From assembly GCA_913774665.1 (NCBI GenBank), contig CAJYHN010000001.1, forward strand, positions 227,664 through 291,663: a stretch of 64,000 nt of DNA, in the 5' to 3' direction. Shown here piece by piece: positions 1 through 64,000 of this stretch. The position numbers and the translations under genes were made by a program. The stretch comes from an uncultured Microbacterium sp. GTDB taxonomy: Bacteria > Actinomycetota > Actinomycetes > Actinomycetales > Microbacteriaceae. The notes under the pieces are model-generated. The model saw only the letters and a list, made by a program, of their open reading frames with translations. It made no database searches and had not been told where the DNA came from. How positions within the stretch are numbered: position 1 is the first letter of the stretch; the number at the start of each line of letters is the position of its first letter.

Positions 1-1583
1 CGGAGACGGCGCGGCATGAGCTCGCGGTGTTCGCCGAGCTCGAGCGAGCACCCGAGCACATCCACACGTACCGCATCACCCGCCTGGGCCTCTGGAACGC
101 TCGGGCGGCCGGCCACGATGCCGAGGCCATGCTCGACACGCTCGACCGGTGGTCGCGCTTCCCCGTGCCCGCCTCGGTCAGCACCGACATCCGCGAATCC
201 GTCAACCGGTACGGGCGCCTCGTCATCGAGCGCAACGGCGACGGGGAGCTCGTCCTGCGCTCCTCCGATGCGGCCGTCCTCAGCGAGGTCTCGCGCAACA
301 AGCGCATCGCCCCTCTGCTGATCGGTCGTCCGAGCGACGACAGCTTCCTGATCGACGCCTGGGCGCGCGGTCACATCAAGCAGGAGCTGCTGAAGATCGG
401 CTGGCCCGCCGAGGACCTCGCCGGGTACACGCCCGGCACACCGCATCCGATCGACCTGGCCGAAGACGGGTGGAGCCTGCGCCCGTATCAGCGTCAGGCG
501 GTCGAGTCCTTCTCGGAGGGCGGCTCCGGTGTCGTGGTTCTGCCGTGCGGGGCGGGCAAGACGCTGGTGGGTGCGGGGGCCATGGCGGACACCCGGACCA
601 CCACCCTGATCCTCGTCACCAACACCGTCAGCGCCCGCCAGTGGCGCGACGAGCTGTTGCGCCGCACGAGCCTGACCCCCGACGAGATCGGCGAGTACTC
701 CGGCCAGGTCAAGGAGATCAAGCCGGTCACCATCGCGACCTACCAGATCCTGACCGCTAAGCGGAAAGGCCAGTACGCCCACCTCGCCCTCCTCGATGCC
801 CTCGACTGGGGCCTCGTGCTGTACGACGAGGTGCATCTGCTCCCGGCTCCGGTGTTCAAGCTCACGGCCGACCTGCAGGCCCGCCGCCGCCTCGGCCTCA
901 CCGCGACTCTCGTGCGCGAAGACGGTCGCGAGGGCGACGTCTTCAGCCTCATCGGTCCGAAGCGTTTCGACGCACCCTGGAAGGAGATCGAGGCTCAGGG
1001 CTTCATCTCCCCCGCCGCCTGCTACGAGGTGCGCATCGACCTCCCCGCCGACGAGCGGCTCGAATACGCCGCCGCCGCTGATGAGGACCGGTACCGTCTC
1101 GCGGCCACCGCCCCCGCCAAGATCGAGGTCGCGCGCCGGCTCGTCGAGCGGCATCCGGGTGAGAGGGTCCTCGTCATCGGACAGTACCTCGATCAGATCG
1201 ACGAGTTGGCGGAAGCGTTGAACGCCCCGCAGATCACCGGCGCCACGCCGATCCCCGAGCGCGAGGAGCTCTTCCAGGGGTTCCGTGACGGCTCGATCCC
1301 GCTGCTGGTGGTGTCCAAGGTCGCCAACTTCTCGGTCGACCTCCCGGAGGCGTCGGTCGCCATCCAGGTGTCGGGGTCGTTCGGCTCGCGCCAAGAAGAG
1401 GCGCAGCGGCTCGGTCGCCTGCTCCGCCCGAAGCAGTCGAACCACACCGCGAGCTTCTACACCCTCATCGCCCGCGACACCGTGGACCAGGATTTCGCCC
1501 AGAATCGCCAGCGATTCCTGGCGGAGCAGGGGTACGCCTACACGATTCTGGATGCCGACGGAATCGACGCAGAAGCGGCCTGA
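1..1583 (+). CDS. XPB/Ssl2-type DNA repair helicase, 5' end outside window
   Basis: Superfamily 2 helicase of the actinobacterial XPB family, an ATP-dependent DNA translocase thought to act in DNA repair. The reading frame is open to the left edge (first full codon at 3), and family members have about 20 further residues, so the start lies upstream; the GTG at 27 is internal. Seen: an N-terminal XPB domain containing FAELERAPEHIHTYRIT, Walker A (GAGKT, 549-563), a DEVH box (825-836), and the C-terminal helicase lobe with SGSFGSRQEEAQRLGRLLRP (arginine-finger motif VI). The protein ends in the family's usual RFLAEQGYAY block. It stands alone; the next gene follows after 69 bp with its own promoter. 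Confidence 0.93.
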   Translation, partial: ETARHELAVFAELERAPEHIHTYRITRLGLWNARAAGHDAEAMLDTLDRWSRFPVPASVSTDIRESVNRYGRLVIERNGDGELVLRSSDAAVLSEVSRNKRIAPLLIGRPSDDSFLIDAWARGHIKQELLKIGWPAEDLAGYTPGTPHPIDLAEDGWSLRPYQRQAVESFSEGGSGVVVLPCGAGKTLVGAGAMADTRTTTLILVTNTVSARQWRDELLRRTSLTPDEIGEYSGQVKEIKPVTIATYQILTAKRKGQYAHLALLDALDWGLVLYDEVHLLPAPVFKLTADLQARRRLGLTATLVREDGREGDVFSLIGPKRFDAPWKEIEAQGFISPAACYEVRIDLPADERLEYAAAADEDRYRLAATAPAKIEVARRLVERHPGERVLVIGQYLDQIDELAEALNAPQITGATPIPEREELFQGFRDGSIPLLVVSKVANFSVDLPEASVAIQVSGSFGSRQEEAQRLGRLLRPKQSNHTASFYTLIARDTVDQDFAQNRQRFLAEQGYAYTILDADGIDAEAA

Positions 1584-1640
1584 CGCATACCAGCACGCGG
1601 CTTTCCGTTCCATATCCAGCACATTGCTGGGTCAGATCAC

Positions 1641-1646
1641 GATAAT
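1641..1646 (+). promoter_or_regulatory. -10 element (GATAAT) of a leaderless start
   Basis: GATAAT ends six bases before the ATG at 1653, so transcription would begin at or beside the A of that ATG. No Shine-Dalgarno is evident. No convincing -35 is seen. Confidence 0.5.
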
Positions 1647-1652
1647 GAGGGC

Positions 1653-2345
1653 ATGACAGCTCCTCGCATCCTCGTCGTGGACGACGAACCGAACATCCGC
1701 GACCTGCTCATCACGAGCCTGCGTTTCGCCGGGTTCCAGGTGCGAGCCGTGGCCAACGGCGCGCAGACGATCTCGGCCGTGCTCGAAGAGGAACCCGACC
1801 TCATCGTGCTCGATGTGATGCTCCCCGACATGAACGGTTTCAGCGTCACCAAGCGTCTGCGCGGCGCCGGCTACACCGCTCCGATCCTCTTCCTCACCGC
1901 CAAGGACGAGACCGAAGACAAGATCATGGGTCTGAACGCCGGCGGCGACGACTACGTCACCAAGCCGTTCAGCCTCGACGAGATCGTCGCCCGCATCCAG
2001 GCGATCCTGCGCCGCACCATGCAGGCCGACGAGGAGTCGATCATCCGCACGGGTGAGCTGACGATGGACCAGGACACGCACGACGTCAGCGTCGGCGACG
2101 TTTCGATCGACCTCAGCCCCACCGAGTTCAAGCTGCTGCGCTACCTCATGCTCAACCCGAACCGCGTGCTGTCGAAGGCGCAGATCCTCGACCACGTCTG
2201 GGAGTACGACTTCAACGGCGATGCGGGCATCGTCGAGAGCTACATCTCGTACCTGCGGCGCAAGATCGACCCGCACTCCTCCGAGCCGCTCATCCAGACC
2301 AAGCGCGGCTTCGGCTACATGCTGAAGTCGGGCAAGACCGCCTGA
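1653..2345 (+). CDS. OmpR-family response regulator
   Basis: A 230-residue DNA-binding response regulator: receiver domain (about 1-118) with acidic pocket D10/D11, phospho-acceptor D54 in the VLDVMLPD motif and K104 in the TKPF motif, followed by a winged-helix domain (about 130-225) with the usual LSPTEFKLLRYL and KRGFGYML blocks. Fourteen bases separate its stop from the likely start of the histidine kinase downstream, so the two form a classical two-component pair transcribed from 1641. The stimulus is unknown. It resembles the TrcR/PrrA-like group of actinobacterial regulators, but I cannot fix the orthologue, so no symbol is given. Confidence 0.92.
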   Translation: MTAPRILVVDDEPNIRDLLITSLRFAGFQVRAVANGAQTISAVLEEEPDLIVLDVMLPDMNGFSVTKRLRGAGYTAPILFLTAKDETEDKIMGLNAGGDDYVTKPFSLDEIVARIQAILRRTMQADEESIIRTGELTMDQDTHDVSVGDVSIDLSPTEFKLLRYLMLNPNRVLSKAQILDHVWEYDFNGDAGIVESYISYLRRKIDPHSSEPLIQTKRGFGYMLKSGKTA

Positions 2346-2359
2346 GAGAAGGCGTCCTC

Positions 2360-4159
2360 CTGTCGCATTCCGACGATTCGCTCACGCGCTGGTGGCGCGG
2401 GCTGAGCCTGCGCACCAAAGTCACCGGCGTCACCGTCGCGCTCCTCGCCATCGGGTTGTTCACCGCGGGCATCGGAACCATGGTGTTCCTGCGCACCACC
2501 CTGGTGAACAACCTCGACGAGCAGCTCGCTCAGCAAGCCGCCGGAAGCATCGCGAACAGCATCTTCACCACCGCGCCCGTCGACGGCCGCGTCGTCTTCT
2601 CGCAGGTCGACAACGCTCCGCAGATCGGCTCCATGGTGGTCGTCTACGGTCCCGACGGTCAGCGTGAGGCGTTCTACAACGGCACCTCGACGTTGGCCCT
2701 CCCCGACATCCCGTCGACCTTCACCGTCGAGCAGACCTACAGTCAGATCGATCGGCGCATCGAACTCGAGTCCCCTGAATCGGGGCAGCATTTCCTCGCC
2801 CGCGTCGGAGTCCTGCAGGTGCCGGGAAATCCCGGCGTCTACACCCAGATGGTGATCCAGCCGCTGGCCCCGACGGATCGGATCGTCGCGGCTTACATCG
2901 GCATCTACGCCTTCGTGGCCCTGCTCATCCTCATCGCGACGGCTCTGCTGACGCGCTGGCTCGTCACCCTCGCCTTCCGCAACCTGCGGCAGGTCGAGAC
3001 GACCGCGATGGATATCGCCGCCGGTGACTTCAGCCAGCGTCTGACCGACATCGTGCCCGACACCGAGGTGGGTCGGCTCAAGACGGCCATCAACGCGATG
3101 CTGGCTCGGATCGACGGAGCCCTCGGGCAACGGGATGCCACCGTGCGGCAGATGCGTCGATTCATCGGCGACGCCAGCCACGAACTCCGCACTCCCCTCG
3201 TGACCATGCGCGGCTACGCGGAGCTGTACCGCATGGGTGCGATCCGTTCCGACGAGGACGTGGCGCAGTCGATGGAGCGCATCGAGAAGGAGGCGATCCG
3301 CATGGGCGCCCTGGTCGAGGATCTTCTGGCCCTCGCTCGCCTCGACGAGCGTCGTGACGTCACGATCATCGCCCTCGATCTGCGCCCGATCGCGCGCGAT
3401 GCCGCCCTGGACCTGCGCGTGACCTCCCCTCAGCGCGAGGTGACCGTCGACGACACCACCTCCCGCGACGAGATGGTGCTTCCCACGATCACCCTCGACC
3501 CGCTGCTGGACTCCGGCGGACGACCCGCGAGCGGCAACGGTCGACGCCGCACCGCCCCCACGACGTCGGCGATGGCGATCGCGGGCGCGACCCTGTCCCG
3601 GTTGCGGCGTCGGTCGAAAGACGCGGCAGAGCCCACGGCATCCCCCTCTCCCGAAGGCGAGCCGGCGCAGGGCACGGCCCCCCTCGGTGTGGTCCGGCCC
3701 GTACCGCGTCTCGCCCCCGTCGTCATGGGCGACGAGAACAAGGTGCGTCAGGTCGTCGCGAACCTGCTCGGCAATGCCCGCCGCTTCACAGCCGAGGACT
3801 CCCCCATCGGTCTGCGCGTCGGTGTCGACGCCGAGAGCGACATGGGTTGGATCGAGATCATCGACCACGGCGAGGGAGTGCCCGAGCAGATCCGCGAGCA
3901 GATCTTCCAGCGCTTCTGGCGCGCCGACACCTCGCGCACCCGAGAGACCGGCGGCTCGGGTCTGGGCCTGTCGATCGTGGCATCCATCGTCGACCTCCTG
4001 CACGGCACGGTCGATGTGCGCGACACCCCCGGGGGCGGAGCGACCTTCCGGGTCTCGCTTCCCCTCGCCGATCGCCGCGACGCGCAGGAGCACGCGCTCA
4101 TCGAGACGCAGCCCCTCGAACGCCTCCCCGAGAACTACCGCCCCGAGAACGACTCCTGA
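2360..4159 (+). CDS. Two-component sensor histidine kinase, probable CTG start
   Basis: Membrane sensor kinase, about 599 residues. Two TM segments (about 19-40 and 176-200) flank an extracytoplasmic sensor of about 130 residues, followed by HAMP, a HisKA dimerisation domain with phospho-accepting His near 274 (DASHELRTPL), and an HATPase domain with N box NLLGNARRF and the G boxes GEGVPEQI and GGSGLGLSIV. The frame has no ATG or GTG before TM1; the TTG at 2456 lies inside TM1. CTG at 2360 has AGAAGG eight bases upstream and is my chosen start. Odd: about 90 low-complexity residues (364-453) are inserted between HisKA and the ATPase N box. Its partner is the regulator at 1653. Confidence 0.85.
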   Translation: MSHSDDSLTRWWRGLSLRTKVTGVTVALLAIGLFTAGIGTMVFLRTTLVNNLDEQLAQQAAGSIANSIFTTAPVDGRVVFSQVDNAPQIGSMVVVYGPDGQREAFYNGTSTLALPDIPSTFTVEQTYSQIDRRIELESPESGQHFLARVGVLQVPGNPGVYTQMVIQPLAPTDRIVAAYIGIYAFVALLILIATALLTRWLVTLAFRNLRQVETTAMDIAAGDFSQRLTDIVPDTEVGRLKTAINAMLARIDGALGQRDATVRQMRRFIGDASHELRTPLVTMRGYAELYRMGAIRSDEDVAQSMERIEKEAIRMGALVEDLLALARLDERRDVTIIALDLRPIARDAALDLRVTSPQREVTVDDTTSRDEMVLPTITLDPLLDSGGRPASGNGRRRTAPTTSAMAIAGATLSRLRRRSKDAAEPTASPSPEGEPAQGTAPLGVVRPVPRLAPVVMGDENKVRQVVANLLGNARRFTAEDSPIGLRVGVDAESDMGWIEIIDHGEGVPEQIREQIFQRFWRADTSRTRETGGSGLGLSIVASIVDLLHGTVDVRDTPGGGATFRVSLPLADRRDAQEHALIETQPLERLPENYRPENDS

Positions 4160-4344
4160 CGCCGCGGATGCCCGGGGCGTTCGTTCGGTCAGCGTCAGAC
4201 CCACCCGGACAGGTCACGCAAAGTCCAGATCCCACGCTCGCCGAGCTCCGGGTGTCGGGCGGCCAATGAACGCGCTTGTCTGTCAACCCAGGGGGAAGTC
4301 ACGCGGATCAGAGAACTCTCATCCCGTCGCGACCCCGAAACGAA

Positions 4345-4374
4345 GAACGCCCCCTCCCGAAGGAGAGGGCGTTC
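4345..4374. terminator. Hairpin terminator between convergent kinase and groL
   Basis: GAACGCCC (4345-4352) pairs with GGGCGTTC (4367-4374); after one C/A mismatch CTCC pairs with GGAG around a CGAA loop. It lies 18 bp beyond the groL stop and would serve both strands. The rest of 4160-4391 shows no gene. Confidence 0.7.
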
Positions 4375-4391
4375 TCAGGCGTCAGCGTGGA

Positions 4392-6077
<1,686 letters not shown>

Positions 6078-6082
6078 TCATT

Positions 6083-6109
6083 CTGGCACTCGCCCCTGGG
6101 GAGTGCAAG
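6083..6109. promoter_or_regulatory. Second CIRCE-like element, distal copy
   Basis: CTGGCACTC, 9-base spacer, GAGTGCAAG. The core GCACTC-N9-GAGTGC is intact; the outer bases are degenerate. It starts 33 bp after the start of the proximal copy. Confidence 0.75.
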
Positions 6110-6132
6110 CCGCGCACCGTCCCGAAAACGCC

Positions 6133-6171
6133 GAACGCCGCGGCATCCGGAACTCGGATGCCGCGGCGTTC
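6133..6171. terminator. 17-bp hairpin terminator after cspA
   Basis: Perfect 17-bp stem (6133-6149 with 6155-6171) and loop GAACT, 10 bp beyond the cspA stop on the minus strand. The stem contains a GGCATCC/GGATGCC pair. Confidence 0.8.
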
Positions 6172-6181
6172 TGATCAGCGC

Positions 6182-6382
6182 TCAGGCCAGTCGCACGGAC
6201 TCCGCCTGGGGGCCCTTCTGGCCGGTGCCGACGGTGAATTCGACAGCCTGCCCCTCCTCGAGGACGCGGAAGCCCGACATCTCGATGCTCGAGTAGTGGA
6301 CGAAAACGTCCTGCCCGTCATCGACCGTGATGAAGCCGAAGCCCTTCTCGGCGTTGAACCATTTGACAGTGCCCTGCGTCAT
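6182..6382 (-). CDS. cspA: Cold shock protein (CspA family)
   Basis: A 66-residue single-stranded nucleic-acid-binding protein consisting of one cold-shock domain. RNP1 (KGFGFI) and RNP2 (VFVHY) are both present. AGGAGA lies six bases before the ATG, so this one is a leadered start. These proteins act as RNA chaperones in the cytoplasm. The 130 bp upstream to the next gene end hold its promoter; I could not pick a single convincing -10. Monocistronic, closed by the hairpin at 6133. Confidence 0.96.
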
Positions 6383-6512
6383 GCGAATCTCCTGTTGCTG
6401 AACGACGAGGTCATCGTAAGCACGGGGGATGCCACCGGATCGGGGTTCGAGAGCATTGTTGACGCGCGTGCATCCAAGTTGTTACTCCGCGGAAACAAGC
6501 GCCCGCGAGAGG

Positions 6513-7115
6513 TCAGGATGAGGGCGAGGCGGACGGCTGACCGGATGCCCGGTCGAGGCCGATCACGACGATCAGACGCTTGACGTCGCTCTCGTCGTCG
6601 GGGGTGTTCGGGTCATCGGTGGGCTGCAGGAAGTCGCTTTGCGCGATCTGCGCCCCGCCGATCGTCTGAGCCAGCCCCTCGGCCGCGGCCTCATCGCTGT
6701 CGAGACGGTAGTAGATGGTCGTGTCGGCGAAGTCGGTGCTGTCGGAGTTGCCGGTCTCGACGGTGTCGCCGCTCCACCCCGCCGCCACGATCTGGTCGCG
6801 GACGGAGGCGGCGAGACCGCTGTCGGGCGTGCCGTTGAGCACCACGACCGAGTACGACGTGTCGACCACGGCCGGAGTCGTCGGCTCCGCCGAGGCGACC
6901 GGGGTGGGAGCGTCGGCGGGCCCCAGCGAGACACGACCCGAGACCACGAGCGTGGCGAAGATGCCGGCGATGATCAGCACCAGGGTGGCGATGGCCGCCC
7001 ACAGGAAGACGATCCACCCGCGCAGACGCGGGTTCTCGGCCCGGTGGGCGCCGACGCGACCGGAGTCGGCCGGGAGGTCGTCGAAGCGATCCCGAGGGAA
7101 GGTCGATCTGGCCAT
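6513..7115 (-). CDS. Membrane-anchored LytR_C-domain protein
   Basis: 200 residues: a short cytoplasmic N-terminus, one TM helix (about 33-58), a Pro/Thr-rich linker and a LytR C-terminal (LytR_C) domain of about 90 residues beginning SYSVVVLNGT. The domain occurs alone or behind LytR-CpsA-Psr ligases and is exposed outside the membrane; its biochemical role is not established. The neighbouring DUF3263 gene and groL are the same companions seen in mycobacteria. TAGCAT sits exactly 12 to 7 bases before the ATG, suggesting a leaderless transcript separate from the DUF3263 gene. Confidence 0.85.
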   Translation of the reverse strand: MARSTFPRDRFDDLPADSGRVGAHRAENPRLRGWIVFLWAAIATLVLIIAGIFATLVVSGRVSLGPADAPTPVASAEPTTPAVVDTSYSVVVLNGTPDSGLAASVRDQIVAAGWSGDTVETGNSDSTDFADTTIYYRLDSDEAAAEGLAQTIGGAQIAQSDFLQPTDDPNTPDDESDVKRLIVVIGLDRASGQPSASPSS

Positions 7116-7150
7116 TGGACGATGCTATCGGTCGCGTTCGCGCGAATCCG

Positions 7151-7405
7151 TCAGCGTTCCGCCGTCCGGCCCAGGCGCGCGCGGTGCTGGGCAGCCGCGT
7201 CGTCGCGCCGACGGCGCAGTCGACGCACGAGCATGGGATCGTGCGCGAGCGCCTCGGGGCTGTCGATCAGCCGACCGAGCAGTTGGTAGTACCGGGCGGG
7301 CGTCACGGCGAATTCCGCGCGGATGGCTTCTTCTTTCGCACCCGCGTGGCGGCGCCACTCCCCCTCGAAAGCGAGGAAGGCGAGGTCACGGTCCGACAGG
7401 GTCAC
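7151..7405 (-). CDS. DUF3263 protein
   Basis: 84-residue cytoplasmic protein of the actinobacterial DUF3263 family, with a helix-turn-helix-like core (FAVTPARYYQLLGRLID) and a basic C-terminus rich in Arg. The fold suggests DNA binding, but no function is established. GTG start; TAGCGT lies 12 to 7 bases upstream (leaderless) and its first three bases are the TAG stop of the preceding DUF2332 gene. It lies 35 bp upstream of the LytR_C gene. Confidence 0.85.
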   Translation of the reverse strand: MTLSDRDLAFLAFEGEWRRHAGAKEEAIRAEFAVTPARYYQLLGRLIDSPEALAHDPMLVRRLRRRRDDAAAQHRARLGRTAER

Positions 7406-7414
7406 GCCGTCACG

Positions 7415-8404
7415 CTACTGCGCCGCCGCCCGCGATCCCGGATGCCACGCCACCCACGCCCCGAGCGGATCGACCTCCGCGAGCACCTCGCCGTCGAGGG
7501 CGAGGGCGAACCCCCCGCGCGCGGACTCCGGACGCCTCGTCCACCCGTCGTGCAGCCCGGGCGCGTCGAGGGTGATCCACCTGCCCGCCGCCCGCGCGGC
7601 ATCGATCACCGCGGGGCGATGGACGCGGGGGACGTGCGCGAGCACACCGGGGGTCGTCACCACGAGCGTCGCCCCCGTCGGAGCGGTCGCGGCGAGCGCG
7701 GGAAGCGCCCCGGCCCCGTCACCGGCGACGAGGACGGGCGGAGCGGCCGCGGCGATGTCGAGGGCTCGCTCGATCCGTTCGAGGCGGCCGTGTTCGCCCG
7801 GCCACACAAGACCGGTGAGCCATGAGCGGTCCCGCGCATTTCGGGCGTCGAGGGGGCTGAGGTCGATCCCGGCGCGCCAGACGATCTCGGGCATGCGCAG
7901 GTCGGGGTGTCCGTCGAGATCGCTGTCGAGCACGACGGAGCTCGGCCCGTCGGCGGGATCGAGGGTGACGAGCTCGTCGCCGCGGCGATACCGGTACGAG
8001 TACCGGTCGGGAAAGAGGCACAGCCCCGCGCTCGCCCCCACCTCGAGCAGGGCGATCGGCCCCTCGATCAGCGAGAGCGCCGGCAGCAGAGCGGCGCAGC
8101 GGAGAGGCTCGTTGGTCTGCACGCTCCGGCGCCCGCATTCGGCGACGATCGCGTCGGCGTGGGCGAGGACCCACGAGCTCCACGCGTCGACGTCGTCGAG
8201 CGGCGATCCGAGCAGCCGCATGACCGCGAACACGAGGGGAGGCTGCCGCCGCGTCTCGGGGATGCGCGCGAGCGCCGCGGCCACCGCGGCGTCGTCCGTG
8301 ACGCGGCGGGCCCACGCCTCGTACACCGCCGAACGGCCGGGGGCTTCGTCTCGCGCGAACCGCCGGTAGCGGTCGACGACGGCGGTCACGGCATCCTGAG
8401 TCAC
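7415..8404 (-). CDS. DUF2332 protein
   Basis: 329-residue protein of the DUF2332 family, found widely in actinobacteria. The segment LLEVGASAGLCLFPDRYSY looks like a nucleotide or SAM-binding glycine loop, and a second block (PVLVAGDGAGALPALAATAP) resembles a methyltransferase-like strand; both are inference. GTG start chosen because CATAAT lies seven bases before it, giving a near-leaderless transcript; the open frame continues upstream but runs antisense to msrB. Divergent from msrB. Confidence 0.82.
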   Translation of the reverse strand: MTQDAVTAVVDRYRRFARDEAPGRSAVYEAWARRVTDDAAVAAALARIPETRRQPPLVFAVMRLLGSPLDDVDAWSSWVLAHADAIVAECGRRSVQTNEPLRCAALLPALSLIEGPIALLEVGASAGLCLFPDRYSYRYRRGDELVTLDPADGPSSVVLDSDLDGHPDLRMPEIVWRAGIDLSPLDARNARDRSWLTGLVWPGEHGRLERIERALDIAAAAPPVLVAGDGAGALPALAATAPTGATLVVTTPGVLAHVPRVHRPAVIDAARAAGRWITLDAPGLHDGWTRRPESARGGFALALDGEVLAEVDPLGAWVAWHPGSRAAAQ

Positions 8405-8476
8405 CCGGCAGATTATGCCGTCACGACCTGACCGCTGCCGGGCACGAGAGAATGGAGGCGAAGAAGGAGAGTGAAC

Positions 8477-8896
8477 ATGACCTACGCCGTCGACAAGTCC
8501 GACGACCAGTGGCGCGCCGAGCTCAGCCCCGAGCAGTACGCGGTGCTGCGCCAGGCGGGAACCGAGCGCGCCTGGACCGGTGAGCTGCTCGATGAGAGCC
8601 GCGCCGGCTTCTACACCTGCGCCGCATGTGGAAACGAGCTGTTCCAGAGCGGCACCAAGTTCGACTCGCACTGCGGGTGGCCGAGCTTCTACGAGTCGGT
8701 CCGTCCCGAGGCCGTCGAGCTGCTCGAGGACAACAGCCACGGTATGCAGCGCACCGAGGTCCGCTGCGCGAACTGCGGGTCGCACCTGGGTCACGTCTTC
8801 CCCGACGGGTTCGGCACGCCCACCGGCGACCGCTACTGCATGAACTCGCTGTCGCTGAACTTCACCCCGGCCGACTCCCCCGTCGACGAGGCATGA
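8477..8896 (+). CDS. msrB: Peptide-methionine (R)-S-oxide reductase
   Basis: Reduces methionine-R-sulfoxide in oxidised proteins. 139 residues with the full MsrB domain: zinc ligands C48/C51 and C97/C100, catalytic C121 in GDRYCMNS, and C66 in SHCGWPSF. The ATG at 8477 is preferred over the in-frame GTG at 8471 because AGAAGGAG ends seven bases before it and only one base before the GTG. Its stop overlaps the start of the nitroreductase-like gene (ATGA), so the two are translationally coupled and probably form an oxidative-stress operon. Confidence 0.96.
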   Translation: MTYAVDKSDDQWRAELSPEQYAVLRQAGTERAWTGELLDESRAGFYTCAACGNELFQSGTKFDSHCGWPSFYESVRPEAVELLEDNSHGMQRTEVRCANCGSHLGHVFPDGFGTPTGDRYCMNSLSLNFTPADSPVDEA

Positions 8897-9462
8897 GCGC
8901 GCTCGAAGCGATGCGCGACCGCCGGTCGTGGTCGAAGGTCACCGACCTCGCCCCCACCGGCCCCGAGCTCGAGGCCTTCGTCGCCGCAGCCGGTCGCGTC
9001 GCCGATCACAAGAGCCTGCGTCCGTGGCGTCTCATCGAGATCCGCGGCGCCGATCGCGACGTGCTCGCGCGAGCGCTGAACAAAGCCGACGGCAAGAAGG
9101 GGCACTCGTCGAAGCCCCGCCGCGCTCCGCTGATCATCGCGGTCGTCGCCGACCTCAGCTCGAAGAAGATCCCCGCGTGGGAGCAGGAGGCCGTGGCATC
9201 CGGTGTCGCCCACATGCTGAGCCTCGTGCTCGATGAGGCGGGCTTCGGCGTGTTCTGGCGCACCGACGACAACACCCGCAGCAAGGTGCTCGCGAAGGCA
9301 CACGGTCTCGCCAAGGGCGAGGTCCTGCTCGGTTGGCTCTACGTCGGCGGGAAGCCCCCGCGCACCCGCGCCACTCGACGCAAGACCGTGGATGCCGCGA
9401 AGCACCTGTCGCGTATGCCCGGCGGCTCGAAGAAGCGCCCGGTCGACGAGACACGTCTCTGA
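8893..9462 (+). CDS. Nitroreductase-family protein
   Basis: 189 residues, FMN-dependent nitroreductase-like fold. Seen: N-terminal MRDRRSWSKV (the family's phosphate-binding RRS motif), DHKSLRPWRLIEI, the mid-region EQEAVASGVAHMLSLVLDEAGFGVFWR, and a C-terminal GWLYVGG. The usual C-terminal flavin loop is replaced by a Lys/Arg-rich tail. Start fixed by ATGA overlap with msrB. Substrate unknown. Transcription ends at the hairpin at 9476. Confidence 0.88.
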   Translation: MSALEAMRDRRSWSKVTDLAPTGPELEAFVAAAGRVADHKSLRPWRLIEIRGADRDVLARALNKADGKKGHSSKPRRAPLIIAVVADLSSKKIPAWEQEAVASGVAHMLSLVLDEAGFGVFWRTDDNTRSKVLAKAHGLAKGEVLLGWLYVGGKPPRTRATRRKTVDAAKHLSRMPGGSKKRPVDETRL

Positions 9463-9475
9463 CCTTCCTCCGATC

Positions 9476-9510
9476 GACGCCGCCGTGGGACAGCCGTCCC
9501 CGGCGGCGTC
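9476..9510. terminator. Bidirectional hairpin terminator
   Basis: GACGCCGCC (9476-9484) pairs with GGCGGCGTC (9502-9510), with an inner GGGAC/GTCCC stem. It lies between convergent genes. Confidence 0.65.
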
Positions 9511-9523
9511 GTCGTCTCGCCGG

Positions 9524-10465
9524 TCAGCGGCGGCGGCGCCTCCACGGGACGGCGGCGACCGCCACCCCGGCGATGGCGACGGCTGCGGCCAGCAGAGCCA
9601 CCGCCGTGGAGGGGGCAGCCGGAGCGGGCCACAGAGCGTCGAGCAGCACCGAGGTCGTGAGAAGACCGACCACCGAGCCGAGCCCGAGCAGCAGCACCCC
9701 CGTCCGGCGCACCACGACGGACGACAAGAAGATGTAGAGCACGCCCACCGCTCCGCCGAGGTAGAGCCACGGCTCGGTCGGGATGGTGCGCGGAGCCCCC
9801 ACGAGGCCGAGGTGCACACCCGCGGCGATCAAGAGGACCACCGTCCCGCCGACGAAGTTCACCAGCGTCGCGGTGAGCGGGCTCTCGACGCGCACGCGCA
9901 GGCGCCCGTTCGTGCCCTGCTGCCAGGCCACACCCGCGCCCGCGATCGCCGGGACCACCAGCATCCACAGCGGAACCCCGCCGAGCGCGTCGCCCGACAG
10001 GCACACGACGACTCCCGCGATGGCGAGCAGAGCTCCCACGAGACGGCGAACCGTCACCGGCACGACCCCGGCAGGTCCGTAGCCGATGCGATCGAGCACC
10101 ATTCCCCCGGTGGTCTGTCCCGCGACGAATCCGACCGTGAACAGTGCCACGCCGATGGTTGCGACCGTCAGCCCCTGGCTCGCGACGGTGAACGCCCCGA
10201 CCAGACCCCCGAGCAGCATCCACGGAGGAATGGATCGGGTCCGGATGCCGGCCACCAGGCGGCCGAACCCGCGTCGGCCCCCGGGGATCAGGGCCGACAG
10301 CACGACGAGGATCACGAGCCCGGAGCTGAACGACACCGCGGCCGCGACGAAGCCGTCGCCGATCTCGGCCCCGAGCGTGCCGTTGATGCGCGCCTGCAGC
10401 GCGGTGAGGGCGCCGATGAGCACCGCTCCGCCAACGGCGACGCCGATCGTTCCGCGCTCTGACAC
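9524..10465 (-). CDS. DMT-superfamily transporter (DUF606/YdcZ-like)
   Basis: 313 residues with about ten hydrophobic helices arranged as two similar halves, each with a DUF606-type pattern: ALTALQARINGTLG in the first half and GVAWQQGTNGRLRV in the second. Inner-membrane transporter; substrate not predictable. GTG start at 10465 chosen because GGGGAGA lies just upstream; the frame continues 11 codons further without a better start. Short basic C-terminus (WRRRRR). Confidence 0.88.
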   Translation of the reverse strand: MSERGTIGVAVGGAVLIGALTALQARINGTLGAEIGDGFVAAAVSFSSGLVILVVLSALIPGGRRGFGRLVAGIRTRSIPPWMLLGGLVGAFTVASQGLTVATIGVALFTVGFVAGQTTGGMVLDRIGYGPAGVVPVTVRRLVGALLAIAGVVVCLSGDALGGVPLWMLVVPAIAGAGVAWQQGTNGRLRVRVESPLTATLVNFVGGTVVLLIAAGVHLGLVGAPRTIPTEPWLYLGGAVGVLYIFLSSVVVRRTGVLLLGLGSVVGLLTTSVLLDALWPAPAAPSTAVALLAAAVAIAGVAVAAVPWRRRRR

Positions 10466-10526
10466 GGTTCTCCCCTCGCGCCCCCGCGCGGGGGCCACCG
10501 TCGATCGTACGGCGGCGGCGTCGCGG

Positions 10527-10622
10527 TCAGCGCGAGTTCAGCGTGCGCTCCTCCCACATCATCCGCAGGACGTCGACCACCGCCTCGACGTCTGCGCCGC
10601 TGGCCGAGACGGCGCGACTCAT
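10527..10622 (-). CDS. Possible 31-residue ORF, hypothetical
   Basis: Reads MSRAVSASGADVEAVVDVLR then MMWEERTLNSR and a TGA. It looks like a compact amphipathic helix rather than random high-GC translation. It has no clear Shine-Dalgarno and starts 102 bp from the divergent amylosucrase. It could be a small protein or a chance ORF; I have no family for it. Confidence 0.25.
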   Translation of the reverse strand: MSRAVSASGADVEAVVDVLRMMWEERTLNSR

Positions 10623-10723
10623 TCCCGTTCATGCCCCCATCGTCCCCGCCCAATGGCAGCCGCGAGCGGATCGAGACCGGGTCGTTGTCGACGGCACCCC
10701 CGTGGATGCGCCAGGCTTTCCCC

Positions 10724-12610
10724 GTGACCCAGCTGCGCCCCGGCCCCTCCGACGTCTCCCGCCTCATCGGCGATCTCTCCGCCGCGGGCGCCGATCCGGA
10801 GTTCCTCGCGCACGCAGAGGTGCACCTCCCGCGACTGCACGAACTGTTCGAGCGCCTCTACGGTGAGCGCCCGGACGGCGTCGAGCGCTTGGCATCCGTC
10901 GTCGATCTCGCCCGTCGCTCCTGGACGGAACGTCCGCGGGCGCTCAAGGCTCTCGACCGCGAGCGCGAGAGCGCACCCGCCTGGTTCGAGAGCGAGGGCA
11001 TGCTCGGGGGCGTCTGCTACGTCGACCGGTACGCGGGCGGGCTCAGCGGCATCCGAGAATCCATTCCGTACTTCCGCGAGCTGGGACTGACGTACCTGCA
11101 CCTCATGCCGCTGTTCGAAAGCCCCGAGGGCAACAGCGACGGCGGGTACGCGGTGTCGAGCTACCGGCGGGTGAATCCCGCCCTCGGCTCGATGGAGGAG
11201 CTGGCCTCCCTCGCCGCGGAACTGCGGCGGGCGGGCATCTCGCTCGTGGTCGACTTCATCTTCAACCACACGAGCAACGAGCACGAGTGGGCGCAGAAGG
11301 CCCTCGCGGGTGAGGCGGGGTACGAGGATTTCTACCTGATCTTCCCCGACCGCGAGATGCCCGACGCGTACGAGCGGACCACGCGCGAGATCTTCCCCGA
11401 CGACCACCCGGGTTCGTTCGTCCAGCTCGACGACGGCCGCTGGATCTGGGCGACGTTCTATCACTTCCAATGGGACCTCAACTACGCCAACCCCGCGGTC
11501 TTCGAAGCGATGGCGGGCGAGATGCTCTTCCTCGCCAACCAGGGCGTCGAGATCCTCCGCATGGACGCCGTGGCCTTCATCTGGAAACAGCTCGGCACCA
11601 CCTGCGAGTCCCTCCCCGAGGCTCACCTGCTGCTGCAGGCTTTCAACGCTGTCCTGCGCATGGCGGCCCCAGGACTGCTGTTCAAGTCGGAGGCCATCGT
11701 GCACCCCGACGAGGTGGTCTCGTACATCTCACCGGACGAGTGCCAGATCTCGTACAACCCGCTGCAGATGGCCCTCACCTGGGAGGCTCTCGCCACCCGC
11801 GACGGCCGCCTTCTGCAGCAGGCGCTCGAGCGCCGCCATGCCCTTCCCGCCGGCACCGCGTGGGTGAACTACGTGCGCAGTCACGACGACATCGGCTGGA
11901 CCTTCGCCGACGAGGATGCCGCCGAGCTGGGCATCGACGCCTCCCCGCACCGCCGGTTCCTCAACGACTTCTACGTGGGTCGGGCCGAGGGCTCGTTCGC
12001 GCGCGGCGTGCCGTTCCAGGAGAACCCGCGCACGGGAGACGCCCGCGTCACGGGGACCACCGCCTCGCTGGCCGGGGTCGAGGCGGGAGACGCCGGCGGC
12101 GAAGACCGGGTCGTGCTCGCCCACGCCCTCGCGCTCTCGACCGGCGGCATCCCCCTGCTCTACCTCGGTGACGAGGTCGCCCAGCTGAACGACTACACCT
12201 ACGCCGAACGAGCGGATGAGGCCGACGACAGTCGGTGGGTCAACCGCCCCTTCCGTCCCGGGCAGAACTACGAGGATCGAGCGGATGCCGGCACCCCGGC
12301 CGGTCGCGTCTTCTCGCGGCTCTCGCGCCTCACCGAGGTCCGCCGGTCGACGCCGGAGTTCGCGGGCAACGAGCTGATCGCGTTCGGCGCGAACGTGGCA
12401 TCCGTCGTCTCCTTCCTCCGCCCGGGACGTGGATTCTCGGTCCTGGTGTTGGCGAACGTCGCCGACTCGGCCGTCGAGGTCGACGCCCTGACCCTGTCAG
12501 GACTAGTTCCGGAGGCGCTCGACCTGGTGTCGTCGCACCCCGTGTGGCTGGGCGCCGGGATCACCCTCGCGCCCCACGGCGTGCGATGGCTGCGCGTGCG
12601 GATGCGCTGA
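10724..12610 (+). CDS. Amylosucrase (GH13)
   Basis: Splits sucrose and transfers glucose to an alpha-glucan (EC 2.4.1.4 family); cytoplasmic, no signal peptide. About 628 residues, usual amylosucrase length: an N-terminal helical domain (about 1-90), a (beta/alpha)8 barrel, and a C-terminal beta domain. Catalytic residues visible: nucleophile D281 (RMDAVAF), acid/base E323 (LFKSEAIV) and D388 (VRSHDDIGW). GYAVSSYRRVNP is the family's substrate-pocket block. The frame also offers ATG at 10631 and 10706; I prefer GTG 10724 because a CAGGCT hexamer sits 12 to 7 bases before it and no start has a Shine-Dalgarno. The start is uncertain. Confidence 0.9.
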   Translation: MTQLRPGPSDVSRLIGDLSAAGADPEFLAHAEVHLPRLHELFERLYGERPDGVERLASVVDLARRSWTERPRALKALDRERESAPAWFESEGMLGGVCYVDRYAGGLSGIRESIPYFRELGLTYLHLMPLFESPEGNSDGGYAVSSYRRVNPALGSMEELASLAAELRRAGISLVVDFIFNHTSNEHEWAQKALAGEAGYEDFYLIFPDREMPDAYERTTREIFPDDHPGSFVQLDDGRWIWATFYHFQWDLNYANPAVFEAMAGEMLFLANQGVEILRMDAVAFIWKQLGTTCESLPEAHLLLQAFNAVLRMAAPGLLFKSEAIVHPDEVVSYISPDECQISYNPLQMALTWEALATRDGRLLQQALERRHALPAGTAWVNYVRSHDDIGWTFADEDAAELGIDASPHRRFLNDFYVGRAEGSFARGVPFQENPRTGDARVTGTTASLAGVEAGDAGGEDRVVLAHALALSTGGIPLLYLGDEVAQLNDYTYAERADEADDSRWVNRPFRPGQNYEDRADAGTPAGRVFSRLSRLTEVRRSTPEFAGNELIAFGANVASVVSFLRPGRGFSVLVLANVADSAVEVDALTLSGLVPEALDLVSSHPVWLGAGITLAPHGVRWLRVRMR

Positions 12611-12613
12611 GTC

Positions 12614-12895
12614 GTGCCCGATGATTCGCGTCCCGCGCGGAACCACGCGTGGCACCTCGCCGCGCTGGGTGCGGGAGTCGTGGCGATGGCGACCTCGGTC
12701 TGGGCACCGCCCGGGCTGATCGGCGATCTTCTCGTCCTGGTGGTCTCGGTCTGCACCCTCCTGTTCGCCCTGGACGGAAGCCGTCGCAGGGGCGCTCTCC
12801 GCGCCCTGGCCATCGCGGGCGCTCTGCTGGCGGGCCTGGCGATGATCGTGGCGGCGGCGGTGTTCCTCGTCGCTCTGGCGCGCGCGATGTCCTGA
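12614..12895 (+). CDS. Small three-TM membrane protein, hypothetical
   Basis: 93 residues with three hydrophobic segments (about 13-31, 35-53, 63-88) and short charged loops. The GTG start is three bases after the amylosucrase stop, so it is probably coupled to it. No family recognised. Confidence 0.6.
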   Translation: MPDDSRPARNHAWHLAALGAGVVAMATSVWAPPGLIGDLLVLVVSVCTLLFALDGSRRRGALRALAIAGALLAGLAMIVAAAVFLVALARAMS

Positions 12896-12965
12896 ACGCC
12901 TGGCACGCCGACCGGAGAAAGGGCAAGGGCCGATCCGCCCCGGGCCGAACGCCTACGGTGAGGCC

Positions 12966-13439
12966 ATGAATGACGCCGAGCTCTCCGCCCTGACCATCTC
13001 TCGCGCCAGGGAGAACGTTCAGAACGGAGGAAAACCCTTCGCCTGCCTCATCGTGAAAGAGGGCGAGATCATCGTCGAGGCGGTCAATCACGTCTCACAG
13101 GAGGGCGATCCGACGGCGCACGCCGAGATCCGCGCCATCCGCGCAGCCGCGGAGAAGGGCATCTCCGACCTGACGGGCTACGACATGTTCGTCACCGCCT
13201 ACCCGTGCCCCATGTGCCTCGGCGCCGTGTACTACGCGCAACCCGATCGTCTCGTGTACGCCGTGACGCGAGAAGAAGAGGGCCAGCACTACGAAGACGG
13301 CAACAGACTCATGAGCCTCGCCACCTTCTACGACGAGTACGCCAAATCAGTGGAGGAACGCGCGCTGTCCTCGGAGCAGATCGCCGTCGACGATTCGACC
13401 GCGCCGTTCCGCGAGTGGACCGCCGCGCACGGAAGCTGA
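12966..13439 (+). CDS. Nucleoside/guanine deaminase (CMP/dCMP deaminase fold)
   Basis: 157 residues, zinc-dependent deaminase: H52 and E54 in AHAEI and C81/C84 in PCPMC form the metal site. The C-terminal EDGNRLMSLATFYDEYA segment fits the guanine-deaminase/GuaD branch more than tRNA adenosine deaminase (TadA), but substrate specificity cannot be settled from sequence. TACGGT lies exactly 12 to 7 bases before the ATG, so the mRNA is probably leaderless. Convergent with the gene at 13453, only 13 bp apart. Confidence 0.88.
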   Translation: MNDAELSALTISRARENVQNGGKPFACLIVKEGEIIVEAVNHVSQEGDPTAHAEIRAIRAAAEKGISDLTGYDMFVTAYPCPMCLGAVYYAQPDRLVYAVTREEEGQHYEDGNRLMSLATFYDEYAKSVEERALSSEQIAVDDSTAPFREWTAAHGS

Positions 13440-13452
13440 GGGCGAGAGGGCG

Positions 13453-13863
13453 TCAGCGAGGGTTCGAGGGCGCCGCGCCCGCGGGCGATCCTCGCTGGCC
13501 GCTCTCGCGGTCCCACTCGAGCGACTTCCACTGAAGGAACGTGCAGAGGTTGCTCGCCACGACGAGTTCGGCGGCGAGACTGGCGATCTCGTGCACGGAC
13601 AACCCCAGTTCCCGGGGCTGCGGGGTGATCGTCATCTCCCAGAGCGGGTCGTCGTAGCCGCGCGGCCTCATGTAGACCGAGGACGATGCGTACCGGAGGC
13701 GCAGGATCACCAGTCCGGTGTCCTCTCCTCCGTCGTCCTCCTGGGGCGCCACCGTGATACTGCCCGCGATGCAGTGCTCGTTCTCCTCGAACTCGTCCAC
13801 CCAGACCTGGAGTTGTTCGCGGGAGCGCCGCGGCGGGGAATCTTCGATCTCGGCGTCGGTCAC
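13453..13863 (-). CDS. Conserved hypothetical protein, paralogue of 14464 gene
   Basis: 136 residues, acidic, no signal peptide or TM. More than half of its residues match the gene at 14464-14841, including an N-terminal EDSPPRRS block and a C-terminal ASLAAELVVA..NLC.FLQWKSLEWDRESG block, so both come from one duplication. This copy has a 15-residue Ala/Pro-rich tail. GTG start, with TAAGCT exactly 12 to 7 bases upstream (leaderless). Function unknown. Confidence 0.75.
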   Translation of the reverse strand: MTDAEIEDSPPRRSREQLQVWVDEFEENEHCIAGSITVAPQEDDGGEDTGLVILRLRYASSSVYMRPRGYDDPLWEMTITPQPRELGLSVHEIASLAAELVVASNLCTFLQWKSLEWDRESGQRGSPAGAAPSNPR

Positions 13864-13996
13864 GGGGCGAGCTTACGTTTCCGACGCGCGTTCTGGCGAA
13901 ACTCCGCCGGGGGTTGACGCCCCGCAGTGTGCCTCGCGCTCCCCCGTTCCGGCAACCCCCGTCCAGCGTCGACGGGACACGCCTACCGTGCGTGTC

Positions 13997-14302
13997 ATGG
14001 GGCAGAGCATCGAGCGACTGCGGATCGCCGTCGACCGCGTCTCGCACGCGCTCGGGCCCCTCGAGCACGCGGACGACCTCCGCCGTCAGGTCCTCGCCGC
14101 CGTCCACGCCGGTGGAGGCTTCCTGACGGTGACGACCGACGACGGCAGCAAGCTGAGCATCCTCGTCACTTCCGCCACCTCCGTCACCATCTCTGTCGTG
14201 ACGGTTCATCTGCGGGAGGACACGGCGGATGCGCACCAGGCCGTCTGGGCGCCGCCGCCCTTCAGCTACGACGATGACGACACGCCTTTCGACGTCATCT
14301 GA
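13997..14302 (+). CDS. Hypothetical protein between two paralogues
   Basis: 101 residues, soluble, with a predicted beta-rich middle (FLTVTTDDGSKLSILVTS) and an acidic C-terminus (YDDDDTPFDV). TACCGT is seven bases before the ATG; a GTG nine bases upstream is a less likely start. No family recognised. Confidence 0.55.
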   Translation: MGQSIERLRIAVDRVSHALGPLEHADDLRRQVLAAVHAGGGFLTVTTDDGSKLSILVTSATSVTISVVTVHLREDTADAHQAVWAPPPFSYDDDDTPFDVI

Positions 14303-14329
14303 GGAGCCCCGAGTAGGGCACGGATGAGG

Positions 14330-14402
14330 TGCCGGCTACAGGACTCGAACCTGCAACCCCCGTATTACAAGTACGGTGCGCTACCAATTGCGCCAAGCCG
14401 GC
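14330..14402 (-). tRNA. tRNA-Thr (anticodon TGT)
   Basis: Cloverleaf read on the minus strand: acceptor GCCGGCT/AGCCGGC, D-arm with TTGGCGC..GGTAGCGC, anticodon stem CCGTA/TACGG with loop CTTGTAA giving anticodon TGT, and T-arm GGTTCGAGTCC. Discriminator A at 14330; the 3' CCA is not encoded. Confidence 0.96.
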
Positions 14403-14463
14403 GTGAGACGGCGAGCGTCTCGATGGACGAGTCTAGAGCGGTCGAGGGGCCGCTTCCGACGCA

Positions 14464-14841
14464 TCAGACGGTGTGGGTTCCGCTCTCGCGGTCCCACTCG
14501 AGGGACTTCCACTGCAGGAACGAGCAGAGATTGCCCGCGACGACGAGCTCGGCGGCCAGGCTCGCCATCTCGTGTGGCGTGAGGGTGAGATCGTCGGGAC
14601 GGGCCGTCAACGTCGCCTCCCACAGCGGTTCGTCGTAGCCCTTGGGTTGCATGTAGATGGACGCGCGCGCGTTCATCAGGTTCATCACCACGAGACCGGT
14701 GTCCTGGCTGTCGGCATCCTCTTGCTCGACGACCTTCAGCTGGCCGGCGAACAGGTGCCCCTGCTCACGGAACTCCTGGACCCAGGCCTCGAGCTGCGCC
14801 AGGGACCGCCGCGGCGGGGAGTCCTCAAGCTTCTCGTTCAT
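14464..14841 (-). CDS. Conserved hypothetical protein, paralogue of 13453 gene
   Basis: 125 residues. Same family as the gene at 13453 (see there): shared EDSPPRRS start, QED..DTGLV core, YM.P.GYD.PLWE block and FLQWKSLEWDRESG end. ATG at 14841 chosen because GATTCT lies 12 to 7 bases before it; an in-frame ATG six codons upstream is possible. Lies just upstream of tRNA-Thr on the same strand. Function unknown. Confidence 0.75.
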   Translation of the reverse strand: MNEKLEDSPPRRSLAQLEAWVQEFREQGHLFAGQLKVVEQEDADSQDTGLVVMNLMNARASIYMQPKGYDEPLWEATLTARPDDLTLTPHEMASLAAELVVAGNLCSFLQWKSLEWDRESGTHTV

Positions 14842-14883
14842 ATGTCCAGAATCGCACACCGCACGTCTCTCCGACGTACCGAT

Positions 14884-15864
14884 TCAGCCCGCGGGTGTCG
14901 TCGAGGGCGTGCTCGACGGCGTCGGGGTGGCGGTCGAGTAGTACGCGTTGCTGTCGACGGTGAGCACGAACTGGGCGAACTCCTTCGCGTCGTCCATGTT
15001 CCCGACGTACTCGGTGCCGTTGACGAGCACGGTCGGGGTCGCCGTCAGCGCCTGCCCCTTCGTGCCGGGCAGCCCCTTGATGGCGCGATCGGTCGCCGCC
15101 TTCGCCCAGGCCGTGTAGGTCTCATCCTCGATGCAGTCGCGCACCGTGCCGATGTCGCTCACGCCCGCGCCCTGCGCCATGTCGGCGAGCTGCTGATCGC
15201 TGTAGCCATCGGAGTCGACAGCGGGCTGGTTGGTGAGCAGCTCGTGGTTGAACGCGAAGAAGCGGTCGGACGAATGGGTCGCGACGCAGGCGGCGGCACC
15301 GGCCGCGCGCAGGCTGTACTTCGTGCCGTTGGACTTGGACGTCAACATCGCCACGGGGTAGTAGGTGAGGGTGGCGGCCTTGTCTCCGACCCACTTCGAC
15401 AGCTGGCTGGCGTTGGCGGACTGGAATTCGCGGGCCTCGGCCGACATGTAGTCGACGTACACGCGGATGTCGACGGGAGCGGCCGTGCCCGTGGGCTCCG
15501 GCGTCGCCTCGGCGGTGGGCGCCGGCGCGTCTCCGGGAGGAGTGGCCTGAGCCGACATCGTGGCGGCGCTGCCGTCGACGGTCTGGTCGGCGAGGGGGTC
15601 GGCCACCCGCGAGGCGCTGGTGATCACGAAGCCGTCGTCGGTCGCCGCATCGGGGAGAGCCTGCGAACGGGCCTCGCGAGAGTTCAAGGCGAACGAGACT
15701 CCCACCGCGGCGACCGCGATCACGGCGACGGCGCCCACGCCCAGCAGCGAGCGGCGCACGATGCGCCACCGCGTCTGCTTCGCCTTGACCTGCTGCGCCT
15801 TCTCGCGCACCGCCTCGCGGCGGTCGCGTTCTGCTGGCACATTCGGTGACTGGTCGTTGGACAT
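14884..15864 (-). CDS. Membrane-anchored DsbA-fold protein lacking CxxC
   Basis: 326 residues: cytoplasmic basic N-terminus, one TM (about 38-60), an Ala/Pro/Thr linker and a DsbA/thioredoxin_4 domain (about 132-310). In relatives the first strand ends in DYxCPxC; here it reads VYVDYM then SAEA (141-144), so both active-site cysteines are gone. The cis-Pro region (TPTVLVNGTEY) is kept, as are two further cysteines (C193 and the DCIEDE cysteine). An oxidoreductase role is therefore doubtful; a binding or scaffold role is inferred. Start at ATG 15864 with GGAAGG upstream; Ser/Thr-Pro-rich C-terminal tail. Confidence 0.85.
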   Translation of the reverse strand: MSNDQSPNVPAERDRREAVREKAQQVKAKQTRWRIVRRSLLGVGAVAVIAVAAVGVSFALNSREARSQALPDAATDDGFVITSASRVADPLADQTVDGSAATMSAQATPPGDAPAPTAEATPEPTGTAAPVDIRVYVDYMSAEAREFQSANASQLSKWVGDKAATLTYYPVAMLTSKSNGTKYSLRAAGAAACVATHSSDRFFAFNHELLTNQPAVDSDGYSDQQLADMAQGAGVSDIGTVRDCIEDETYTAWAKAATDRAIKGLPGTKGQALTATPTVLVNGTEYVGNMDDAKEFAQFVLTVDSNAYYSTATPTPSSTPSTTPAG

Positions 15865-16077
15865 GAAACCTTCCGGGCACGGACGATGCCGCATGAAATC
15901 AGGGGGGCCGCGCGGGTGGGGCGACCGAGCATCGATGGTAGCCAGGCTGGCTGAGAAATGACCAGACACATGCGATACTGACGAATACGCCCAGCGTCGG
16001 GCGCACGGGGTCGCCCCCGTTCATTCCATTCACTACGGATCGTCCGGCACGTACCTGCCGGTGAAGGAGAAGAAAAC

Positions 16078-17181
<1,104 letters not shown>

Positions 17182-17194
17182 CCCACGCATCGAC

Positions 17195-17242
17195 GCGGCG
17201 CGTCCTCGGCATCCCGACCTGGTCGGGCCGGGGGCGCGCCGC
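17195..17242. terminator. Hairpin after the ABC ATPase gene
   Basis: GCGGCGCG (17195-17202) pairs with CGCGCCGC (17235-17242); inside, CCCGA pairs with TCGGG around CCTGG. It is 14 bp past the stop and 21 bp before the next GTG. Confidence 0.6.
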
Positions 17243-17263
17243 ACCGTTTTCCCGGAGGTTCCC

Positions 17264-18586
17264 GTGTCCGAATCGCTCAGCATCACCGCCAGCACCGTCG
17301 ACCCGGGTCTGCTGCAGCTGCCCTGGTCCACCGGCCTGGCCGACTGGCCGAGCAGCCACATCGTCGCCCTGCCGAAGGGCATCTCCCGTCACCTCGTGCG
17401 TTTCGCGAACCTCTCCGGTCGCGTGGTGGCCATCAAAGAGACCACCGAAGAGATGGCCCGCCGCGAGTACGACATGCTCGGCAACCTCGACCGTCTCGCC
17501 GCCCCCTGCGTCGACCGCGTCGCCGTCATCGCCGGACGCACCGATGCCTCGGGCCGTCCGCTCCCCGCGGCCCTGGTGACCGCCCACTTGCGCTTCTCGC
17601 TCCCCTACCGCGCCCTGTTCACGCAGGTGCTGCGCCCGCACACGGCCACGCGCCTGGTCGACGCCCTCGCGGTGCTCCTGGTGCGCCTGCACAATGTCGG
17701 CTTCTACTGGGGCGATGTCTCGCTGTCGAACACGCTCTTCCGACGGGATGCCGGCGAGTTCGCCGCCTATCTCGTCGACGCCGAGACCGGCGAGCTCCAC
17801 GGCAACCGCCTCAGCCCCGGGCAGCGGGCCCACGACCTCGACATCGCCCGCACCAACATCGCCGGCGAGATCATGGACCTCGAAGCCGGCGGCCGACTCG
17901 AGGGAGGAGTGGATGCCGTGGCCATCGCCGACGGCCTGGTGTCGTCGTATCACTCGCTGTGGGGCGCCCTCACCGACAAGGAGTCGTTCGCGGTCGACGA
18001 GTCGTGGCGCATCACCGAGCGCGTGCATCGCCTGAACGCCCTCGGCTTCGACATCGGCGAGATGTCGATCCGCACCGCCAGCGACGGCACGAAGGTGTCG
18101 ATCCAGCCGAAGGTCGTCGATGCCGGTCACCACCAGCGCCGCCTGCTGCGCCTGACGGGCCTCGACGTCGAAGAGAACCAGGCCCGTCGCCTGCTCAACG
18201 ATCTGGACGAGTTCCGTGCCCGGGTGTCGCGCCTCGGTGCCGACGAGGAGATGGTCGCCCACGAGTGGCTGACGCGCGTGTTCGAGCCGATCGTGATGGC
18301 GATCCCGTGGGACCTGCGCGCCAAGCTCGAGCCCGCCGAGGTGTTCCACCAGGTGCTCGAACACCGCTGGTACATGTCGCAGGCGCGCGGTCGTTCGGTG
18401 CCTCTGGCCGAGGTCGTGAGTTCGTACATCGACGACGTCCTGCGTCACCGTCGCGACGAGGCCACCGTGATGGGCCCGCCCACCGACACGATGTCGCTAC
18501 CGACGGTCTCCGACGCCGATGCTCCGGCCACCGGTGAGGTTCCCACCACCGACACCGACCTGGTCGACTGGCGCGACCTCGTCTGA
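17264..18586 (+). CDS. DUF4032 kinase-like protein
   Basis: 440 residues, soluble, with a degenerate protein-kinase (lipopolysaccharide-kinase/InaA-like) N-terminal half: VVAIKETTEE (ATP-lysine), then HNVGFYWGDVSLSNTLF, where the catalytic HxD is replaced by WGD, and YLVDAETGEL in place of DFG. The C-terminal half (about 230-400) is the DUF4032 domain. Phosphotransferase activity is plausible but unproven; the substrate is unknown. GTG start with GGAGG nine bases upstream. Neighbouring repeat at 18621 follows its stop. Confidence 0.82.
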   Translation: MSESLSITASTVDPGLLQLPWSTGLADWPSSHIVALPKGISRHLVRFANLSGRVVAIKETTEEMARREYDMLGNLDRLAAPCVDRVAVIAGRTDASGRPLPAALVTAHLRFSLPYRALFTQVLRPHTATRLVDALAVLLVRLHNVGFYWGDVSLSNTLFRRDAGEFAAYLVDAETGELHGNRLSPGQRAHDLDIARTNIAGEIMDLEAGGRLEGGVDAVAIADGLVSSYHSLWGALTDKESFAVDESWRITERVHRLNALGFDIGEMSIRTASDGTKVSIQPKVVDAGHHQRRLLRLTGLDVEENQARRLLNDLDEFRARVSRLGADEEMVAHEWLTRVFEPIVMAIPWDLRAKLEPAEVFHQVLEHRWYMSQARGRSVPLAEVVSSYIDDVLRHRRDEATVMGPPTDTMSLPTVSDADAPATGEVPTTDTDLVDWRDLV

Positions 18587-18620
18587 CCCGCGCACCCCGC
18601 GTCCTCGCCGAAGCCGCGGC

Positions 18621-18691
18621 CCGAGATCACACGCTCCGGCCGAGAGCACACGCGCGGATCGGGTGATCTCGGTCCGATCGTGTGATCTCGG
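18621..18691. repeat. Four-copy 19-bp repeat, two direct and two inverted
   Basis: Units 18621-18639 and 18640-18658 abut head to tail on the plus strand. Units 18654-18672 and 18673-18691 abut on the minus strand. Consensus about CCGAGATCACACGMTCSG. The outer units form a 16-bp perfect inverted repeat (18618-18633 with 18679-18694). It lies between two convergent genes and could act as a terminator or belong to a REP-like family. Confidence 0.85.
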
Positions 18692-18737
18692 GCCCGGCCC
18701 GGGGTCGCGAGAGCGTGATCGTCCGCGAGACGCCGAG

Positions 18738-19379
18738 TCAGTAACCGACGGTGAAGCGCTCGCGCGTGTGCTTCGGGTTCTCGATCTCGTCGAGCACAGC
18801 GATCGCGAAGTCGGCGCCGCCGATGAACGAGTTGCCGTCGCCGTCGACGACGAGCACGTCGCCGCCGTCGCGATAGGACCCCGTACGCTCGCCCGGGGCC
18901 CACGAACCGAAACCCCCGGCCGGGTGCACGTAGAACCAGTCGCGTCCGGAGTCGTCGGCCTCCAGGTCTTCGAGGATGCCGATGGCCTCGCGCGCCTCGG
19001 GCTTGTACTCCTCGGCGAAACCGTCGGTGTCGATCAGGCGCGGTCCGCCCTCGGCGACGAGCGAGCCGCCGGCGCCGCCCACGACGCCGACGCGGACGCC
19101 GTCGGGGAGCGCGGCCACGAGCTCGGCGATCGCGGGGCGCAGCTTGCCCTCCATGTCACCGCGCGGGGCCACGGCCGACACGACCACGTCGACCCCCTCG
19201 AGCTCGGCGACGAGCCCGGGGACGTCGAGCACGGTGCCCTCGACGTAGGTCGCTCCCTCGATGCGCTCGGCCGCAACCGAGCGGGCGACGGAGACCACGG
19301 TGTGGCCGCGGCGCACGGCCTCGGTCACGATGTGGCTGCCGGCGTAGCCGGTTCCTCCGATGACGGCGATGCGGGGCAT
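18738..19379 (-). CDS. NAD(P)H-binding protein (NmrA/SDR-like)
   Basis: 213 residues, Rossmann fold with GGTGYAG at 8-14, followed by the atypical-SDR pattern of NAD(P)-binding domain proteins related to NmrA and flavin reductase. VGVVGGAGGSLV and YVHPAGGFG blocks match the family. Substrate unknown; such proteins are often redox sensors or quinone reductases. ATG at 19379 chosen because AAAGGA is seven bases upstream and the Rossmann strand must begin there; the open frame upstream is not conserved-looking. Confidence 0.85.
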   Translation of the reverse strand: MPRIAVIGGTGYAGSHIVTEAVRRGHTVVSVARSVAAERIEGATYVEGTVLDVPGLVAELEGVDVVVSAVAPRGDMEGKLRPAIAELVAALPDGVRVGVVGGAGGSLVAEGGPRLIDTDGFAEEYKPEAREAIGILEDLEADDSGRDWFYVHPAGGFGSWAPGERTGSYRDGGDVLVVDGDGNSFIGGADFAIAVLDEIENPKHTRERFTVGY

Positions 19380-19500
19380 GGGCGTTCCTTTCGTCTGTCT
19401 GGGGGACGGATTCACGTCCTCGTCCAGCGTGCCGTGGTCGGGGCGCCCGGGCAATGCGACCCGGCGTGTTCGTCGGGCTTTCAGAGCCGGATCACGAAGC

Positions 19501-20499
19501 TCACCGCGCCGCGCGCAGCGTCGACACCTGATACAGGGCGACGGATGCCGCGATGCCGGCGTTGAGCGACTCGGTCACGGCCGAGATCGGGATCGACACG
19601 ACCTGGTCGCAGGTCTCGGTGACCAGGCGCGACAGGCCCTTGCCCTCCGAGCCGACGACGATCACGACGGGACGATCCGCGAGCTCGAGGGCGGGCAGCG
19701 AGACGTCCCCGTCGCCGTCGAGGCCGAGTACGAAGACGCCCTGCTTCTTGAACTCCTTCAGCGTGGCCGTGAGGTTGGCCGCCAGGGCGACGGGGATGCG
19801 GGCGGCGGCGCCGGCGCTGGTCTTCCACGCGGCGGAGTTCACGCTCGCCGAGCGACGCTGCGGGATGATCAGCCCCTGTCCGCCGAACGCGCCCGTCGAT
19901 CGGATGATCGCGCCGAGGTTGCGGGGGTCCGTGACGCCGTCGAGGGCGACGAGCAGCGGCACCTGACCCCTGTCGATGATCTGCTCGAGCAGGTCCTGCG
20001 GGTGGGCGTAGGCGTACGGGGGCACCTTGAGGGCGACGCCCTGGTGAACGCCGTCGAAGCCGGCCATGCGGTCCAGCTCGGGACGAGTGACCTCGAGCAC
20101 GGGGATGCCGCGGTTGGTCGCCATCGACAGCATCTCTTTGACGCGGTCGTCCATCTCGATCCGCTGGGCGACGTACATCGCCGTGGCGGGGATCTTCGCG
20201 CGCAGCGCCTCGAGCACCGAGTTGCGACCGGTGACCGTCTCGGTGTCGTCGGCCGCCTTGGGGCTCTTGCGGTTCGGGTTGCTGCCGACGGCGCGCACGC
20301 CCGGCTTCGCCTTGCCGCCGGCGGCGGCGTAGCGCTCCTGAGCGGCCTTGCGCTTGCCCGCGGGGTGCCAGGCGCGGTCCTCGGCCTTCGGGGTCGGTCC
20401 GCGACCCTCGAGTCCCTTGCGGACGTGACCGCCGGTCCCCTTCAGGGGCCCCTTCTTCTTGCCGGGGTTGCGTGCTCCCGGGCGTCCAGGCTTAGCCAT
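19501..20499 (-). CDS. rlmB: TrmH-family 23S rRNA (guanosine-2'-O-)-methyltransferase
   Basis: 332 residues: a Lys/Gly-rich disordered N-terminus (about 1-85), a SpoU substrate-binding domain, and a knotted SPOUT methyltransferase domain with motifs [26 protein letters not shown] and [13 protein letters not shown]. It methylates 23S rRNA 2'-OH (RlmB-type). The ATG overlaps the last eight bases of cysS and has GGAG upstream, so the pair is coupled, the usual actinobacterial cysS-rlmB order. Confidence 0.93.
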
Positions 20500-21892
20500 C
20501 GATACTCCAATGCGTTCCGGCCGGAGTGTCCTCCAGCGTGATTCCTGCGGCGGCGATCGCGTCTCGAATGCGATCCGCGGCCGCCCAATCCTTGTCCGCG
20601 CGAGCCTGCGCACGCTGCGTGATCATCGTCTGGACGAGGGCGTCCAGAGCGGCGGTCTCCGCTCCCCCGCCGGTGCCACCCCACGGAGAAGCGTGAGGAT
20701 TGAGACCCAGGACGAGCGTCATCTGCACGACGTCCGAAACGTCCTGCTTCGCTTCATCGTACTTGCCGGCGTCGAGCAGCGCATTTCCCGAGCGGATGCT
20801 CGTGTGGATCGCCGCCAGCGCTCGGGGCACCGAGAGGTCGTCGTCCATCGCTTCGACGAACTCCGTCGGGAGCCCCTCCTTCGCCTCGGACCATCCCGGC
20901 TTCACGAGGCGATCGGCGCGGTCGAGGAATGTCCGGATGCGGCCGAGAGCCGCTTCGGCCTCGGCCCACGAGGCTTCGGTGAGGTCGAGGTTCGAGCGGT
21001 AGTGCGCCGCCGCGAGGGCGTAACGCACAACGAGCGGATCGTGGGCGCCGAGCACATCGGAGGCGAGGGTGAAGTTGCCCACCGACTTCGACATCTTCTG
21101 CCCGTCGACGGTGACCAGACCGTTGTGCACCCAGTACCGGGCGAACGGGTCTCCGGCAGCGGTCGACTGGGCGATCTCGTTCTCGTGGTGCGGGAAGCGC
21201 AGGTCGAGCCCGCCGCCGTGGATGTCGAACTCCGGCCCCAGGTATCGGCGCGACATCGCCGAGCACTCGATGTGCCAGCCCGGGCGCCCCGTGCCCCACG
21301 GCGAGGCCCAGGTCGCAGAAGCGGGCTCTCCGGGCTTCGCGCCCTTCCACAGGGCGAAATCGCGCGGGTCTCTCTTGCCCCGGGAGTCGGCGTCGGCGGC
21401 CGGCTCCATGGCATCCAGGCTCTGCCGCGTGAGCTCGCCGTAGGCGGGCCACGAGCGCACGTCGAAGTACACGTCGCCGGCGGCGGCGTACGCGTGACCG
21501 CGCTCGATGAGTTCGGAGATGAGCTCCTGCATCTGCGTCACCGAAGCGGTCGCGCGGGGCTCGTAGGTCGGGGGAAGGATGCCGACGGCTTCGTACGCCC
21601 GCGAGAATTCGAGCTCCATGCGATAGGCGAGAGCCCACCACGGCTCCGTGTCCCGCGCGTTGGCGAGCACCTTGTCGTCGATGTCGGTGACGTTGCGCAC
21701 GAAGGTGACGCGACCGTAGCGGTGGGTGAGCCAGCGGCGCAGCAGATCGAACGCGAGAGCCGCGCGGACGTGACCGATGTGGGGACCCGACTGCACGGTC
21801 GGCCCGCAGACGTAGACCGTGACGTTCGAGGGGTCGAGGGGGACGAAATCGCGCAGAGCCTGCGCCTTCGTGTCATAGAGCCGAACAGTCAC
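20492..21892 (-). CDS. cysS: Cysteinyl-tRNA synthetase
   Basis: 466 residues, class I synthetase: charges tRNA-Cys. HIGH at 38-41, zinc ligand C29, [12 protein letters not shown], the GWHIECSAM zinc block and KMSKS all present. GTG start; TAGGCT lies exactly 12 to 7 bases upstream (leaderless), and the gene is divergent from the GNAT gene whose own leaderless promoter is only 57 bp away. First gene of cysS-rlmB. Confidence 0.97.
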
Positions 21893-21960
21893 CGCCTCAG
21901 CCTACCGGCCGCCTCCGACGGCGACCCGAGCCTGAAACACGGGGTCGTTAGGGTGCGGGA

Positions 21961-22422
21961 ATGCCCCTGATCATCCGCCCCGATGACCTGTCCGGAGCCG
22001 CCACGCGCGCTCTCGTCGCCGCCCACCTCGCCGGCATGCTCGAGAACACGCCCGTCGAGAGCGTGCACGCTCTCGACGTGGACCGACTCGCCGCCGACGG
22101 CGTCACGGTGTGGTCCGCGTGGGTGGACGACGAACTCGCCGGCATCGGCGCGTGCAAGGACCTCGGCGAGGGCCGGGCCGAGCTGAAGTCGATGCGGGTC
22201 GTGGAGGCCTTCCTCGGTCAGGGGGTCGGTCGAGCCATCCTGCGGCACATCATGGACGATGCGAGAGAGCGCGGCATCCGGAGTCTGTGGCTCGAGACCG
22301 GGAGCACCGACGATTTCGTGCCGGCGCGACGCCTCTACGCCAGCGAGGGTTTCGTCGAATGCCCGGCGTTCGCGCCCTACGTGCCCGACCCGCTCTCGAC
22401 CTTCATGTCGCGCGCACTCTAG
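21961..22422 (+). CDS. GNAT-family N-acetyltransferase
   Basis: 153 residues, acetyl-CoA-dependent acetyltransferase fold with the pyrophosphate loop [16 protein letters not shown] and a C-terminal [18 protein letters not shown]. It resembles the YsnE/PhnO-like small-molecule acetyltransferases; substrate unknown. TAGGGT lies exactly 12 to 7 bases before the ATG. Its stop overlaps the ispDF stop tail to tail: the two TAG stops share the palindrome CTAG. Confidence 0.88.
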
Positions 22423-23621
22423 GCCGGCAGGAGCAGCGCGGTCGCGAACGCCGCGACCCCCTCGGTGCGTCCGGTGAATCCGAGCCCATCGGTGGTGGTC
22501 GCGCTCACCGATACCGCCGCACCGCCCAGGGCGGCCGACAGCACCTGTTCGGCCTCGACCCGCCGCGAGGCGAAGCGCGGGCGATTCGCCTGCACCTGCA
22601 CCGACACGTTGCCGATGCGCCACCCGGCGGCCCCGAGCAGACCGACGGTGTGCGCGAGGAAGGCTGCGGCGTGCGCCCCGGCGAACTCGGGCCGGTCGGT
22701 GCCGAAGTGCGTGCCGATGTCGCCGAGCCCGGCGGCCGCCAAGAGCGCGTCGACGATCGCGTGGGCCACGGCGTCGCCGTCGGAGTGGCCCGAGAGCGCC
22801 TGCTCCCCCGGCCATTCGAGGCCGGCGAGCCAGAGTGTCCCCTCGCCGCCGAAGCCATGGACGTCGGTGCCGATCCCCACGCGCGGCGCCGTGTGAACCG
22901 GTGCCTGGACGAGGGATGCCGCGGGGCTCGCCTTCAGGAGCGCTCGAGCACGGTCGAGGTCGGGGCCGGTCGTGATCTTGAACGCCACAGCGTCCCCCGC
23001 GACGGTGACCACGGAGTGCCCCGCTGCGGCGACGGCCGCCGCGTCGTCGGTGTGCGCGACATCGACCGATGCGAGTGCCGATCGGAGCACCGTGCGCAGG
23101 AATCCCTGGGGGGTCTGAGCGGCGGCGAGCTCCGAGCGGTCGACGGGCCCGACCACCCGTCCGTCCGCATCGACCCGCTTGATGGTGTCCACCACGGGGA
23201 GCGTCGGGATGACCGCTGCGGCCCCGGCGTCGATCGCCGCGACCACGCGGTCGAAGACGGCGGCAGGAGTCAGCGCGCGCGCTGCGTCGTGGACCAGGAC
23301 GATCTCGACATCGGCCCACAGCGCCTCGAGGCCCGCGACCACCGATTCTTGGCGGGTGGCACCGCCCACGACGACGGTGACGAGATCGGAGCGATCGCCC
23401 GCGGCATCCCGTGCATCGGTCAACGCCTCGCCCTCGTACCCCGGGGGCACGACGACGACCACCTGCGCGGTCGTCGCGGCGAACACACCGCGCAAAGCGT
23501 GGTGGAGGATCGACCGGTCGTCGATGCCGACGAACGCCTTCGGCGCTCCACCCTTCAGACGGGTGCCGGAGCCGGCGGCGACGACGATGACCGCGAGACG
23601 GGGAACGGGGGTGAGAGTCAC
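22419..23621 (-). CDS. ispDF: Bifunctional IspD/IspF (MEP isoprenoid pathway)
   Basis: 400 residues. N-terminal half (about 1-228) is 2-C-methyl-D-erythritol 4-phosphate cytidylyltransferase ([26 protein letters not shown]); C-terminal half (about 243-400) is 2-C-methyl-D-erythritol 2,4-cyclodiphosphate synthase (metal ligands in GIGTDVHGF, plus [14 protein letters not shown]). The fusion catalyses steps 3 and 5 of non-mevalonate isoprenoid synthesis. GTG start with TAGCGT exactly 12 to 7 bases upstream, so it has its own leaderless promoter as well as following carD by 48 bp. Confidence 0.96.
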
Positions 23622-23669
23622 CCGTTCACGCTAGCGCGCCGCCGCGAACGGGCGACGCGCTCAGCGGGA

Positions 23670-24152
23670 TCAGGAAGCGAGAACCTCGTCGAGCACGACG
23701 CTCGCACGGTCTTCGTCGGTCTTCTCGGCCAGAGCGAGCTCCGACACGAGGATCTGACGGGCCTTGGCCAGCATGCGCTTCTCGCCGGCCGACAGACCGC
23801 GGTCCTGGTCGCGGCGCCACAGGTCGCGGACGACCTCGCTCACCTTGATCACGTCGCCCGAGGCGAGCTTCTCGAGGTTCGCCTTGTAGCGGCGCGACCA
23901 GTTGGTCGGCTCCTCGGTGAAGGGTGCGCGCAGCACCTCGAAGACGCGGTCGAGACCCTCTTTGCCGATCACGTCGCGAACGCCGACGAGGTCGACGTTG
24001 TCAGCCGGGACCTCGATGACGAGGTCTCCCTGCGTGACGTTGAGCTTCAAGTATTTCTTCGTCTCACCCTTGATAACGCGTTCCTTGACCTCGATGATCG
24101 TGGCCGCGCCATGGTGCGGGTAAACGACGGTCTCGCCAACCTCAAAAAGCAT
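23670..24152 (-). CDS. carD: CarD-family RNA polymerase-binding regulator
   Basis: 160 residues: N-terminal RNAP-interaction (Tudor-like) domain [17 protein letters not shown] and a helical C-terminal domain ending in an acidic tail. CarD binds the RNAP beta subunit, stabilises open complexes and is needed for rRNA transcription in mycobacteria. Start at ATG 24152, where the family begins; GAAAGGA lies about nine bases upstream. carD-ispDF is a conserved actinobacterial order. Confidence 0.96.
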
Positions 24153-24312
24153 GGAGTTATGTCCTTTCGGCAACATCCAGGATACCACAGGCCCGCATGC
24201 GCTAAGGTTCCGCCCACCCTGCGGCCTCCCCCTCCTCGCGCGCGTGGGAGCGGCTCGCCACCGCGAACCCCGTAGGATGATCTGGATGCCGTCTGTCGAT
24301 CTTGGAGGATCC

Positions 24313-24873
24313 GTGAAAACGCGCCTGATCGCGTCCATCGCCGTGGGTGCCGCTGTCGTGCTCGGCACGACTGGATGCAACATCCTCGCCCCGCAGGCGA
24401 CCACCATCGATTACTCCGCGTCGGACGGCGTGAACGTGCCGGCCGACTCCGGCCCGCTGCACGTGCGCAACGCCCTGATCGTCGCGAACGACGACGGCAC
24501 GACCGGCAACTTCGTCGCGGCCATCGTCAACGACACGACCGAGCCGCTCACGCTGCGCCTCGAGGTCGGCGAGGGATCGACCGCGGTCCGCTCCTCGGTC
24601 AACGTCCCCGCCAACCGGACTCTCAGCCTCGGCGACCTCACGAACGACGTCGAGCCGCTGCGCCTCGACGACATCGACGCCGTGCCGGGCTCGACCGTCC
24701 CCGTGTACTTCCAGTCCGGAGACGGACAGGGCGCCCTCATCCAGGTCCCCGTGCTCGACGGTGGGCTCGAGTACCTGGCTCCCCTGGCGCCGACCCCCGA
24801 GGCCACGTTCTCGATCCCGGCGACGCCCTCGGCCACGACGACTCCGACTCCGAGCGCGACTCCCGCGTCCTGA
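24313..24873 (+). CDS. Secreted lipoprotein, hypothetical
   Basis: 186 residues. Signal peptide with basic VKTR start, hydrophobic core and lipobox LGTTGC; the cysteine would be lipidated. The mature part is beta-rich with one repeated-looking strand pattern ([21 protein letters not shown]), close to the DUF461/copper-chaperone-like or Ig-like extracellular folds but not assigned. Ser/Thr/Pro-rich C-terminal tail. GTG chosen because GGAGGA is four bases upstream; an ATG at 24286 follows TAGGAT and marks the likely transcription start. Confidence 0.82.
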
Positions 24874-24922
24874 GAGAACGACGAAGGCGCCGACGGTCTC
24901 CGTCGGCGCCTTCGTCGTTCTC
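24874..24922. terminator. 23-bp perfect hairpin, bidirectional terminator
   Basis: Stem 24874-24896 with 24900-24922, loop TCT. It starts on the base after the lipoprotein stop and ends eight bases before the regX3 stop (convergent). Confidence 0.88.
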
Positions 24923-24930
24923 GCGGGGCC

Positions 24931-25614
24931 TCAGGCCTCGAAGCGGTACCCCAGACCGCGCACGGTCACGAGCATGCTGGGCTCGCTCGGGTTCTGCTCG
25001 ATGCGCGAGCGGATGCGCTTGATGTGCACGTCGAGCGTCTTGGTGTCGCCGAAGTAGTCGGTCCCCCACACGCGGTCGATGAGCTGGCCACGCGTGAGCA
25101 CGCGCCCGGCGTTGCGCATGAGCACCTCGAGCAGCTCGAACTCCTTGAGGGGGATGTTGATCTCGCCGCCGTCCACGGCGACCGTGTGGCGATCGATGTC
25201 CAGCACGACGCGCCCGCCCGACAGGACGCGGTCGTCGAGATCGGCCTCCTCCGGCGTCCGGCGGCGCAGCACCGCGCGCATCCGCGCGAGGAGTTCGCGG
25301 GTCGAGTAGGGCTTGGTGACGTAGTCGTCTGCGCCGAGCTCGAGACCGACGACGATATCGACCTCGGAGTCCTTCGCCGTGAGCATGATGATCGGCACCT
25401 GCGAGCTCAGACGCACCTGACGGCACACCTCGGTGCCCGGCATCCCGGGGAGCATGAGATCCAGCAGCAGGATGTCGGCTCCGCGCTCTCGGAAGGCGAC
25501 CAGCGCGAGGGCGCCGTCCTCGGCGATCTCGACCTCGTACCCCTCGCGGCGCAGCAGGTAGGCCAGCGGGTCGGCCAGATCGGGTTCGTCCTCGACGATC
25601 AGAACGCGGGTCAT
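24931..25614 (-). CDS. regX3: Response regulator RegX3
   Basis: 227 residues, OmpR family: acidic pocket E8-D9, phospho-acceptor in LLLDLMLPGMPG, TKPYS lysine, winged helix ending VRGLGYRFEA. RegX3 (PhoP in Streptomyces) activates phosphate-starvation genes by binding PHO-box direct repeats. The assignment rests on its pairing with SenX3, the divergent phoU and the nearby gpmA, the mycobacterial arrangement. ATG overlaps the senX3 stop (ATGA). PHO-box-like sites occur at 26853, 33388 and 42464. Confidence 0.94.
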   Translation of the reverse strand: MTRVLIVEDEPDLADPLAYLLRREGYEVEIAEDGALALVAFRERGADILLLDLMLPGMPGTEVCRQVRLSSQVPIIMLTAKDSEVDIVVGLELGADDYVTKPYSTRELLARMRAVLRRRTPEEADLDDRVLSGGRVVLDIDRHTVAVDGGEINIPLKEFELLEVLMRNAGRVLTRGQLIDRVWGTDYFGDTKTLDVHIKRIRSRIEQNPSEPSMLVTVRGLGYRFEA

Positions 25615-26825
25615 GCGGTGTCTCCCTTCGCGGGTACGGGGGTCGTCGCGGAGCCCTTACGGCCTTTGCGACGGGGTTTGGGGCGGACGCTCTCGAGGTC
25701 GGGAGCCTCCGACAGCGGAAGGCGGATGGTGAAGGTCGAGCCGCGGTCGGGCCGAGACCACAGCCGCACCTCTCCCCCGTGGCGCTGGACGGCGTGCTTC
25801 ACGATCGACAGACCGAGTCCGGTTCCGCCGGTTCGGCGCGAGCGGGCCTGGTCGGCGCGGTAGAAGCGCTCGAAGACGCGGTGCTGATCGCTCTCGGGGA
25901 TGCCGATCCCGCGGTCGGTGACGGCGATCTCGACGACCGTGTCGTCGAGCTTGATGCCCACTCCGACTTTCGATCCCTCGGGCGAGTAGGCGATGGCGTT
26001 GGCCACCAGGTTGCCGACGGCCTCGGTGAGGATCTGCGGCTCCCCACGCACCCACAGGCCCTTCGTCCCCCCGCGGACCACCGTGACCTGAGCGGCGTCC
26101 GCCTGGATCGCGTACCCCTCGACCGCGGCGGTGACGACCTCGTCGATCGAGACGTCGCGGACGTCGCGCAGCTCGTCGGAGGCCTGCAGTCGCGAGAGGC
26201 TGAGGATGCGGTTGACGAGCGCGGCCAGTCGGGTGACCTCCGCCTGCAGGCGCGACGAGAAGTGCCGCACCTGCGCGGGGTCATCCGCGGCGGACTCGAT
26301 CGCCTCGGCGAGCAGACTCACCGCGCCGACGGGGGTCTTCAGTTCGTGGCTCGTGTTGGCCACGAAGTCGCGCCGCATCTCTTCCACACGCTCGTGCTCG
26401 GTGATGTCGCGCAGGACGAGCAGGGTGAGGCGCGCCGAGATGGGCGTGGCCCGCACGGCCACGAGGCGCGGTTCGGCGGGGGCGGCGCCGCGGCGAAGGC
26501 GCAGGTTCTCGGCGATGCCCGAGCCGGTGTCGCGCGCCACCCGGGACACGCGCTTGAGCTCTTCGCTGGCGATCACCTCTCCGGCGTGGACGCCGAACAC
26601 CTCGGCGGCCGGCGAGAGCGCCAGCACGGTCGATGAGGTGTCGCAGACGAATGCGGGGTCGTCCATCGCCCCCAGCATGGCCTCCACGCCCTCGGGCACC
26701 TCCGAGGAGGCCTGTGCGAGGGAACGGTCGCGAGCGCGGAGGGCTGCGACCACGAGGCCGACCACCGCGGCCCCGACCAGGAGTCCTGCGAGGAGCGCGA
26801 GCAGCACGAGCTGCGGTTGTTCCAT
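25611..26825 (-). CDS. senX3: Sensor histidine kinase SenX3
   Basis: 404 residues: one N-terminal TM hairpin (about 5-28), a PAS-like sensor domain (about 45-160), HisKA with phospho-His in NTSHELKTPV, and HATPase (NLVANAIAYS, GIGIPESDQ, GTGLGLSIV). Lys/Arg-rich C-terminus. SenX3 phosphorylates RegX3 when phosphate is short and is held inactive by PhoU and the Pst system. ATG at 26825 with TACGCT exactly 12 to 7 bases upstream (leaderless). Confidence 0.93.
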   Translation of the reverse strand: MEQPQLVLLALLAGLLVGAAVVGLVVAALRARDRSLAQASSEVPEGVEAMLGAMDDPAFVCDTSSTVLALSPAAEVFGVHAGEVIASEELKRVSRVARDTGSGIAENLRLRRGAAPAEPRLVAVRATPISARLTLLVLRDITEHERVEEMRRDFVANTSHELKTPVGAVSLLAEAIESAADDPAQVRHFSSRLQAEVTRLAALVNRILSLSRLQASDELRDVRDVSIDEVVTAAVEGYAIQADAAQVTVVRGGTKGLWVRGEPQILTEAVGNLVANAIAYSPEGSKVGVGIKLDDTVVEIAVTDRGIGIPESDQHRVFERFYRADQARSRRTGGTGLGLSIVKHAVQRHGGEVRLWSRPDRGSTFTIRLPLSEAPDLESVRPKPRRKGRKGSATTPVPAKGDTA

Positions 26826-26852
26826 GCCCCCAGCGTAGAGCCGCCTCTCGGG

Positions 26853-26874
26853 CGTCACCGGCCGTTCACCCCCG
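26853..26874 (+). promoter_or_regulatory. PHO-box-like repeats before phoU
   Basis: CGTCACC at 26853 and GTTCACC at 26864, 11 bases apart, matching the Streptomyces PHO-box unit GTTCACC. A TACTAT -10 at 26894-26899 places the box over the -35 of the phoU promoter. It also lies 28 bp before the senX3 start on the other strand. Confidence 0.6.
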
Positions 26875-26997
26875 TGCAGGCCGCGGCAGAGGCTACTATT
26901 CACTGTCACAGCACCACTCGTTAACCTTCGCTGGGAAGAATCCCCGAGGGTTGCGGGACACCTATGTGCCGTGCCGCCGACGAGGAAGGTACCCGCC

Positions 26998-27681
26998 ATG
27001 CGCGAAGTATTCCACCAGTCCCTCGAGGACGTTCAGAGCCGACTGGTCGAAATCGCCGACCTCGTGACCGTCGCGATCGACCGCGCCACGCGCGCCTTCG
27101 GTACGAGCGACGTCTCCCTCGCCGAAGAGGTCATCGAAGCCGACGCCGTCATCGACGAGAAGGCCTTCGAGCTCGACGAGCTCGCGATCGAGATCCTCGC
27201 CCGCCAGCAGCCCGTCGCCCGCGATCTGCGCATCGTCGTCACCGCCCTCCGCGTGAGCGCCTCGCTCGAGCGCATGGGCGACATGGCCGAGCACATCGCC
27301 CAGCTGGCGCGTTCGCGCTTCCCCGAGCGGGCCATCCCCAAGGGCCTGAAGAGCACCTTCACCCGCATGGGCGAGCTCGACGTCGAGGTGGCGCGCAAGC
27401 TCGCCGAGCTGCTGCGCACGCAGGACCTCCGCATCGCCGAGGCCATCCGCGACGCCGACGACGACATCGACGAGCTGCACGTCAGCGTCTTCGAGAAGGT
27501 GCTCGGCGACTCCTGGAAGGGCGAGGCCACCGCCACGGTCGACGCCACCCTCGCCAGCCGGTACCACGAGCGTTTCGCCGACCACGCCGTCTCGGTCGCG
27601 AAGAAGGTCGTCTACCTCGCGACGGGCGACTGGGCTGGCGCCGACGACGAGTCCGCTCACGAGCCGAGCCCCGTCATCTGA
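26998..27681 (+). CDS. phoU: Phosphate signalling protein PhoU
   Basis: 227 residues, two PhoU three-helix bundles (about 8-95 and 115-205) with the metal-binding pattern EADAVIDEKAFELDE and repeats RVSASLERMGDMAEHIAQLA. It links the Pst transporter to SenX3 and keeps the kinase silent when phosphate is plentiful. ATG at 26998 chosen because GAGGAAGG lies about eight bases upstream and relatives begin MREVFHQ. Divergent from senX3. Confidence 0.95.
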   Translation: MREVFHQSLEDVQSRLVEIADLVTVAIDRATRAFGTSDVSLAEEVIEADAVIDEKAFELDELAIEILARQQPVARDLRIVVTALRVSASLERMGDMAEHIAQLARSRFPERAIPKGLKSTFTRMGELDVEVARKLAELLRTQDLRIAEAIRDADDDIDELHVSVFEKVLGDSWKGEATATVDATLASRYHERFADHAVSVAKKVVYLATGDWAGADDESAHEPSPVI

Positions 27682-27694
27682 GCGCAGAACAACA

Positions 27695-27732
27695 AAGAGG
27701 GGGTGGATGCCGATCGGCATCCACCCCCTCTT
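27695..27732. terminator. 38-bp palindrome, bidirectional terminator
   Basis: Perfect palindrome with arms 27695-27713 and 27714-27732, between the convergent phoU and gpmA; contains GGATGCC and GGCATCC. Confidence 0.85.
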
Positions 27733-27744
27733 CTCGTTACGGTG

Positions 27745-28491
27745 TCAGTGCTTGTTGCCCTGAGCGGCGACGGCGGCGGCACCGGCGGCCGCGGCCTCGG
27801 GGTCGAGGTACTCGCCCGGGCCGAGAGGCTTCATGTCGTCGTCGAGGCGGTACACCAGCGGGATGCCGGTGGGGATGTTCAGCTCGGCGATGTCGGCGTC
27901 GCTGATGCCTTCGAGGTGCTTGACCAGTCCGCGCAGTGAGTTGCCGTGCGCCGTGACGAGGACGGTCTTGCCGGCCTGCAGGTCGGGGACGATGTCGCTG
28001 TGCCAGTACGGCAGCATGCGGTCGATGACGATCTTGAGCGACTCGGTGTCGGGCACCTCGCCGTCGATGCCGTCGTAGCGGGGGTCGCCCACCTGGCTGT
28101 ACTGGTCGTCGGCGGGCAGCGCCGGCGGCGGAACGTCGAACGAGCGGCGCCAGAGCATGAACTGCTCGTTGCCGAACTCCTCGAGGGTCTGCGCCTTGTC
28201 CTTGCCCTGCAGGGCGCCGTAGTGACGCTCGTTGAGGCGCCACGACCGCTTGACCGGGATCCAGAGGCGGTCGGCGGCGTCGAGGGCGATGTTGGCCGTC
28301 TGGATCGCGCGGCTCAGCACCGAGGTGTGCAGCACATCGGGCAGGACGCCGGACTCGGCGAGCAGCTCGCCGCCGCGCTTCGCCTCGGCCTTGCCCTGAT
28401 CGGTGAGTCGCACGTCGACCCAGCCGGTGAACTGGTTGGTCTTGTTCCACTCGCTCTGCCCGTGGCGGAGGAGGATCAGCGTGTGAGGCAT
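27745..28491 (-). CDS. gpmA: 2,3-bisphosphoglycerate-dependent phosphoglycerate mutase
   Basis: 248 residues, glycolytic interconversion of 3- and 2-phosphoglycerate. Catalytic RHGQSEWN near the N-terminus, FTGWVDV block, [12 protein letters not shown], and the second histidine in [11 protein letters not shown] are all present. C-terminal extension is Ala-rich. TAGCAT is exactly 12 to 7 bases before the ATG. Confidence 0.97.
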
Positions 28492-28553
28492 GACTCCATG
28501 CTACCGAGACGAGCGCCGCGGACCGGGGCCGCTCGGCCTGCCAAAATGTTCTG

Positions 28554-29342
28554 GTGACCCCCTCCCCCGTCGGCCGGCCCACGCGCGGCACGACCGGGGT
28601 CAATCGCCTCCGCCGGATCGACCGCTGGATCGCCCGTCACCCCGTCCTCCGCCGCACCGACGACCCTCTCGTCGTCGATCTCGGCTTCGGCGCCAGTGCC
28701 GTGACACCGCTCGAGCTTCTCGCCCGTCTGCGCAGTCAGAGACCGGATGCCGAGGTCCTCGGTCTCGAGATCGATCCCGACCGCGTCGCCCGGGCGCGCG
28801 AGCAGTCCGCGGGCATCGAGGGGGTGTCCTTCGCTCGCGGAGGCTTCGAGGTCCCCGTGCCGGGGTCGCGACGACCCGCGGTGATCCGCGCCATGAACGT
28901 CCTCCGTCAGTACGACGAGGGCGACGTCGCCGACGCGTGGGGGCGCATGTGCGCGCGGCTGCAGCCGGACGGCATCCTGGTCGAGGGCACCTGCGATGAG
29001 ATCGGTCGCATCGCGACCTGGGCCGAGGTGGGGGCGGATGCCGTGCCCCGCAGCCTCACCATCTCGCTGCGCCTCGCCGAGCTCGACTCCCCCGCGATCG
29101 CCGCAGAGCGTCTGCCGAAGGCGCTGATCCACCGGAACGTCGAGGGTGAGCGCGTGCACGAGTTCGTGGCATCCCTCGATCGGGAGTGGACCCGCGCTGC
29201 GGCGGTCGCCCCGTTCGGGCCGGTCCACCGCTGGCGCACGGCGATGCGGGCCGTGGCGGACGCGGGGTGGCCCCTGCTGCGCCGCGAGCGGTGGAGACTC
29301 GGCGAGGTGGGCGTGGCCTGGGAGGCCGTCGCGCCGCGCTGA
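28554..29342 (+). CDS. Class I SAM-dependent methyltransferase
   Basis: 262 residues with motif I VVDLGFGASAVTPLELL, an acidic residue closing the second strand (LGLEIDPDRV) and a C-terminal helical region. Short N-terminal Pro/Arg-rich lead. Substrate unknown. The gene sits in the same position (next to gpmA) as a methyltransferase-like gene in several actinobacteria. CAAAAT lies 12 to 7 bases before the GTG. Divergent from gpmA over 62 bp. Confidence 0.85.
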   Translation: MTPSPVGRPTRGTTGVNRLRRIDRWIARHPVLRRTDDPLVVDLGFGASAVTPLELLARLRSQRPDAEVLGLEIDPDRVARAREQSAGIEGVSFARGGFEVPVPGSRRPAVIRAMNVLRQYDEGDVADAWGRMCARLQPDGILVEGTCDEIGRIATWAEVGADAVPRSLTISLRLAELDSPAIAAERLPKALIHRNVEGERVHEFVASLDREWTRAAAVAPFGPVHRWRTAMRAVADAGWPLLRRERWRLGEVGVAWEAVAPR

Positions 29343-29345
29343 GCC

Positions 29346-30455
29346 TCAGACGCGCGGAAGCAGTTCGCGCGCGTCGTCCGAAGGCATCCCGGCGGCGACG
29401 AGCAGATCGACGGCCAGCGGGCGCAGCGCCGCGATGAGGTTGAGCTCGCCGACGCGCCCGTCCGGGAGAAGGGCCGCCGGATCGAGCCGCCGAGCGACCG
29501 CCCCGATCGCCTCGCGGGCGACGGGCTCGAGCGAGATGTCGTCGAGGCCGTCGCGGACGAGCCCCGCCCCTCGGGCCAGCTCGGCCAGGAGGTCGGCGGG
29601 AACGGGGCGGCTCTGGCCGTCGGCGCAGAGGTACGCGGCGCGCCGGGCCACCACGCGCAGATTCCGCGTCGTGAGGTCGAGGGCTCCGCGCACCCGCTCG
29701 TGGCGGTCGAGTTCTGTCCGCTGGCGGCGCAGGAACGGCGAGATGCGTGCGACCTCTCGACCGGATTCGAGCGACCCGCTCCACGCGTCGACGTAGGTCT
29801 GCAGCGAACGGGCACGCTCGAGACCGCGCTCCGCTCGAGCCCGGTCGCCCTTGCGCAGGGCCCGCACGATCGTGTTCATGGCCGCGTCCATCGCGTCGAA
29901 CAGCTCGTCGGCGTCGCGCAGCTCGGTGCGACGAAGAGTGCGCGGGATGAGCGCGGTCACGATCAGCGCCGCGACACCCCCGACCGCGCCGTCGACCAGG
30001 CGGAGGAACGGGACGCCCGAGACCAGGACGAGAGCGATGAGCGACTGCACCACCGCGGCGAGCGCGAACCCCGGCTGCGGGGAGAGGAAGCGCGCGACCA
30101 CGAGCGTGACCGTCATGGCGAGGGCGATCTGCCACCACCCCGCGCCCGCCACGATCAGCACGACCTCGGCGATCAGGATGCCGACCAGCATGCCCACGAC
30201 CGTCTCGGCCACCCGCCAGGGACGAGCGTCGCGGACGAGGCCCAGGCTCGACACCGTCACGGTCGCCGCCAGCAGCGGCACCGGATGCCCGAGGACGACG
30301 TGGGCGAACGCGAAGGCGGCCGTGGCGGCGACGACGATCTGGGCGATCGCGGGGAGCGACTCGCGGACGCGGGCGAAGCGACGACCCATCGTCGAGCGCC
30401 AGCGCGAACGGGCGACGACGACCCCGACGGTCGTCGAGGAGTCGTCGGTGCTCAT
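29346..30455 (-). CDS. FUSC-family membrane protein
   Basis: 369 residues: six hydrophobic helices in two groups (about 36-160) typical of the FUSC/aromatic-acid-exporter core, then a long cytoplasmic helical domain (about 185-369). Probable efflux protein of unknown substrate. Its ATG overlaps the ygfZ stop (ATGA), making it the last gene of the 32563-29346 run. Confidence 0.85.
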   Translation of the reverse strand: MSTDDSSTTVGVVVARSRWRSTMGRRFARVRESLPAIAQIVVAATAAFAFAHVVLGHPVPLLAATVTVSSLGLVRDARPWRVAETVVGMLVGILIAEVVLIVAGAGWWQIALAMTVTLVVARFLSPQPGFALAAVVQSLIALVLVSGVPFLRLVDGAVGGVAALIVTALIPRTLRRTELRDADELFDAMDAAMNTIVRALRKGDRARAERGLERARSLQTYVDAWSGSLESGREVARISPFLRRQRTELDRHERVRGALDLTTRNLRVVARRAAYLCADGQSRPVPADLLAELARGAGLVRDGLDDISLEPVAREAIGAVARRLDPAALLPDGRVGELNLIAALRPLAVDLLVAAGMPSDDARELLPRV

Positions 30456-31540
30456 TCCGCGGCGCGGCGACGCCCGAGGCGCGGCAAGCGGGGCACCGAG
30501 GCGGTGGCCCCGGCGTCGGCCGGAACGACCGTCTCGGGTGCGGCGGCGAGCGGGCCGTCAGGGGTGTCGACGACGAGGGGCTCGCCCTCGGGGGCGGTGC
30601 GCTTGACGAGGGCGAGGGCGATGGGGCCCTCCTCGTGGTGCACGGCGACCGAGGTGATGGCGCCGATCACGGTATCGCCCGCGCGGACGACGTCTCCGCG
30701 GGAGGGGAGGACGTTGTCGCTGCCGTCGAGCTGCAACGCCACGACGCGACGCGGCGGGTGACCGAGGTTGTGCACCTTGGCGACCGTCTCCTGGCCGCGG
30801 TAGCAGCCCTTCGACAGGTGCACCGCCGTGCGCAGCCAGTCCATTTCGTGCGGAAGGAGCCGCTCGTCGGCGTCGACGGACACCCGGGGACGCCACGCGG
30901 CCACCCGCAGCGCCTCGACGGCGTCGAGACCGGCCAGAGCCGTCTGCCCCGCCGCGGCGGAGGCGATCACGCGCTCGAACTCCGCGGCATCCACGATCGC
31001 TTCGGCCCAGTCGCGGTCGGCACCCGGGTGCGGATCGACACGCGCGTACGCCCAGCCGCCGGGAGAGACCTCGGGCCACGGATCGACCCAGACCGGCGCG
31101 ACGGTCGAGAGGTCGCTGACGGCCTCACGCGTGCCCCCGAGGACGAAGAGCTCGTCCGAACGATCCGTCACCTCGACGCGCAAACGGAACCGCATGCGCG
31201 TGAGCCATGTCGCGAGGGCCTCGGTATCGGAGGCGTCGACGAGGAGCCACGTGGTCTCTCCGTCGTCGACCACCGAGGCGGCGTGCTCGACGCGGCCCTG
31301 AGGGTCGAGGATGAGGAACTCGGTCGAGACCCCGGGCGCCAGGTGCGTGAGCGCCTGGGACGACAGGGAGTCGAGCCAGCTGCGGCGGTCCTCGCCCGAC
31401 ACCGTGATGACACGGCGGTCGCCGAGCGGGGCGAGGGCGGATCCGGATGCCAAGCGGCGCTGCTCCGCGACGGGAGCCCCGACGTGGCGGAGGCCCCGGT
31501 CGTCGACGACCGCGCCGGGGACGTCGGAGAACGAGGTCAT
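30452..31540 (-). CDS. ygfZ: YgfZ/GcvT-like folate-binding protein
   Basis: 362 residues, tetrahydrofolate-binding T-protein fold with the diagnostic KGCYRGQETVAKV motif. YgfZ supports assembly or repair of iron-sulfur clusters, including MiaB maturation. The start at ATG 31540 is two bases from the preceding stop; no further N-terminal sequence fits relatives. C-terminal tail is Arg-rich. Co-transcribed with the nitrobindin gene upstream and the FUSC gene downstream. Confidence 0.92.
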   Translation of the reverse strand: MTSFSDVPGAVVDDRGLRHVGAPVAEQRRLASGSALAPLGDRRVITVSGEDRRSWLDSLSSQALTHLAPGVSTEFLILDPQGRVEHAASVVDDGETTWLLVDASDTEALATWLTRMRFRLRVEVTDRSDELFVLGGTREAVSDLSTVAPVWVDPWPEVSPGGWAYARVDPHPGADRDWAEAIVDAAEFERVIASAAAGQTALAGLDAVEALRVAAWRPRVSVDADERLLPHEMDWLRTAVHLSKGCYRGQETVAKVHNLGHPPRRVVALQLDGSDNVLPSRGDVVRAGDTVIGAITSVAVHHEEGPIALALVKRTAPEGEPLVVDTPDGPLAAAPETVVPADAGATASVPRLPRLGRRRAAE

Positions 31541-31542
31541 GC

Positions 31543-32142
31543 TCACTCCGCCCGAGCCAGTCGAGCCGAGGCGTGAGAGCCGAGCTCGCGGCCGAGGGCG
31601 GCGATGTCCCAGGCCCACAACAGGTGGTTGTCGACCAGACCGTACAGACGAGTGGCCGCGGTGTAGGTCTTGGCTCCGGCCGTGCGCACGACGGCATCCG
31701 TCGCCAGATCGATGCGCGGGCCCTTCACCTGCCCGACGTAGAGCTCCAGGATGCCGTCGGCGTGCGCCAGGCTCACCTCGATGTCGAAGCCGCCGTCGGC
31801 GTTGCGCAGCGCTTCGACGTCGTCGGCCGTCCGGGTAACCGGAGCCGCGGTCGCCGGGAGCAGTCCCGGACCGGCATCGGCGTCGCCGACCGGCCGCGCG
31901 AGGCGCCAATAGCCGATCTCGGAGACGAGCGGACGTCGTTCTTCTCCGTCGAGAAGCCACGCGTCGGCGGAGTAGTTCAGGAACGCACCGCCGTCGTGGC
32001 TGAAGCTCACCCGGTGAGCGAACTCACCCGAGAAGGATCGGCCCTCGACCTCGTAGTCGATGACGCCGGTGCCTTCCCAGACGCCGACCAACCACGAGAG
32101 CGGGACGAGGTCGGCCGGAAGATCGGTCGGGATCTCGATCAC
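31543..32142 (-). CDS. Nitrobindin / FABP-like protein (DUF1794)
   Basis: 199 residues, ten-stranded beta-barrel. GVWEGTG near the N-terminus is the family's GxWxGxG motif. Nitrobindins bind ferric haem and isomerise peroxynitrite; the axial histidine lies in the C-terminal half in homologues and I could not confirm its position. GTG start, seven bases after the stop of the 37-residue membrane gene. A TTG-free, ygfZ-linked order fits actinobacteria. Confidence 0.88.
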   Translation of the reverse strand: MIEIPTDLPADLVPLSWLVGVWEGTGVIDYEVEGRSFSGEFAHRVSFSHDGGAFLNYSADAWLLDGEERRPLVSEIGYWRLARPVGDADAGPGLLPATAAPVTRTADDVEALRNADGGFDIEVSLAHADGILELYVGQVKGPRIDLATDAVVRTAGAKTYTAATRLYGLVDNHLLWAWDIAALGRELGSHASARLARAE

Positions 32143-32149
32143 GACGCGC

Positions 32150-32263
32150 TCAGCGCTGGCCGCGGTAGAGGTTCCAGATGACCGTCCCGGACACGAAGGC
32201 GATCGCCAGCGAGGCGAGGCCGAGAAGTCCCACGAAGAACGCTTCGAGCGCGAAAAGGTCCAT
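32150..32263 (-). CDS. 37-residue single-TM membrane protein
   Basis: Short gene: MDLFALEAFFVGLLGLASLA, then a hydrophobic stretch and NLYRGQR. One transmembrane helix with a basic C-terminal end (positive-inside). TAGGAT is exactly 12 to 7 bases before the ATG, the same leaderless arrangement as its neighbours, and the stop is seven bases from nitrobindin. The -10 hexamer begins with the TAG stop of the upstream gene. Function unknown. Confidence 0.65.
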   Translation of the reverse strand: MDLFALEAFFVGLLGLASLAIAFVSGTVIWNLYRGQR

Positions 32264-32272
32264 AGCCCGATC

Positions 32273-32563
32273 CTAGCCCGACACCAACGCGGCGAGACCG
32301 AACCCCGCCGTGATGATGCCGAGCACCACCATCGCGCCGACGCTGCTCAGCGCCATGCGCTGGATGAAGGCCTGCGAGCGGCCGTACCAGAGCTGCACGG
32401 CGAAGGCCACGATGACGCAGCCGCCCAGAGCCACGGTGATCCACTGCGCGCGCCAGGGCTCGGGGGCGAACAGACCGATGAGCACACCCGCCAGCGCGGC
32501 GAGCACCCAGACGGCGACGACCCCGCCGAAGGTGCGGCGCGGCGCGAGGTCGGGCGTGGACAT
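32273..32563 (-). CDS. Small membrane protein, hypothetical
   Basis: 96 residues, three TM helices (about 14-34, 39-58, 68-93). ATG at 32563 chosen because GATGAT lies 12 to 7 bases upstream; the open frame extends further without support. First gene of the minus-strand run through the FUSC gene. No family recognised. Confidence 0.65.
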   Translation of the reverse strand: MSTPDLAPRRTFGGVVAVWVLAALAGVLIGLFAPEPWRAQWITVALGGCVIVAFAVQLWYGRSQAFIQRMALSSVGAMVVLGIITAGFGLAALVSG

Positions 32564-32677
32564 GCCCCCATCATCACCCACGACCCCCCTGACGCGCACC
32601 TGCAGCGCCGGTGTCGAGGGGCTTCGCCCGTCACCCTAAGATGATCGGGTGCGCGGCACGCCGCACGGGAGGTCCTC

Positions 32678-33370
32678 TTGGCACAGCTTCTGGTACTCAG
32701 CTCCGCCCCGGGCGGCGGCGCGGCCCTGCCTGCGCTCGAACTGCTGAGCCACCGGGTGAGGCAGATCCCCGCCGAGGCCGCGCAGCTGGTGAACGCCCCC
32801 AGCGCCGACGTCATCTTCGTCGACGCGCGCTTCGACCTGGTCGGCGCGAAGTCGCTCAGCAAGATCCTGACGACCACCGGCGTCGAAGCGCCGCTGGTGC
32901 TGATCGTCACCGAGGGCGGCCTCACCGCCGTCTCCACCGACTGGGGCATCGACGACGTCGTCCTGGTCGGAGCCGGCCCCGCCGAGATCGACGCGCGTAT
33001 CCGACTCGCGATGGGTCGTCGCGCCGCCGATCAGGTCTCCACGCGCATCCAGACCTCGGGGATCACGATCGACGAGTCCTCGTATTCGGCGAAGGTGCAC
33101 GGCAAGCCCCTCGATCTCACCTACAAGGAGTTCCAGCTCCTGCATTTCTTCGCCACGCACCCCTCTCGGGTGTTCACGCGCGAACAGCTGCTCAGCGAGG
33201 TCTGGGGCTACGACTACTTCGGCGGCACCCGCACGGTCGACGTGCACGTGCGCCGTCTGCGCGCGAAGCTCGGCGATCTCGAGCAGCTCATCGGCACGGT
33301 GCGCAACGTCGGCTACCGGTTCAACGTCTACGAAGACGACGCCCCCGCCGCGGCATCCCCCTCCGCATAA
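32678..33370 (+). CDS. glnR: GlnR-type atypical response regulator
   Basis: 230 residues: receiver-like domain and winged helix (about 135-220) with [13 protein letters not shown] and [20 protein letters not shown]. As in Streptomyces GlnR, the acidic pocket is lost (LVLSSAPGG at the N-terminus) and only the D49 site remains, so it is not expected to be phosphorylated. GlnR controls nitrogen assimilation genes such as glnA and amtB. TTG start with GGGAGG seven bases upstream; TAAGAT at 32638 gives a short leader. Confidence 0.85.
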
Positions 33371-33387
33371 AGCCACACGCACCGCGT

Positions 33388-33409
33388 GTTCACTCGCGTG
33401 TCACCGACC
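33388..33409 (+). promoter_or_regulatory. PHO-box-like repeats before ppk
   Basis: GTTCACT at 33388 and TGTCACC at 33399, 11 bases apart. The -10 AATGAT (33415-33420) follows directly, so the repeats overlap the -35 region, as PHO boxes do in Streptomyces. Confidence 0.55.
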
Positions 33410-33426
33410 CCTGCAATGATGTGGGG

Positions 33427-35595
33427 ATGATGGAACACGACTCGCTGGATGCCGGTCTCGGCGATGCCGACGACGACGACTTCGACGAGGCCGTAGAGGC
33501 CGAGGACGACCAGCTTCCCGACCACCGCTACCTGGACCGCGAGATCAGCTGGCTGTCGTTCAATCAGCGCGTGCTCGAACTGGCCGAAGACCCCACGGTC
33601 CCCGTGCTCGAGCGTGCGAACTTCCTCGCGATCTTCGCCAGCAACCTCGACGAGTTCTTCATGGTGCGCGTCGCCGGCCTGAAGCGTCGCATCGTCACGG
33701 GCCTGGCCGTCCCGACCAACGTCGGCCGCGCCCCTCTCGACGTGCTCGCCGACATCTCGGCCGAGGCGCACCGCCTGCAGCTGCGCCACGCGGCCGCGTG
33801 GACCGAGAAGGTGCGCCCCGCCCTCGCCGACGCCGGCATCGAGGTCGTCACGTGGGACTCGCTCGACGCACCCACCGCCGAGCGGCTCACCGAATACTTC
33901 CAGCGCAACGTCTTCCCGGTGCTCATGCCGCTCGCCGTCGACCCCGCGCACCCGTTCCCGTACATCTCGGGCCTGTCGCTCAACCTCGCGATCCGCATCC
34001 GCAACGCCCGCACGGGCCGCCAGGAGTTCGCTCGCCTCAAGGTGCCCCCCATGCTCCCCCGCTTCGTCGAGATCGGCGGAGACGGGCCCGGCGTGCGTTA
34101 CCTGCCGCTCGAGGAGCTCATCTCGAACCACCTCGGCGACCTGTTCCCCGGGATGGAGGTCCTCGATCACCACGCGTTCCGCCTGACGCGCAACGAGGAC
34201 ATGACGATCGAAGAGGACGAGACCGAGAACCTCATCCAGGCGCTCGAGGCCGAGCTCCTGCGTCGTCGCTTCGGCCCGCCCATCCGCCTCGAGATCACCG
34301 AGGACATGGACGACGTGACCCGCTCGCTGCTGCTGAGCGAACTCGACATCACCGAGCAGGAGGTCTACCGGCTGCCCGGCGCCCTCGATCTGCGCGGCCT
34401 GTTCGACCTCTCCCGCATCGACCGGCCCGATCTGCGCTACCCGCCGCACGTGCCCAAGACGGCTCTGGCCTTCCAGCCGCCCGAGCAGAACGGCCGCGCC
34501 GACCTGTTCGGAGCGATCCGCAAGGGCGACGTGCTCGTGCACCACCCCTACGAGTCGTTCGCGACGAGCGTGCAGGCCTTCCTCGAGCAGGCCGCCCGCG
34601 ACCCGCACGTGCTCGCCATCAAGCAGACGCTGTACCGGACCTCGGGCGACAGCCCGATCGTGCAGGCCCTCATCGACGCGGCCGAGGCCGGCAAGCAGGT
34701 GCTCGCGCTCGTCGAGGTGAAGGCCCGCTTCGACGAGGCCAACAACATCGTCTGGGCCCGCAAGCTCGAGAAGGCCGGCGTCCACGTCGTCTACGGCCTC
34801 GTCGGCCTCAAGACCCACTGCAAGCTCGCCCTCGTCATCCGCGAAGAAGAGGGGCGCCTGCGCCACTACAGCCACGTCGGCACGGGCAACTACAACCCCA
34901 AGACGAGCCGCATCTACGAGGACTTCGGTCTGTTCACCGTCGACGACCAGGTCGGTCGCGACCTGACCCGTCTGTTCAACGAGCTCAGCGGGTACGCGAT
35001 CGAGAAGAAGTTCAAGCGTCTGCTCGTCGCGCCCCTGCACCTGCGCCGAGGGCTCCTCCGCCACATCGACAAGGAGCGCCGCAACGCTCTCGAGGGCAAG
35101 CCCTCGGGGGTGCGGATCAAGGTCAACTCGATGGTCGACGAAGAGATCATCGATGCCCTGTACCGCGCGAGCCAGGCGGGCGTGCCCGTCGAGGTGTGGG
35201 TGCGCGGCATCTGCTCGATCAAGCCCGGCGTCCCCGGGATGAGCGAGAACATCACGGTGCGCTCGATCCTCGGCCGCTACCTGGAGCACTCCCGCATCTT
35301 CACGTTCGAGAACGACGGCGACCCTCAGGTGTTCATCGGCAGCGCCGACATGATGCACCGCAACCTCGACCGCCGTGTCGAGGCGCTGGTCCGCGTGGTC
35401 GACCCCGTGCAGGTGCAAGAGCTCACGACCCTGTTCACCCTCGCGATGGACGACGGGACGAGCTCGTGGCACCTGGGGTCGGAGGGCGAGTGGACGCGGC
35501 ACAGCGTCGACGACGACGGGGCGCCGCTCATCGACCTGCAGGAGCACACGATGGCTCTCATCCAGCGCAAGCGTCGGGCCCGGACGGCGCGGTGA
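33427..35595 (+). CDS. ppk1: Polyphosphate kinase 1
   Basis: 722 residues, forms inorganic polyphosphate from ATP. N domain (about 25-130), head domain, and two PLD-like C domains; the autophosphorylated His lies in the [11 protein letters not shown] block, followed by [26 protein letters not shown] is exactly 12 to 7 bases before the ATG (a second ATG follows at once), so the mRNA is probably leaderless. Coupled by a GTGA overlap to the mutT1-type gene, the mycobacterial order. Confidence 0.97.
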
Positions 35596-36542
35596 CGAAG
35601 GCCGAGACCGAGACCGCCGTCTACGCGGCCGGCGGTGTGGTGTGGCGGCAGGTCGAGGGAAAGCTCCGCATCCTGCTCATCCACCGCACGAAGTACCGGG
35701 ATCTGACCCTCCCGAAGGGCAAGGTCGATCCCGGCGAGACGCTCGCCGAGACCGCCGTGCGCGAGATCCGTGAAGAGACCGGCATCCGGGTCTCGCTGGG
35801 GGTGCCCGTCGGCGTCTCTCGATACCGGATGCCGAGCTCGCGCACCAAGATCGTGCACTACTGGGCGGCCGAGGCGACCGATGCCGCCGTGCGGAGTTCG
35901 ACGTTCGTGCCGAACAAAGAGGTCGCGGCGATCGAGTGGGTGAGCCTGAAGAAGGCCCGCAAGAACCTCAGCTACCCCGTCGACATCGAGATCCTCGACG
36001 AGTTCACGAGGATCGTCGAAGAGGGCGCCCTGCCCACCTTCCCGATCGTCGTGCTGCGCCACGGCAAGGCGCGGTCCCGCGAGGAGTGGGAGGGCTCCGA
36101 CAGCGCCCGTCCCCTGACCCCGCGCGGGCGCCGTCAGGCCGAGGCGATCGTCGGCCCCCTCCTCGCCTTCGGTGTGCGCCGGGTCTATTCGAGCCCCGCC
36201 GAGCGCTGTATCCGCACCGCCACTCCCCTCGCGCAGGCGCTCGGCCAGCGCGTCCACCTGACCGAAGCCGTCAGCCAGGACGCGTGGGAAGAGGGCCGCG
36301 CCGACGCACGGTCGCTCATCGGCGAGCGGGTGCGCGCGCGCAAGCCGATCGTCGTGTCGAGCCACCGACCCGTCCTCCCCGACATCCTGCACGAGCTCGC
36401 GCTCGCGACCGGAACGATGGGCGGCTCGTACCTCGGAAGCGCTTCGGCGCTGGAACCCGCGGCGTTCTCGGTCGTGCACATCCCCGTCGAGCACCCCGGC
36501 GCCGGCATCGTGGCCATCGAGACGCACGAACCGAAGGTGTGA
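35592..36542 (+). CDS. mutT1: MutT1-type Nudix hydrolase with histidine phosphatase domain
   Basis: 316 residues. Nudix domain (about 8-140) with an intact Nudix box (43-65: GKVDPGE...REIREETGI) and a C-terminal histidine phosphatase/SixA-like domain with RHG at 156-158. The mycobacterial homologue cleans 8-oxo-GTP/dGTP and diadenosine polyphosphates from the nucleotide pool. GTGA overlap with ppk and with the next gene gives a three-gene coupled operon. Confidence 0.94.
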
Positions 36543-37159
36543 CGCTTCCCCCCGGCATCCGTCTCGTCTGGCGCGAGGTCCCCGCGGGCTCCGCGCGCCG
36601 AGACGTGTCGCGGGCTCTGCTGGCCGAGCTCCTGCCGGGCGCTCGGTTCCGCTCACGCTGCCCCGCGTGCGGCGGGGACCACGGCCGCATCCGCGTGGAG
36701 GGGGCGGATGCCGCGGTCTCGGTGTCGTACGTCGACGGATGGGCCGTCGCGGTGGCGGCGCGGGGTCACGAACGCGTCGGGCTGGACGCGGTGCCCGTCG
36801 ATGCGCGGGGTCTGGAGCGGGTGCTTCCGCGGCTCGTGCCCGGAGGGGCGGGCGATCTCGAATCGCGCACTCCGGGAGCGGGAGCGGATGCCGGCGGGTC
36901 GAGCGCCGCGCCCGCTCGCGCGTGGGCGCGCGTCGAGGCCGTCCTGAAAGCCGACGGACGCGGGCTGACCGTCGATGCGCGACGGGTCGACGTCCAGGGG
37001 CACGGGGACACGTGGGAGGCTCGAATCCTCCCGTCCGCCTCAAGCGATCCGTCCCCCGCGGAGGGCCCCCCACGCGAATGGCGCGGGTGGGACCTCGATG
37101 GTCCGGCGGGCTTCGTTCTCGCGGTGGCGGTCCAGAGCGGGTCGGGCCTCTCCGCCTGA
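36539..37159 (+). CDS. 4'-phosphopantetheinyl transferase-like protein
   Basis: 206 residues. The superfamily's two core motifs are visible: VGLDAVPVDA (magnesium site) and WARVEAVLKADGRGL (the WxxKEA-like helix, here with Val for Lys). The enzyme would transfer phosphopantetheine from CoA to a carrier-protein serine. CPACGGDHGR near residue 40 could be a metal-binding loop. GTGA overlap with mutT1. The nearby Pls-like synthetase has a carrier domain that needs such activation, so it is the likely client (inference). Confidence 0.75.
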   Translation: MTLPPGIRLVWREVPAGSARRDVSRALLAELLPGARFRSRCPACGGDHGRIRVEGADAAVSVSYVDGWAVAVAARGHERVGLDAVPVDARGLERVLPRLVPGGAGDLESRTPGAGADAGGSSAAPARAWARVEAVLKADGRGLTVDARRVDVQGHGDTWEARILPSASSDPSPAEGPPREWRGWDLDGPAGFVLAVAVQSGSGLSA

Positions 37160-37178
37160 CGGCGACGCGGGCCGGACG

Positions 37179-38477
37179 TCAGGGTCGCGCGGGCAACGCC
37201 ACGTCGTCGATCCACCGCGACAGCACCGCTGCGGCATCCGGTCCCCCGGCGCTTTCGACCGCGGCGCGGAAATCGTCCGTGGTGACGAGGGCATGGCGGT
37301 GGTCCGTCGTCCACGTCCGCAGGAGATCGAAGAACGCCTCGTCGCCGAGGGTGCACCGCAGCGCGTGCAGCGTCAGGGCGCCGCGCTTGTAGACCCGGTC
37401 GTCGAACATGTCATCGGGCCCGGGATCGACCAGCAGGAGGTCGCGCGGCTTGGCGGCGAGTCGCGCGTAGTGGTCCGCGACGCACGATTCGACGGAGGCC
37501 CCGCCCGAGGTCTCCGACCACAGCCACTCCGCGTAGCAGGCGAAGCCCTCGTTCAGCCAGATGTCGCTCCACCGGGCGATCCCCACGCTGTTGCCGAACC
37601 ACTGATGTGCCAGCTCGTGCGCCACCAGTCGCTGCGCCGCGGGAACGAGGTGGTTCATCCCGAACACCGCGAGCCCCTGCGCCTCGAGGGGAATCTCGAG
37701 CTCGTCGGCGGTCACCACGAGGGTGCACGCTTCTTGCGGGTACGGCCCGAAGAAGCGGTCGAAGGCCCGCAGCATGTCGGGCACCGTCGCGAAGGCGCGG
37801 TCGACCGCGGCGGTGAGGGCCGGAGGGGCGGTCACGGTCACGGCGGGCACCAGGGCCTCTCCGGTGCCCTCGAGCTGACGCGTGCGGTACCGACCGACGT
37901 GCACGGCCGCCAAGTACGTCGCCGTGGGGACGTCGGAGACGAACGTCGTTGTCGTCCGCCCACCTCGGCGCGTGCGGGGGCCTGCGACGCCGGTGGCGGC
38001 GGCCACGTAGCCGTCGTCGACCGTGATCTCGAGGCGCATGCGCGCCCTGTTGTCGGGGCGGTCGTTGCACGGGAACCAGGTCGGTGCGCCGATGGGCTGC
38101 CCCGCGACCAGAGCGCCGTCGGTCAGCTCCTCCCAGCCGACGGTCCCCCACCGCGACCGGCGGGGAGCGGGCGCGCCCGCGTAGGTCACCTCGACCTCGA
38201 AGCGGTCCCCGGGAGCGAGGGCCTGCGGGGGCGTCACCCGCAGGATCCGCGGCCCCGCCGAGAAGCGTGCGTTGACCCCGTCGACACGCACGCGCGAGGT
38301 GCGAAGACCGACGAGGTCGATCGCGAACGACGACACGGACTCGCGCGCGACCGCGACGATCGTCGCGACGCCGTCGAGGCGGTTGGTGCGGACGCGGTAG
38401 CCGATCGCGAGGTCGTACGACTCGACGTCGTAGGAGAGATCGCCGCTCTGCGGGGCGTAGGAGTCGGCCACGCTCAC
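37179..38477 (-). CDS. M1-family zinc metallopeptidase (aminopeptidase N-like)
   Basis: 432 residues: N-terminal beta-saddle domain and a thermolysin-like catalytic domain with zinc motif HELAHQWFGN and the downstream Glu in NEGFACYAEW. The exopeptidase GAMEN loop reads GMNHL. No C-terminal ERAP-like helical domain, so this is the short M1 form; no signal peptide. The start overlaps the synthetase stop (GTGA). In epsilon-poly-lysine producers a zinc peptidase that degrades the polymer has been reported; a similar self-protection or turnover role here is inference. Confidence 0.9.
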   Translation of the reverse strand: MSVADSYAPQSGDLSYDVESYDLAIGYRVRTNRLDGVATIVAVARESVSSFAIDLVGLRTSRVRVDGVNARFSAGPRILRVTPPQALAPGDRFEVEVTYAGAPAPRRSRWGTVGWEELTDGALVAGQPIGAPTWFPCNDRPDNRARMRLEITVDDGYVAAATGVAGPRTRRGGRTTTTFVSDVPTATYLAAVHVGRYRTRQLEGTGEALVPAVTVTAPPALTAAVDRAFATVPDMLRAFDRFFGPYPQEACTLVVTADELEIPLEAQGLAVFGMNHLVPAAQRLVAHELAHQWFGNSVGIARWSDIWLNEGFACYAEWLWSETSGGASVESCVADHYARLAAKPRDLLLVDPGPDDMFDDRVYKRGALTLHALRCTLGDEAFFDLLRTWTTDHRHALVTTDDFRAAVESAGGPDAAAVLSRWIDDVALPARP

Positions 38478-41400
38478 GTCGTCGACTGGTACGCGCGCAC
38501 CTTCACCGCGCGCCACGGGCCGATGGGGTTGCCGCTCCACCGCGAACCGACCGGGACGGTCTCGCCACGCATGACGAGCGAGGCGGGACCCACGGTCGCG
38601 TGCGCGCCGAGGGTGGAGGCGGGGAGGACGACGCTGTGCGGCCCGAGGGTCGACCCCGGCTCCAGCTCGACGGTATCCATACTCATGATTCGATCATGGA
38701 ACAGGTGCGTCTGCACCACGCATCCGCGGTTGACGGTTGACGCGTCGCCCAAAGTGACGAGGTCGGGTTCGGGCAACCAGTAGCTGTCGCACCACACGCC
38801 ACGACCGATCTTCGCGCCGAGGCTCCGCAGCCAGACGGCGAGCGCCGGGGTTCCCGCCGCCGCGCGCGCGAACCACGGGGCCGCGACCATCTCGGTGAAG
38901 GTGTCCGACACCTCGGTGCGCCAGACGAAACTCGACCACAGCGGCTGCTCCCCCGCGCGGATCACGCCGACGATGGCCCACTTCGCCGCGGTCGAGACCC
39001 CCGCGGCGACGGCCCCCGCCGCGAGCAGCACGACGCCCGACAAAAGTAGCGCCCACACCGGACCGAGGGTGTCCCAGAGTGCGGCGAGCGCGAAGATCAC
39101 GCCGAGGCCGATCGCGCAGGTGACGACGACCGGCACGAAGCGGCAGAGCTCCCACAGGGTCCGCGCGAGACGCAGGCTCGCGGTCGGTCGGTAGGTGCGC
39201 GACTCGTCGCCCTCCGCCGAGAGCCGGCGAAGACGCACGGCGGGCGAGCCCAACCATGACGATCCCGCCTTGGCCTTCACCGGGGCCGCGGACAGGACGG
39301 CGACCAGCCCGTCCCGCGGAACGCGGTGACCGGGCGCGGCCATTCCGGAGTTTCCGAGGAAGGCGCGCTTGCCGATCCGCACGGGCCCGAGGCGCATCCA
39401 CCCCGCGCGAAGCTCGTACGACGCGACCATCGTGTCATCGGCGAGGAACGCTCCGTCTTCGATACGCGTCATCGACGGAATCAGAAGGACCGTCGAGGCC
39501 TCGACGTCGTGCCCGACGCGCGCACCCAGCAGGCGCAGCCACACCGGGGTGAAGAGCGAGGAGTAGAGGGGGAAGAGCACCGTGCGGGCGGCATCCAGGA
39601 GTCTTTCGATCGTCCACGCCTGCCACGCCACGCGGCTGCGCACCGGGTGGGTGCCCTCGGTGAGACCGATCGACATCACGCGCACGAGAAGGACGACGGA
39701 TGCCGCGAACACCAGGCCTGCGACGGCGACACCCGGGACGAGCCAGACGAAGGCGCCCGCGGCCGCGTGGCCGAGATCGTCCGCCCCGCGGATCCCCTGC
39801 GCGACGACGAGGCCGCCGACGGCGAAGGAGGCGAGCGGAAGAAGAGCGAGCACCACCGCCGATGCCGCATAGGCCCACAGCCAACGGGTGGGCGCCGGGG
39901 GCCGCTGCGTGGGCCATCCCTTCGCCGTCCCGCCCACGCGGACGGCGGGCGACCCCGCCCACGACTGGTCCGCCTTGACGCGTCCGAAGACGGCTGAGCC
40001 CGGCGCGATCTCGGCGCGGCGACCGATGCGGGTGCCGGGCGCCAGCGTCGAGCGAGCGCCGACCGTGGCATCGGCGCCGATGCGCAGGTCGCCGATGCGG
40101 ACGAGGTCGCCGTCGATCCAGTACCCGGTCAGGTCGACCTCGGGCTCGATCGAGGCCCCGTCGCCGACGACGAGCATCCCCGTGACGGGAGGCAACGCGT
40201 GCAGGTCGACGTTCCGACCGATCCGCGCGCCCAGAGCGCGGGCGTAGTACGACACCCAGGGGGCTCCGGCCAGCCCCACGGCATCCACCTGATCGGCGAT
40301 CTGCTCGGCGAGCCAGAGCCGGATGTGCACCCACCCGCCCCGCGGATAGTCGCCGGGGCGCACGCCCGAGAGAAGGAGTCGAGCGGATGCCACGGCGATG
40401 GCCATGCGCCCGAACGGCGTCGCGAAGACGAGGAGGCCGACGACGAGGACGGGCCAGGGCACCGAGGGCAGCACGTCGAATCCGGGGACGACCTGGAGGA
40501 TCGCCGAGGCCGTGAGCAGGTACAGCAACCACCGCACACCCGAGAGGATGAACAGCGGAGCGCCGAGAAGGGTCTGCGCCCACTGGGTGGTGCGCGGCGT
40601 CGGTTCGGCGCGGTGGAAGGCGGCGGGCGTCTCGTCGGAGAGCTGGGGCCCGAGCGCCTTGGCCATCGCCCCGAGGCGCGGCACGTCGTAGATGTCGGCG
40701 ACCGAGAACTCCGGCACCCGTGCCCGGATGCGCGAGACCAGCTGCGCGGCGGCGAGCGACCCCCCACCGAGATCGAAGAAGTCGGCCTTGCGCTCGGTGA
40801 CCGGAATGCCCAGGACGGCCTGCCACTGCTCGGCCAACCACGCCTCGTCGACGGAGAAGTCCGTCGCGGCGGGGGCCTCCACCCCCGGGAGGGGCCACGG
40901 GAGGGCCGCGCGGTCGACCTTGCCCGAGGTGCGGACCGGCAGGGAGTCCACCACGCCCAGGAGGGGGATGGTCGCGGCCGGGAGGCGCTCCGCGAGAGCC
41001 GCACGAGCCGCGCCGCGATCGAGCTCGGCGCCGACCTCCATCACGAGGTAGCCGACGAGGACCGGCACCCCCGCTTCGGTGGTCCGCACGGCCACGGTCG
41101 CCGCGCTCACGTCCGGAAGATCCTGCAGGGCCGATTCGACCTCGCCGAGCTCGATCCGGCGGCCGCCCACCTTGACCTGATCGTCCGCGCGCCCCTGGAA
41201 CACCAGGCCTTCGCGCTCGAAGCGCACGAGGTCTCCCGAGCGGTAGGCGCGCTCCCACCCGAGGGTCGGCATCGGCGCGTACTTCTCAACGTCCTTCGCG
41301 GGATCGAGGTACCGGGCGAGGCCGACACCGCCGATGATCAGCTCGCCGACCGCTCCCTCGGCGACGGGGAGTCCCTCGGCATCCACCACCGCGAGGGCCC

Positions 41401-42412
41401 ATCCGTCGAGGGGCAGACCGATGCGCACGGGCAGAGAGCCGTCGAGCGGAGCGGCGCACGCGACGACGGTGGCCTCGGTCGGGCCATAGGTGTTCCAGAC
41501 CTCACGCCCCTCGGCCACGAGGCGAGCGGCGAGTTCGGGCGGACACGCCTCTCCGCCGAAGATCAGCAGGCGCACGTTCTCGATCGAGTCGGCGGGCCAC
41601 ATCGCGGCGAGGGTCGGAACGGTGGAGACGACCGTGATCCCCTGGCGCAGCAGCCACGGCGCAAGGTCCTCCCCCGAGCGCACGAGAGAACGAGGAGCCG
41701 GCACGAGGCACGCTCCGTGTCCCCAGGCGAGCCACATCTCCTCGCACGAGGCGTCGAACGCGACCGACAACCCGGCCAGCACGCGGTCGCCGGGGCCGAG
41801 CGGCTCGTCCTGCAGGAAGATCCGTCCCTCCGCCTCGACGAACGCCGCCGCGGAGCGGTGCGACACCGCCACCCCCTTGGGAACGCCGGTCGATCCCGAG
41901 GTGAAGATGATCCACGCGTCGTCGTCGATCGTGGGCGGGTCGACGAGGGGGATGGCGCTCGTGCGGGGGTGCGGCGCCGCTCCGTCGTAGAGGCGGACGA
42001 GATCACCCTCGGTCGCGACGAATTCCCCCTCGCCCGCGACGATCCCGCGCACCCCTGCTTCGCCGAATACCAGGCGCGCGCGCTCGTCGGGGTCATCGGC
42101 GTCGACCGGCACGTACGCGGCGCCAGCCGCCATGACCGCGAGGATCGAGACGTACAGTTCCTTCGACCCGGAAGGCATGCGCACGCCCACGCGGTCGCCC
42201 CGGCGCACTCCTGCCTCCTGCAGCGCAGCTGCCGTCCGCCAGACCCGCGCGAGCAGTTCGCGGTAGCTGAGCGCTCCCGATCCGTCATCGATCGCGGAGG
42301 CCTCCGGATGCCGAGAGGCGACGTCGGTGAGGATGTCGATGAGGGTGCGCGCGGGAGCCGCAGCCTCCGTTCGGTCGAGCGGGGCCTGAGCTGCGGAAGC
42401 GGAGGTCGTCAC
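38474..42412 (-). CDS. Pls/PosA-type NRPS-like membrane synthetase
   Basis: 1,312 residues. Adenylation domain (about 25-520) with A3 IIFTSGSTGVPKG, A4 FDASCEEMW, A5 NTYGPTEAT, A7 YRSGDLV; carrier domain with the phosphopantetheine Ser in FFDLGGGSLAAAQL (about 545); then six TM helices separating three soluble domains of tandem type (left-handed beta-helix/condensation-like). This is the exact layout of Streptomyces Pls, which makes epsilon-poly-L-lysine. An eye alignment gives A-domain code D-A-E-S-I-G-T-V-V-K, close to the lysine code D-A-E-S-I-G-S-V-C-K reported for BacB. GTG start; a single GTTCACC lies just upstream. Product predicted, not shown. Confidence 0.88.
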   Translation of the reverse strand: MTTSASAAQAPLDRTEAAAPARTLIDILTDVASRHPEASAIDDGSGALSYRELLARVWRTAAALQEAGVRRGDRVGVRMPSGSKELYVSILAVMAAGAAYVPVDADDPDERARLVFGEAGVRGIVAGEGEFVATEGDLVRLYDGAAPHPRTSAIPLVDPPTIDDDAWIIFTSGSTGVPKGVAVSHRSAAAFVEAEGRIFLQDEPLGPGDRVLAGLSVAFDASCEEMWLAWGHGACLVPAPRSLVRSGEDLAPWLLRQGITVVSTVPTLAAMWPADSIENVRLLIFGGEACPPELAARLVAEGREVWNTYGPTEATVVACAAPLDGSLPVRIGLPLDGWALAVVDAEGLPVAEGAVGELIIGGVGLARYLDPAKDVEKYAPMPTLGWERAYRSGDLVRFEREGLVFQGRADDQVKVGGRRIELGEVESALQDLPDVSAATVAVRTTEAGVPVLVGYLVMEVGAELDRGAARAALAERLPAATIPLLGVVDSLPVRTSGKVDRAALPWPLPGVEAPAATDFSVDEAWLAEQWQAVLGIPVTERKADFFDLGGGSLAAAQLVSRIRARVPEFSVADIYDVPRLGAMAKALGPQLSDETPAAFHRAEPTPRTTQWAQTLLGAPLFILSGVRWLLYLLTASAILQVVPGFDVLPSVPWPVLVVGLLVFATPFGRMAIAVASARLLLSGVRPGDYPRGGWVHIRLWLAEQIADQVDAVGLAGAPWVSYYARALGARIGRNVDLHALPPVTGMLVVGDGASIEPEVDLTGYWIDGDLVRIGDLRIGADATVGARSTLAPGTRIGRRAEIAPGSAVFGRVKADQSWAGSPAVRVGGTAKGWPTQRPPAPTRWLWAYAASAVVLALLPLASFAVGGLVVAQGIRGADDLGHAAAGAFVWLVPGVAVAGLVFAASVVLLVRVMSIGLTEGTHPVRSRVAWQAWTIERLLDAARTVLFPLYSSLFTPVWLRLLGARVGHDVEASTVLLIPSMTRIEDGAFLADDTMVASYELRAGWMRLGPVRIGKRAFLGNSGMAAPGHRVPRDGLVAVLSAAPVKAKAGSSWLGSPAVRLRRLSAEGDESRTYRPTASLRLARTLWELCRFVPVVVTCAIGLGVIFALAALWDTLGPVWALLLSGVVLLAAGAVAAGVSTAAKWAIVGVIRAGEQPLWSSFVWRTEVSDTFTEMVAAPWFARAAAGTPALAVWLRSLGAKIGRGVWCDSYWLPEPDLVTLGDASTVNRGCVVQTHLFHDRIMSMDTVELEPGSTLGPHSVVLPASTLGAHATVGPASLVMRGETVPVGSRWSGNPIGPWRAVKVRAYQSTT

Positions 42413-42463
42413 GGAGGTGAACAGTACAACGCCCAGGAAAACACCCCGGAACGGCCGCCCCGG

Positions 42464-42485
42464 TTCACCTTCCGTTCACCCGTGC
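42464..42485 (+). promoter_or_regulatory. PHO box before pstS
   Basis: Two exact GTTCACC units at 42464 and 42475, 11 bases apart, the textbook actinobacterial PHO box. Further GTTTACC and GTTCACG units stand at 42510 and 42517. Confidence 0.85.
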
Positions 42486-42571
42486 AACGCAGTCTGTTAT
42501 CCGTCGCTGTTTACCGTTCACGACGAACCCTGCACCGGGTTCCTGTTCCCGACATGCGAAGGATTCACACC

Positions 42572-43699
42572 GTGAAGCTCTCCCGACTCGCCCAGCTGGG
42601 CACCGTGGCCGCCGTGGCCTCCCTGACCCTCGCCGGCTGCGCCGGCCCCTCGGGCTCCGGCGACGCCGCGGGCTCGACCCCCTCGTCGACCTCGTCCGAC
42701 GTCGCTTTCACGATCGACTCGAACCTCTCGGGCACGATCACCGCGGGTGGCTCGAGCGCCCAGGCCAACGCGCAGGCCGCGTGGACCAGCGCCTACAACG
42801 CCCAGGCCAAGGGCGTCACCATCAACTACGACAAGTCGCAGGGCTCCGGCGGTGGCGTCACCAACTTCCTCAGCGGCGCGTACGACTTCGCCGGCTCCGA
42901 CTCGCCGCTGAACGCGGACCAGACGGCTCAGTCCAAGGCCCTCTGCACCGACGGTGGCGTCAACATCCCCGTCTACCTCGACGGCGTGGCCATCATCTTC
43001 AACATCCCCGGCGTCACGAGCCTGAAGCTCTCGGGCGAGACGATCGCGAAGATCTTCGCTCTGCAGATCACCGACTGGTCCGACCCGGCCATCACCAAGG
43101 ACAACGGCACGGCCCTCACCGCCGGCCCCATCACGACCGTCGCACGTTCGGACGGCTCGGGCACCACCACCAACTTCACCAACTACCTCGCCGCGACCCA
43201 GTCGTCGGTGTGGACCTCCCCGGCCGGCAAGGACTGGCCGATCGAGGGCAACGTGTCGAAGCAGAAGGGTGGCTCGGGTGTCGTCGAGGCCGTCAAGGCC
43301 GGCTCCGGAACCATCGGCTACGCCGACCACTCCGCCATCGGCAGCCTGAACGCCGCATCGATCATCCAGGACGGCACCGCCATCGCGTTCAGCCCCGAGG
43401 CCGTCACCGCGACCTTCGCGGCCGCCGCGGTCGACGCCAGCAACGGTGTCACCGGCGACCTGTCGAAGAAGTTCGACTACTCGAAGCTGACCGCTGAGAC
43501 GTACCCGATCCCGCTCGTGTCGTACGCGATCACCTGCACCACGTTCAAGGACGCCAAGCAGTCCGAGCTCGTCAAGTCGTACCTCGGCTTCGTGACCAGC
43601 ACGCTCGGCCAGCAGGTCGCGGCCAAGAACGCCGGCTCCGCGCCGCTGCCCGACTCGGTGCTCTCGGCTGCCGCCGAGACCCTCGCGTCGATCAAGTAA
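42572..43699 (+). CDS. pstS: Phosphate-binding lipoprotein PstS
   Basis: 375 residues: lipoprotein signal peptide with lipobox LAGC, then the type II periplasmic-binding-protein fold; the phosphate-binding pattern GGSSAQ..A..AW and SDGSGTT and FAGSD blocks are visible. Captures phosphate outside the membrane for PstCAB. GTG at 42572 preferred (GAAGGA eight bases upstream) over the in-frame ATG at 42554. Confidence 0.95.
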   Translation: MKLSRLAQLGTVAAVASLTLAGCAGPSGSGDAAGSTPSSTSSDVAFTIDSNLSGTITAGGSSAQANAQAAWTSAYNAQAKGVTINYDKSQGSGGGVTNFLSGAYDFAGSDSPLNADQTAQSKALCTDGGVNIPVYLDGVAIIFNIPGVTSLKLSGETIAKIFALQITDWSDPAITKDNGTALTAGPITTVARSDGSGTTTNFTNYLAATQSSVWTSPAGKDWPIEGNVSKQKGGSGVVEAVKAGSGTIGYADHSAIGSLNAASIIQDGTAIAFSPEAVTATFAAAAVDASNGVTGDLSKKFDYSKLTAETYPIPLVSYAITCTTFKDAKQSELVKSYLGFVTSTLGQQVAAKNAGSAPLPDSVLSAAAETLASIK

Positions 43700-43714
43700 A
43701 CATCTCGTCGGACT

Positions 43715-43749
43715 CGGCCCGGCCCGCACCTCGCGTGCGGACCGGGCCG
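43715..43749 (+). terminator. Hairpin between pstS and pstC
   Basis: CGGCCCGG and CCGCAC pair with CCGGGCCG and GTGCGG around CTCGC, one mismatch. Placed 16 bp after the pstS stop; it probably attenuates or stabilises the transcript so that pstS is made in excess. Confidence 0.7.
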
Positions 43750-43826
43750 GGCTGATCGGAGCGGTCGACCAGCTCGAACGCTCCGCTGAGCCAGCATCCT
43801 CAGAGAACACCCGATCGAGGAGAACC

Positions 43827-43862
43827 ATGACCCGTGCCGAGCGTGAGGTCCCCCGTGACTGA
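43827..43862 (+). CDS. Possible 11-codon leader ORF before pstC
   Basis: ATG with an ideal Shine-Dalgarno (GAGGAG, four bases upstream) reads M-T-R-A-E-R-E-V-P-R-D then TGA at 43860, overlapping the GTG starts of pstC in another frame. Confidence 0.3.
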   Translation: MTRAEREVPRD

Positions 43863-44874
43863 CACCGTCGCTGACACAGAGACCGCCCCGTCCTCCCCTC
43901 CCCCGCCTCGGACGTCGATCATCGGCAAGCGCCGTGTCGGCGACTCGGTCTTCCTGGGTCTGTCGACCACGGCCGCCGTGTCGATCATGATCATCCTCGC
44001 CGGGGTCGCGATCTTCCTGATCATCCGCGGCATCCCCGCGATCACCGGCAACTGGACCGAGGGCGACCTCGCCGGTTACCAGAACGGCAGCTGGACCAAC
44101 TTCTGGGAGTACGTCGGTCCGCTGCTGTTCGGCAGCATCTGGGCCGCGCTCATCGCCATGGTCGTCGGCACGCCGGTCGCCATCGGCATCGCGCTGTTCA
44201 TCTCGCACTACGCGCCGCGTCGGATCGCCGGCTTCCTCGGCTACATCGTCGATCTGCTGGCCGCCGTGCCCTCGATCGTCTTCGGCCTGTGGGGCATCAT
44301 CGTCATGCGCCCGCTGCTCGTGCCGGTCGGCGAGTTCCTCAACCAGTACCTGGGCTGGATCCCGCTCTTCCAGGGCCCGGTCTCGACCACGGGCTCGACG
44401 ATGTTCACCGGTGGGGTCGTCCTCGCCGTGATGATCCTCCCGATCGTCACCTCGATCACGCGCGAGATCTTCCTGCAGACCCCCCGCCTGCACGAAGAGG
44501 CTGCCCTCGCCCTGGGCGCCACGCGGTGGGAGATGATCCGCCTCGCGGTCTTCCCCTACGCCCGCAGCGGCATGGTCTCGGCCACGCTCCTCGGCCTCGG
44601 CCGTGCGCTCGGCGAGACGATGGCCATCGCGCTGATCGTCTCGCCCAGCCTGATCTACTCGGTGCTGCTGCTCACCGACGGGTACAACTCGCAGACCATC
44701 GCGGCCAACATCGCGCTGAACTTCCCGATCGCCACCGACCTCCAGCGCTCGGCGCTGATCGGTACCGGCCTCATGCTGTTCGTCGTCTCTCTCGCGGTGA
44801 ACATGCTCGCCCGCTACATCATCGGGGCGACCGGCCCCGGTGCGAAGGGTCGCAAGAAGGGCAAGCGCTCATGA
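43834..44874 (+). CDS. pstC: Phosphate ABC permease PstC
   Basis: 346 residues from GTG 43834 (alternative GTGs at 43843 and 43855). Six TM helices and the PBPsystem permease EAA-loop motif AALALGATRWEMIRLAVFP. Cytoplasmic-membrane partner of PstA. The best Shine-Dalgarno belongs to the ATG of the leader ORF, so the exact start is unsettled. Ends inside pstA (ATGA). Confidence 0.93.
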   Translation: MPSVRSPVTDTVADTETAPSSPPPPRTSIIGKRRVGDSVFLGLSTTAAVSIMIILAGVAIFLIIRGIPAITGNWTEGDLAGYQNGSWTNFWEYVGPLLFGSIWAALIAMVVGTPVAIGIALFISHYAPRRIAGFLGYIVDLLAAVPSIVFGLWGIIVMRPLLVPVGEFLNQYLGWIPLFQGPVSTTGSTMFTGGVVLAVMILPIVTSITREIFLQTPRLHEEAALALGATRWEMIRLAVFPYARSGMVSATLLGLGRALGETMAIALIVSPSLIYSVLLLTDGYNSQTIAANIALNFPIATDLQRSALIGTGLMLFVVSLAVNMLARYIIGATGPGAKGRKKGKRS

Positions 44875-45959
44875 CCGTCACTGCCCCCTCATCGTCGTCT
44901 CCCCTGGCCCTCACGAGCGGCCAGCTGCCCCGCTTCATCGAGCCTGCGCTTCTGGTCGGTGTGGCCGTCGTCGTCGCTGTCATCCAGCTCCTGATGGGCG
45001 GCATCAATGTCGCGACGTGGCTGATCCTCTCGGCGGTGCTGTACCTGATCGCGATCGGGGTCGGGTCCTCGATCGTCGAGAACCGCCGCAAGGCGGTGGA
45101 TCGCGTCGTCCGCGGCCTGGTGACCGTCGCCTTCCTGCTGGCGGTCGCGCCTCTCATCTCGACCCTGTGGACCGTGATCTCCAAGGGTCTCGCGGTGGTG
45201 AACTGGAGCTTCGTCACGCAGGTGGGCGGCACCGCCTTCAACCCCGACACCCTCGAGGTCGTCGCGACGGCGGGTGCCTGGCAGGCCATCACGGGCACGC
45301 TCATCATCACGGGTATCGCCGCCCTCATCTCGGTGCCGATCGGCGTCCTCGCCGCGGTCTACCTGGTCGAGTACGCGCAGCCGAACAACCCGCTGCGTCG
45401 AGCGATCACCTTCCTCGTCGATGTCATGACAGGCATCCCCTCGATCGTCGCCGGTCTGTTCGCGTTCTCGCTGTTCAGCCTGATCGTCGGTCCGAAGGCG
45501 TTCAGCGGGTTCTCGGCATCCATCGCCCTCTGCGTGCTGATGATCCCCATCGTCATCCGCTCCACCGAAGAGATGCTGCGCCTCGTCCCGGCCGACCTGC
45601 GCGAGGCTTCTCTCGCCCTGGGCGTGCCGCGCTCGGCGACCATCGTCAAGGTCGTGCTGCGCACCGCGGCCTCCGGAATCATCACGGGTGTCGTGCTGGC
45701 CGTGGCCCGCGTCGTCGGTGAGACGGCCCCGATCTTCATCGCGGCGAGCTTCACCGACAACTTCAACGCCAACCCTTTCGACGGCCCGATGCAGACCCTC
45801 CCCGTGATGGCCTACACCGCGTACAGCTTCCCCGGTCAGGACATCGACGCGTCCCAGGCGAACGCCTGGGGTGCGGCCTTCCTGCTCGTCGTCCTCGTCG
45901 TCATCTTCAACCTGATCGCCCGTATCGTGGCGGCGGTGTTCGCGCCCAAGGCGCGCTGA
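44871..45959 (+). CDS. pstA: Phosphate ABC permease PstA
   Basis: 362 residues, longer at the N-terminus than enteric PstA because of an extra TM pair (about 25-70). EAA motif [19 protein letters not shown] is present, and six further TM helices. ATGA overlap with pstC. Forms the channel with PstC. Confidence 0.95.
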
Positions 45960-45979
45960 GCCCAGAAAGGCACTCACTC

Positions 45980-46759
45980 GTGTCCAAGAGCATCGAGGTC
46001 CAGGACCTCAACGTCTACTACAGCGACTTCCTCGCGGTCGAGGGCGTCTCGATCGACATCGAGCCCCGCTCGGTCACCGCCTTCATCGGCCCCTCGGGCT
46101 GCGGCAAGTCGACGTTCCTGCGCACGCTGAACCGCATGCACGAGGTCATCCCCGGCGGTCGCGTCGAGGGCCGGGTCCTGATCGACGGCGACGATCTCTA
46201 CGGCGCGGGCGTCGACCCCGTGCTCGTGCGTCGTCACGTCGGCATGGTCTTCCAGCGCCCCAACCCCTTCCCGACCATGTCGATCCGCGAGAACGTGCTG
46301 GCCGGCGCGAAGCTCAACGACAAGCGGATGGCGAAGAGCGACGCGGATGCCCTGGTCGAGAAGTCGCTGAGGGGCGCCAACCTCTGGAACGAGGTCAAGG
46401 ACCGTCTCGACAAGCCCGGCGGCGGACTCTCCGGCGGTCAGCAGCAGCGTCTGTGCATCGCACGCGCCATCGCCGTCTCTCCCGACGTGCTGCTGATGGA
46501 CGAGCCGTGCTCGGCTCTTGACCCGATCTCGACCTTCGCGATCGAAGAGCTGATCGGTGAGCTGAAGAGCGAGTACACCATCGTGATCGTGACGCACAAC
46601 ATGCAGCAGGCCTCGCGTGTGAGCGACAAGACGGCGTTCTTCAACATCGCCGGCACCGGCAAGCCCGGCAAGCTCATCGAGTACAACGACACCGCGTCGA
46701 TCTTCACCGCACCCAGCGTGCAGGCGACCGAGGACTACGTCTCGGGCCGCTTCGGATAA
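45980..46759 (+). CDS. pstB: Phosphate ABC ATPase PstB
   Basis: 259 residues: Walker [11 protein letters not shown]-loop QRPNPFP, signature LSGGQQQR, Walker B LLMDEP and H-loop THNMQQA, with the PstB-specific MARV-like C-terminus replaced by VSGRFG. Powers PstCA. GTG start with AAAGG 10 bases upstream. Last gene of pstSCAB. Confidence 0.96.
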
Positions 46760-46770
46760 GCAGTCCCGTG

Positions 46771-46798
46771 CGAAGGCCCCGCTTCGGCGGGGCCTTCG
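46771..46798. terminator. 12-bp hairpin with TTCG loop after pstB
   Basis: CGAAGGCCCCGC pairs with GCGGGGCCTTCG around TTCG; bidirectional between convergent pstB and pabC-like genes. Confidence 0.85.
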
Positions 46799-46814
46799 TC
46801 GTTCCGCGGACCGC

Positions 46815-47699
46815 TCAGTCGCGGGGGCCGAGCAGGTAGGCGTTCAGGTCGTCAGTGAAGGCGCGGTCCACCGGCACCTCGATCCCGTCGACGGACCGGA
46901 TCGGGGCGGCGAGCCGCACGCTCGACAGCAGCCACGCCGCATCCGCGGTGGTGAGGTCCTTCACCGGCACCGTCTCGTACGCCGTGGTGAAGCCTCGACG
47001 CTCGAGGTACGCGAACAGACTGAGCTGCGTCGTCCCGTGCAGGATGCCGGCCTGCGGCTCGGGTGTCACGAAGCGGTCCCCGACGCGGAGGACGACGGAT
47101 GCCGTGGGCGCCTCGAGCAGGTAGCCGTCGCTCGTGACGAACACGGCGTCGTCGGCGCCGCGGCGTTTCGCCTCGCGGATCGCGGCCATGTTGACGGCGT
47201 ACGACAGCGTCTTGGCCCCGAGCAGGAGCCAGGGAGCACGCGCGGGGACGTCGAGGGTGTAGCCGCGATCGAGGGTGGCGACAGCGACGCCGGTCGTTCG
47301 TCCCCTCGTGTTGTCGGGAGCGTCGGCGAGCGTGATCCACGCCGTCGGTGCGGGTCCGTCTTCGACGCCGCGGCTGAGCAGCAGCTTCATGACGTTCTCA
47401 CCCTCCCCGGCCTCGCGGGCCACGCGCTCGATCGCGACGCGCCACTGGGCGAGGTTCGGCGCGGGGAGGTCGCAGAGCGCCGCTGAATGCGCGAGGCGCG
47501 CGAGGTGCGGCCCGACCTCTTGCGGATGACCGTTGACGACGCCGAGGCTCTCGAACACCCCGTCTCCGCGCTGGGCGCTGAGCTCACCCACCCCGAGGGC
47601 GGGGAGGGAGGGATCGATCTCGTGAAGTGTGTCGCGGTAGTCGGTGCGTTCCTCGTCGGATGCCACGGGGTCGATCACGAGAGCGCAACGCCAAGCCAT
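46815..47699 (-). CDS. pabC: Class IV aminotransferase, aminodeoxychorismate lyase-like
   Basis: 294 residues, PLP fold-type IV. RGDGVFES near 45, catalytic Lys in LGAKTLSYAVN, and EAPTASVVL. It resembles 4-amino-4-deoxychorismate lyase (p-aminobenzoate for folate) but D-amino-acid or branched-chain aminotransferase activity cannot be excluded. TAGGCT is exactly 12 to 7 bases before the ATG. The 188 bp upstream (47700-47887) hold a weak GCCGCT/AGCGGC hairpin and no gene I can support. Confidence 0.8.
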   Translation of the reverse strand: MAWRCALVIDPVASDEERTDYRDTLHEIDPSLPALGVGELSAQRGDGVFESLGVVNGHPQEVGPHLARLAHSAALCDLPAPNLAQWRVAIERVAREAGEGENVMKLLLSRGVEDGPAPTAWITLADAPDNTRGRTTGVAVATLDRGYTLDVPARAPWLLLGAKTLSYAVNMAAIREAKRRGADDAVFVTSDGYLLEAPTASVVLRVGDRFVTPEPQAGILHGTTQLSLFAYLERRGFTTAYETVPVKDLTTADAAWLLSSVRLAAPIRSVDGIEVPVDRAFTDDLNAYLLGPRD

Positions 47700-47887
47700 G
47701 AACCGAGCCTACGCCGCACCGCCGACACGCCCGGGTCTTGTCAACCGGGCTGTTCGAGGGAATGTCCGAGGGCGGGGCTTGTTACACTTTCACAGCCGGG
47801 CCGCAGTAACCCCGGGCTCCATCTTCTGCCGCTATGAGCGGCCATGCGCCGAGAGGCGTTCTGCGGTCCGGCACCTTTCTTCTCCGC

Positions 47888-48526
47888 TCAGGTCAGCGTG
47901 TCACGGCGCCAGAGAGCGGCGGACGCCGAGAGATCCTCCGCGTACGTGGCGAGCCGCAGAGCGCGCGTGGTGAGAGCCGATGCCCGCTCCGACTCCGTGT
48001 TCTCGTAGTCGTCGGCGAGGTGCGTGGACCCCGCCGCCTGCACGCGGCAGAACGCCGCGGCGCGGTCGAGGGCCACGGCGAAATCCCCTTCGAAGAGCCC
48101 GCGCAGAATGGTGTCGATCAGCTGCACCAGTTCTTCGGGGCCCGCCGGCGCAGGAGCCCCCGCCACCACGGCATCCACCGTCGACATCTCCACTCGACCG
48201 CGCTCGTAGAGCAGGGCGGCCGTGGCTGCATCGTCGTGAATCATCAGCTGCAGAAGATAGAGGCGCCACAGCGAGCCGGGCAGGGAGCGAGCGGGCGAGC
48301 GCGACCAGAGTTCGGCGATGTCGTCGATGCCGTGGTCGTCGGTGAAAGCGACGAGCCGCTCGACCACGTCGATGCTCGGATCGGCCCGCACCCGGGAGAG
48401 GAGCGCCTGCGCCGTGCTGTGCGCGACGCGCGACACTTCTGCCGGATCCTCGGCCGAGAACAGGCGGTCGAACAGCTCGGCGGGGCGCCGGACCGGCTTG
48501 TGGAATTCGCGGGGGGAATCGCTCAT
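47888..48526 (-). CDS. Conserved actinobacterial protein, unknown function
   Basis: 212 residues, soluble and mostly helical. Recognisable blocks are FHKPVRRPAELFDRLFSAED, IAELWSRSPARSLPGSLWR, LYLLQLMIHDD and SERASALTTRALRLATYA. Relatives exist across Microbacteriaceae with misleading RNA polymerase names; I see no polymerase motif. TAGCCT is 12 to 7 bases before the ATG. Confidence 0.75.
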   Translation of the reverse strand: MSDSPREFHKPVRRPAELFDRLFSAEDPAEVSRVAHSTAQALLSRVRADPSIDVVERLVAFTDDHGIDDIAELWSRSPARSLPGSLWRLYLLQLMIHDDAATAALLYERGRVEMSTVDAVVAGAPAPAGPEELVQLIDTILRGLFEGDFAVALDRAAAFCRVQAAGSTHLADDYENTESERASALTTRALRLATYAEDLSASAALWRRDTLT

Positions 48527-48618
48527 GCATCCAGGCTAGAGCGTCCCCCTCAAGTGCCGGGCCGCGCGCGGCGCACATGCCGTCCGCAGCGCCGGGCATC
48601 CGACCTGCGTGCGGGCGG

Positions 48619-49437
48619 TCAGGCCGTCGCGACGGCGAGGACCGGGGCTGAGCTCGGCGTGCCGTCGGGGGAACCTCCGGCGGGTTCGACCGTCACGGCG
48701 ATGATGTCGCCGCTGTGCATGTCGCCCGAGAGCTCAGCCGTGGCGTTGCCCTTGGCATCCGGCTCGAAGATCCCGGCCGGGATCGCGATCTGGTTCTCAC
48801 CGCGGACGAACCACAGCTCGTAGGTCTTCCCTTCGGGCAGCGCCGGCATGCCGTCGGCGACGAGCACGCTCTTGCCGCTCGAGGGCGACCAGTGAGCGGT
48901 GGCAACGGTTCCGTCCGGCATGGTCGCGGACGCCGACTGCGCGTCGGGTGCGTCCTCGATCTGCTGGAGGGCGACGACCGCGGCGGGCGGAGCGAACAGT
49001 TGGCTCACGGTGACGGCGCCGAAGCCGAGCACGAGGACGGCCGCGAAGGAGGCAGCCAGTGCGAACCAGCGGCGAGCACCCCACCCAGAGCCGGAGGACG
49101 CACCGACCGTGACGGCCTCGCGCTCGGGCTCGGTGATCGCGGGGCCGGCCGCGGCGAAATCTTCGTCGTCGACGTCAAGATCGGCGGCGGTATCGGATGC
49201 CGCGGACTCCCGCGGCAGTTCGGAGATACGCGCGAACAACGAGGCTCGCACGGACGGCGGGGGCTCGACCGGTTCGACCGAGGCACTGATCGCGGCGACG
49301 GTTTCTGCAGCGCCGCGTACGTGGTGGTCCCAGTTCGGATTACCCGCGAGAGCCTCCTGGTACGCGCGCTCATCAGCCTCGGAAAGCGCATTGAGCGCGT
49401 GTCCGACGGCGAGGTCGGCGAAATCCCTCTCGTTCAC
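48619..49437 (-). CDS. rskA: Anti-sigma factor RskA
   Basis: 272 residues: N-terminal zinc-less anti-sigma domain (about 1-75), a linker, one TM (about 125-147) and an extracellular RskA C-terminal domain (about 160-265: YELWFVRGENQI, FEPDAKGNATAEL). It holds SigK at the membrane until regulated proteolysis. GTGA overlap with sigK fixes the start. Confidence 0.92.
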   Translation of the reverse strand: MNERDFADLAVGHALNALSEADERAYQEALAGNPNWDHHVRGAAETVAAISASVEPVEPPPSVRASLFARISELPRESAASDTAADLDVDDEDFAAAGPAITEPEREAVTVGASSGSGWGARRWFALAASFAAVLVLGFGAVTVSQLFAPPAAVVALQQIEDAPDAQSASATMPDGTVATAHWSPSSGKSVLVADGMPALPEGKTYELWFVRGENQIAIPAGIFEPDAKGNATAELSGDMHSGDIIAVTVEPAGGSPDGTPSSAPVLAVATA

Positions 49438-50024
49438 TTGTCCACCCCCATCTCCATCCTCAAGCGCGACAGTCCGTCGCGCATTCGTGTCTTGACCGTA
49501 CCGAGCGGTGCCCCGACGAGCGTTGCGATCTCACTTTGGCTGTACCCGCCGAAATAAGCGAGCGTGAGCGCTTCTTTCTGCGCGTCGGGGAGCGCCGCCA
49601 GTGCATCGACGACGCGCCGCCCTTCCATTTTCAGTTCAACTTTCTCGGAAACGGCGTCGTAGGCGACATCCATATCCCGGAAGCCCGCACGCACATCCCG
49701 ATCGACACTCGACTGCGACGACCGCACGCGGTCCACCGCTCGACGGTGCGCGATCGTGAGAACCCACGATCTTCCCTGCCCTCTGTTCGGAGTGAAGCGC
49801 CCAGCGGATTGCCAGATCTCGAGGAAGACTTCTTGGAGCACTTCCTCGCTCTGCGATCGGTCCACCAGGACGCGGACGATCAGACCGAAAGCGCGGGCCG
49901 ACAAAGAGTCGTACAGCTCAGCGAAGGCGTTGCGGTCGCCTGTGGCGACGCGCTGCAACAGGGCGCCCACGTGGTCGTCGTTCTCCGTTCCCTCGTGGGA
50001 AAGGTCGAAGCCGTCGATAACCAT
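49434..50024 (-). CDS. sigK: ECF sigma factor SigK
   Basis: 196 residues: sigma-70 region 2 (LIVRVLVDRSQSEEVLQEVF, WVLTIAHRRAVDRVRS) and region 4 (LPDAQKEALTLAYFGGYSQSEIA). The neighbouring rskA and a divergent fasciclin lipoprotein reproduce the mycobacterial sigK-rskA / mpt70-mpt83 regulon. ATG at 50024 chosen because AATGAT lies 12 to 7 bases upstream; the frame continues nine codons further. Confidence 0.92.
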   Translation of the reverse strand: MVIDGFDLSHEGTENDDHVGALLQRVATGDRNAFAELYDSLSARAFGLIVRVLVDRSQSEEVLQEVFLEIWQSAGRFTPNRGQGRSWVLTIAHRRAVDRVRSSQSSVDRDVRAGFRDMDVAYDAVSEKVELKMEGRRVVDALAALPDAQKEALTLAYFGGYSQSEIATLVGAPLGTVKTRMRDGLSRLRMEMGVDK

Positions 50025-50048
50025 GACCCCATCATTGCTTACGGCCTT

Positions 50049-50076
50049 CACGCGTACGCGCGCGTGTACGCGCGTG
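50049..50076. repeat. 28-base alternating pyrimidine-purine tract
   Basis: Strict alternation, mostly CG with CA/TA/TG, just upstream of sigK; contains a CGCGTAC/GTACGCG inverted repeat (50051-50072). Such tracts can adopt Z-DNA. Lies in the 328-bp gap between sigK and the fasciclin gene, which also holds the palindrome at 50147 and nothing else I can name. Confidence 0.8.
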
Positions 50077-50146
50077 GTGAAACAGCTTTGGGCAAACCGT
50101 TATCTGGGGCTCCGCTTCCTTCCGGGCGCTCGTGGGCACGATCGAA

Positions 50147-50166
50147 AATATTCTGAAGAATATTTA
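50147..50166. promoter_or_regulatory. Perfect AT-rich palindrome, putative operator
   Basis: Arms AAATATTCT and AGAATATTT around GA. Eighteen paired bases almost free of G/C in a very GC-rich genome, between divergent sigK and the fasciclin gene. Confidence 0.6.
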
Positions 50167-50352
50167 CCCGCCCCTGACCTGGGTTTTTCACGTCCCCGGA
50201 TGCCGATCTCCCACCGATCCAGCAACATTTCGCAATCCGATCCCGAGGGGGTCTCGAAGACCCTGTGTAAGCCGCTCCACGGCGAACCGCCCCTCGCACC
50301 GGGGTGTCCTTGACGGGTCGCAGACGCGATCCGACGATTTCGGAGGAATGTC

Positions 50353-51024
50353 ATGCTCATCAACAAGAAGCCCGTTGTCGCTGGTCTCGCCCTCGTTCTG
50401 GGCTCGGCCTTCGCTCTCACCGCCTGCTCGGGTGGCACCACCTCGGGTGGCTCGACCACCGAAGAGAGCTCGATGCCCTCGATGTCGGCCTCGCCGTCGA
50501 TGTCGTCCAGCGCGATGGACCCCGCAGCCAACCTCGTCGGCCCCGGCTGCGCCGACTACGCCGCCGCCGTTCCCTCCGGCTCCGGCTCGGTCGCCGGCAT
50601 GGCCGCTGACCCGGTCGCCACCGCCGCCTCGAACAACCCGCTGCTGAAGACGCTCACCGCTGCCGTCAGCGGCCAGCTGAACCCCGACGTCAACCTCGTC
50701 GACACGCTGAACGGTTCGGAGTTCACGGTCTTCGCCCCGGTCGACGACGCGTTCGCCAAGATCCCCGCCGCTACGATCGACGGCCTCAAGACCGACTCGG
50801 CCACGCTGACCAAGATCCTCACGTACCACGTGGTCCCCGGCCAGATCGCGCCCAGCTCGATCGACGGCACGCACAAGACCGTCGAGGGCCAGGACGTCAC
50901 CGTCTCCGGCTCGGGCAACTCCATCAAGGTGAACGACAGCGCCAGCGTCATCTGCGGTGGCGTCCAGACCGCCAACGCGACCGTGTACCTCATCGACTCG
51001 GTGCTGATGCCCCCTACCATGTAA
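50353..51024 (+). CDS. Fasciclin-domain lipoprotein (MPT83/MPT70-like)
   Basis: 223 residues: signal peptide with lipobox LTAC, a Ser/Met-rich linker (about 28-55) and one fasciclin (FAS1) domain with [15 protein letters not shown] and [11 protein letters not shown]. Anchored at the outer membrane face, function adhesion-like in relatives. GGAGGA six bases before the ATG. Its place next to sigK-rskA matches the mycobacterial SigK target genes. Ends at the hairpin at 51083. Confidence 0.9.
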
Positions 51025-51082
51025 TTCCCCGGACGCGCGGTAACCGCGCATCCGACCGGTCGATGATCGACCGATCCAGACG

Positions 51083-51121
51083 GCGAGCGCCGGACCCCAG
51101 GCGAGGGGGTCCGGCGCTCGC
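51083..51121 (+). terminator. 16-bp hairpin after fasciclin gene
   Basis: 51083-51098 pairs perfectly with 51106-51121, loop AGGCGAG, followed by TTTCGTTCG. Confidence 0.85.
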
Positions 51122-51339
51122 TTTCGTTCGTCCGACGCGCCGTCGGTACGAGCGAGTTCTCGCTTATGGCTCGGCCGCGACGGGTACAGCCCTCTCCGGT
51201 CGGCGTCACGATCGAGCAGTGCGCCCGCTCCCCCGGGTCGGCTCATCGTCGTGACGGGTCGCGCATCCCCGTTCTGTGTGGTGCCGTGCCGACGCCGGTG
51301 ATCACGAGCGCCCCGCAGGCCCGGTAGGCTTGACGGCGA

Positions 51340-51415
51340 GGGCCTCTAGCTCAGTCGGTAGAGCATCGGACTTTTAATCCGCGGGTCGTGGGTTCGAGCC
51401 CCACGGGGCCCACCA
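51340..51415 (+). tRNA. tRNA-Lys (anticodon TTT)
   Basis: Acceptor GGGCCTC/GGGGCCC, D-arm with AGCTCAGTCGGTAGAGC, anticodon loop CTTTTAA, T-arm GGGTTCGAGCCC. The 3' CCA is encoded (51413-51415). Confidence 0.97.
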
Positions 51416-51470
51416 GACTCGTCTTCCTCGAACAAATAGCCGTGGGACAGTGATTGTCGGGGCGGAATCC

Positions 51471-51505
51471 GGAGCGTCAGCGGCATCGCTGGCGCTCCTT
51501 TTTTT
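51471..51505 (+). terminator. Intrinsic terminator with T7 tract
   Basis: GGAGCG-TCAGCG pairs with CGCTGG-CGCTCC around GCAT, followed by seven T (51499-51505). Likely ends the tRNA-Lys transcript; the only long U-tract terminator noticed here. Confidence 0.88.
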
Positions 51506-51695
51506 GGTTCCCGCCCAGTTGGCGGCAGCTTGAACGAGCCCCTCCCTCGGCGGCCGGCTTGATCGGCGTTCGTCTCAATCGATGACAACCTTCGTCCTCC
51601 GCCACGATGCGCGGCGCGGACCCGCGACTCCCCCCCACGGTTCGCGAACGTCCCCGGATGAATACCTCGATGGGGTGTCTCGACGCCCTCGCGGA

Positions 51696-52019
51696 TCATC
51701 CGTGATCGAAGCGCACGTCCACCATCTTCTGCGTCCACGCGAGCACATCGGGCGTGATGCCGGCGTCGAGGGCCTCGCGCACGTACTGCTCCCACTTCAG
51801 CCGGAGTGCGTGAACCGAATCCGGCGGCATCTCCATCGAGAGCTCGATGGCCTGCTGCCAGGTCGAGGCCGGAACGTTCAGAGCGGCAATGATCTTCGGC
51901 GCCATCTGTTCGTTCGCGCGGGCCGAGCGCTCGTCCAGCGCGCCCAGGGCGTCGAGAACGTACGCCTCGAGCAGGCGCAGAAGGGGCTTACCGGCGTATC
52001 GCTGCGTCGGATCCGTCAT
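51696..52019 (-). CDS. Conserved hypothetical protein
   Basis: 107 residues, helical, acidic at both ends: MTDPTQRYAGKPLLRLLEAY opens a long helix and LKWEQYVREALDAGITPD lies near the C-terminus. AGGGA four bases before the ATG. No family recognised and no operon partner; the 280 bp downstream contain only the terminator. Confidence 0.65.
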   Translation of the reverse strand: MTDPTQRYAGKPLLRLLEAYVLDALGALDERSARANEQMAPKIIAALNVPASTWQQAIELSMEMPPDSVHALRLKWEQYVREALDAGITPDVLAWTQKMVDVRFDHG

Positions 52020-52118
52020 CAGGTCCCTCTCTCTCTCACGAGGGCGCGCATTGCCCGCTCCACGCTAGCGCCGTGGGGCCCCGCCCGAGAAGACGAGGCC
52101 CCTGACTCCCCGTGCGCG

Positions 52119-55100
52119 TCAGTCCATCGGCGACCGGCGCCGCCGCATCACCAATCCGGCGCCCGCGGCGATCAGCGCGATGGCACCCAGACCGAGGCCC
52201 CAGGGCAGCTCAGCCCCCGTGCGCGCGAGCGATCGCGCCCGAAGCACCTCGACACCGATCCGGCTGACGGTCGAACCGTCCGCCCGCGTGACCACCAGCG
52301 TGTGCGCACCCGTCGCGAAGTCGCCGGGGACCGTTACACGGAACGTGACCGCTCCGCGGGCATCCGCGACCGGGATGCCGGTGATCGCGAGCGGCTGGCT
52401 GTTCAGAACCGCGCTGATCTGCTCTCCGGCCGCGAGCCCCGTGACCGCAACGGTGAACGATCCGCCCTGCTCGACACGCGACGAGCTCGCCACGGCCGTC
52501 GGACCGGCGGAGGGGCTCTGCGATCCCGAGGGCTGGCCGGGAACAGATGCACTCGGCGAGGGTGAAGCAGACGGGTCCGGAGACGTCGTCGGGTCGGGAG
52601 AGGGCTCCGGCGAGGGAATCACCTCGCTCACCAATGTGCCCTTTGTGAACAGGGTGCCGACCTCGGTGGCATCCAGAGCCCGGTCGTAGACCCGGACCTC
52701 GTCGAGGTCGCCGCCGTAGAGGCTGTCCTGCGCGTACTGCGACTTCGCCAGCATGCCGCCGATCCCGCCGGACGCCTCGAGGTCGGAGGCGTCGAAGATC
52801 GTGGCGATCTCGGCGACCTTGGCGCCGTTGACGTACGTGGCGAGCGTCTTCTTGCCGGTGAGTACGAGGGTGACCTGCGCCCAGGCGCCCTTCGGCAGAG
52901 CCGCCGCGCCGGACTTGTTCTCGGCGAAGCCCGACTTGATCGCCGCGGCGACGCCTCCGCAGTCGGCGCTGGTGAACAGGTAGTTCGTCGTGCTCGAACC
53001 GAGCGACAGCGGCCACTCGCAGGGCGCGGTCCCATCCCACTTCATCCACGTCGACACGGTCAGATCACGCGTGCCATCGGGCACCACGTCTCCCGCGATG
53101 GTCGCGTACGCCGCGTTCGAGCCGGCCCGGCCGCCCGGGAACGACAGGGCGGAGTCGCCGTCCGTCCCTTGGGCGCCGGTGGCGAGGGTCGCGCCCTCGC
53201 CACGGATCGTCGCGTCGTGACCGCGCCCCGAGACGTCGGTCACACGAGAGCCCTCGGTCGTGGCATCCATTCCGTCGAAGCTGTAACGCAGCAGCAGGTC
53301 GGCCTCGGCCTTCACGACGGTCAACGCCAGCGTCGCGGTGCGACCGTCAGAAGTCTCCACCGTGATGGTCGATGTACCCGCCGTCACCGCCGTCACCCGG
53401 CCGGAGCCGTCGACCGTCGCCACCGCGGGAGTGCTCGAGGTCCAGGTGACCGTCTGGTCGGCGTTCGCGGGAGCCACCGACGCGGTGAGCGCTCTGGTCT
53501 CCCCGACAGCGAGAGCGCGCGAGTCGTAGCCGATGGACACCGAGGTGGATGCCACTGAGCCGCTAACCGCGGTCACGGTCGCGATCGCGGGGGTGCCGGA
53601 TCCGTCGTTCAGCGTTCCCCGGATCTGCACGCTGTCGCCCGGGGTCTTCAGGGCCGACAGGTCCTGCTGGTCCCAGGTGACGCCGACGTCGATCGCACCG
53701 GCGGAGCGGGCGGCCTTCACCGTCGCGGGCAGGGCCACCGAAACGGTACCCGGAACCACCTGGAACGACAGCGGTTCCACCGACGTCACGAGTTGATCGG
53801 GGTTGTACCTGGCGATGAGGCGGTCGCGCTCCTCACGGGTGATGCCGAAGGCGACGCCGTGACGCGGGGACGGCGGCAGCGAGTACTTCGCCGGGACCTT
53901 CCAGTCGACCTTGCCGTCTTCGAGCGACTCCGTGTAGAGCGGGATGTACCCGACACCGCCGTACCAGTCGACGAGCACGTAATTGCGGTCGCCGTTGATG
54001 TCGCCGGGGTTGGAGCGGAACGCGGAGGGGCCCTCGGTCTCGGGCAGTCCCGCGTTCGCCGAGAGGCAGGTGTCGAACTTGGTCCACTCCCCCGAGGTCG
54101 ACGGAGCCCGCAGGTCGGTGCCCTTCTCGGCCACGATGTCGGGGCGGCAGGCGGTCTGCTCGGTACCCTTCGTGAAGCGGTAGTACGTGCCGTCGCGCTC
54201 CATGATCGTCGTGTCGATGAGGCCGGCGTTCGTCTTGCGCAGCCCCTCGATGTCGCCCGAGGTGATGTACGGGACGGCCGGGGTGAAGGACACGAAGTCC
54301 CGCGTCGTGGCCATCAGGATCTGCGGGCCGTTGCCGTCTTCCTGGGTGTGGGCGTCATCGAGGAACAAACGCGACGACCAGTACACGACGTACGCGTCGA
54401 TCGTCGGGTCGTAGTGCGCCTCGGGCGCCCAGGTCATGCCGGCGCTGGGAGGTGAGACCTCGATGTGGCGCTGCTCGCCCCAGTTCACGAGGTCGGTCGA
54501 CTCCCAGATCTCGAGATAGCGACTGCCCGTGTCGGTCGGGAAGCCCTTCCGGGCCGCCGAAAGATCGGTGGCGATGAGGAAGAAGCGGTCCCCCTCCTTC
54601 GAACGCAGCACGAAGGGGTCGCGCAGACCCCTGTCGCCCTTCGTCGACTCCAGAACGGGGTTGGCGTTGTTCAAGGTGCGCCAGTTGAGTGCGTCGTTGC
54701 CCTCCGAGACGGCGAACCGGATTTTCTCTCCCTCAACGGAGTTATCGCGGAAGTAGACGAACATGTACGCCTCGTCGTCCTCACGCGTGTGCTCGGCGGC
54801 ACGAAGTACCGTGACCGGGAGCTGCACGGTCTTGGTCGCCGTCCCCAGTCGCAGCGTGGCCGTGAGAGTCACCGTGGTGTCGGCGGTTCCTCGCGTGACA
54901 CTGCCCTTCGTGACGACGTTCGGTGAAGCGCCCGCATCGGTGTCGCTGATGACCGCCGGATTCGACGAGCTCCACGAGATCGCGACCTCGCGGGCCTGCG
55001 CCGACGCGAAGGTCTGCGTGAGGTCGGCGCCGGTGCCGGGAAGGGTGATCGAGCCGCGCACTTCACCCGAGAGGCCCGCCTGCGCCGGGAGGGCAGCCGC

Positions 55101-56192
55101 GACCTGGCGCACGGCCTCGTCCTGCTCCGTGGCCGACAGGGCGCGGACAGTCACCGGGATGGGCGACGCCACCCGGGTCTGACCCCCCAGGACGAATGTC
55201 GGGGTGAGCTGGACGGTCATGTCGCCGGCGCTGGCCGAGGGGCGGGTGACCGTACCGTCCGCGGCCACCACGGCCGCATTGCTCGTCGTCCACGAAACGG
55301 AAGAGCCGGCTGCGGTGCTCGTCGGCAGTTGCAGGTCGCGGTCGACTCCGGACGTATCGCCGAGCGAGACGGAGTCGGATGCCAGGATCGCGCGGTATCC
55401 GTCCGCGCCGACGGTGCGGACGTCGTCGGCTGTCAGCGCGCTGTTCCAGATCCGCACGTCGTCGATCGCTCCGACGTAGAAGGGGTCGTCCCAGAAGGAG
55501 CGGCCGAGGTACCCGCCCACACCGTTCTGCCCGAGGGCGGCGTCGATGGTCTGCGTGATGCCGGTGAGGTCGGCGCCGGTGCCGTCGAGCTGGCCGTTGA
55601 CGTAGTAGGACAACCGCTGCCCGGGCTGGAAGACGAGCGTGACGTTGGCCCACTGCCCGACCGGGAGGGTCGCTCCGCCGTTGCCGACGCGACGCTCCCC
55701 CGATCCGTCCGACACCGCCCCGTAGGTACCGTTGCAACTGGTCGACGCGAGCACGTTCTTCAGCGTCGAGCGACCGAGACCGAAAGCCAGCTGGCACGGG
55801 CCGTTGCCCGCACCCTCCCACTTCGTCCACAGGCTGACGGTCAGGGCCGTGTCGGTCGAGGAGACGATGTCGTTCGGCAGGGACACGTACGACGCGATCG
55901 CGTCCGCGTCGTTGCGTCCACCCGACAGGTGGATGGCTTTGTCGCTCGCGGATCCGGTGACCCCCGGGACGATCGTGACGCCGCCATTGCCGACGACTCC
56001 GTTCCCACGGGGCGAACGCACCCCCGTGTCGGGGATCGCCGCACCGGCGGCCAGCGTGCCGCTGAGGGTGTCGAAGGTGTAGTGCAAGCCGGGTTCGGGA
56101 ACACCGGCGGCCGAGGCCGCGGGAATCGTGACGAACGTCGACGCGGCAACCGCGGCGACAGCGGTGGCGGCGAGAAGACGGGGGACGCGCAT
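52119..56192 (-). CDS. Cell-wall-anchored GH43 protein with two LamG domains
   Basis: 1,357 residues. Signal peptide (about 1-28); LamG (about 33-270); atrophied Ig-like domains (about 285-465); GH43 five-bladed propeller (about 475-830) with catalytic candidates in RDPFV (about 524), WAPEA (about 587) and EGPSAF (about 720); BIG2 Ig (about 880-965); second LamG (about 968-1160); Ser/Pro linker; a stalk Ig shared with the two paralogues; sorting signal LARTG (1322) with TM and RRRR. Acts on arabinan-type glycans outside the cell. Minus-strand partner of 56536, with the operator and promoter at 56294-56346. Confidence 0.88.
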   Translation of the reverse strand: MRVPRLLAATAVAAVAASTFVTIPAASAAGVPEPGLHYTFDTLSGTLAAGAAIPDTGVRSPRGNGVVGNGGVTIVPGVTGSASDKAIHLSGGRNDADAIASYVSLPNDIVSSTDTALTVSLWTKWEGAGNGPCQLAFGLGRSTLKNVLASTSCNGTYGAVSDGSGERRVGNGGATLPVGQWANVTLVFQPGQRLSYYVNGQLDGTGADLTGITQTIDAALGQNGVGGYLGRSFWDDPFYVGAIDDVRIWNSALTADDVRTVGADGYRAILASDSVSLGDTSGVDRDLQLPTSTAAGSSVSWTTSNAAVVAADGTVTRPSASAGDMTVQLTPTFVLGGQTRVASPIPVTVRALSATEQDEAVRQVAAALPAQAGLSGEVRGSITLPGTGADLTQTFASAQAREVAISWSSSNPAVISDTDAGASPNVVTKGSVTRGTADTTVTLTATLRLGTATKTVQLPVTVLRAAEHTREDDEAYMFVYFRDNSVEGEKIRFAVSEGNDALNWRTLNNANPVLESTKGDRGLRDPFVLRSKEGDRFFLIATDLSAARKGFPTDTGSRYLEIWESTDLVNWGEQRHIEVSPPSAGMTWAPEAHYDPTIDAYVVYWSSRLFLDDAHTQEDGNGPQILMATTRDFVSFTPAVPYITSGDIEGLRKTNAGLIDTTIMERDGTYYRFTKGTEQTACRPDIVAEKGTDLRAPSTSGEWTKFDTCLSANAGLPETEGPSAFRSNPGDINGDRNYVLVDWYGGVGYIPLYTESLEDGKVDWKVPAKYSLPPSPRHGVAFGITREERDRLIARYNPDQLVTSVEPLSFQVVPGTVSVALPATVKAARSAGAIDVGVTWDQQDLSALKTPGDSVQIRGTLNDGSGTPAIATVTAVSGSVASTSVSIGYDSRALAVGETRALTASVAPANADQTVTWTSSTPAVATVDGSGRVTAVTAGTSTITVETSDGRTATLALTVVKAEADLLLRYSFDGMDATTEGSRVTDVSGRGHDATIRGEGATLATGAQGTDGDSALSFPGGRAGSNAAYATIAGDVVPDGTRDLTVSTWMKWDGTAPCEWPLSLGSSTTNYLFTSADCGGVAAAIKSGFAENKSGAAALPKGAWAQVTLVLTGKKTLATYVNGAKVAEIATIFDASDLEASGGIGGMLAKSQYAQDSLYGGDLDEVRVYDRALDATEVGTLFTKGTLVSEVIPSPEPSPDPTTSPDPSASPSPSASVPGQPSGSQSPSAGPTAVASSSRVEQGGSFTVAVTGLAAGEQISAVLNSQPLAITGIPVADARGAVTFRVTVPGDFATGAHTLVVTRADGSTVSRIGVEVLRARSLARTGAELPWGLGLGAIALIAAGAGLVMRRRRSPMD

Positions 56193-56293
56193 GGGCGGAA
56201 CGCTCCGTTTCGGTGCGGGGGCGGGCGGACGATGCGGCGCTCGTCACCGGAAACGAAGAGGCAGCAACTCTGCTGCTCGCTCGGGTCGGCGCT

Positions 56294-56309
56294 GTGTTAG
56301 CGCTCACAC
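56294..56309. promoter_or_regulatory. LacI-family-type operator at the +1 of 52119 gene
   Basis: GTGTTAGCGCTCACAC, one mismatched pair from a perfect palindrome centred on GC. It starts one base after the predicted transcription start of the minus-strand gene, so a bound repressor would block it. Confidence 0.8.
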
Positions 56310-56316
56310 TGCGAGC

Positions 56317-56346
56317 ACCGTACAAACCCCGCGCAATGCGCGTCAA
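56317..56346 (-). promoter_or_regulatory. Promoter of the 52119 GH43 gene
   Basis: TTGACG (56341-56346), 18-base spacer, TACGGT (56317-56322) on the minus strand. Leader of about 118 bases. Confidence 0.75.
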
Positions 56347-56363
56347 GCACTTACCGGATCAAG

Positions 56364-56377
56364 AGTGAAGGCTCACA
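56364..56377. promoter_or_regulatory. Second LacI-type operator
   Basis: AGTGAAGGCTCACA matches TGTGAGCGCTCACA at 11 of 14 positions; it ends six bases before the -35 of the 56536 promoter. Confidence 0.55.
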
Positions 56378-56383
56378 TTTCTC

Positions 56384-56413
56384 TTGCGCTCTCCCCCGCG
56401 CATTGCTTAGTGT
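56384..56413 (+). promoter_or_regulatory. Promoter of the 56536 GH43 gene
   Basis: TTGCGC (56384-56389), 18-base spacer, TAGTGT (56408-56413). Leader of about 115 bases; nothing else recognised between 56414 and 56535. Confidence 0.6.
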
Positions 56414-56535
56414 CGGTCGCGACCACGGCCGGAACCCGCATTCCCGGCATGGACCGACACGACGACGTGCGGTCCCGGTCGCCACCAGGCGACCCGGACG
56501 AGACTGTGCGCCGCAGGCCCGAAAGGCTTCCTCTG

Positions 56536-59500
56536 ATGCGCACACGCCGCCCTGCCGCTCTCGCCCTTGCCACTGCCCTGGTGGGGGCGGGGCTTGTCAC
56601 GGGAATCGCTCCGGCCCAGGCCGCGACTCCCGCTGCCGCTCTGCTCTACGACTTCGACGACCTTGTTTCGGGGCCCGTCGACGCGGGAACGCTGATCCCG
56701 GATGTCGCGGGCGCACATGCCGGAACCCTGAGAGGTGGCGGCGCACGCATCGGCACGGGTCCGCGCGGCGGATCCGATCATGCCCTGTCCCTTCCCGGGG
56801 GGACGTCGACCTCGGGAGCGGCTTTCGTCGAGATGGCCCCGGGCCTCACCGACACCTCGACGACGGATGTCACCATCTCGGCGTGGATCAAATGGTCCGG
56901 CGGCCAAGAGTGCGCGTGGGCGTACAGCCTCGGCAGCTCGAACGATCGGTACCTGTTCGCCACCCCGCGTTGCGGAGGGAACCTCATCGGCGCCGTCAAG
57001 TCCGGCACGGAGCAGCGCGCGGCCGGCAACGGCCCCGCCTCCTCGTCGCGATGGAGCCACGTCGCCGTCGCTCTGCAATCGGGCCAGCGCGTCACCACCT
57101 ACGTCGACGGCCAGGCCGTGGCATCCACCGCGACGACCGCCACCGGAGCGTCCACCGTCGGCACCTCGGTCTTCTCGGGTCTCATCGGCAAGTCGCTCTA
57201 CCCCGGGGATCCGCTTTTCGCCGGTGCGATCGATGACGTCCGGGTGGATCGCGCGGCGCTGGGCGCCGATCAGATCCGCGCGATCGCCGCTCCCGCAGCG
57301 GACGCGATCGCGCGAGGCGACGTCGCCGGCATCGACCTCGGCGACACCTCAGCCCTCACCGCCGACCTCGCGCTCCCCCGCGCCGGGGCCGGCGGCTCCA
57401 CGATCTCGTGGACCTCGAGTGACCCGGCCCTGGTCTCGACCGAGGGTCGGGTCACTCGACCCGCCCCCGGCTCCGCCGACGCCGCCGTCACGCTGACGCC
57501 CGCCGCGACCTTCGCCGGCACGACGGCGACCGGGACCCCCGTGCGCGTCACCGTGCGAGCGGATTCCGCCGACGACCTCTCGGCGCGATTGAGCGCCTCG
57601 CTCGTCGTTCCCCCCGTCGTGGCATCCGGCACCTCCCTCCCCGCTCCCGCGGGCGTCCAGCTGCAGTGGAGAGGGGATGTCGTTCAGAAAGGCGCGCTGG
57701 TGAACCCGGGGGCGGGCGACCGCACGACAACGATCACCGCCTCGGCGACCTGGGGAACGGCCACCTTCTCGAAGACCTTCACCACGACGGTCCTCGATCC
57801 CGCCACGGCGCAGAGCCTGGTCGCCTACACCCGGACGCCCACGAACGATCGCGACGCGAACCAAGACACCGTCGCGCGCAGCATCCACCTCGCCGTCGGC
57901 TCGACGCCCGATCAGGCGCAGCCGCTGCAGAACAATTTCGGCATCGTGTTCGCCGCCGGAGAGCACCTCGGTGTCGACAACGTCGACCAGCGCGGCGTCG
58001 CCGCGCCCTCGCCGTTCTTCTTCTCCGACGGCCGCCTCGGATTCATCGCCACACGCGTGGTGATGTCGGGTACCCCGGATGACACGGCCCGTTCGGGAGC
58101 GACGGTCTTCCGCGCCGCGGACGACGGGGCCACCCAGTTCGAGGAGCTGGGCACCATCGATCTCGGCACGACCGCCGGTGTCGCAGCGCCCCGCGCCGTA
58201 TGGGACTCCGGACAGCAGCGCTACCTCGTCTCGTGGACCGATGACAGCGGTGCCGCGCGCCACACCACCGTCAGCGATCTCGCCCGGACCGAGCTGGTGG
58301 CCGACGCCTTCAACCCCGAGAACGACGGCCGCCGGTCGCGGATCGTGGTCGGCGGCAACCGCGGCGAGGTCGTCAGCGGGCCGATCACCACGGTCGACTC
58401 CCCCTCCCTGACCGCCTTCGGCGGCCGCGTCGCCAACGCCGAGCCCGGCGGATCTCTCCCGATCACCGGGGCACTCGCCGCATCGCTCTCGCAGCGGTAC
58501 AACCGCGTCGTCAATACCGCCGCCACCGTGGCACCCCTGACGGTCGCGGCCGGGAAGACCGAGGCGGTCGCCGACACGCGTGTCGATCTGTCGTACTCGG
58601 ACGGGTCGACGGCGACGCTCCCGGTCGACTGGAAGCCGGAAGATCTCGCGGCCGTCGGCGCGGCGGAGAGCGGCACCTTCACGGTGTCGGGCACGGTCCG
58701 ACAGAGGGACTACAGCGTCCCGTTCGCCGCCAACCGGGCCGACCCCACGATCTACCGCTACGTGCACGACGGCAAGACGCAGTACCTGTTCATCGCCACC
58801 GACGACACGAACAACAACAACATCGCCTCCGCCCACCTTCCGATCCGTGTCGCCGACACGTTCGACGGACTGTCGGATGCGGCGGGCGGCGCCCAGCGCG
58901 AGGTCGACCTGCTGAACCGCTTCACCGCGCGCGACACGACCACGGACGGACGCACGATCGCCGGATGCTACTGGGCTCCCGAGATCCACGAGATCGGCGG
59001 CAAACTGTCGATCCTGTTCTCGCCGTGCTTCAACTCCGGCGACTCGCGAGCCAACGACGGCGCGGACTGGCGGACGGTGCAGTCGCACATCATGCAGTTG
59101 CGCGACGGCGGCGACCCCGCGAATCCGGCCGACTGGTCGAAGCCCGCCGCCGTGCTCACGGCCGACGGCAATCCCCTGGGTCGCGATGGCTACCGCAACA
59201 TCAGCCTCGACATGACCTTCTTCGAAGCGAACGGCCAGGCCTACTACACGTGGTCGCAGCGCTATACCTCGCCCGGCTTCGGGGACCCGCTCACCTGGAT
59301 CGCCAAGGTCGACCCGCAGAACCCCACCCGCATCGTGGGCGAAGCGAAGCCCGTCATCTCACCCGCGTTGTCGTGGGAGCTTCGGCTGGCCGAGGGCTCG
59401 TTCGCCCTGGAGCACGACGGGAAGATCTCCCTCATCTACTCCAGTGACGGCGTCAGCCCCCGCTATGTCGTCGGAGGCGTCTGGGCCGATCTCGACAGCG

Positions 59501-60285
59501 ACCTCATGGACATCGACAGCTGGCACAAGTACAACACCCCGCTGATGAAGAGCGTTCCCATGCCCGCCGGCGTCACGGACTACCTGACCTACCCGCAGGG
59601 TCCCGGCCACGGCGCCGTGACCACCGACGCCGACGGCAACGAGCTGTACGTGTACCACACGTGGGGCGACGGCGTGGAGGGCAACGGTCGCGACACCCGT
59701 ATCGGCCGCATCCACTGGGCCGCCGGAGACCGTCCCGTCCTCGACATGAGCCGCGACGAGCAGGTGCTGCCGGCCCTGCGCACGGTCACCATGACCGTCA
59801 CGGTGACTCCCGCGGGCGCAACGACGCCGGAGCCGACACCAGAGCCGACCTCGCCCCCCGCGCAGCCGACCCCGGGTGCGACCTCGTCCCCCGCGAGGAC
59901 CGCGACCGCCACGGCGAGCGCGACGCGCGTCGCGCAGGGTGGCTCGTTCCTCGTCAGCATCTCCGGCCTCTCCGCCGGCGAGCGGGTCTCGGCGGTCCTG
60001 CGCAGCACGCCCCTCACCCTCACCGGCATCCCGGCCGCCGACGCGGCGGGAGCAGTGACCTTCCGGGTCGCGATCCCCGCCGACTTCTCGGTCGGAGCGC
60101 ACACCCTCACCATCACGCGGGCCGATGGCTCCCCGCTCTCTCCCCTTGCCATCGAGGTGGTCCCGGCCGGCTCGCTGGCCGCAACGGGTGACGCTGTGTC
60201 GTTCTCCGCGGCCCTGCTCGCCACCGGCGCCCTCCTCGCCGGAGCGGCCGTCCTCATCGGCCGCCGACGCCGCACCCACATCTGA
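56536..60285 (+). CDS. Cell-wall-anchored GH43 protein with LamG
   Basis: 1,249 residues. Signal peptide (about 1-30); LamG (about 35-270); Ig-like and a propeller-like segment without catalytic motifs (about 415-600); BIG4 Ig-like (YSDGSTATLPVDW); catalytic GH43 propeller with D736 (ADPTI), E816 in WAPEIH and E953 (LAEGSF) as base, pKa modulator and acid candidates; Thr/Pro linker; stalk Ig; sorting signal LAATG (1214), TM and RRRR. ATG 56536 with AAAGG nine bases upstream. First gene of a pair with 60309. Confidence 0.87.
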   Translation: MRTRRPAALALATALVGAGLVTGIAPAQAATPAAALLYDFDDLVSGPVDAGTLIPDVAGAHAGTLRGGGARIGTGPRGGSDHALSLPGGTSTSGAAFVEMAPGLTDTSTTDVTISAWIKWSGGQECAWAYSLGSSNDRYLFATPRCGGNLIGAVKSGTEQRAAGNGPASSSRWSHVAVALQSGQRVTTYVDGQAVASTATTATGASTVGTSVFSGLIGKSLYPGDPLFAGAIDDVRVDRAALGADQIRAIAAPAADAIARGDVAGIDLGDTSALTADLALPRAGAGGSTISWTSSDPALVSTEGRVTRPAPGSADAAVTLTPAATFAGTTATGTPVRVTVRADSADDLSARLSASLVVPPVVASGTSLPAPAGVQLQWRGDVVQKGALVNPGAGDRTTTITASATWGTATFSKTFTTTVLDPATAQSLVAYTRTPTNDRDANQDTVARSIHLAVGSTPDQAQPLQNNFGIVFAAGEHLGVDNVDQRGVAAPSPFFFSDGRLGFIATRVVMSGTPDDTARSGATVFRAADDGATQFEELGTIDLGTTAGVAAPRAVWDSGQQRYLVSWTDDSGAARHTTVSDLARTELVADAFNPENDGRRSRIVVGGNRGEVVSGPITTVDSPSLTAFGGRVANAEPGGSLPITGALAASLSQRYNRVVNTAATVAPLTVAAGKTEAVADTRVDLSYSDGSTATLPVDWKPEDLAAVGAAESGTFTVSGTVRQRDYSVPFAANRADPTIYRYVHDGKTQYLFIATDDTNNNNIASAHLPIRVADTFDGLSDAAGGAQREVDLLNRFTARDTTTDGRTIAGCYWAPEIHEIGGKLSILFSPCFNSGDSRANDGADWRTVQSHIMQLRDGGDPANPADWSKPAAVLTADGNPLGRDGYRNISLDMTFFEANGQAYYTWSQRYTSPGFGDPLTWIAKVDPQNPTRIVGEAKPVISPALSWELRLAEGSFALEHDGKISLIYSSDGVSPRYVVGGVWADLDSDLMDIDSWHKYNTPLMKSVPMPAGVTDYLTYPQGPGHGAVTTDADGNELYVYHTWGDGVEGNGRDTRIGRIHWAAGDRPVLDMSRDEQVLPALRTVTMTVTVTPAGATTPEPTPEPTSPPAQPTPGATSSPARTATATASATRVAQGGSFLVSISGLSAGERVSAVLRSTPLTLTGIPAADAAGAVTFRVAIPADFSVGAHTLTITRADGSPLSPLAIEVVPAGSLAATGDAVSFSAALLATGALLAGAAVLIGRRRRTHI

Positions 60286-60308
60286 ACACCTGCACACGGG
60301 AAGCCTCC

Positions 60309-63300
60309 ATGACACGCACACGCACCCTCCTCGCCCTCGGCGTCGTCGGGGTCCTGGCCGCCACGGCGTCCGGAACCCCGGCCATCGCCGCGCCCGTCCG
60401 GACGGCCGCCGCGTCGGCGGAGGCTCCCCCGCCGGTGGCCTTCTTCGATTTCGACGCGCCCCCGGTCGACGGCGCGTTCGCCTCGGGGAGCGCCCGCGCC
60501 ACGGTGCGCGGGCGAGCCGATCTCGTCGCGGGTCGCGAGGGACACGGCACCGCCGCACGACTGTCGTCGCAATTCTGGCTCGACGTGCGCAACACCGACG
60601 GTTCTGCCGTGCTCGCGGGCGACGACGAGGTCACCCTCTCTTACGACAGCATGCCCGCCGCATCGGACAACACCGGGTGGACGGTCTTCGTGGCCGCGGA
60701 TGCGGCGGCCCCGACCTACGGGAACGAGCGCTATCTCGGCATCCTGGACCGCACCGGAGGGATGACGGTCGAGCGGTATCGGAACAGCGGCGGACGCGAC
60801 GCCTCGGGCAATCTCTCGGCAGAGGGCCGGGCGGGGTGGAAGCACGTCGATCTCGTGCTGTCCGGGAACACGGCCCGCCTCTACATCGACCAGAAGCTCG
60901 TGCGCACGGCGCTCGACGGCCCCGCGCTCGATGAGATCCTCGGCTCGAGCGGCGGGGTGCTGCAGGTGGGGAAGGCCAACTGGGGCGCCGGCGAGTACTT
61001 CTCGGGGCTCATCGACGACCTGAAGATCTACGACCGTGCCCTCACGCCCGATCAACTCGGCGTCGCTGGGGCTGCGCGCGATGATCGCGCCGCCCTCGGC
61101 ATCCCGTCCGTCGTTCTCGGCGATCTGCCCACCGAGGTCCTCGGGAAGTCGGTCTCGTGGACGGCCACGGGCCCGGGGGCGGCACGCGTCCTCCCCGACG
61201 GCCACGTCGACACGGCCGGTCTGGGCGAAGCCGGGGTCGCGGTGCGCCTTCGAGCGCAGGTCGACGGCGCCGCCGAACCGTTCTCGTGGGATGTCACCCT
61301 GCGCGCTCCGGGCGGCGAGATCGCCACCTACGTCAAAACGGTCACCACCACCGGCGGGGTGAAGGACGACCCCCTCGCCTACGACGACGACCGCCGCGCC
61401 GATTCGCTCTACGTCGCTGCGCGCTCCGCGGGAACCCCGCAGTGGCAGCCGCTCAATCGCGGCCAAGCCGTCCTGTCGGTTCTGTGGGACGACTCGCAAG
61501 CGGCGAAGCCGTGGGCGCAGATGGGCTCGCCGAGCCTATTCCGCGACGCGGACGGACACCTCGGCGTCGTCGCCTCGCAGAACGACTCGACGAGCCGCAT
61601 CTACCTCTGGCGCTCCACCGACGATCACACCTTCACCGACCAGCAGGTGATCGACCTGGGTGCGGGGATCGTATCGACGCCGCGCGTCGGAGCCACCCCC
61701 GAGGGCGGTTACCAGGTGCGGTGGACCGATCTCTCCACCGGCGAGGGACGCGCGGCCACGCTCTCGACCCTGGACTCCTCGGCGACCGTCTCCGCCCCGA
61801 CGCGAGCCGATGCGCGGACCCTCGATCGCTCCGGCGACGGCCTCCCCTCCTGGGCGAGCGAGGTCACCGCGACCGCGGTGACCATCGATCAGTTCGACGC
61901 GTTCGTCAACGCATACGTCGATCTGCAGAACACGGGAGTGGATGCCATCTCCGCCCAGGTCGCGACCGGTGCCGACGCGGCCGCCGTGCGCGGCGCACTC
62001 CCCCGCACCGCGACTCTGCGCTACAACGACGGCAGTGCGAAGCGTCTCCCCGTGCAGTGGGATGCCCAGCAGGCGGCCGACGCGGCGGCGAAGGGTCCGG
62101 GAACGTACGAGATCCAGGGAGTCGTGCAGCAGCACGCGCAACGCCTCGTCTCGGACGCCCGCGCCGATCCTCACGTCTTCTACAACGACGACGACGGCTT
62201 CTACTACCTGACCGGATCCCACTACGGGGAGCCGAGCGACGGCCGCATCGACGAGGCGAGCAGCTACCGCAAGATCGGCCTGAAGAGAGCGAGCACCCTC
62301 GACGGCCTCGCCTCGGCTCCCGAGCAGATCGTGATCGACCCGGACGACGGGACCGTCGGCCACGAGGGTCAGTACCCGAACACGTTCTTCGGCTGGGGCG
62401 GATTCATCTGGGCACAGGAGTTCCACAAGATCAACGGTCGCTGGTGGATCGTCGCCGGCATGAACCGCGGCTTCGCGCAGACCGGCGGCTGGTGCGACAA
62501 CACCGTCCTCATTCCGTACACCGGGGACTCGGCATCCATCGCCGGCGGCGGCTTCTTCGACGAGAAGAACTGGGGCGAACCCGTCGTGCTCGAGGGCGCG
62601 GCCTTCGACGTGTCCTACTTCGAGCGCGTGGAGGACGGCCGCACCCAGGGCTACTGGATCATGCCCAACAGCGGCCGACTCCTCGTGGGGAAGGCCCGCG
62701 GTGGGGAGGGCGCCGTTCCCCTGCTCGATGGACCTCTCTCGACCATCTACGAGACGAGCCAGGTGTGGGAGCGCGGCAAGCAGGCGCCGACGCCGTCCGA
62801 CACGACCGAGGGCCAGGATCAGGCCGTCGTCGAAGCGCCCTTCATGATCTCCCACGGCGGACGCGTCTACCTCACCTACTCCGGGGGCACGGTCGACAAG
62901 TACTACGACCTGGGTCTGTTGACCGCGGACGCGGACGCGGACGCGGTACTCACCGATCCTGCGAGCTGGAGGCAGACGGCGTTCCCGGTGCTCGACACCA
63001 ACGACACCTTTCAGGGGCGGCTCGGCGCCGACGAGCGCTCCTCCACCGCGCGCACCGCGGGAACGGGCCACAACTCCTTCATCGAGGATGCCGAGGGCAA
63101 CCTCCTGTTGGCCTATCACGCACGCCCCTACCCCGACCCGCACACCGCCACCGACCCCGGCGGTGCCGGGGGCCTGTTCGATCCCGACCGCAACACGTGG
63201 TTCCAGTCGGTGAACGTGCGCGCGGACGGGAGACTCGACCTGACGCTGACGAAGGATCAAGAGGTCGCCCCCGCCTACCGCACCGTCAACGCGCGCATCA

Positions 63301-63854
63301 CCATCGCCGCGAGCGGGACCTCCCCCACGGAACCCTCGACGGGCCCCGACCCGCAGCCGACCGGGACCGTGCCGACAGGCCCCTCCACGACCACACCACC
63401 GGCCTCCGACTCCTCGCCCTCTTCGACCCCGGATGCCGCCCCCGCGCGCTCCGCGTCGCTCTCCGTCAGCGCGGTCGAGCGGGGCGGAGTGGTTCGGGTC
63501 AACGTCATCGGGCTGCTCGCCGGCGAGAAGGTGACGGCAGAGCTGCACAGCGAGCCGCTCCGGATCGCGGGAATCCCCGCGGCAGACGAGAAGGGGCGCG
63601 CAGCCTTCGACGTGCGGATCCCCCCGACGTTCTCGACCGGCCGGCACCAGATCGTCCTGTGGGCGGCGGACGGCACGGAGTTCGCACGCTTGCCGATCAC
63701 CGTCGTGGCTCAGGGCACCCTCGCGGCGACCGGGGCTCAGGCGCCGCTGGGCGCTGCCCTCCTCGGGGCGATGTCCGTCGTCGCCGGTGCCGCCCTGTGG
63801 GCGAAGCGACGGTCGCGCTGGGGTAAACAGGGGCAGGATCCTGAGCGCCCGTGA
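60309..63854 (+). CDS. Cell-wall-anchored GH43 protein with LamG, downstream paralogue
   Basis: 1,181 residues; 23 bp after its neighbour, with GGGAAG before the ATG. Signal peptide, LamG (about 40-255), a non-catalytic propeller-like segment (about 340-500), BIG4 (YNDGSAKRLPVQW), GH43 with D620 (ADPHV), E704 (WAQEFH) and E842 (VEAPF) as catalytic candidates, Pro/Ser linker, stalk Ig, LAATG (1138), TM. Only about one third identical to 56536 by eye, so substrate may differ. Confidence 0.87.
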   Translation: MTRTRTLLALGVVGVLAATASGTPAIAAPVRTAAASAEAPPPVAFFDFDAPPVDGAFASGSARATVRGRADLVAGREGHGTAARLSSQFWLDVRNTDGSAVLAGDDEVTLSYDSMPAASDNTGWTVFVAADAAAPTYGNERYLGILDRTGGMTVERYRNSGGRDASGNLSAEGRAGWKHVDLVLSGNTARLYIDQKLVRTALDGPALDEILGSSGGVLQVGKANWGAGEYFSGLIDDLKIYDRALTPDQLGVAGAARDDRAALGIPSVVLGDLPTEVLGKSVSWTATGPGAARVLPDGHVDTAGLGEAGVAVRLRAQVDGAAEPFSWDVTLRAPGGEIATYVKTVTTTGGVKDDPLAYDDDRRADSLYVAARSAGTPQWQPLNRGQAVLSVLWDDSQAAKPWAQMGSPSLFRDADGHLGVVASQNDSTSRIYLWRSTDDHTFTDQQVIDLGAGIVSTPRVGATPEGGYQVRWTDLSTGEGRAATLSTLDSSATVSAPTRADARTLDRSGDGLPSWASEVTATAVTIDQFDAFVNAYVDLQNTGVDAISAQVATGADAAAVRGALPRTATLRYNDGSAKRLPVQWDAQQAADAAAKGPGTYEIQGVVQQHAQRLVSDARADPHVFYNDDDGFYYLTGSHYGEPSDGRIDEASSYRKIGLKRASTLDGLASAPEQIVIDPDDGTVGHEGQYPNTFFGWGGFIWAQEFHKINGRWWIVAGMNRGFAQTGGWCDNTVLIPYTGDSASIAGGGFFDEKNWGEPVVLEGAAFDVSYFERVEDGRTQGYWIMPNSGRLLVGKARGGEGAVPLLDGPLSTIYETSQVWERGKQAPTPSDTTEGQDQAVVEAPFMISHGGRVYLTYSGGTVDKYYDLGLLTADADADAVLTDPASWRQTAFPVLDTNDTFQGRLGADERSSTARTAGTGHNSFIEDAEGNLLLAYHARPYPDPHTATDPGGAGGLFDPDRNTWFQSVNVRADGRLDLTLTKDQEVAPAYRTVNARITIAASGTSPTEPSTGPDPQPTGTVPTGPSTTTPPASDSSPSSTPDAAPARSASLSVSAVERGGVVRVNVIGLLAGEKVTAELHSEPLRIAGIPAADEKGRAAFDVRIPPTFSTGRHQIVLWAADGTEFARLPITVVAQGTLAATGAQAPLGAALLGAMSVVAGAALWAKRRSRWGKQGQDPERP

Positions 63855-63857
63855 GAA

Positions 63858-63902
63858 GCCCCGGTACGCCGTCAGCCCCTGACCCGAGCAGGCGTCCGGG
63901 GC
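63858..63902 (+). terminator. Hairpin after the second plus-strand GH43 gene
   Basis: GCCCCGG and CGCC pair with GGCG and CCGGGGC (63858-63870 with 63891-63902). The remaining 98 bp to the window edge show no gene. Confidence 0.55.
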
Positions 63903-64000
63903 AGGGAGGAGGTCCTCGTCGTCGCTGAGGTCAGAGGGAGCACCTCCGGATCCGACGGAGGCGGGGAAACTGCGGCCGAACAGCGCGGCGGGGGGCCCCC

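Follow-up and report, generated by a model that had tools for sequence, protein, structure and literature searches.

The window, the whole 64,000-nucleotide stretch of DNA analysed here from an uncultured Microbacterium sp., very probably encodes a membrane-bound synthetase (Pls) of the antimicrobial polymer ε-poly-L-lysine (ε-PL), together with a PldII-type peptidase that would trim the polymer or protect the cell and a putative short phosphopantetheinyl transferase (PPTase) that would prime the carrier domain. The synthetase gene adjoins phosphate-uptake genes and a PHO box, and comparison with other loci suggests, from sequence patterns, that polylysine synthesis is part of the phosphate-starvation regulon in some Actinobacteria.

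Domain organization of Pls

The synthetase gene and the layout of its product are as follows.

38474..42412, minus strand: pls, very probable ε-poly-L-lysine synthetase, 1312 aa, GTG start at 42412
Protein layout: A domain, about residues 25–505; carrier, 525–587; six transmembrane (TM) helices and three β-helix-type domains, about 590–1300

The A domain matches TIGR01733 (342 bits against a cut-off of 317.4, NCBIfam), and residues 612–1297 match TIGR02353, 'Pls/PosA family NRPS' (714.5 bits against 423.1, NCBIfam). The carrier (PF00550, residues 525–587) contains an LGGGS motif that marks Ser552 as the phosphopantetheine serine. The Pfam content is confined to the AMP-binding, carrier, and Hexapep families, and the Pfam search found no condensation or thioesterase domain in the protein. 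Past residue 590, a hydropathy scan gave six TM helices in three pairs (615–633, 644–668, 844–874, 880–919, 1087–1119, and 1120–1143), where helix 880–898 continues into 899–919 and was counted as one. The scan also flagged residues 85–104, but this segment lies inside the A domain and was taken as false. The long helices in an AlphaFold2 model of residues 590–1312 (mean pLDDT 74.6, poor across most of the final 80 residues) coincide with those of the hydropathy scan. A Hexapep match (PF00132, residues 777–808) lies in the soluble part between helices, and Foldseek returned galactoside O-acetyltransferase as the top match of the soluble domains, with no match as good as E 0.001. The best PDB relative of Pls is 7wew_A, the A domain of an 'Epsilon-poly-L-lysine synthase' (E 3e-184), which we take to come from Streptomyces albulus.

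The initial annotation had described an A domain, a carrier, six TM helices, and three soluble domains, and the NCBIfam, Pfam, hydropathy, and AlphaFold2 results bear out this order. Its reading of the protein as a Pls-type synthetase is supported by the architecture, the pocket, the 7wew_A relative, and the adjoining PldII-type M1 peptidase.

Amino acid-binding pocket

The pocket of Pls reads DAESIGTVVK (D220, A221, E224, S263, I284, G286, T308, V316, V317, and K498 in protein numbering). The same ten residues had been called by eye, all correctly, with residue numbers that are those of PheA. By alignment, the pocket is identical to that of 7wew at 10 of 10 positions, so a non-lysine pocket was rejected. 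The pocket presumably resembles the lysine code of BacB as well. Compared by sequence, DAESIGTVVK is present in 81/81 proteins (the window Pls and the best 80 of 587 confirmed relatives, by construction the closest ones).

Since one protein family also makes polymers of ornithine, diaminobutyrate, diaminopropionate, and β-lysine (PMC10522769, PMC8117764), and the Pls/PosA family name spans several polymers, Pls might polymerize one of these other cationic amino acids. The identity of the pocket to that of Pls makes this highly improbable, as does Ala at pocket position 2, which is described as the lysine-type residue (PMC10522769). Three distant Pls/PosA proteins with uncharacterized products carry Phe or Leu at this position, as judged from the two motifs FD..EE and YGPTE. 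In the account of PMC8117764, moreover, the peptidase context is typical of lysine synthetases and not of the other three.

By analogy with the S. albulus and C. variabile enzymes, the substrate would be lysine. The A domain would convert L-lysine to the adenylate and load it onto the carrier domain. Lysines would be linked via the ε amino group by the C-terminal region, which has six helices and three β-helix domains, and the finished polymer would exit the cell. We infer that the window strain may produce such a polymer.

The pls–pldII operon and the short PPTase-like gene

Two genes lie beyond the 3' end of pls.

37179..38477, minus strand: pldII-like M1 metallopeptidase, 432 aa, GTG start overlapping the pls stop (GTGA)
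36539..37159, plus strand: short gene resembling those of Sfp-type 4'-phosphopantetheinyl transferases, 206 aa, converging on pldII, its GTG start overlapping the mutT1 stop (GTGA)

The peptidase has the HEXXH-18-E zinc motif (HELAHQ...E), and the GXMEN motif is absent from it; its probable PldII-type assignment follows from the M1 zinc motif and the operon position. The operon is conserved: among the best 80 of 587 relatives, an M1 peptidase gene lies downstream of pls in 80/80 loci and the HEXXH-18-E motif is present in the peptidases of all 80. An M1 metallopeptidase gene also directly follows an annotated Streptomyces pls homologue. In S. albulus, pldII adjoins pls and is translationally coupled to it (PMC9223678), and a homologous pls–peptidase operon has been proven to give ε-PL (PMC8117764). 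As in these systems, the overlapping peptidase may trim the polymer or shield the cell.

The product of 36539–37159 scores 19.5 bits against Pfam, under the 25-bit gathering cut-off, and has no NCBIfam match. Its predicted structure shows a clear PPTase fold: the PDB matches reaching E ≤0.001 number 30, and every one is a PPTase. D83, E133, and K137 are invariant (24/24); in the window protein, Val85 takes the place of the glutamate, the second acid of the GxDxE motif usual in such enzymes. Homologues are found near pls in 38/80 loci (best 80 of 587 relatives). Locus L217, which entered the PPTase scan only, gave no PPTase match there, and L218 and L219 lie outside the analyses. The idea that this is the sole PPTase of the genome was rejected, as two better-scoring PPTases are present, the first within an open frame of 143 aa, the second adjoining a ketoacyl-synthase gene on contig C8. 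The short neighbouring PPTase-like protein probably primes the Pls carrier domain, and it suggests a co-expression partner when such pls genes are moved. Our literature searches found no earlier report of a PPTase-like gene converging on pldII.

Phosphate genes and the PHO box in the window

The following features surround the pls unit.

24931..25614, minus strand: OmpR/PhoB-type response regulator, candidate PhoP/RegX3 (YycF model highest at 251.6, PhoB 228.7, all under cut-offs)
25611..26999, minus strand: PhoR/PnpS-type histidine kinase (under equivalog cut-offs)
26971..27681, plus strand: phoU
32611..35595, plus strand: ORF with C-terminal polyphosphate kinase (PPK domains begin near residue 307, and translation probably starts inside the ORF)
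35592..36542, plus strand: MutT1-like NUDIX and histidine phosphatase protein (overlap with the ppk stop through an in-frame GTG at 35592)
42413..42571: 159-bp pls–pstS intergenic region, common to both divergent genes
42463..42480, plus strand: PHO box GTTCACC-N4-GTTCACC, 50 nt from the pls start and 91 nt from the pstS start
42572..43696, plus strand: pstS phosphate-binding protein (TIGR00975 185.4 bits, under the cut-off of 205)
43834..44874, plus strand: pstC
44871..45959, plus strand: pstA-position permease (named by position, with an approximate start)
45980..46759, plus strand: pstB-position ABC ATPase (name from position)

Its neighbours, phoU and the PhoR-type kinase gene, make the response regulator a candidate PhoP/RegX3. 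Some Microbacterium have the pls unit, with its own short PPTase-like gene, between ppk–mutT1 and pstSCAB. In the window, pls and pstSCAB diverge from each other, and the intergenic PHO box is the only exact copy in the genome assembly. It is within promoter distance of the pls GTG, yet it is the pstS box itself, and its repeats run toward pstS, not pls. A TACTGT hexamer stands 8 nt before the pls GTG as a putative leaderless −10 element. The position of pls beside phosphate-uptake genes and a PHO box hints that the polymer may be made at phosphate shortage.

PHO boxes at other pls loci

At ≤2 mismatches, 16/69 relatives without pstS beside pls carry a pls-directed PHO box, compared with 1/851 other genes. 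An independent set gave 11/92 (9 of 42 genera) against 2/847. A chance origin was rejected by the repeat spacing, permuted motifs, and control genes: the 11-nt period gave 16/69, compared with 0–2/69 for the remaining periods in the range 7–18, and 11/92 in the second set, compared with 0–2/92, while 60 permuted motifs on the 69 loci gave a mean of 0.3 and a highest count of 7/69. With 3 mismatches the contrast weakens (25/69 against up to 12/69, and 25/92 against up to 10/92, at other periods). The direction of the box is a tendency and not a rule, since the opposite scan at period 11 gives 2/69 and 6/92; one of these six cases is a Microbacterium locus (L119), where the box points away from pls.

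A box at every pls was rejected by the loci lacking it. A PHO box is missing from the published pls promoter of S. albulus, where the closest site within 500 bp has 5 mismatches, and also from two Streptomycetaceae plasmid pls homologues (L099, L100), five loci of one genus (L111–L115, genomes of 8.6–9.9 Mb), and 5/5 Mycolicibacterium/Mycobacterium loci. A match was present in 1965 plasmid records, of which 4 show 60–80% identity and 1961 less, many probably through the A domain alone.

We consider it an even question whether the pls–pldII operon belongs to the PhoP/RegX3 phosphate-starvation regulon in a broad set of Actinobacteria that includes the window strain. If so, a polycation would be secreted at phosphate scarcity, perhaps lysing neighbours or keeping phosphate-rich polyanions near the cell, and this could explain the silence of such pls genes in rich laboratory media. 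It is a serious possibility, somewhat short of even, that the box serves pstS alone and that pls is a bystander inserted beside pst in Microbacterium, free of phosphate control. The window repeats aim at pstS, and in 6 of 11 syntenic loci pls and pstS are 0.8–1.2 kb apart and the best box lies at the pstS end of the gap. Furthermore, four Microbacterium loci where pls is separate from pst (L019, L020, L023, and L028) lack a pls-directed box at ≤2 mismatches, as do all 8 Microbacterium genomes in the second set. Against a bystander role stand the loci outside Microbacterium, where pls without adjoining pstS has the pls-directed box at the frequencies given above, and genome G406, which has exact boxes in two places only, one beside pstS and the other beside pls.

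The site upstream of pls elsewhere could also belong to another OmpR-type regulator with a similar 11-nt repeat, for example one responding to acid or envelope stress. Such direct repeats are common to OmpR-family regulators, and many Arthrobacter- and Nocardia-type loci carry the variants CGACACC-N4-GTTCACC or GTTTGCC-N4-GGTAACC at similar distances; in S. albulus, acid induces ε-PL synthesis and the pls promoter is a binding site of the sigma factor HrdD (PMC4361855). We regard this as unlikely, since the same GTTCACC doublet is present at ≤2 mismatches in 13/13 pstS upstream regions from 11 genomes (exact in 7/13), and GTTCACC is the core of the S. coelicolor PHO box (PMC4415409).

The phosphate context bears on the purpose of ε-PL and on its trigger outside Streptomyces. 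A control-like site stands at a minority of pls promoters in many genera. Our literature searches found no report of a poly-lysine synthetase gene under a PHO box or in the Pho regulon.

Comparison with known systems

The window Pls itself is ordinary, since coryneform Pls homologues, Microbacterium included, are already published; Microbacterium is among the genera listed with them (PMC8117764). The window strain joins a known list as a further likely poly-lysine producer. The C. variabile and coryneform enzymes share the lysine-type pocket and the operon with a peptidase gene, while in the main text of that paper the word 'phosphate' does not occur and we found no mention of a PPTase (PMC8117764). 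In two-stage culture of C. variabile itself, which has a proven Pls, no polymer was formed and the Pls protein was not detected (PMC8117764).

S. albulus Pls has the same domain order, the same ten pocket residues (7WEW), and a coupled neighbouring PldII gene (PMC9223678). In contrast, the window pls sits among phosphate genes, with a PPTase-like gene converging on pldII, whereas the S. albulus promoter lacks a PHO box and its known control is by acid pH and HrdD (PMC4361855). PosA, the δ-poly-L-ornithine synthetase of Acinetobacter, belongs to the same family, and its C-terminal region is likewise modelled as three β-helices over six helices; however, its pocket is DMEHNGTVSK, its substrate is ornithine, and its operon holds a single gene (PMC10522769). 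The window box agrees with the actinobacterial PHO box in having two 7-nt GTTCACC repeats with a 4-nt spacer upstream of pstS (PMC4415409).

Domain architecture and substrate pocket of Pls

38474-42412, minus strand: pls, a real open reading frame of 1312 aa

The Pls-type layout that the initial annotation had proposed for this gene is borne out by two NCBIfam models above cut-off, a PP-binding domain and three pairs of membrane helices. The adenylation-domain model TIGR01733 covers residues 49-440 (342 bits, cut-off 317.4), and TIGR02353, "Pls/PosA family non-ribosomal peptide synthetase", covers residues 612-1297 (714.5 bits, cut-off 423.1). Pfam assigned AMP-binding, PP-binding and hexapeptide-repeat families to Pls and found no condensation or thioesterase domain in it. 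The helix pairs were located from the hydropathy profile and from an AlphaFold2 model that covers residues 590-1312. No Foldseek match to this model reached E 0.001; the top match, a galactoside O-acetyltransferase, was weak (best E 3e-3) and is in line with the three left-handed β-helices predicted for PosA (PMC10522769).

The pocket residues are D220, A221, E224, S263, I284, G286, T308, V316, V317 and K498 in protein numbering (DAESIGTVVK). Among solved sequences, 7wew_A ("Epsilon-poly-L-lysine synthase") is the nearest, at E 3e-184; we take it to be the S. albulus enzyme. Pairwise alignment gives the same ten residues in 7wew, nine of them in a gap-free stretch and K498 after a 4-residue gap, and the code is identical in all 80 relatives (the best 80 of 587 confirmed loci in the genome collection). 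PheA positions were set from motifs, and their spacing differs by no more than one residue from the PosA numbering of PMC10522769, a paper that assigns Ala at pocket position 2 to the lysine enzymes. Since the pocket matches 7wew and all 80 relatives and carries this Ala, the ten residues that had been aligned by eye were correct, and the predicted specificity for lysine is well supported. Phe or Leu replaces the Ala in three distant plasmid-borne Pls/PosA homologues of Rhodococcus, Azospirillum and Rhizobium, a comparison at the level of sequence. After the gene with Phe on Rhodococcus sp. 008 plasmid pR8L1 (L096), BPL-N and heparan-alpha-glucosaminide N-acetyltransferase-type genes stand in place of a peptidase.

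Phosphate genes and a PPTase-like gene beside pls

24931-27681: genes for a response regulator and a PhoR/PnpS-type kinase, and phoU divergent from them
32611-35595: ppk
36539-37159, plus strand: PPTase-like gene, 206 aa, convergent to pldII; its start overlaps the last bases of a mutT1-like gene
37179-38477, minus strand: pldII-type M1 peptidase gene, next to pls, with zinc motif HEXXH-18-E

The gene order in the window is response regulator, kinase and phoU, then ppk, mutT1, PPTase, pldII-pls on the other strand, and pstSCAB. The order ppk-mutT1-PPTase/pldII-pls/pst is kept in 11 of the best 80 of 587 relatives, all Microbacteriaceae. The regulator scored highest with the YycF model, then MtrA and then PhoB, all below cut-off, and the PhoB score of another regulator in this genome is slightly higher. 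Judged from the phoU and kinase genes near it, the regulator at 24931-25614 is a candidate PhoP/RegX3.

Two further features of this region were observed. In eight of the 11 syntenic relatives (L011, L012, L014-L018 and L074), PstB is 88-92% identical to that of the window, PstS ~40-43% and PstC ~53-57%; judged from these identities, pstS and pstC look replaced within an otherwise conserved operon. A frame at 32678-33370 (plus strand) resembles an OmpR/PhoB-type regulator (TIGR02154, 115 bits, below cut-off, with the receiver-domain start unmatched). It overlaps the ppk ORF, as called, in its N-terminal portion, upstream of the PPK domains. The true ppk start probably lies well downstream of 32611.

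The product of 36539-37159 has a sub-threshold Pfam ACPS match (19.5 bits versus 25) and no match in NCBIfam. Its AlphaFold2 model, built from 24 sequences, has a mean pLDDT of 86.6, and all 30 PDB matches at E ≤0.001 are PPTases. Nine columns of the 24-sequence alignment are invariant, D83, E133 and K137 among them, but the window protein has Val85 at the second acidic position of GxDxE. Relatives in other Microbacteriaceae (e.g. L021, L022 and L029) resemble plain Sfp-type PPTases with CxxCGGxHGRP and WxxxEAxxKADGRG, which we take to be PPTase motifs; the Microbacterium forms have a shorter N-terminus. An HMM of the window protein plus 23 proteins from the loci matched in 38 of the best 80 of 587 pls loci, those 23 being counted by construction. 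In 37 of the 38 the match is on the opposite strand past the peptidase, at a distance of more than 0.5 kb in five of these (L019, L075, L077, L078 and L088), and in one (L033) it lies elsewhere. A Rhizobium Pls/PosA gene is directly followed by an annotated PPTase gene.

The neighbouring PPTase-like protein may prime the Pls carrier. The genome of the window holds three carrier-domain matches and two other PPTases, both scoring better than 36539-37159. On contig C8 of this genome (L095), a PPTase accompanies genes for a ketoacyl synthase, an amine-oxidase-type flavoprotein, a DUF4872/BtrH-like protein and an FtsX-type permease, with a carrier-domain match nearby; this small cluster is probably another specialised-metabolite locus. 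As far as covered in PMC4361855, phosphopantetheinyl transferases figure only as an enriched gene class.

A PHO box between pls and pstS

42463-42480: PHO box GTTCACCTTCCGTTCACC, repeats toward pstS, at 50 nt from the pls start and 91 nt from the pstS start

The PHO box is defined as two 7-nt repeats with spacing 4, with the core GTTCACC in S. coelicolor (PMC4415409). The divergent pls and pstS genes are 159 bp apart, and the genome has no exact GTTCACC-N4-GTTCACC other than the site between them. One more site has one mismatch, and a backwards control pattern is absent. Among the 11 syntenic relatives, ten have an exact pstS-directed box and L013 has one with a single mismatch. Because the repeats in the window face pstS, the box alone says nothing firm about pls. 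In six of the 11 syntenic loci, the pls-pstS gap is 0.8-1.2 kb and the best box lies on the side of pstS, which counts against Pho control of pls.

The window and the three relatives closest to it among the best 80 of 587 share a conserved stretch with a TANNNT hexamer (TACTGT; TACGCT in L010) 8 nt before the pls GTG, and no Shine-Dalgarno sequence was seen before the start. Both would fit a leaderless pls transcript.

PHO boxes at pls loci apart from pst

We scanned upstream of pls for doublets running toward it, within 250 bp in a first set of 69 loci without pstS in flanks of ≤10 kb (four with <9.5 kb upstream). A doublet at ≤2 mismatches was found in 16 of 69 loci and at ≤1 mismatch in three, compared with one and none for 851 other greedily called genes of the same loci; other repeat periods from 7 to 18 gave 0-2 of 69 within 400 bp. 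Within 250 bp upstream of pls, GTTCACC occurs in 26/69 loci, more than any other heptamer. The second set started from 100 upstream regions from phylum- and order-level genome samples; eight shared ≥90% identity across 400 bp with the first set and were dropped, which left 92. Here, 11 of 92 carried the doublet at ≤2 mismatches versus 0-2 at other periods and 2/847 control genes at the same 300-bp length (Fisher p 3e-10, kinship ignored). The 11 span nine of 42 genera, where each of six other periods gave 0-2, and GTTCACC is again the commonest heptamer, narrowly (29/92, next 25/92). Doublets in the opposite direction occur in 2/69 and 6/92 loci, and the direction toward pls is therefore only a tendency.

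As a positive control, twelve genomes, ten of them picked for a box at pls, were queried for pstS. Eleven gave 15 matches, and all 13 stronger ones, which were read, have a pstS-directed doublet at ≤2 mismatches upstream (seven exact). Exact sites were counted in seven genomes, in all of which the backwards pattern is absent. In G406 (5.3 Mb) the only two lie on different contigs, one at pstS and one at pls. G670 has one at each of these genes and a third elsewhere; G450 has one at pstS and one away from both genes, plus a site with one mismatch at pls. Both sites in G524 lie at pstS genes, the single site in G590 (the genus of the window) precedes pls and is directed away from it, that in G463 lies elsewhere, and G597 has none.

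Pho control of pls is not universal, since a box at ≤2 mismatches is absent from 53/69 and 81/92 loci. Loci without it include all five named ones from Mycolicibacterium/Mycobacterium, five of one large-genome genus and, in the genus of the window, the named ones with pls away from pst (L019, L020, L023 and L028); the second set has a pls-directed box in 0/8 loci of this genus. Arthrobacter- and Nocardia-type loci carry variant 11-nt repeats at similar distances from pls, which could be degenerate PHO boxes or sites of another OmpR-type regulator. In Nocardia loci (e.g. L036, L038, L041, L051 and L059), GTTTGCC-N4-GGTAACC, four mismatches from the PHO box, recurs at about -80 to -130 from pls and is possibly the site of a different regulator. 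Taking the boxes and their absences together, we consider it about as likely as not that control of pls by the Pho system is genuine and shared, with this strain included.

Comparison with known poly-lysine systems

A search of titles and abstract openings among the openly accessible papers listed found no report linking poly-lysine synthesis to phosphate control or a PPTase to Pls; an earlier report of either link may exist. PhoP occurs only in the reference list in what was covered of PMC9195005, and the review PMC8506220 names HrdD and pH, and not PhoP, in the places checked (12/24). A further case against universal Pho control is the S. albulus pls promoter, which has been tied to acid pH and HrdD (PMC4361855) and has no PHO box, the best site in 500 bp having five mismatches.

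The GTG start of the window peptidase overlaps the pls stop (GTGA), and S. albulus couples pls to pldII in the same manner (PMC9223678); C. variabile pls also shares an operon with a peptidase gene (PMC8117764). By tblastn, the peptidase lies downstream of pls in all 80 loci (the best 80 of 587), with a gap of 0.6-2.2 kb in four, and neither the window protein nor any of the 80 has the GXMEN aminopeptidase motif. The nearest Pls relatives among these (L009, L010 and L074) are Microbacterium, with 91-92% protein identity. Of 396 genomes sampled from the phylum, 22 have a match at E ≤1e-200; in a sample of 396 from the order the number is 123, and the 3.58-Mb genome of the window is counted in both. 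ε-PL is the proven product of C. variabile pls expressed in S. coelicolor, and Microbacterium is already listed among the genera with Pls homologues (PMC8117764). Since the pldII coupling, the C. variabile product and the Microbacterium homologues are all published, the window enzyme is a further member of an already known enzyme type.
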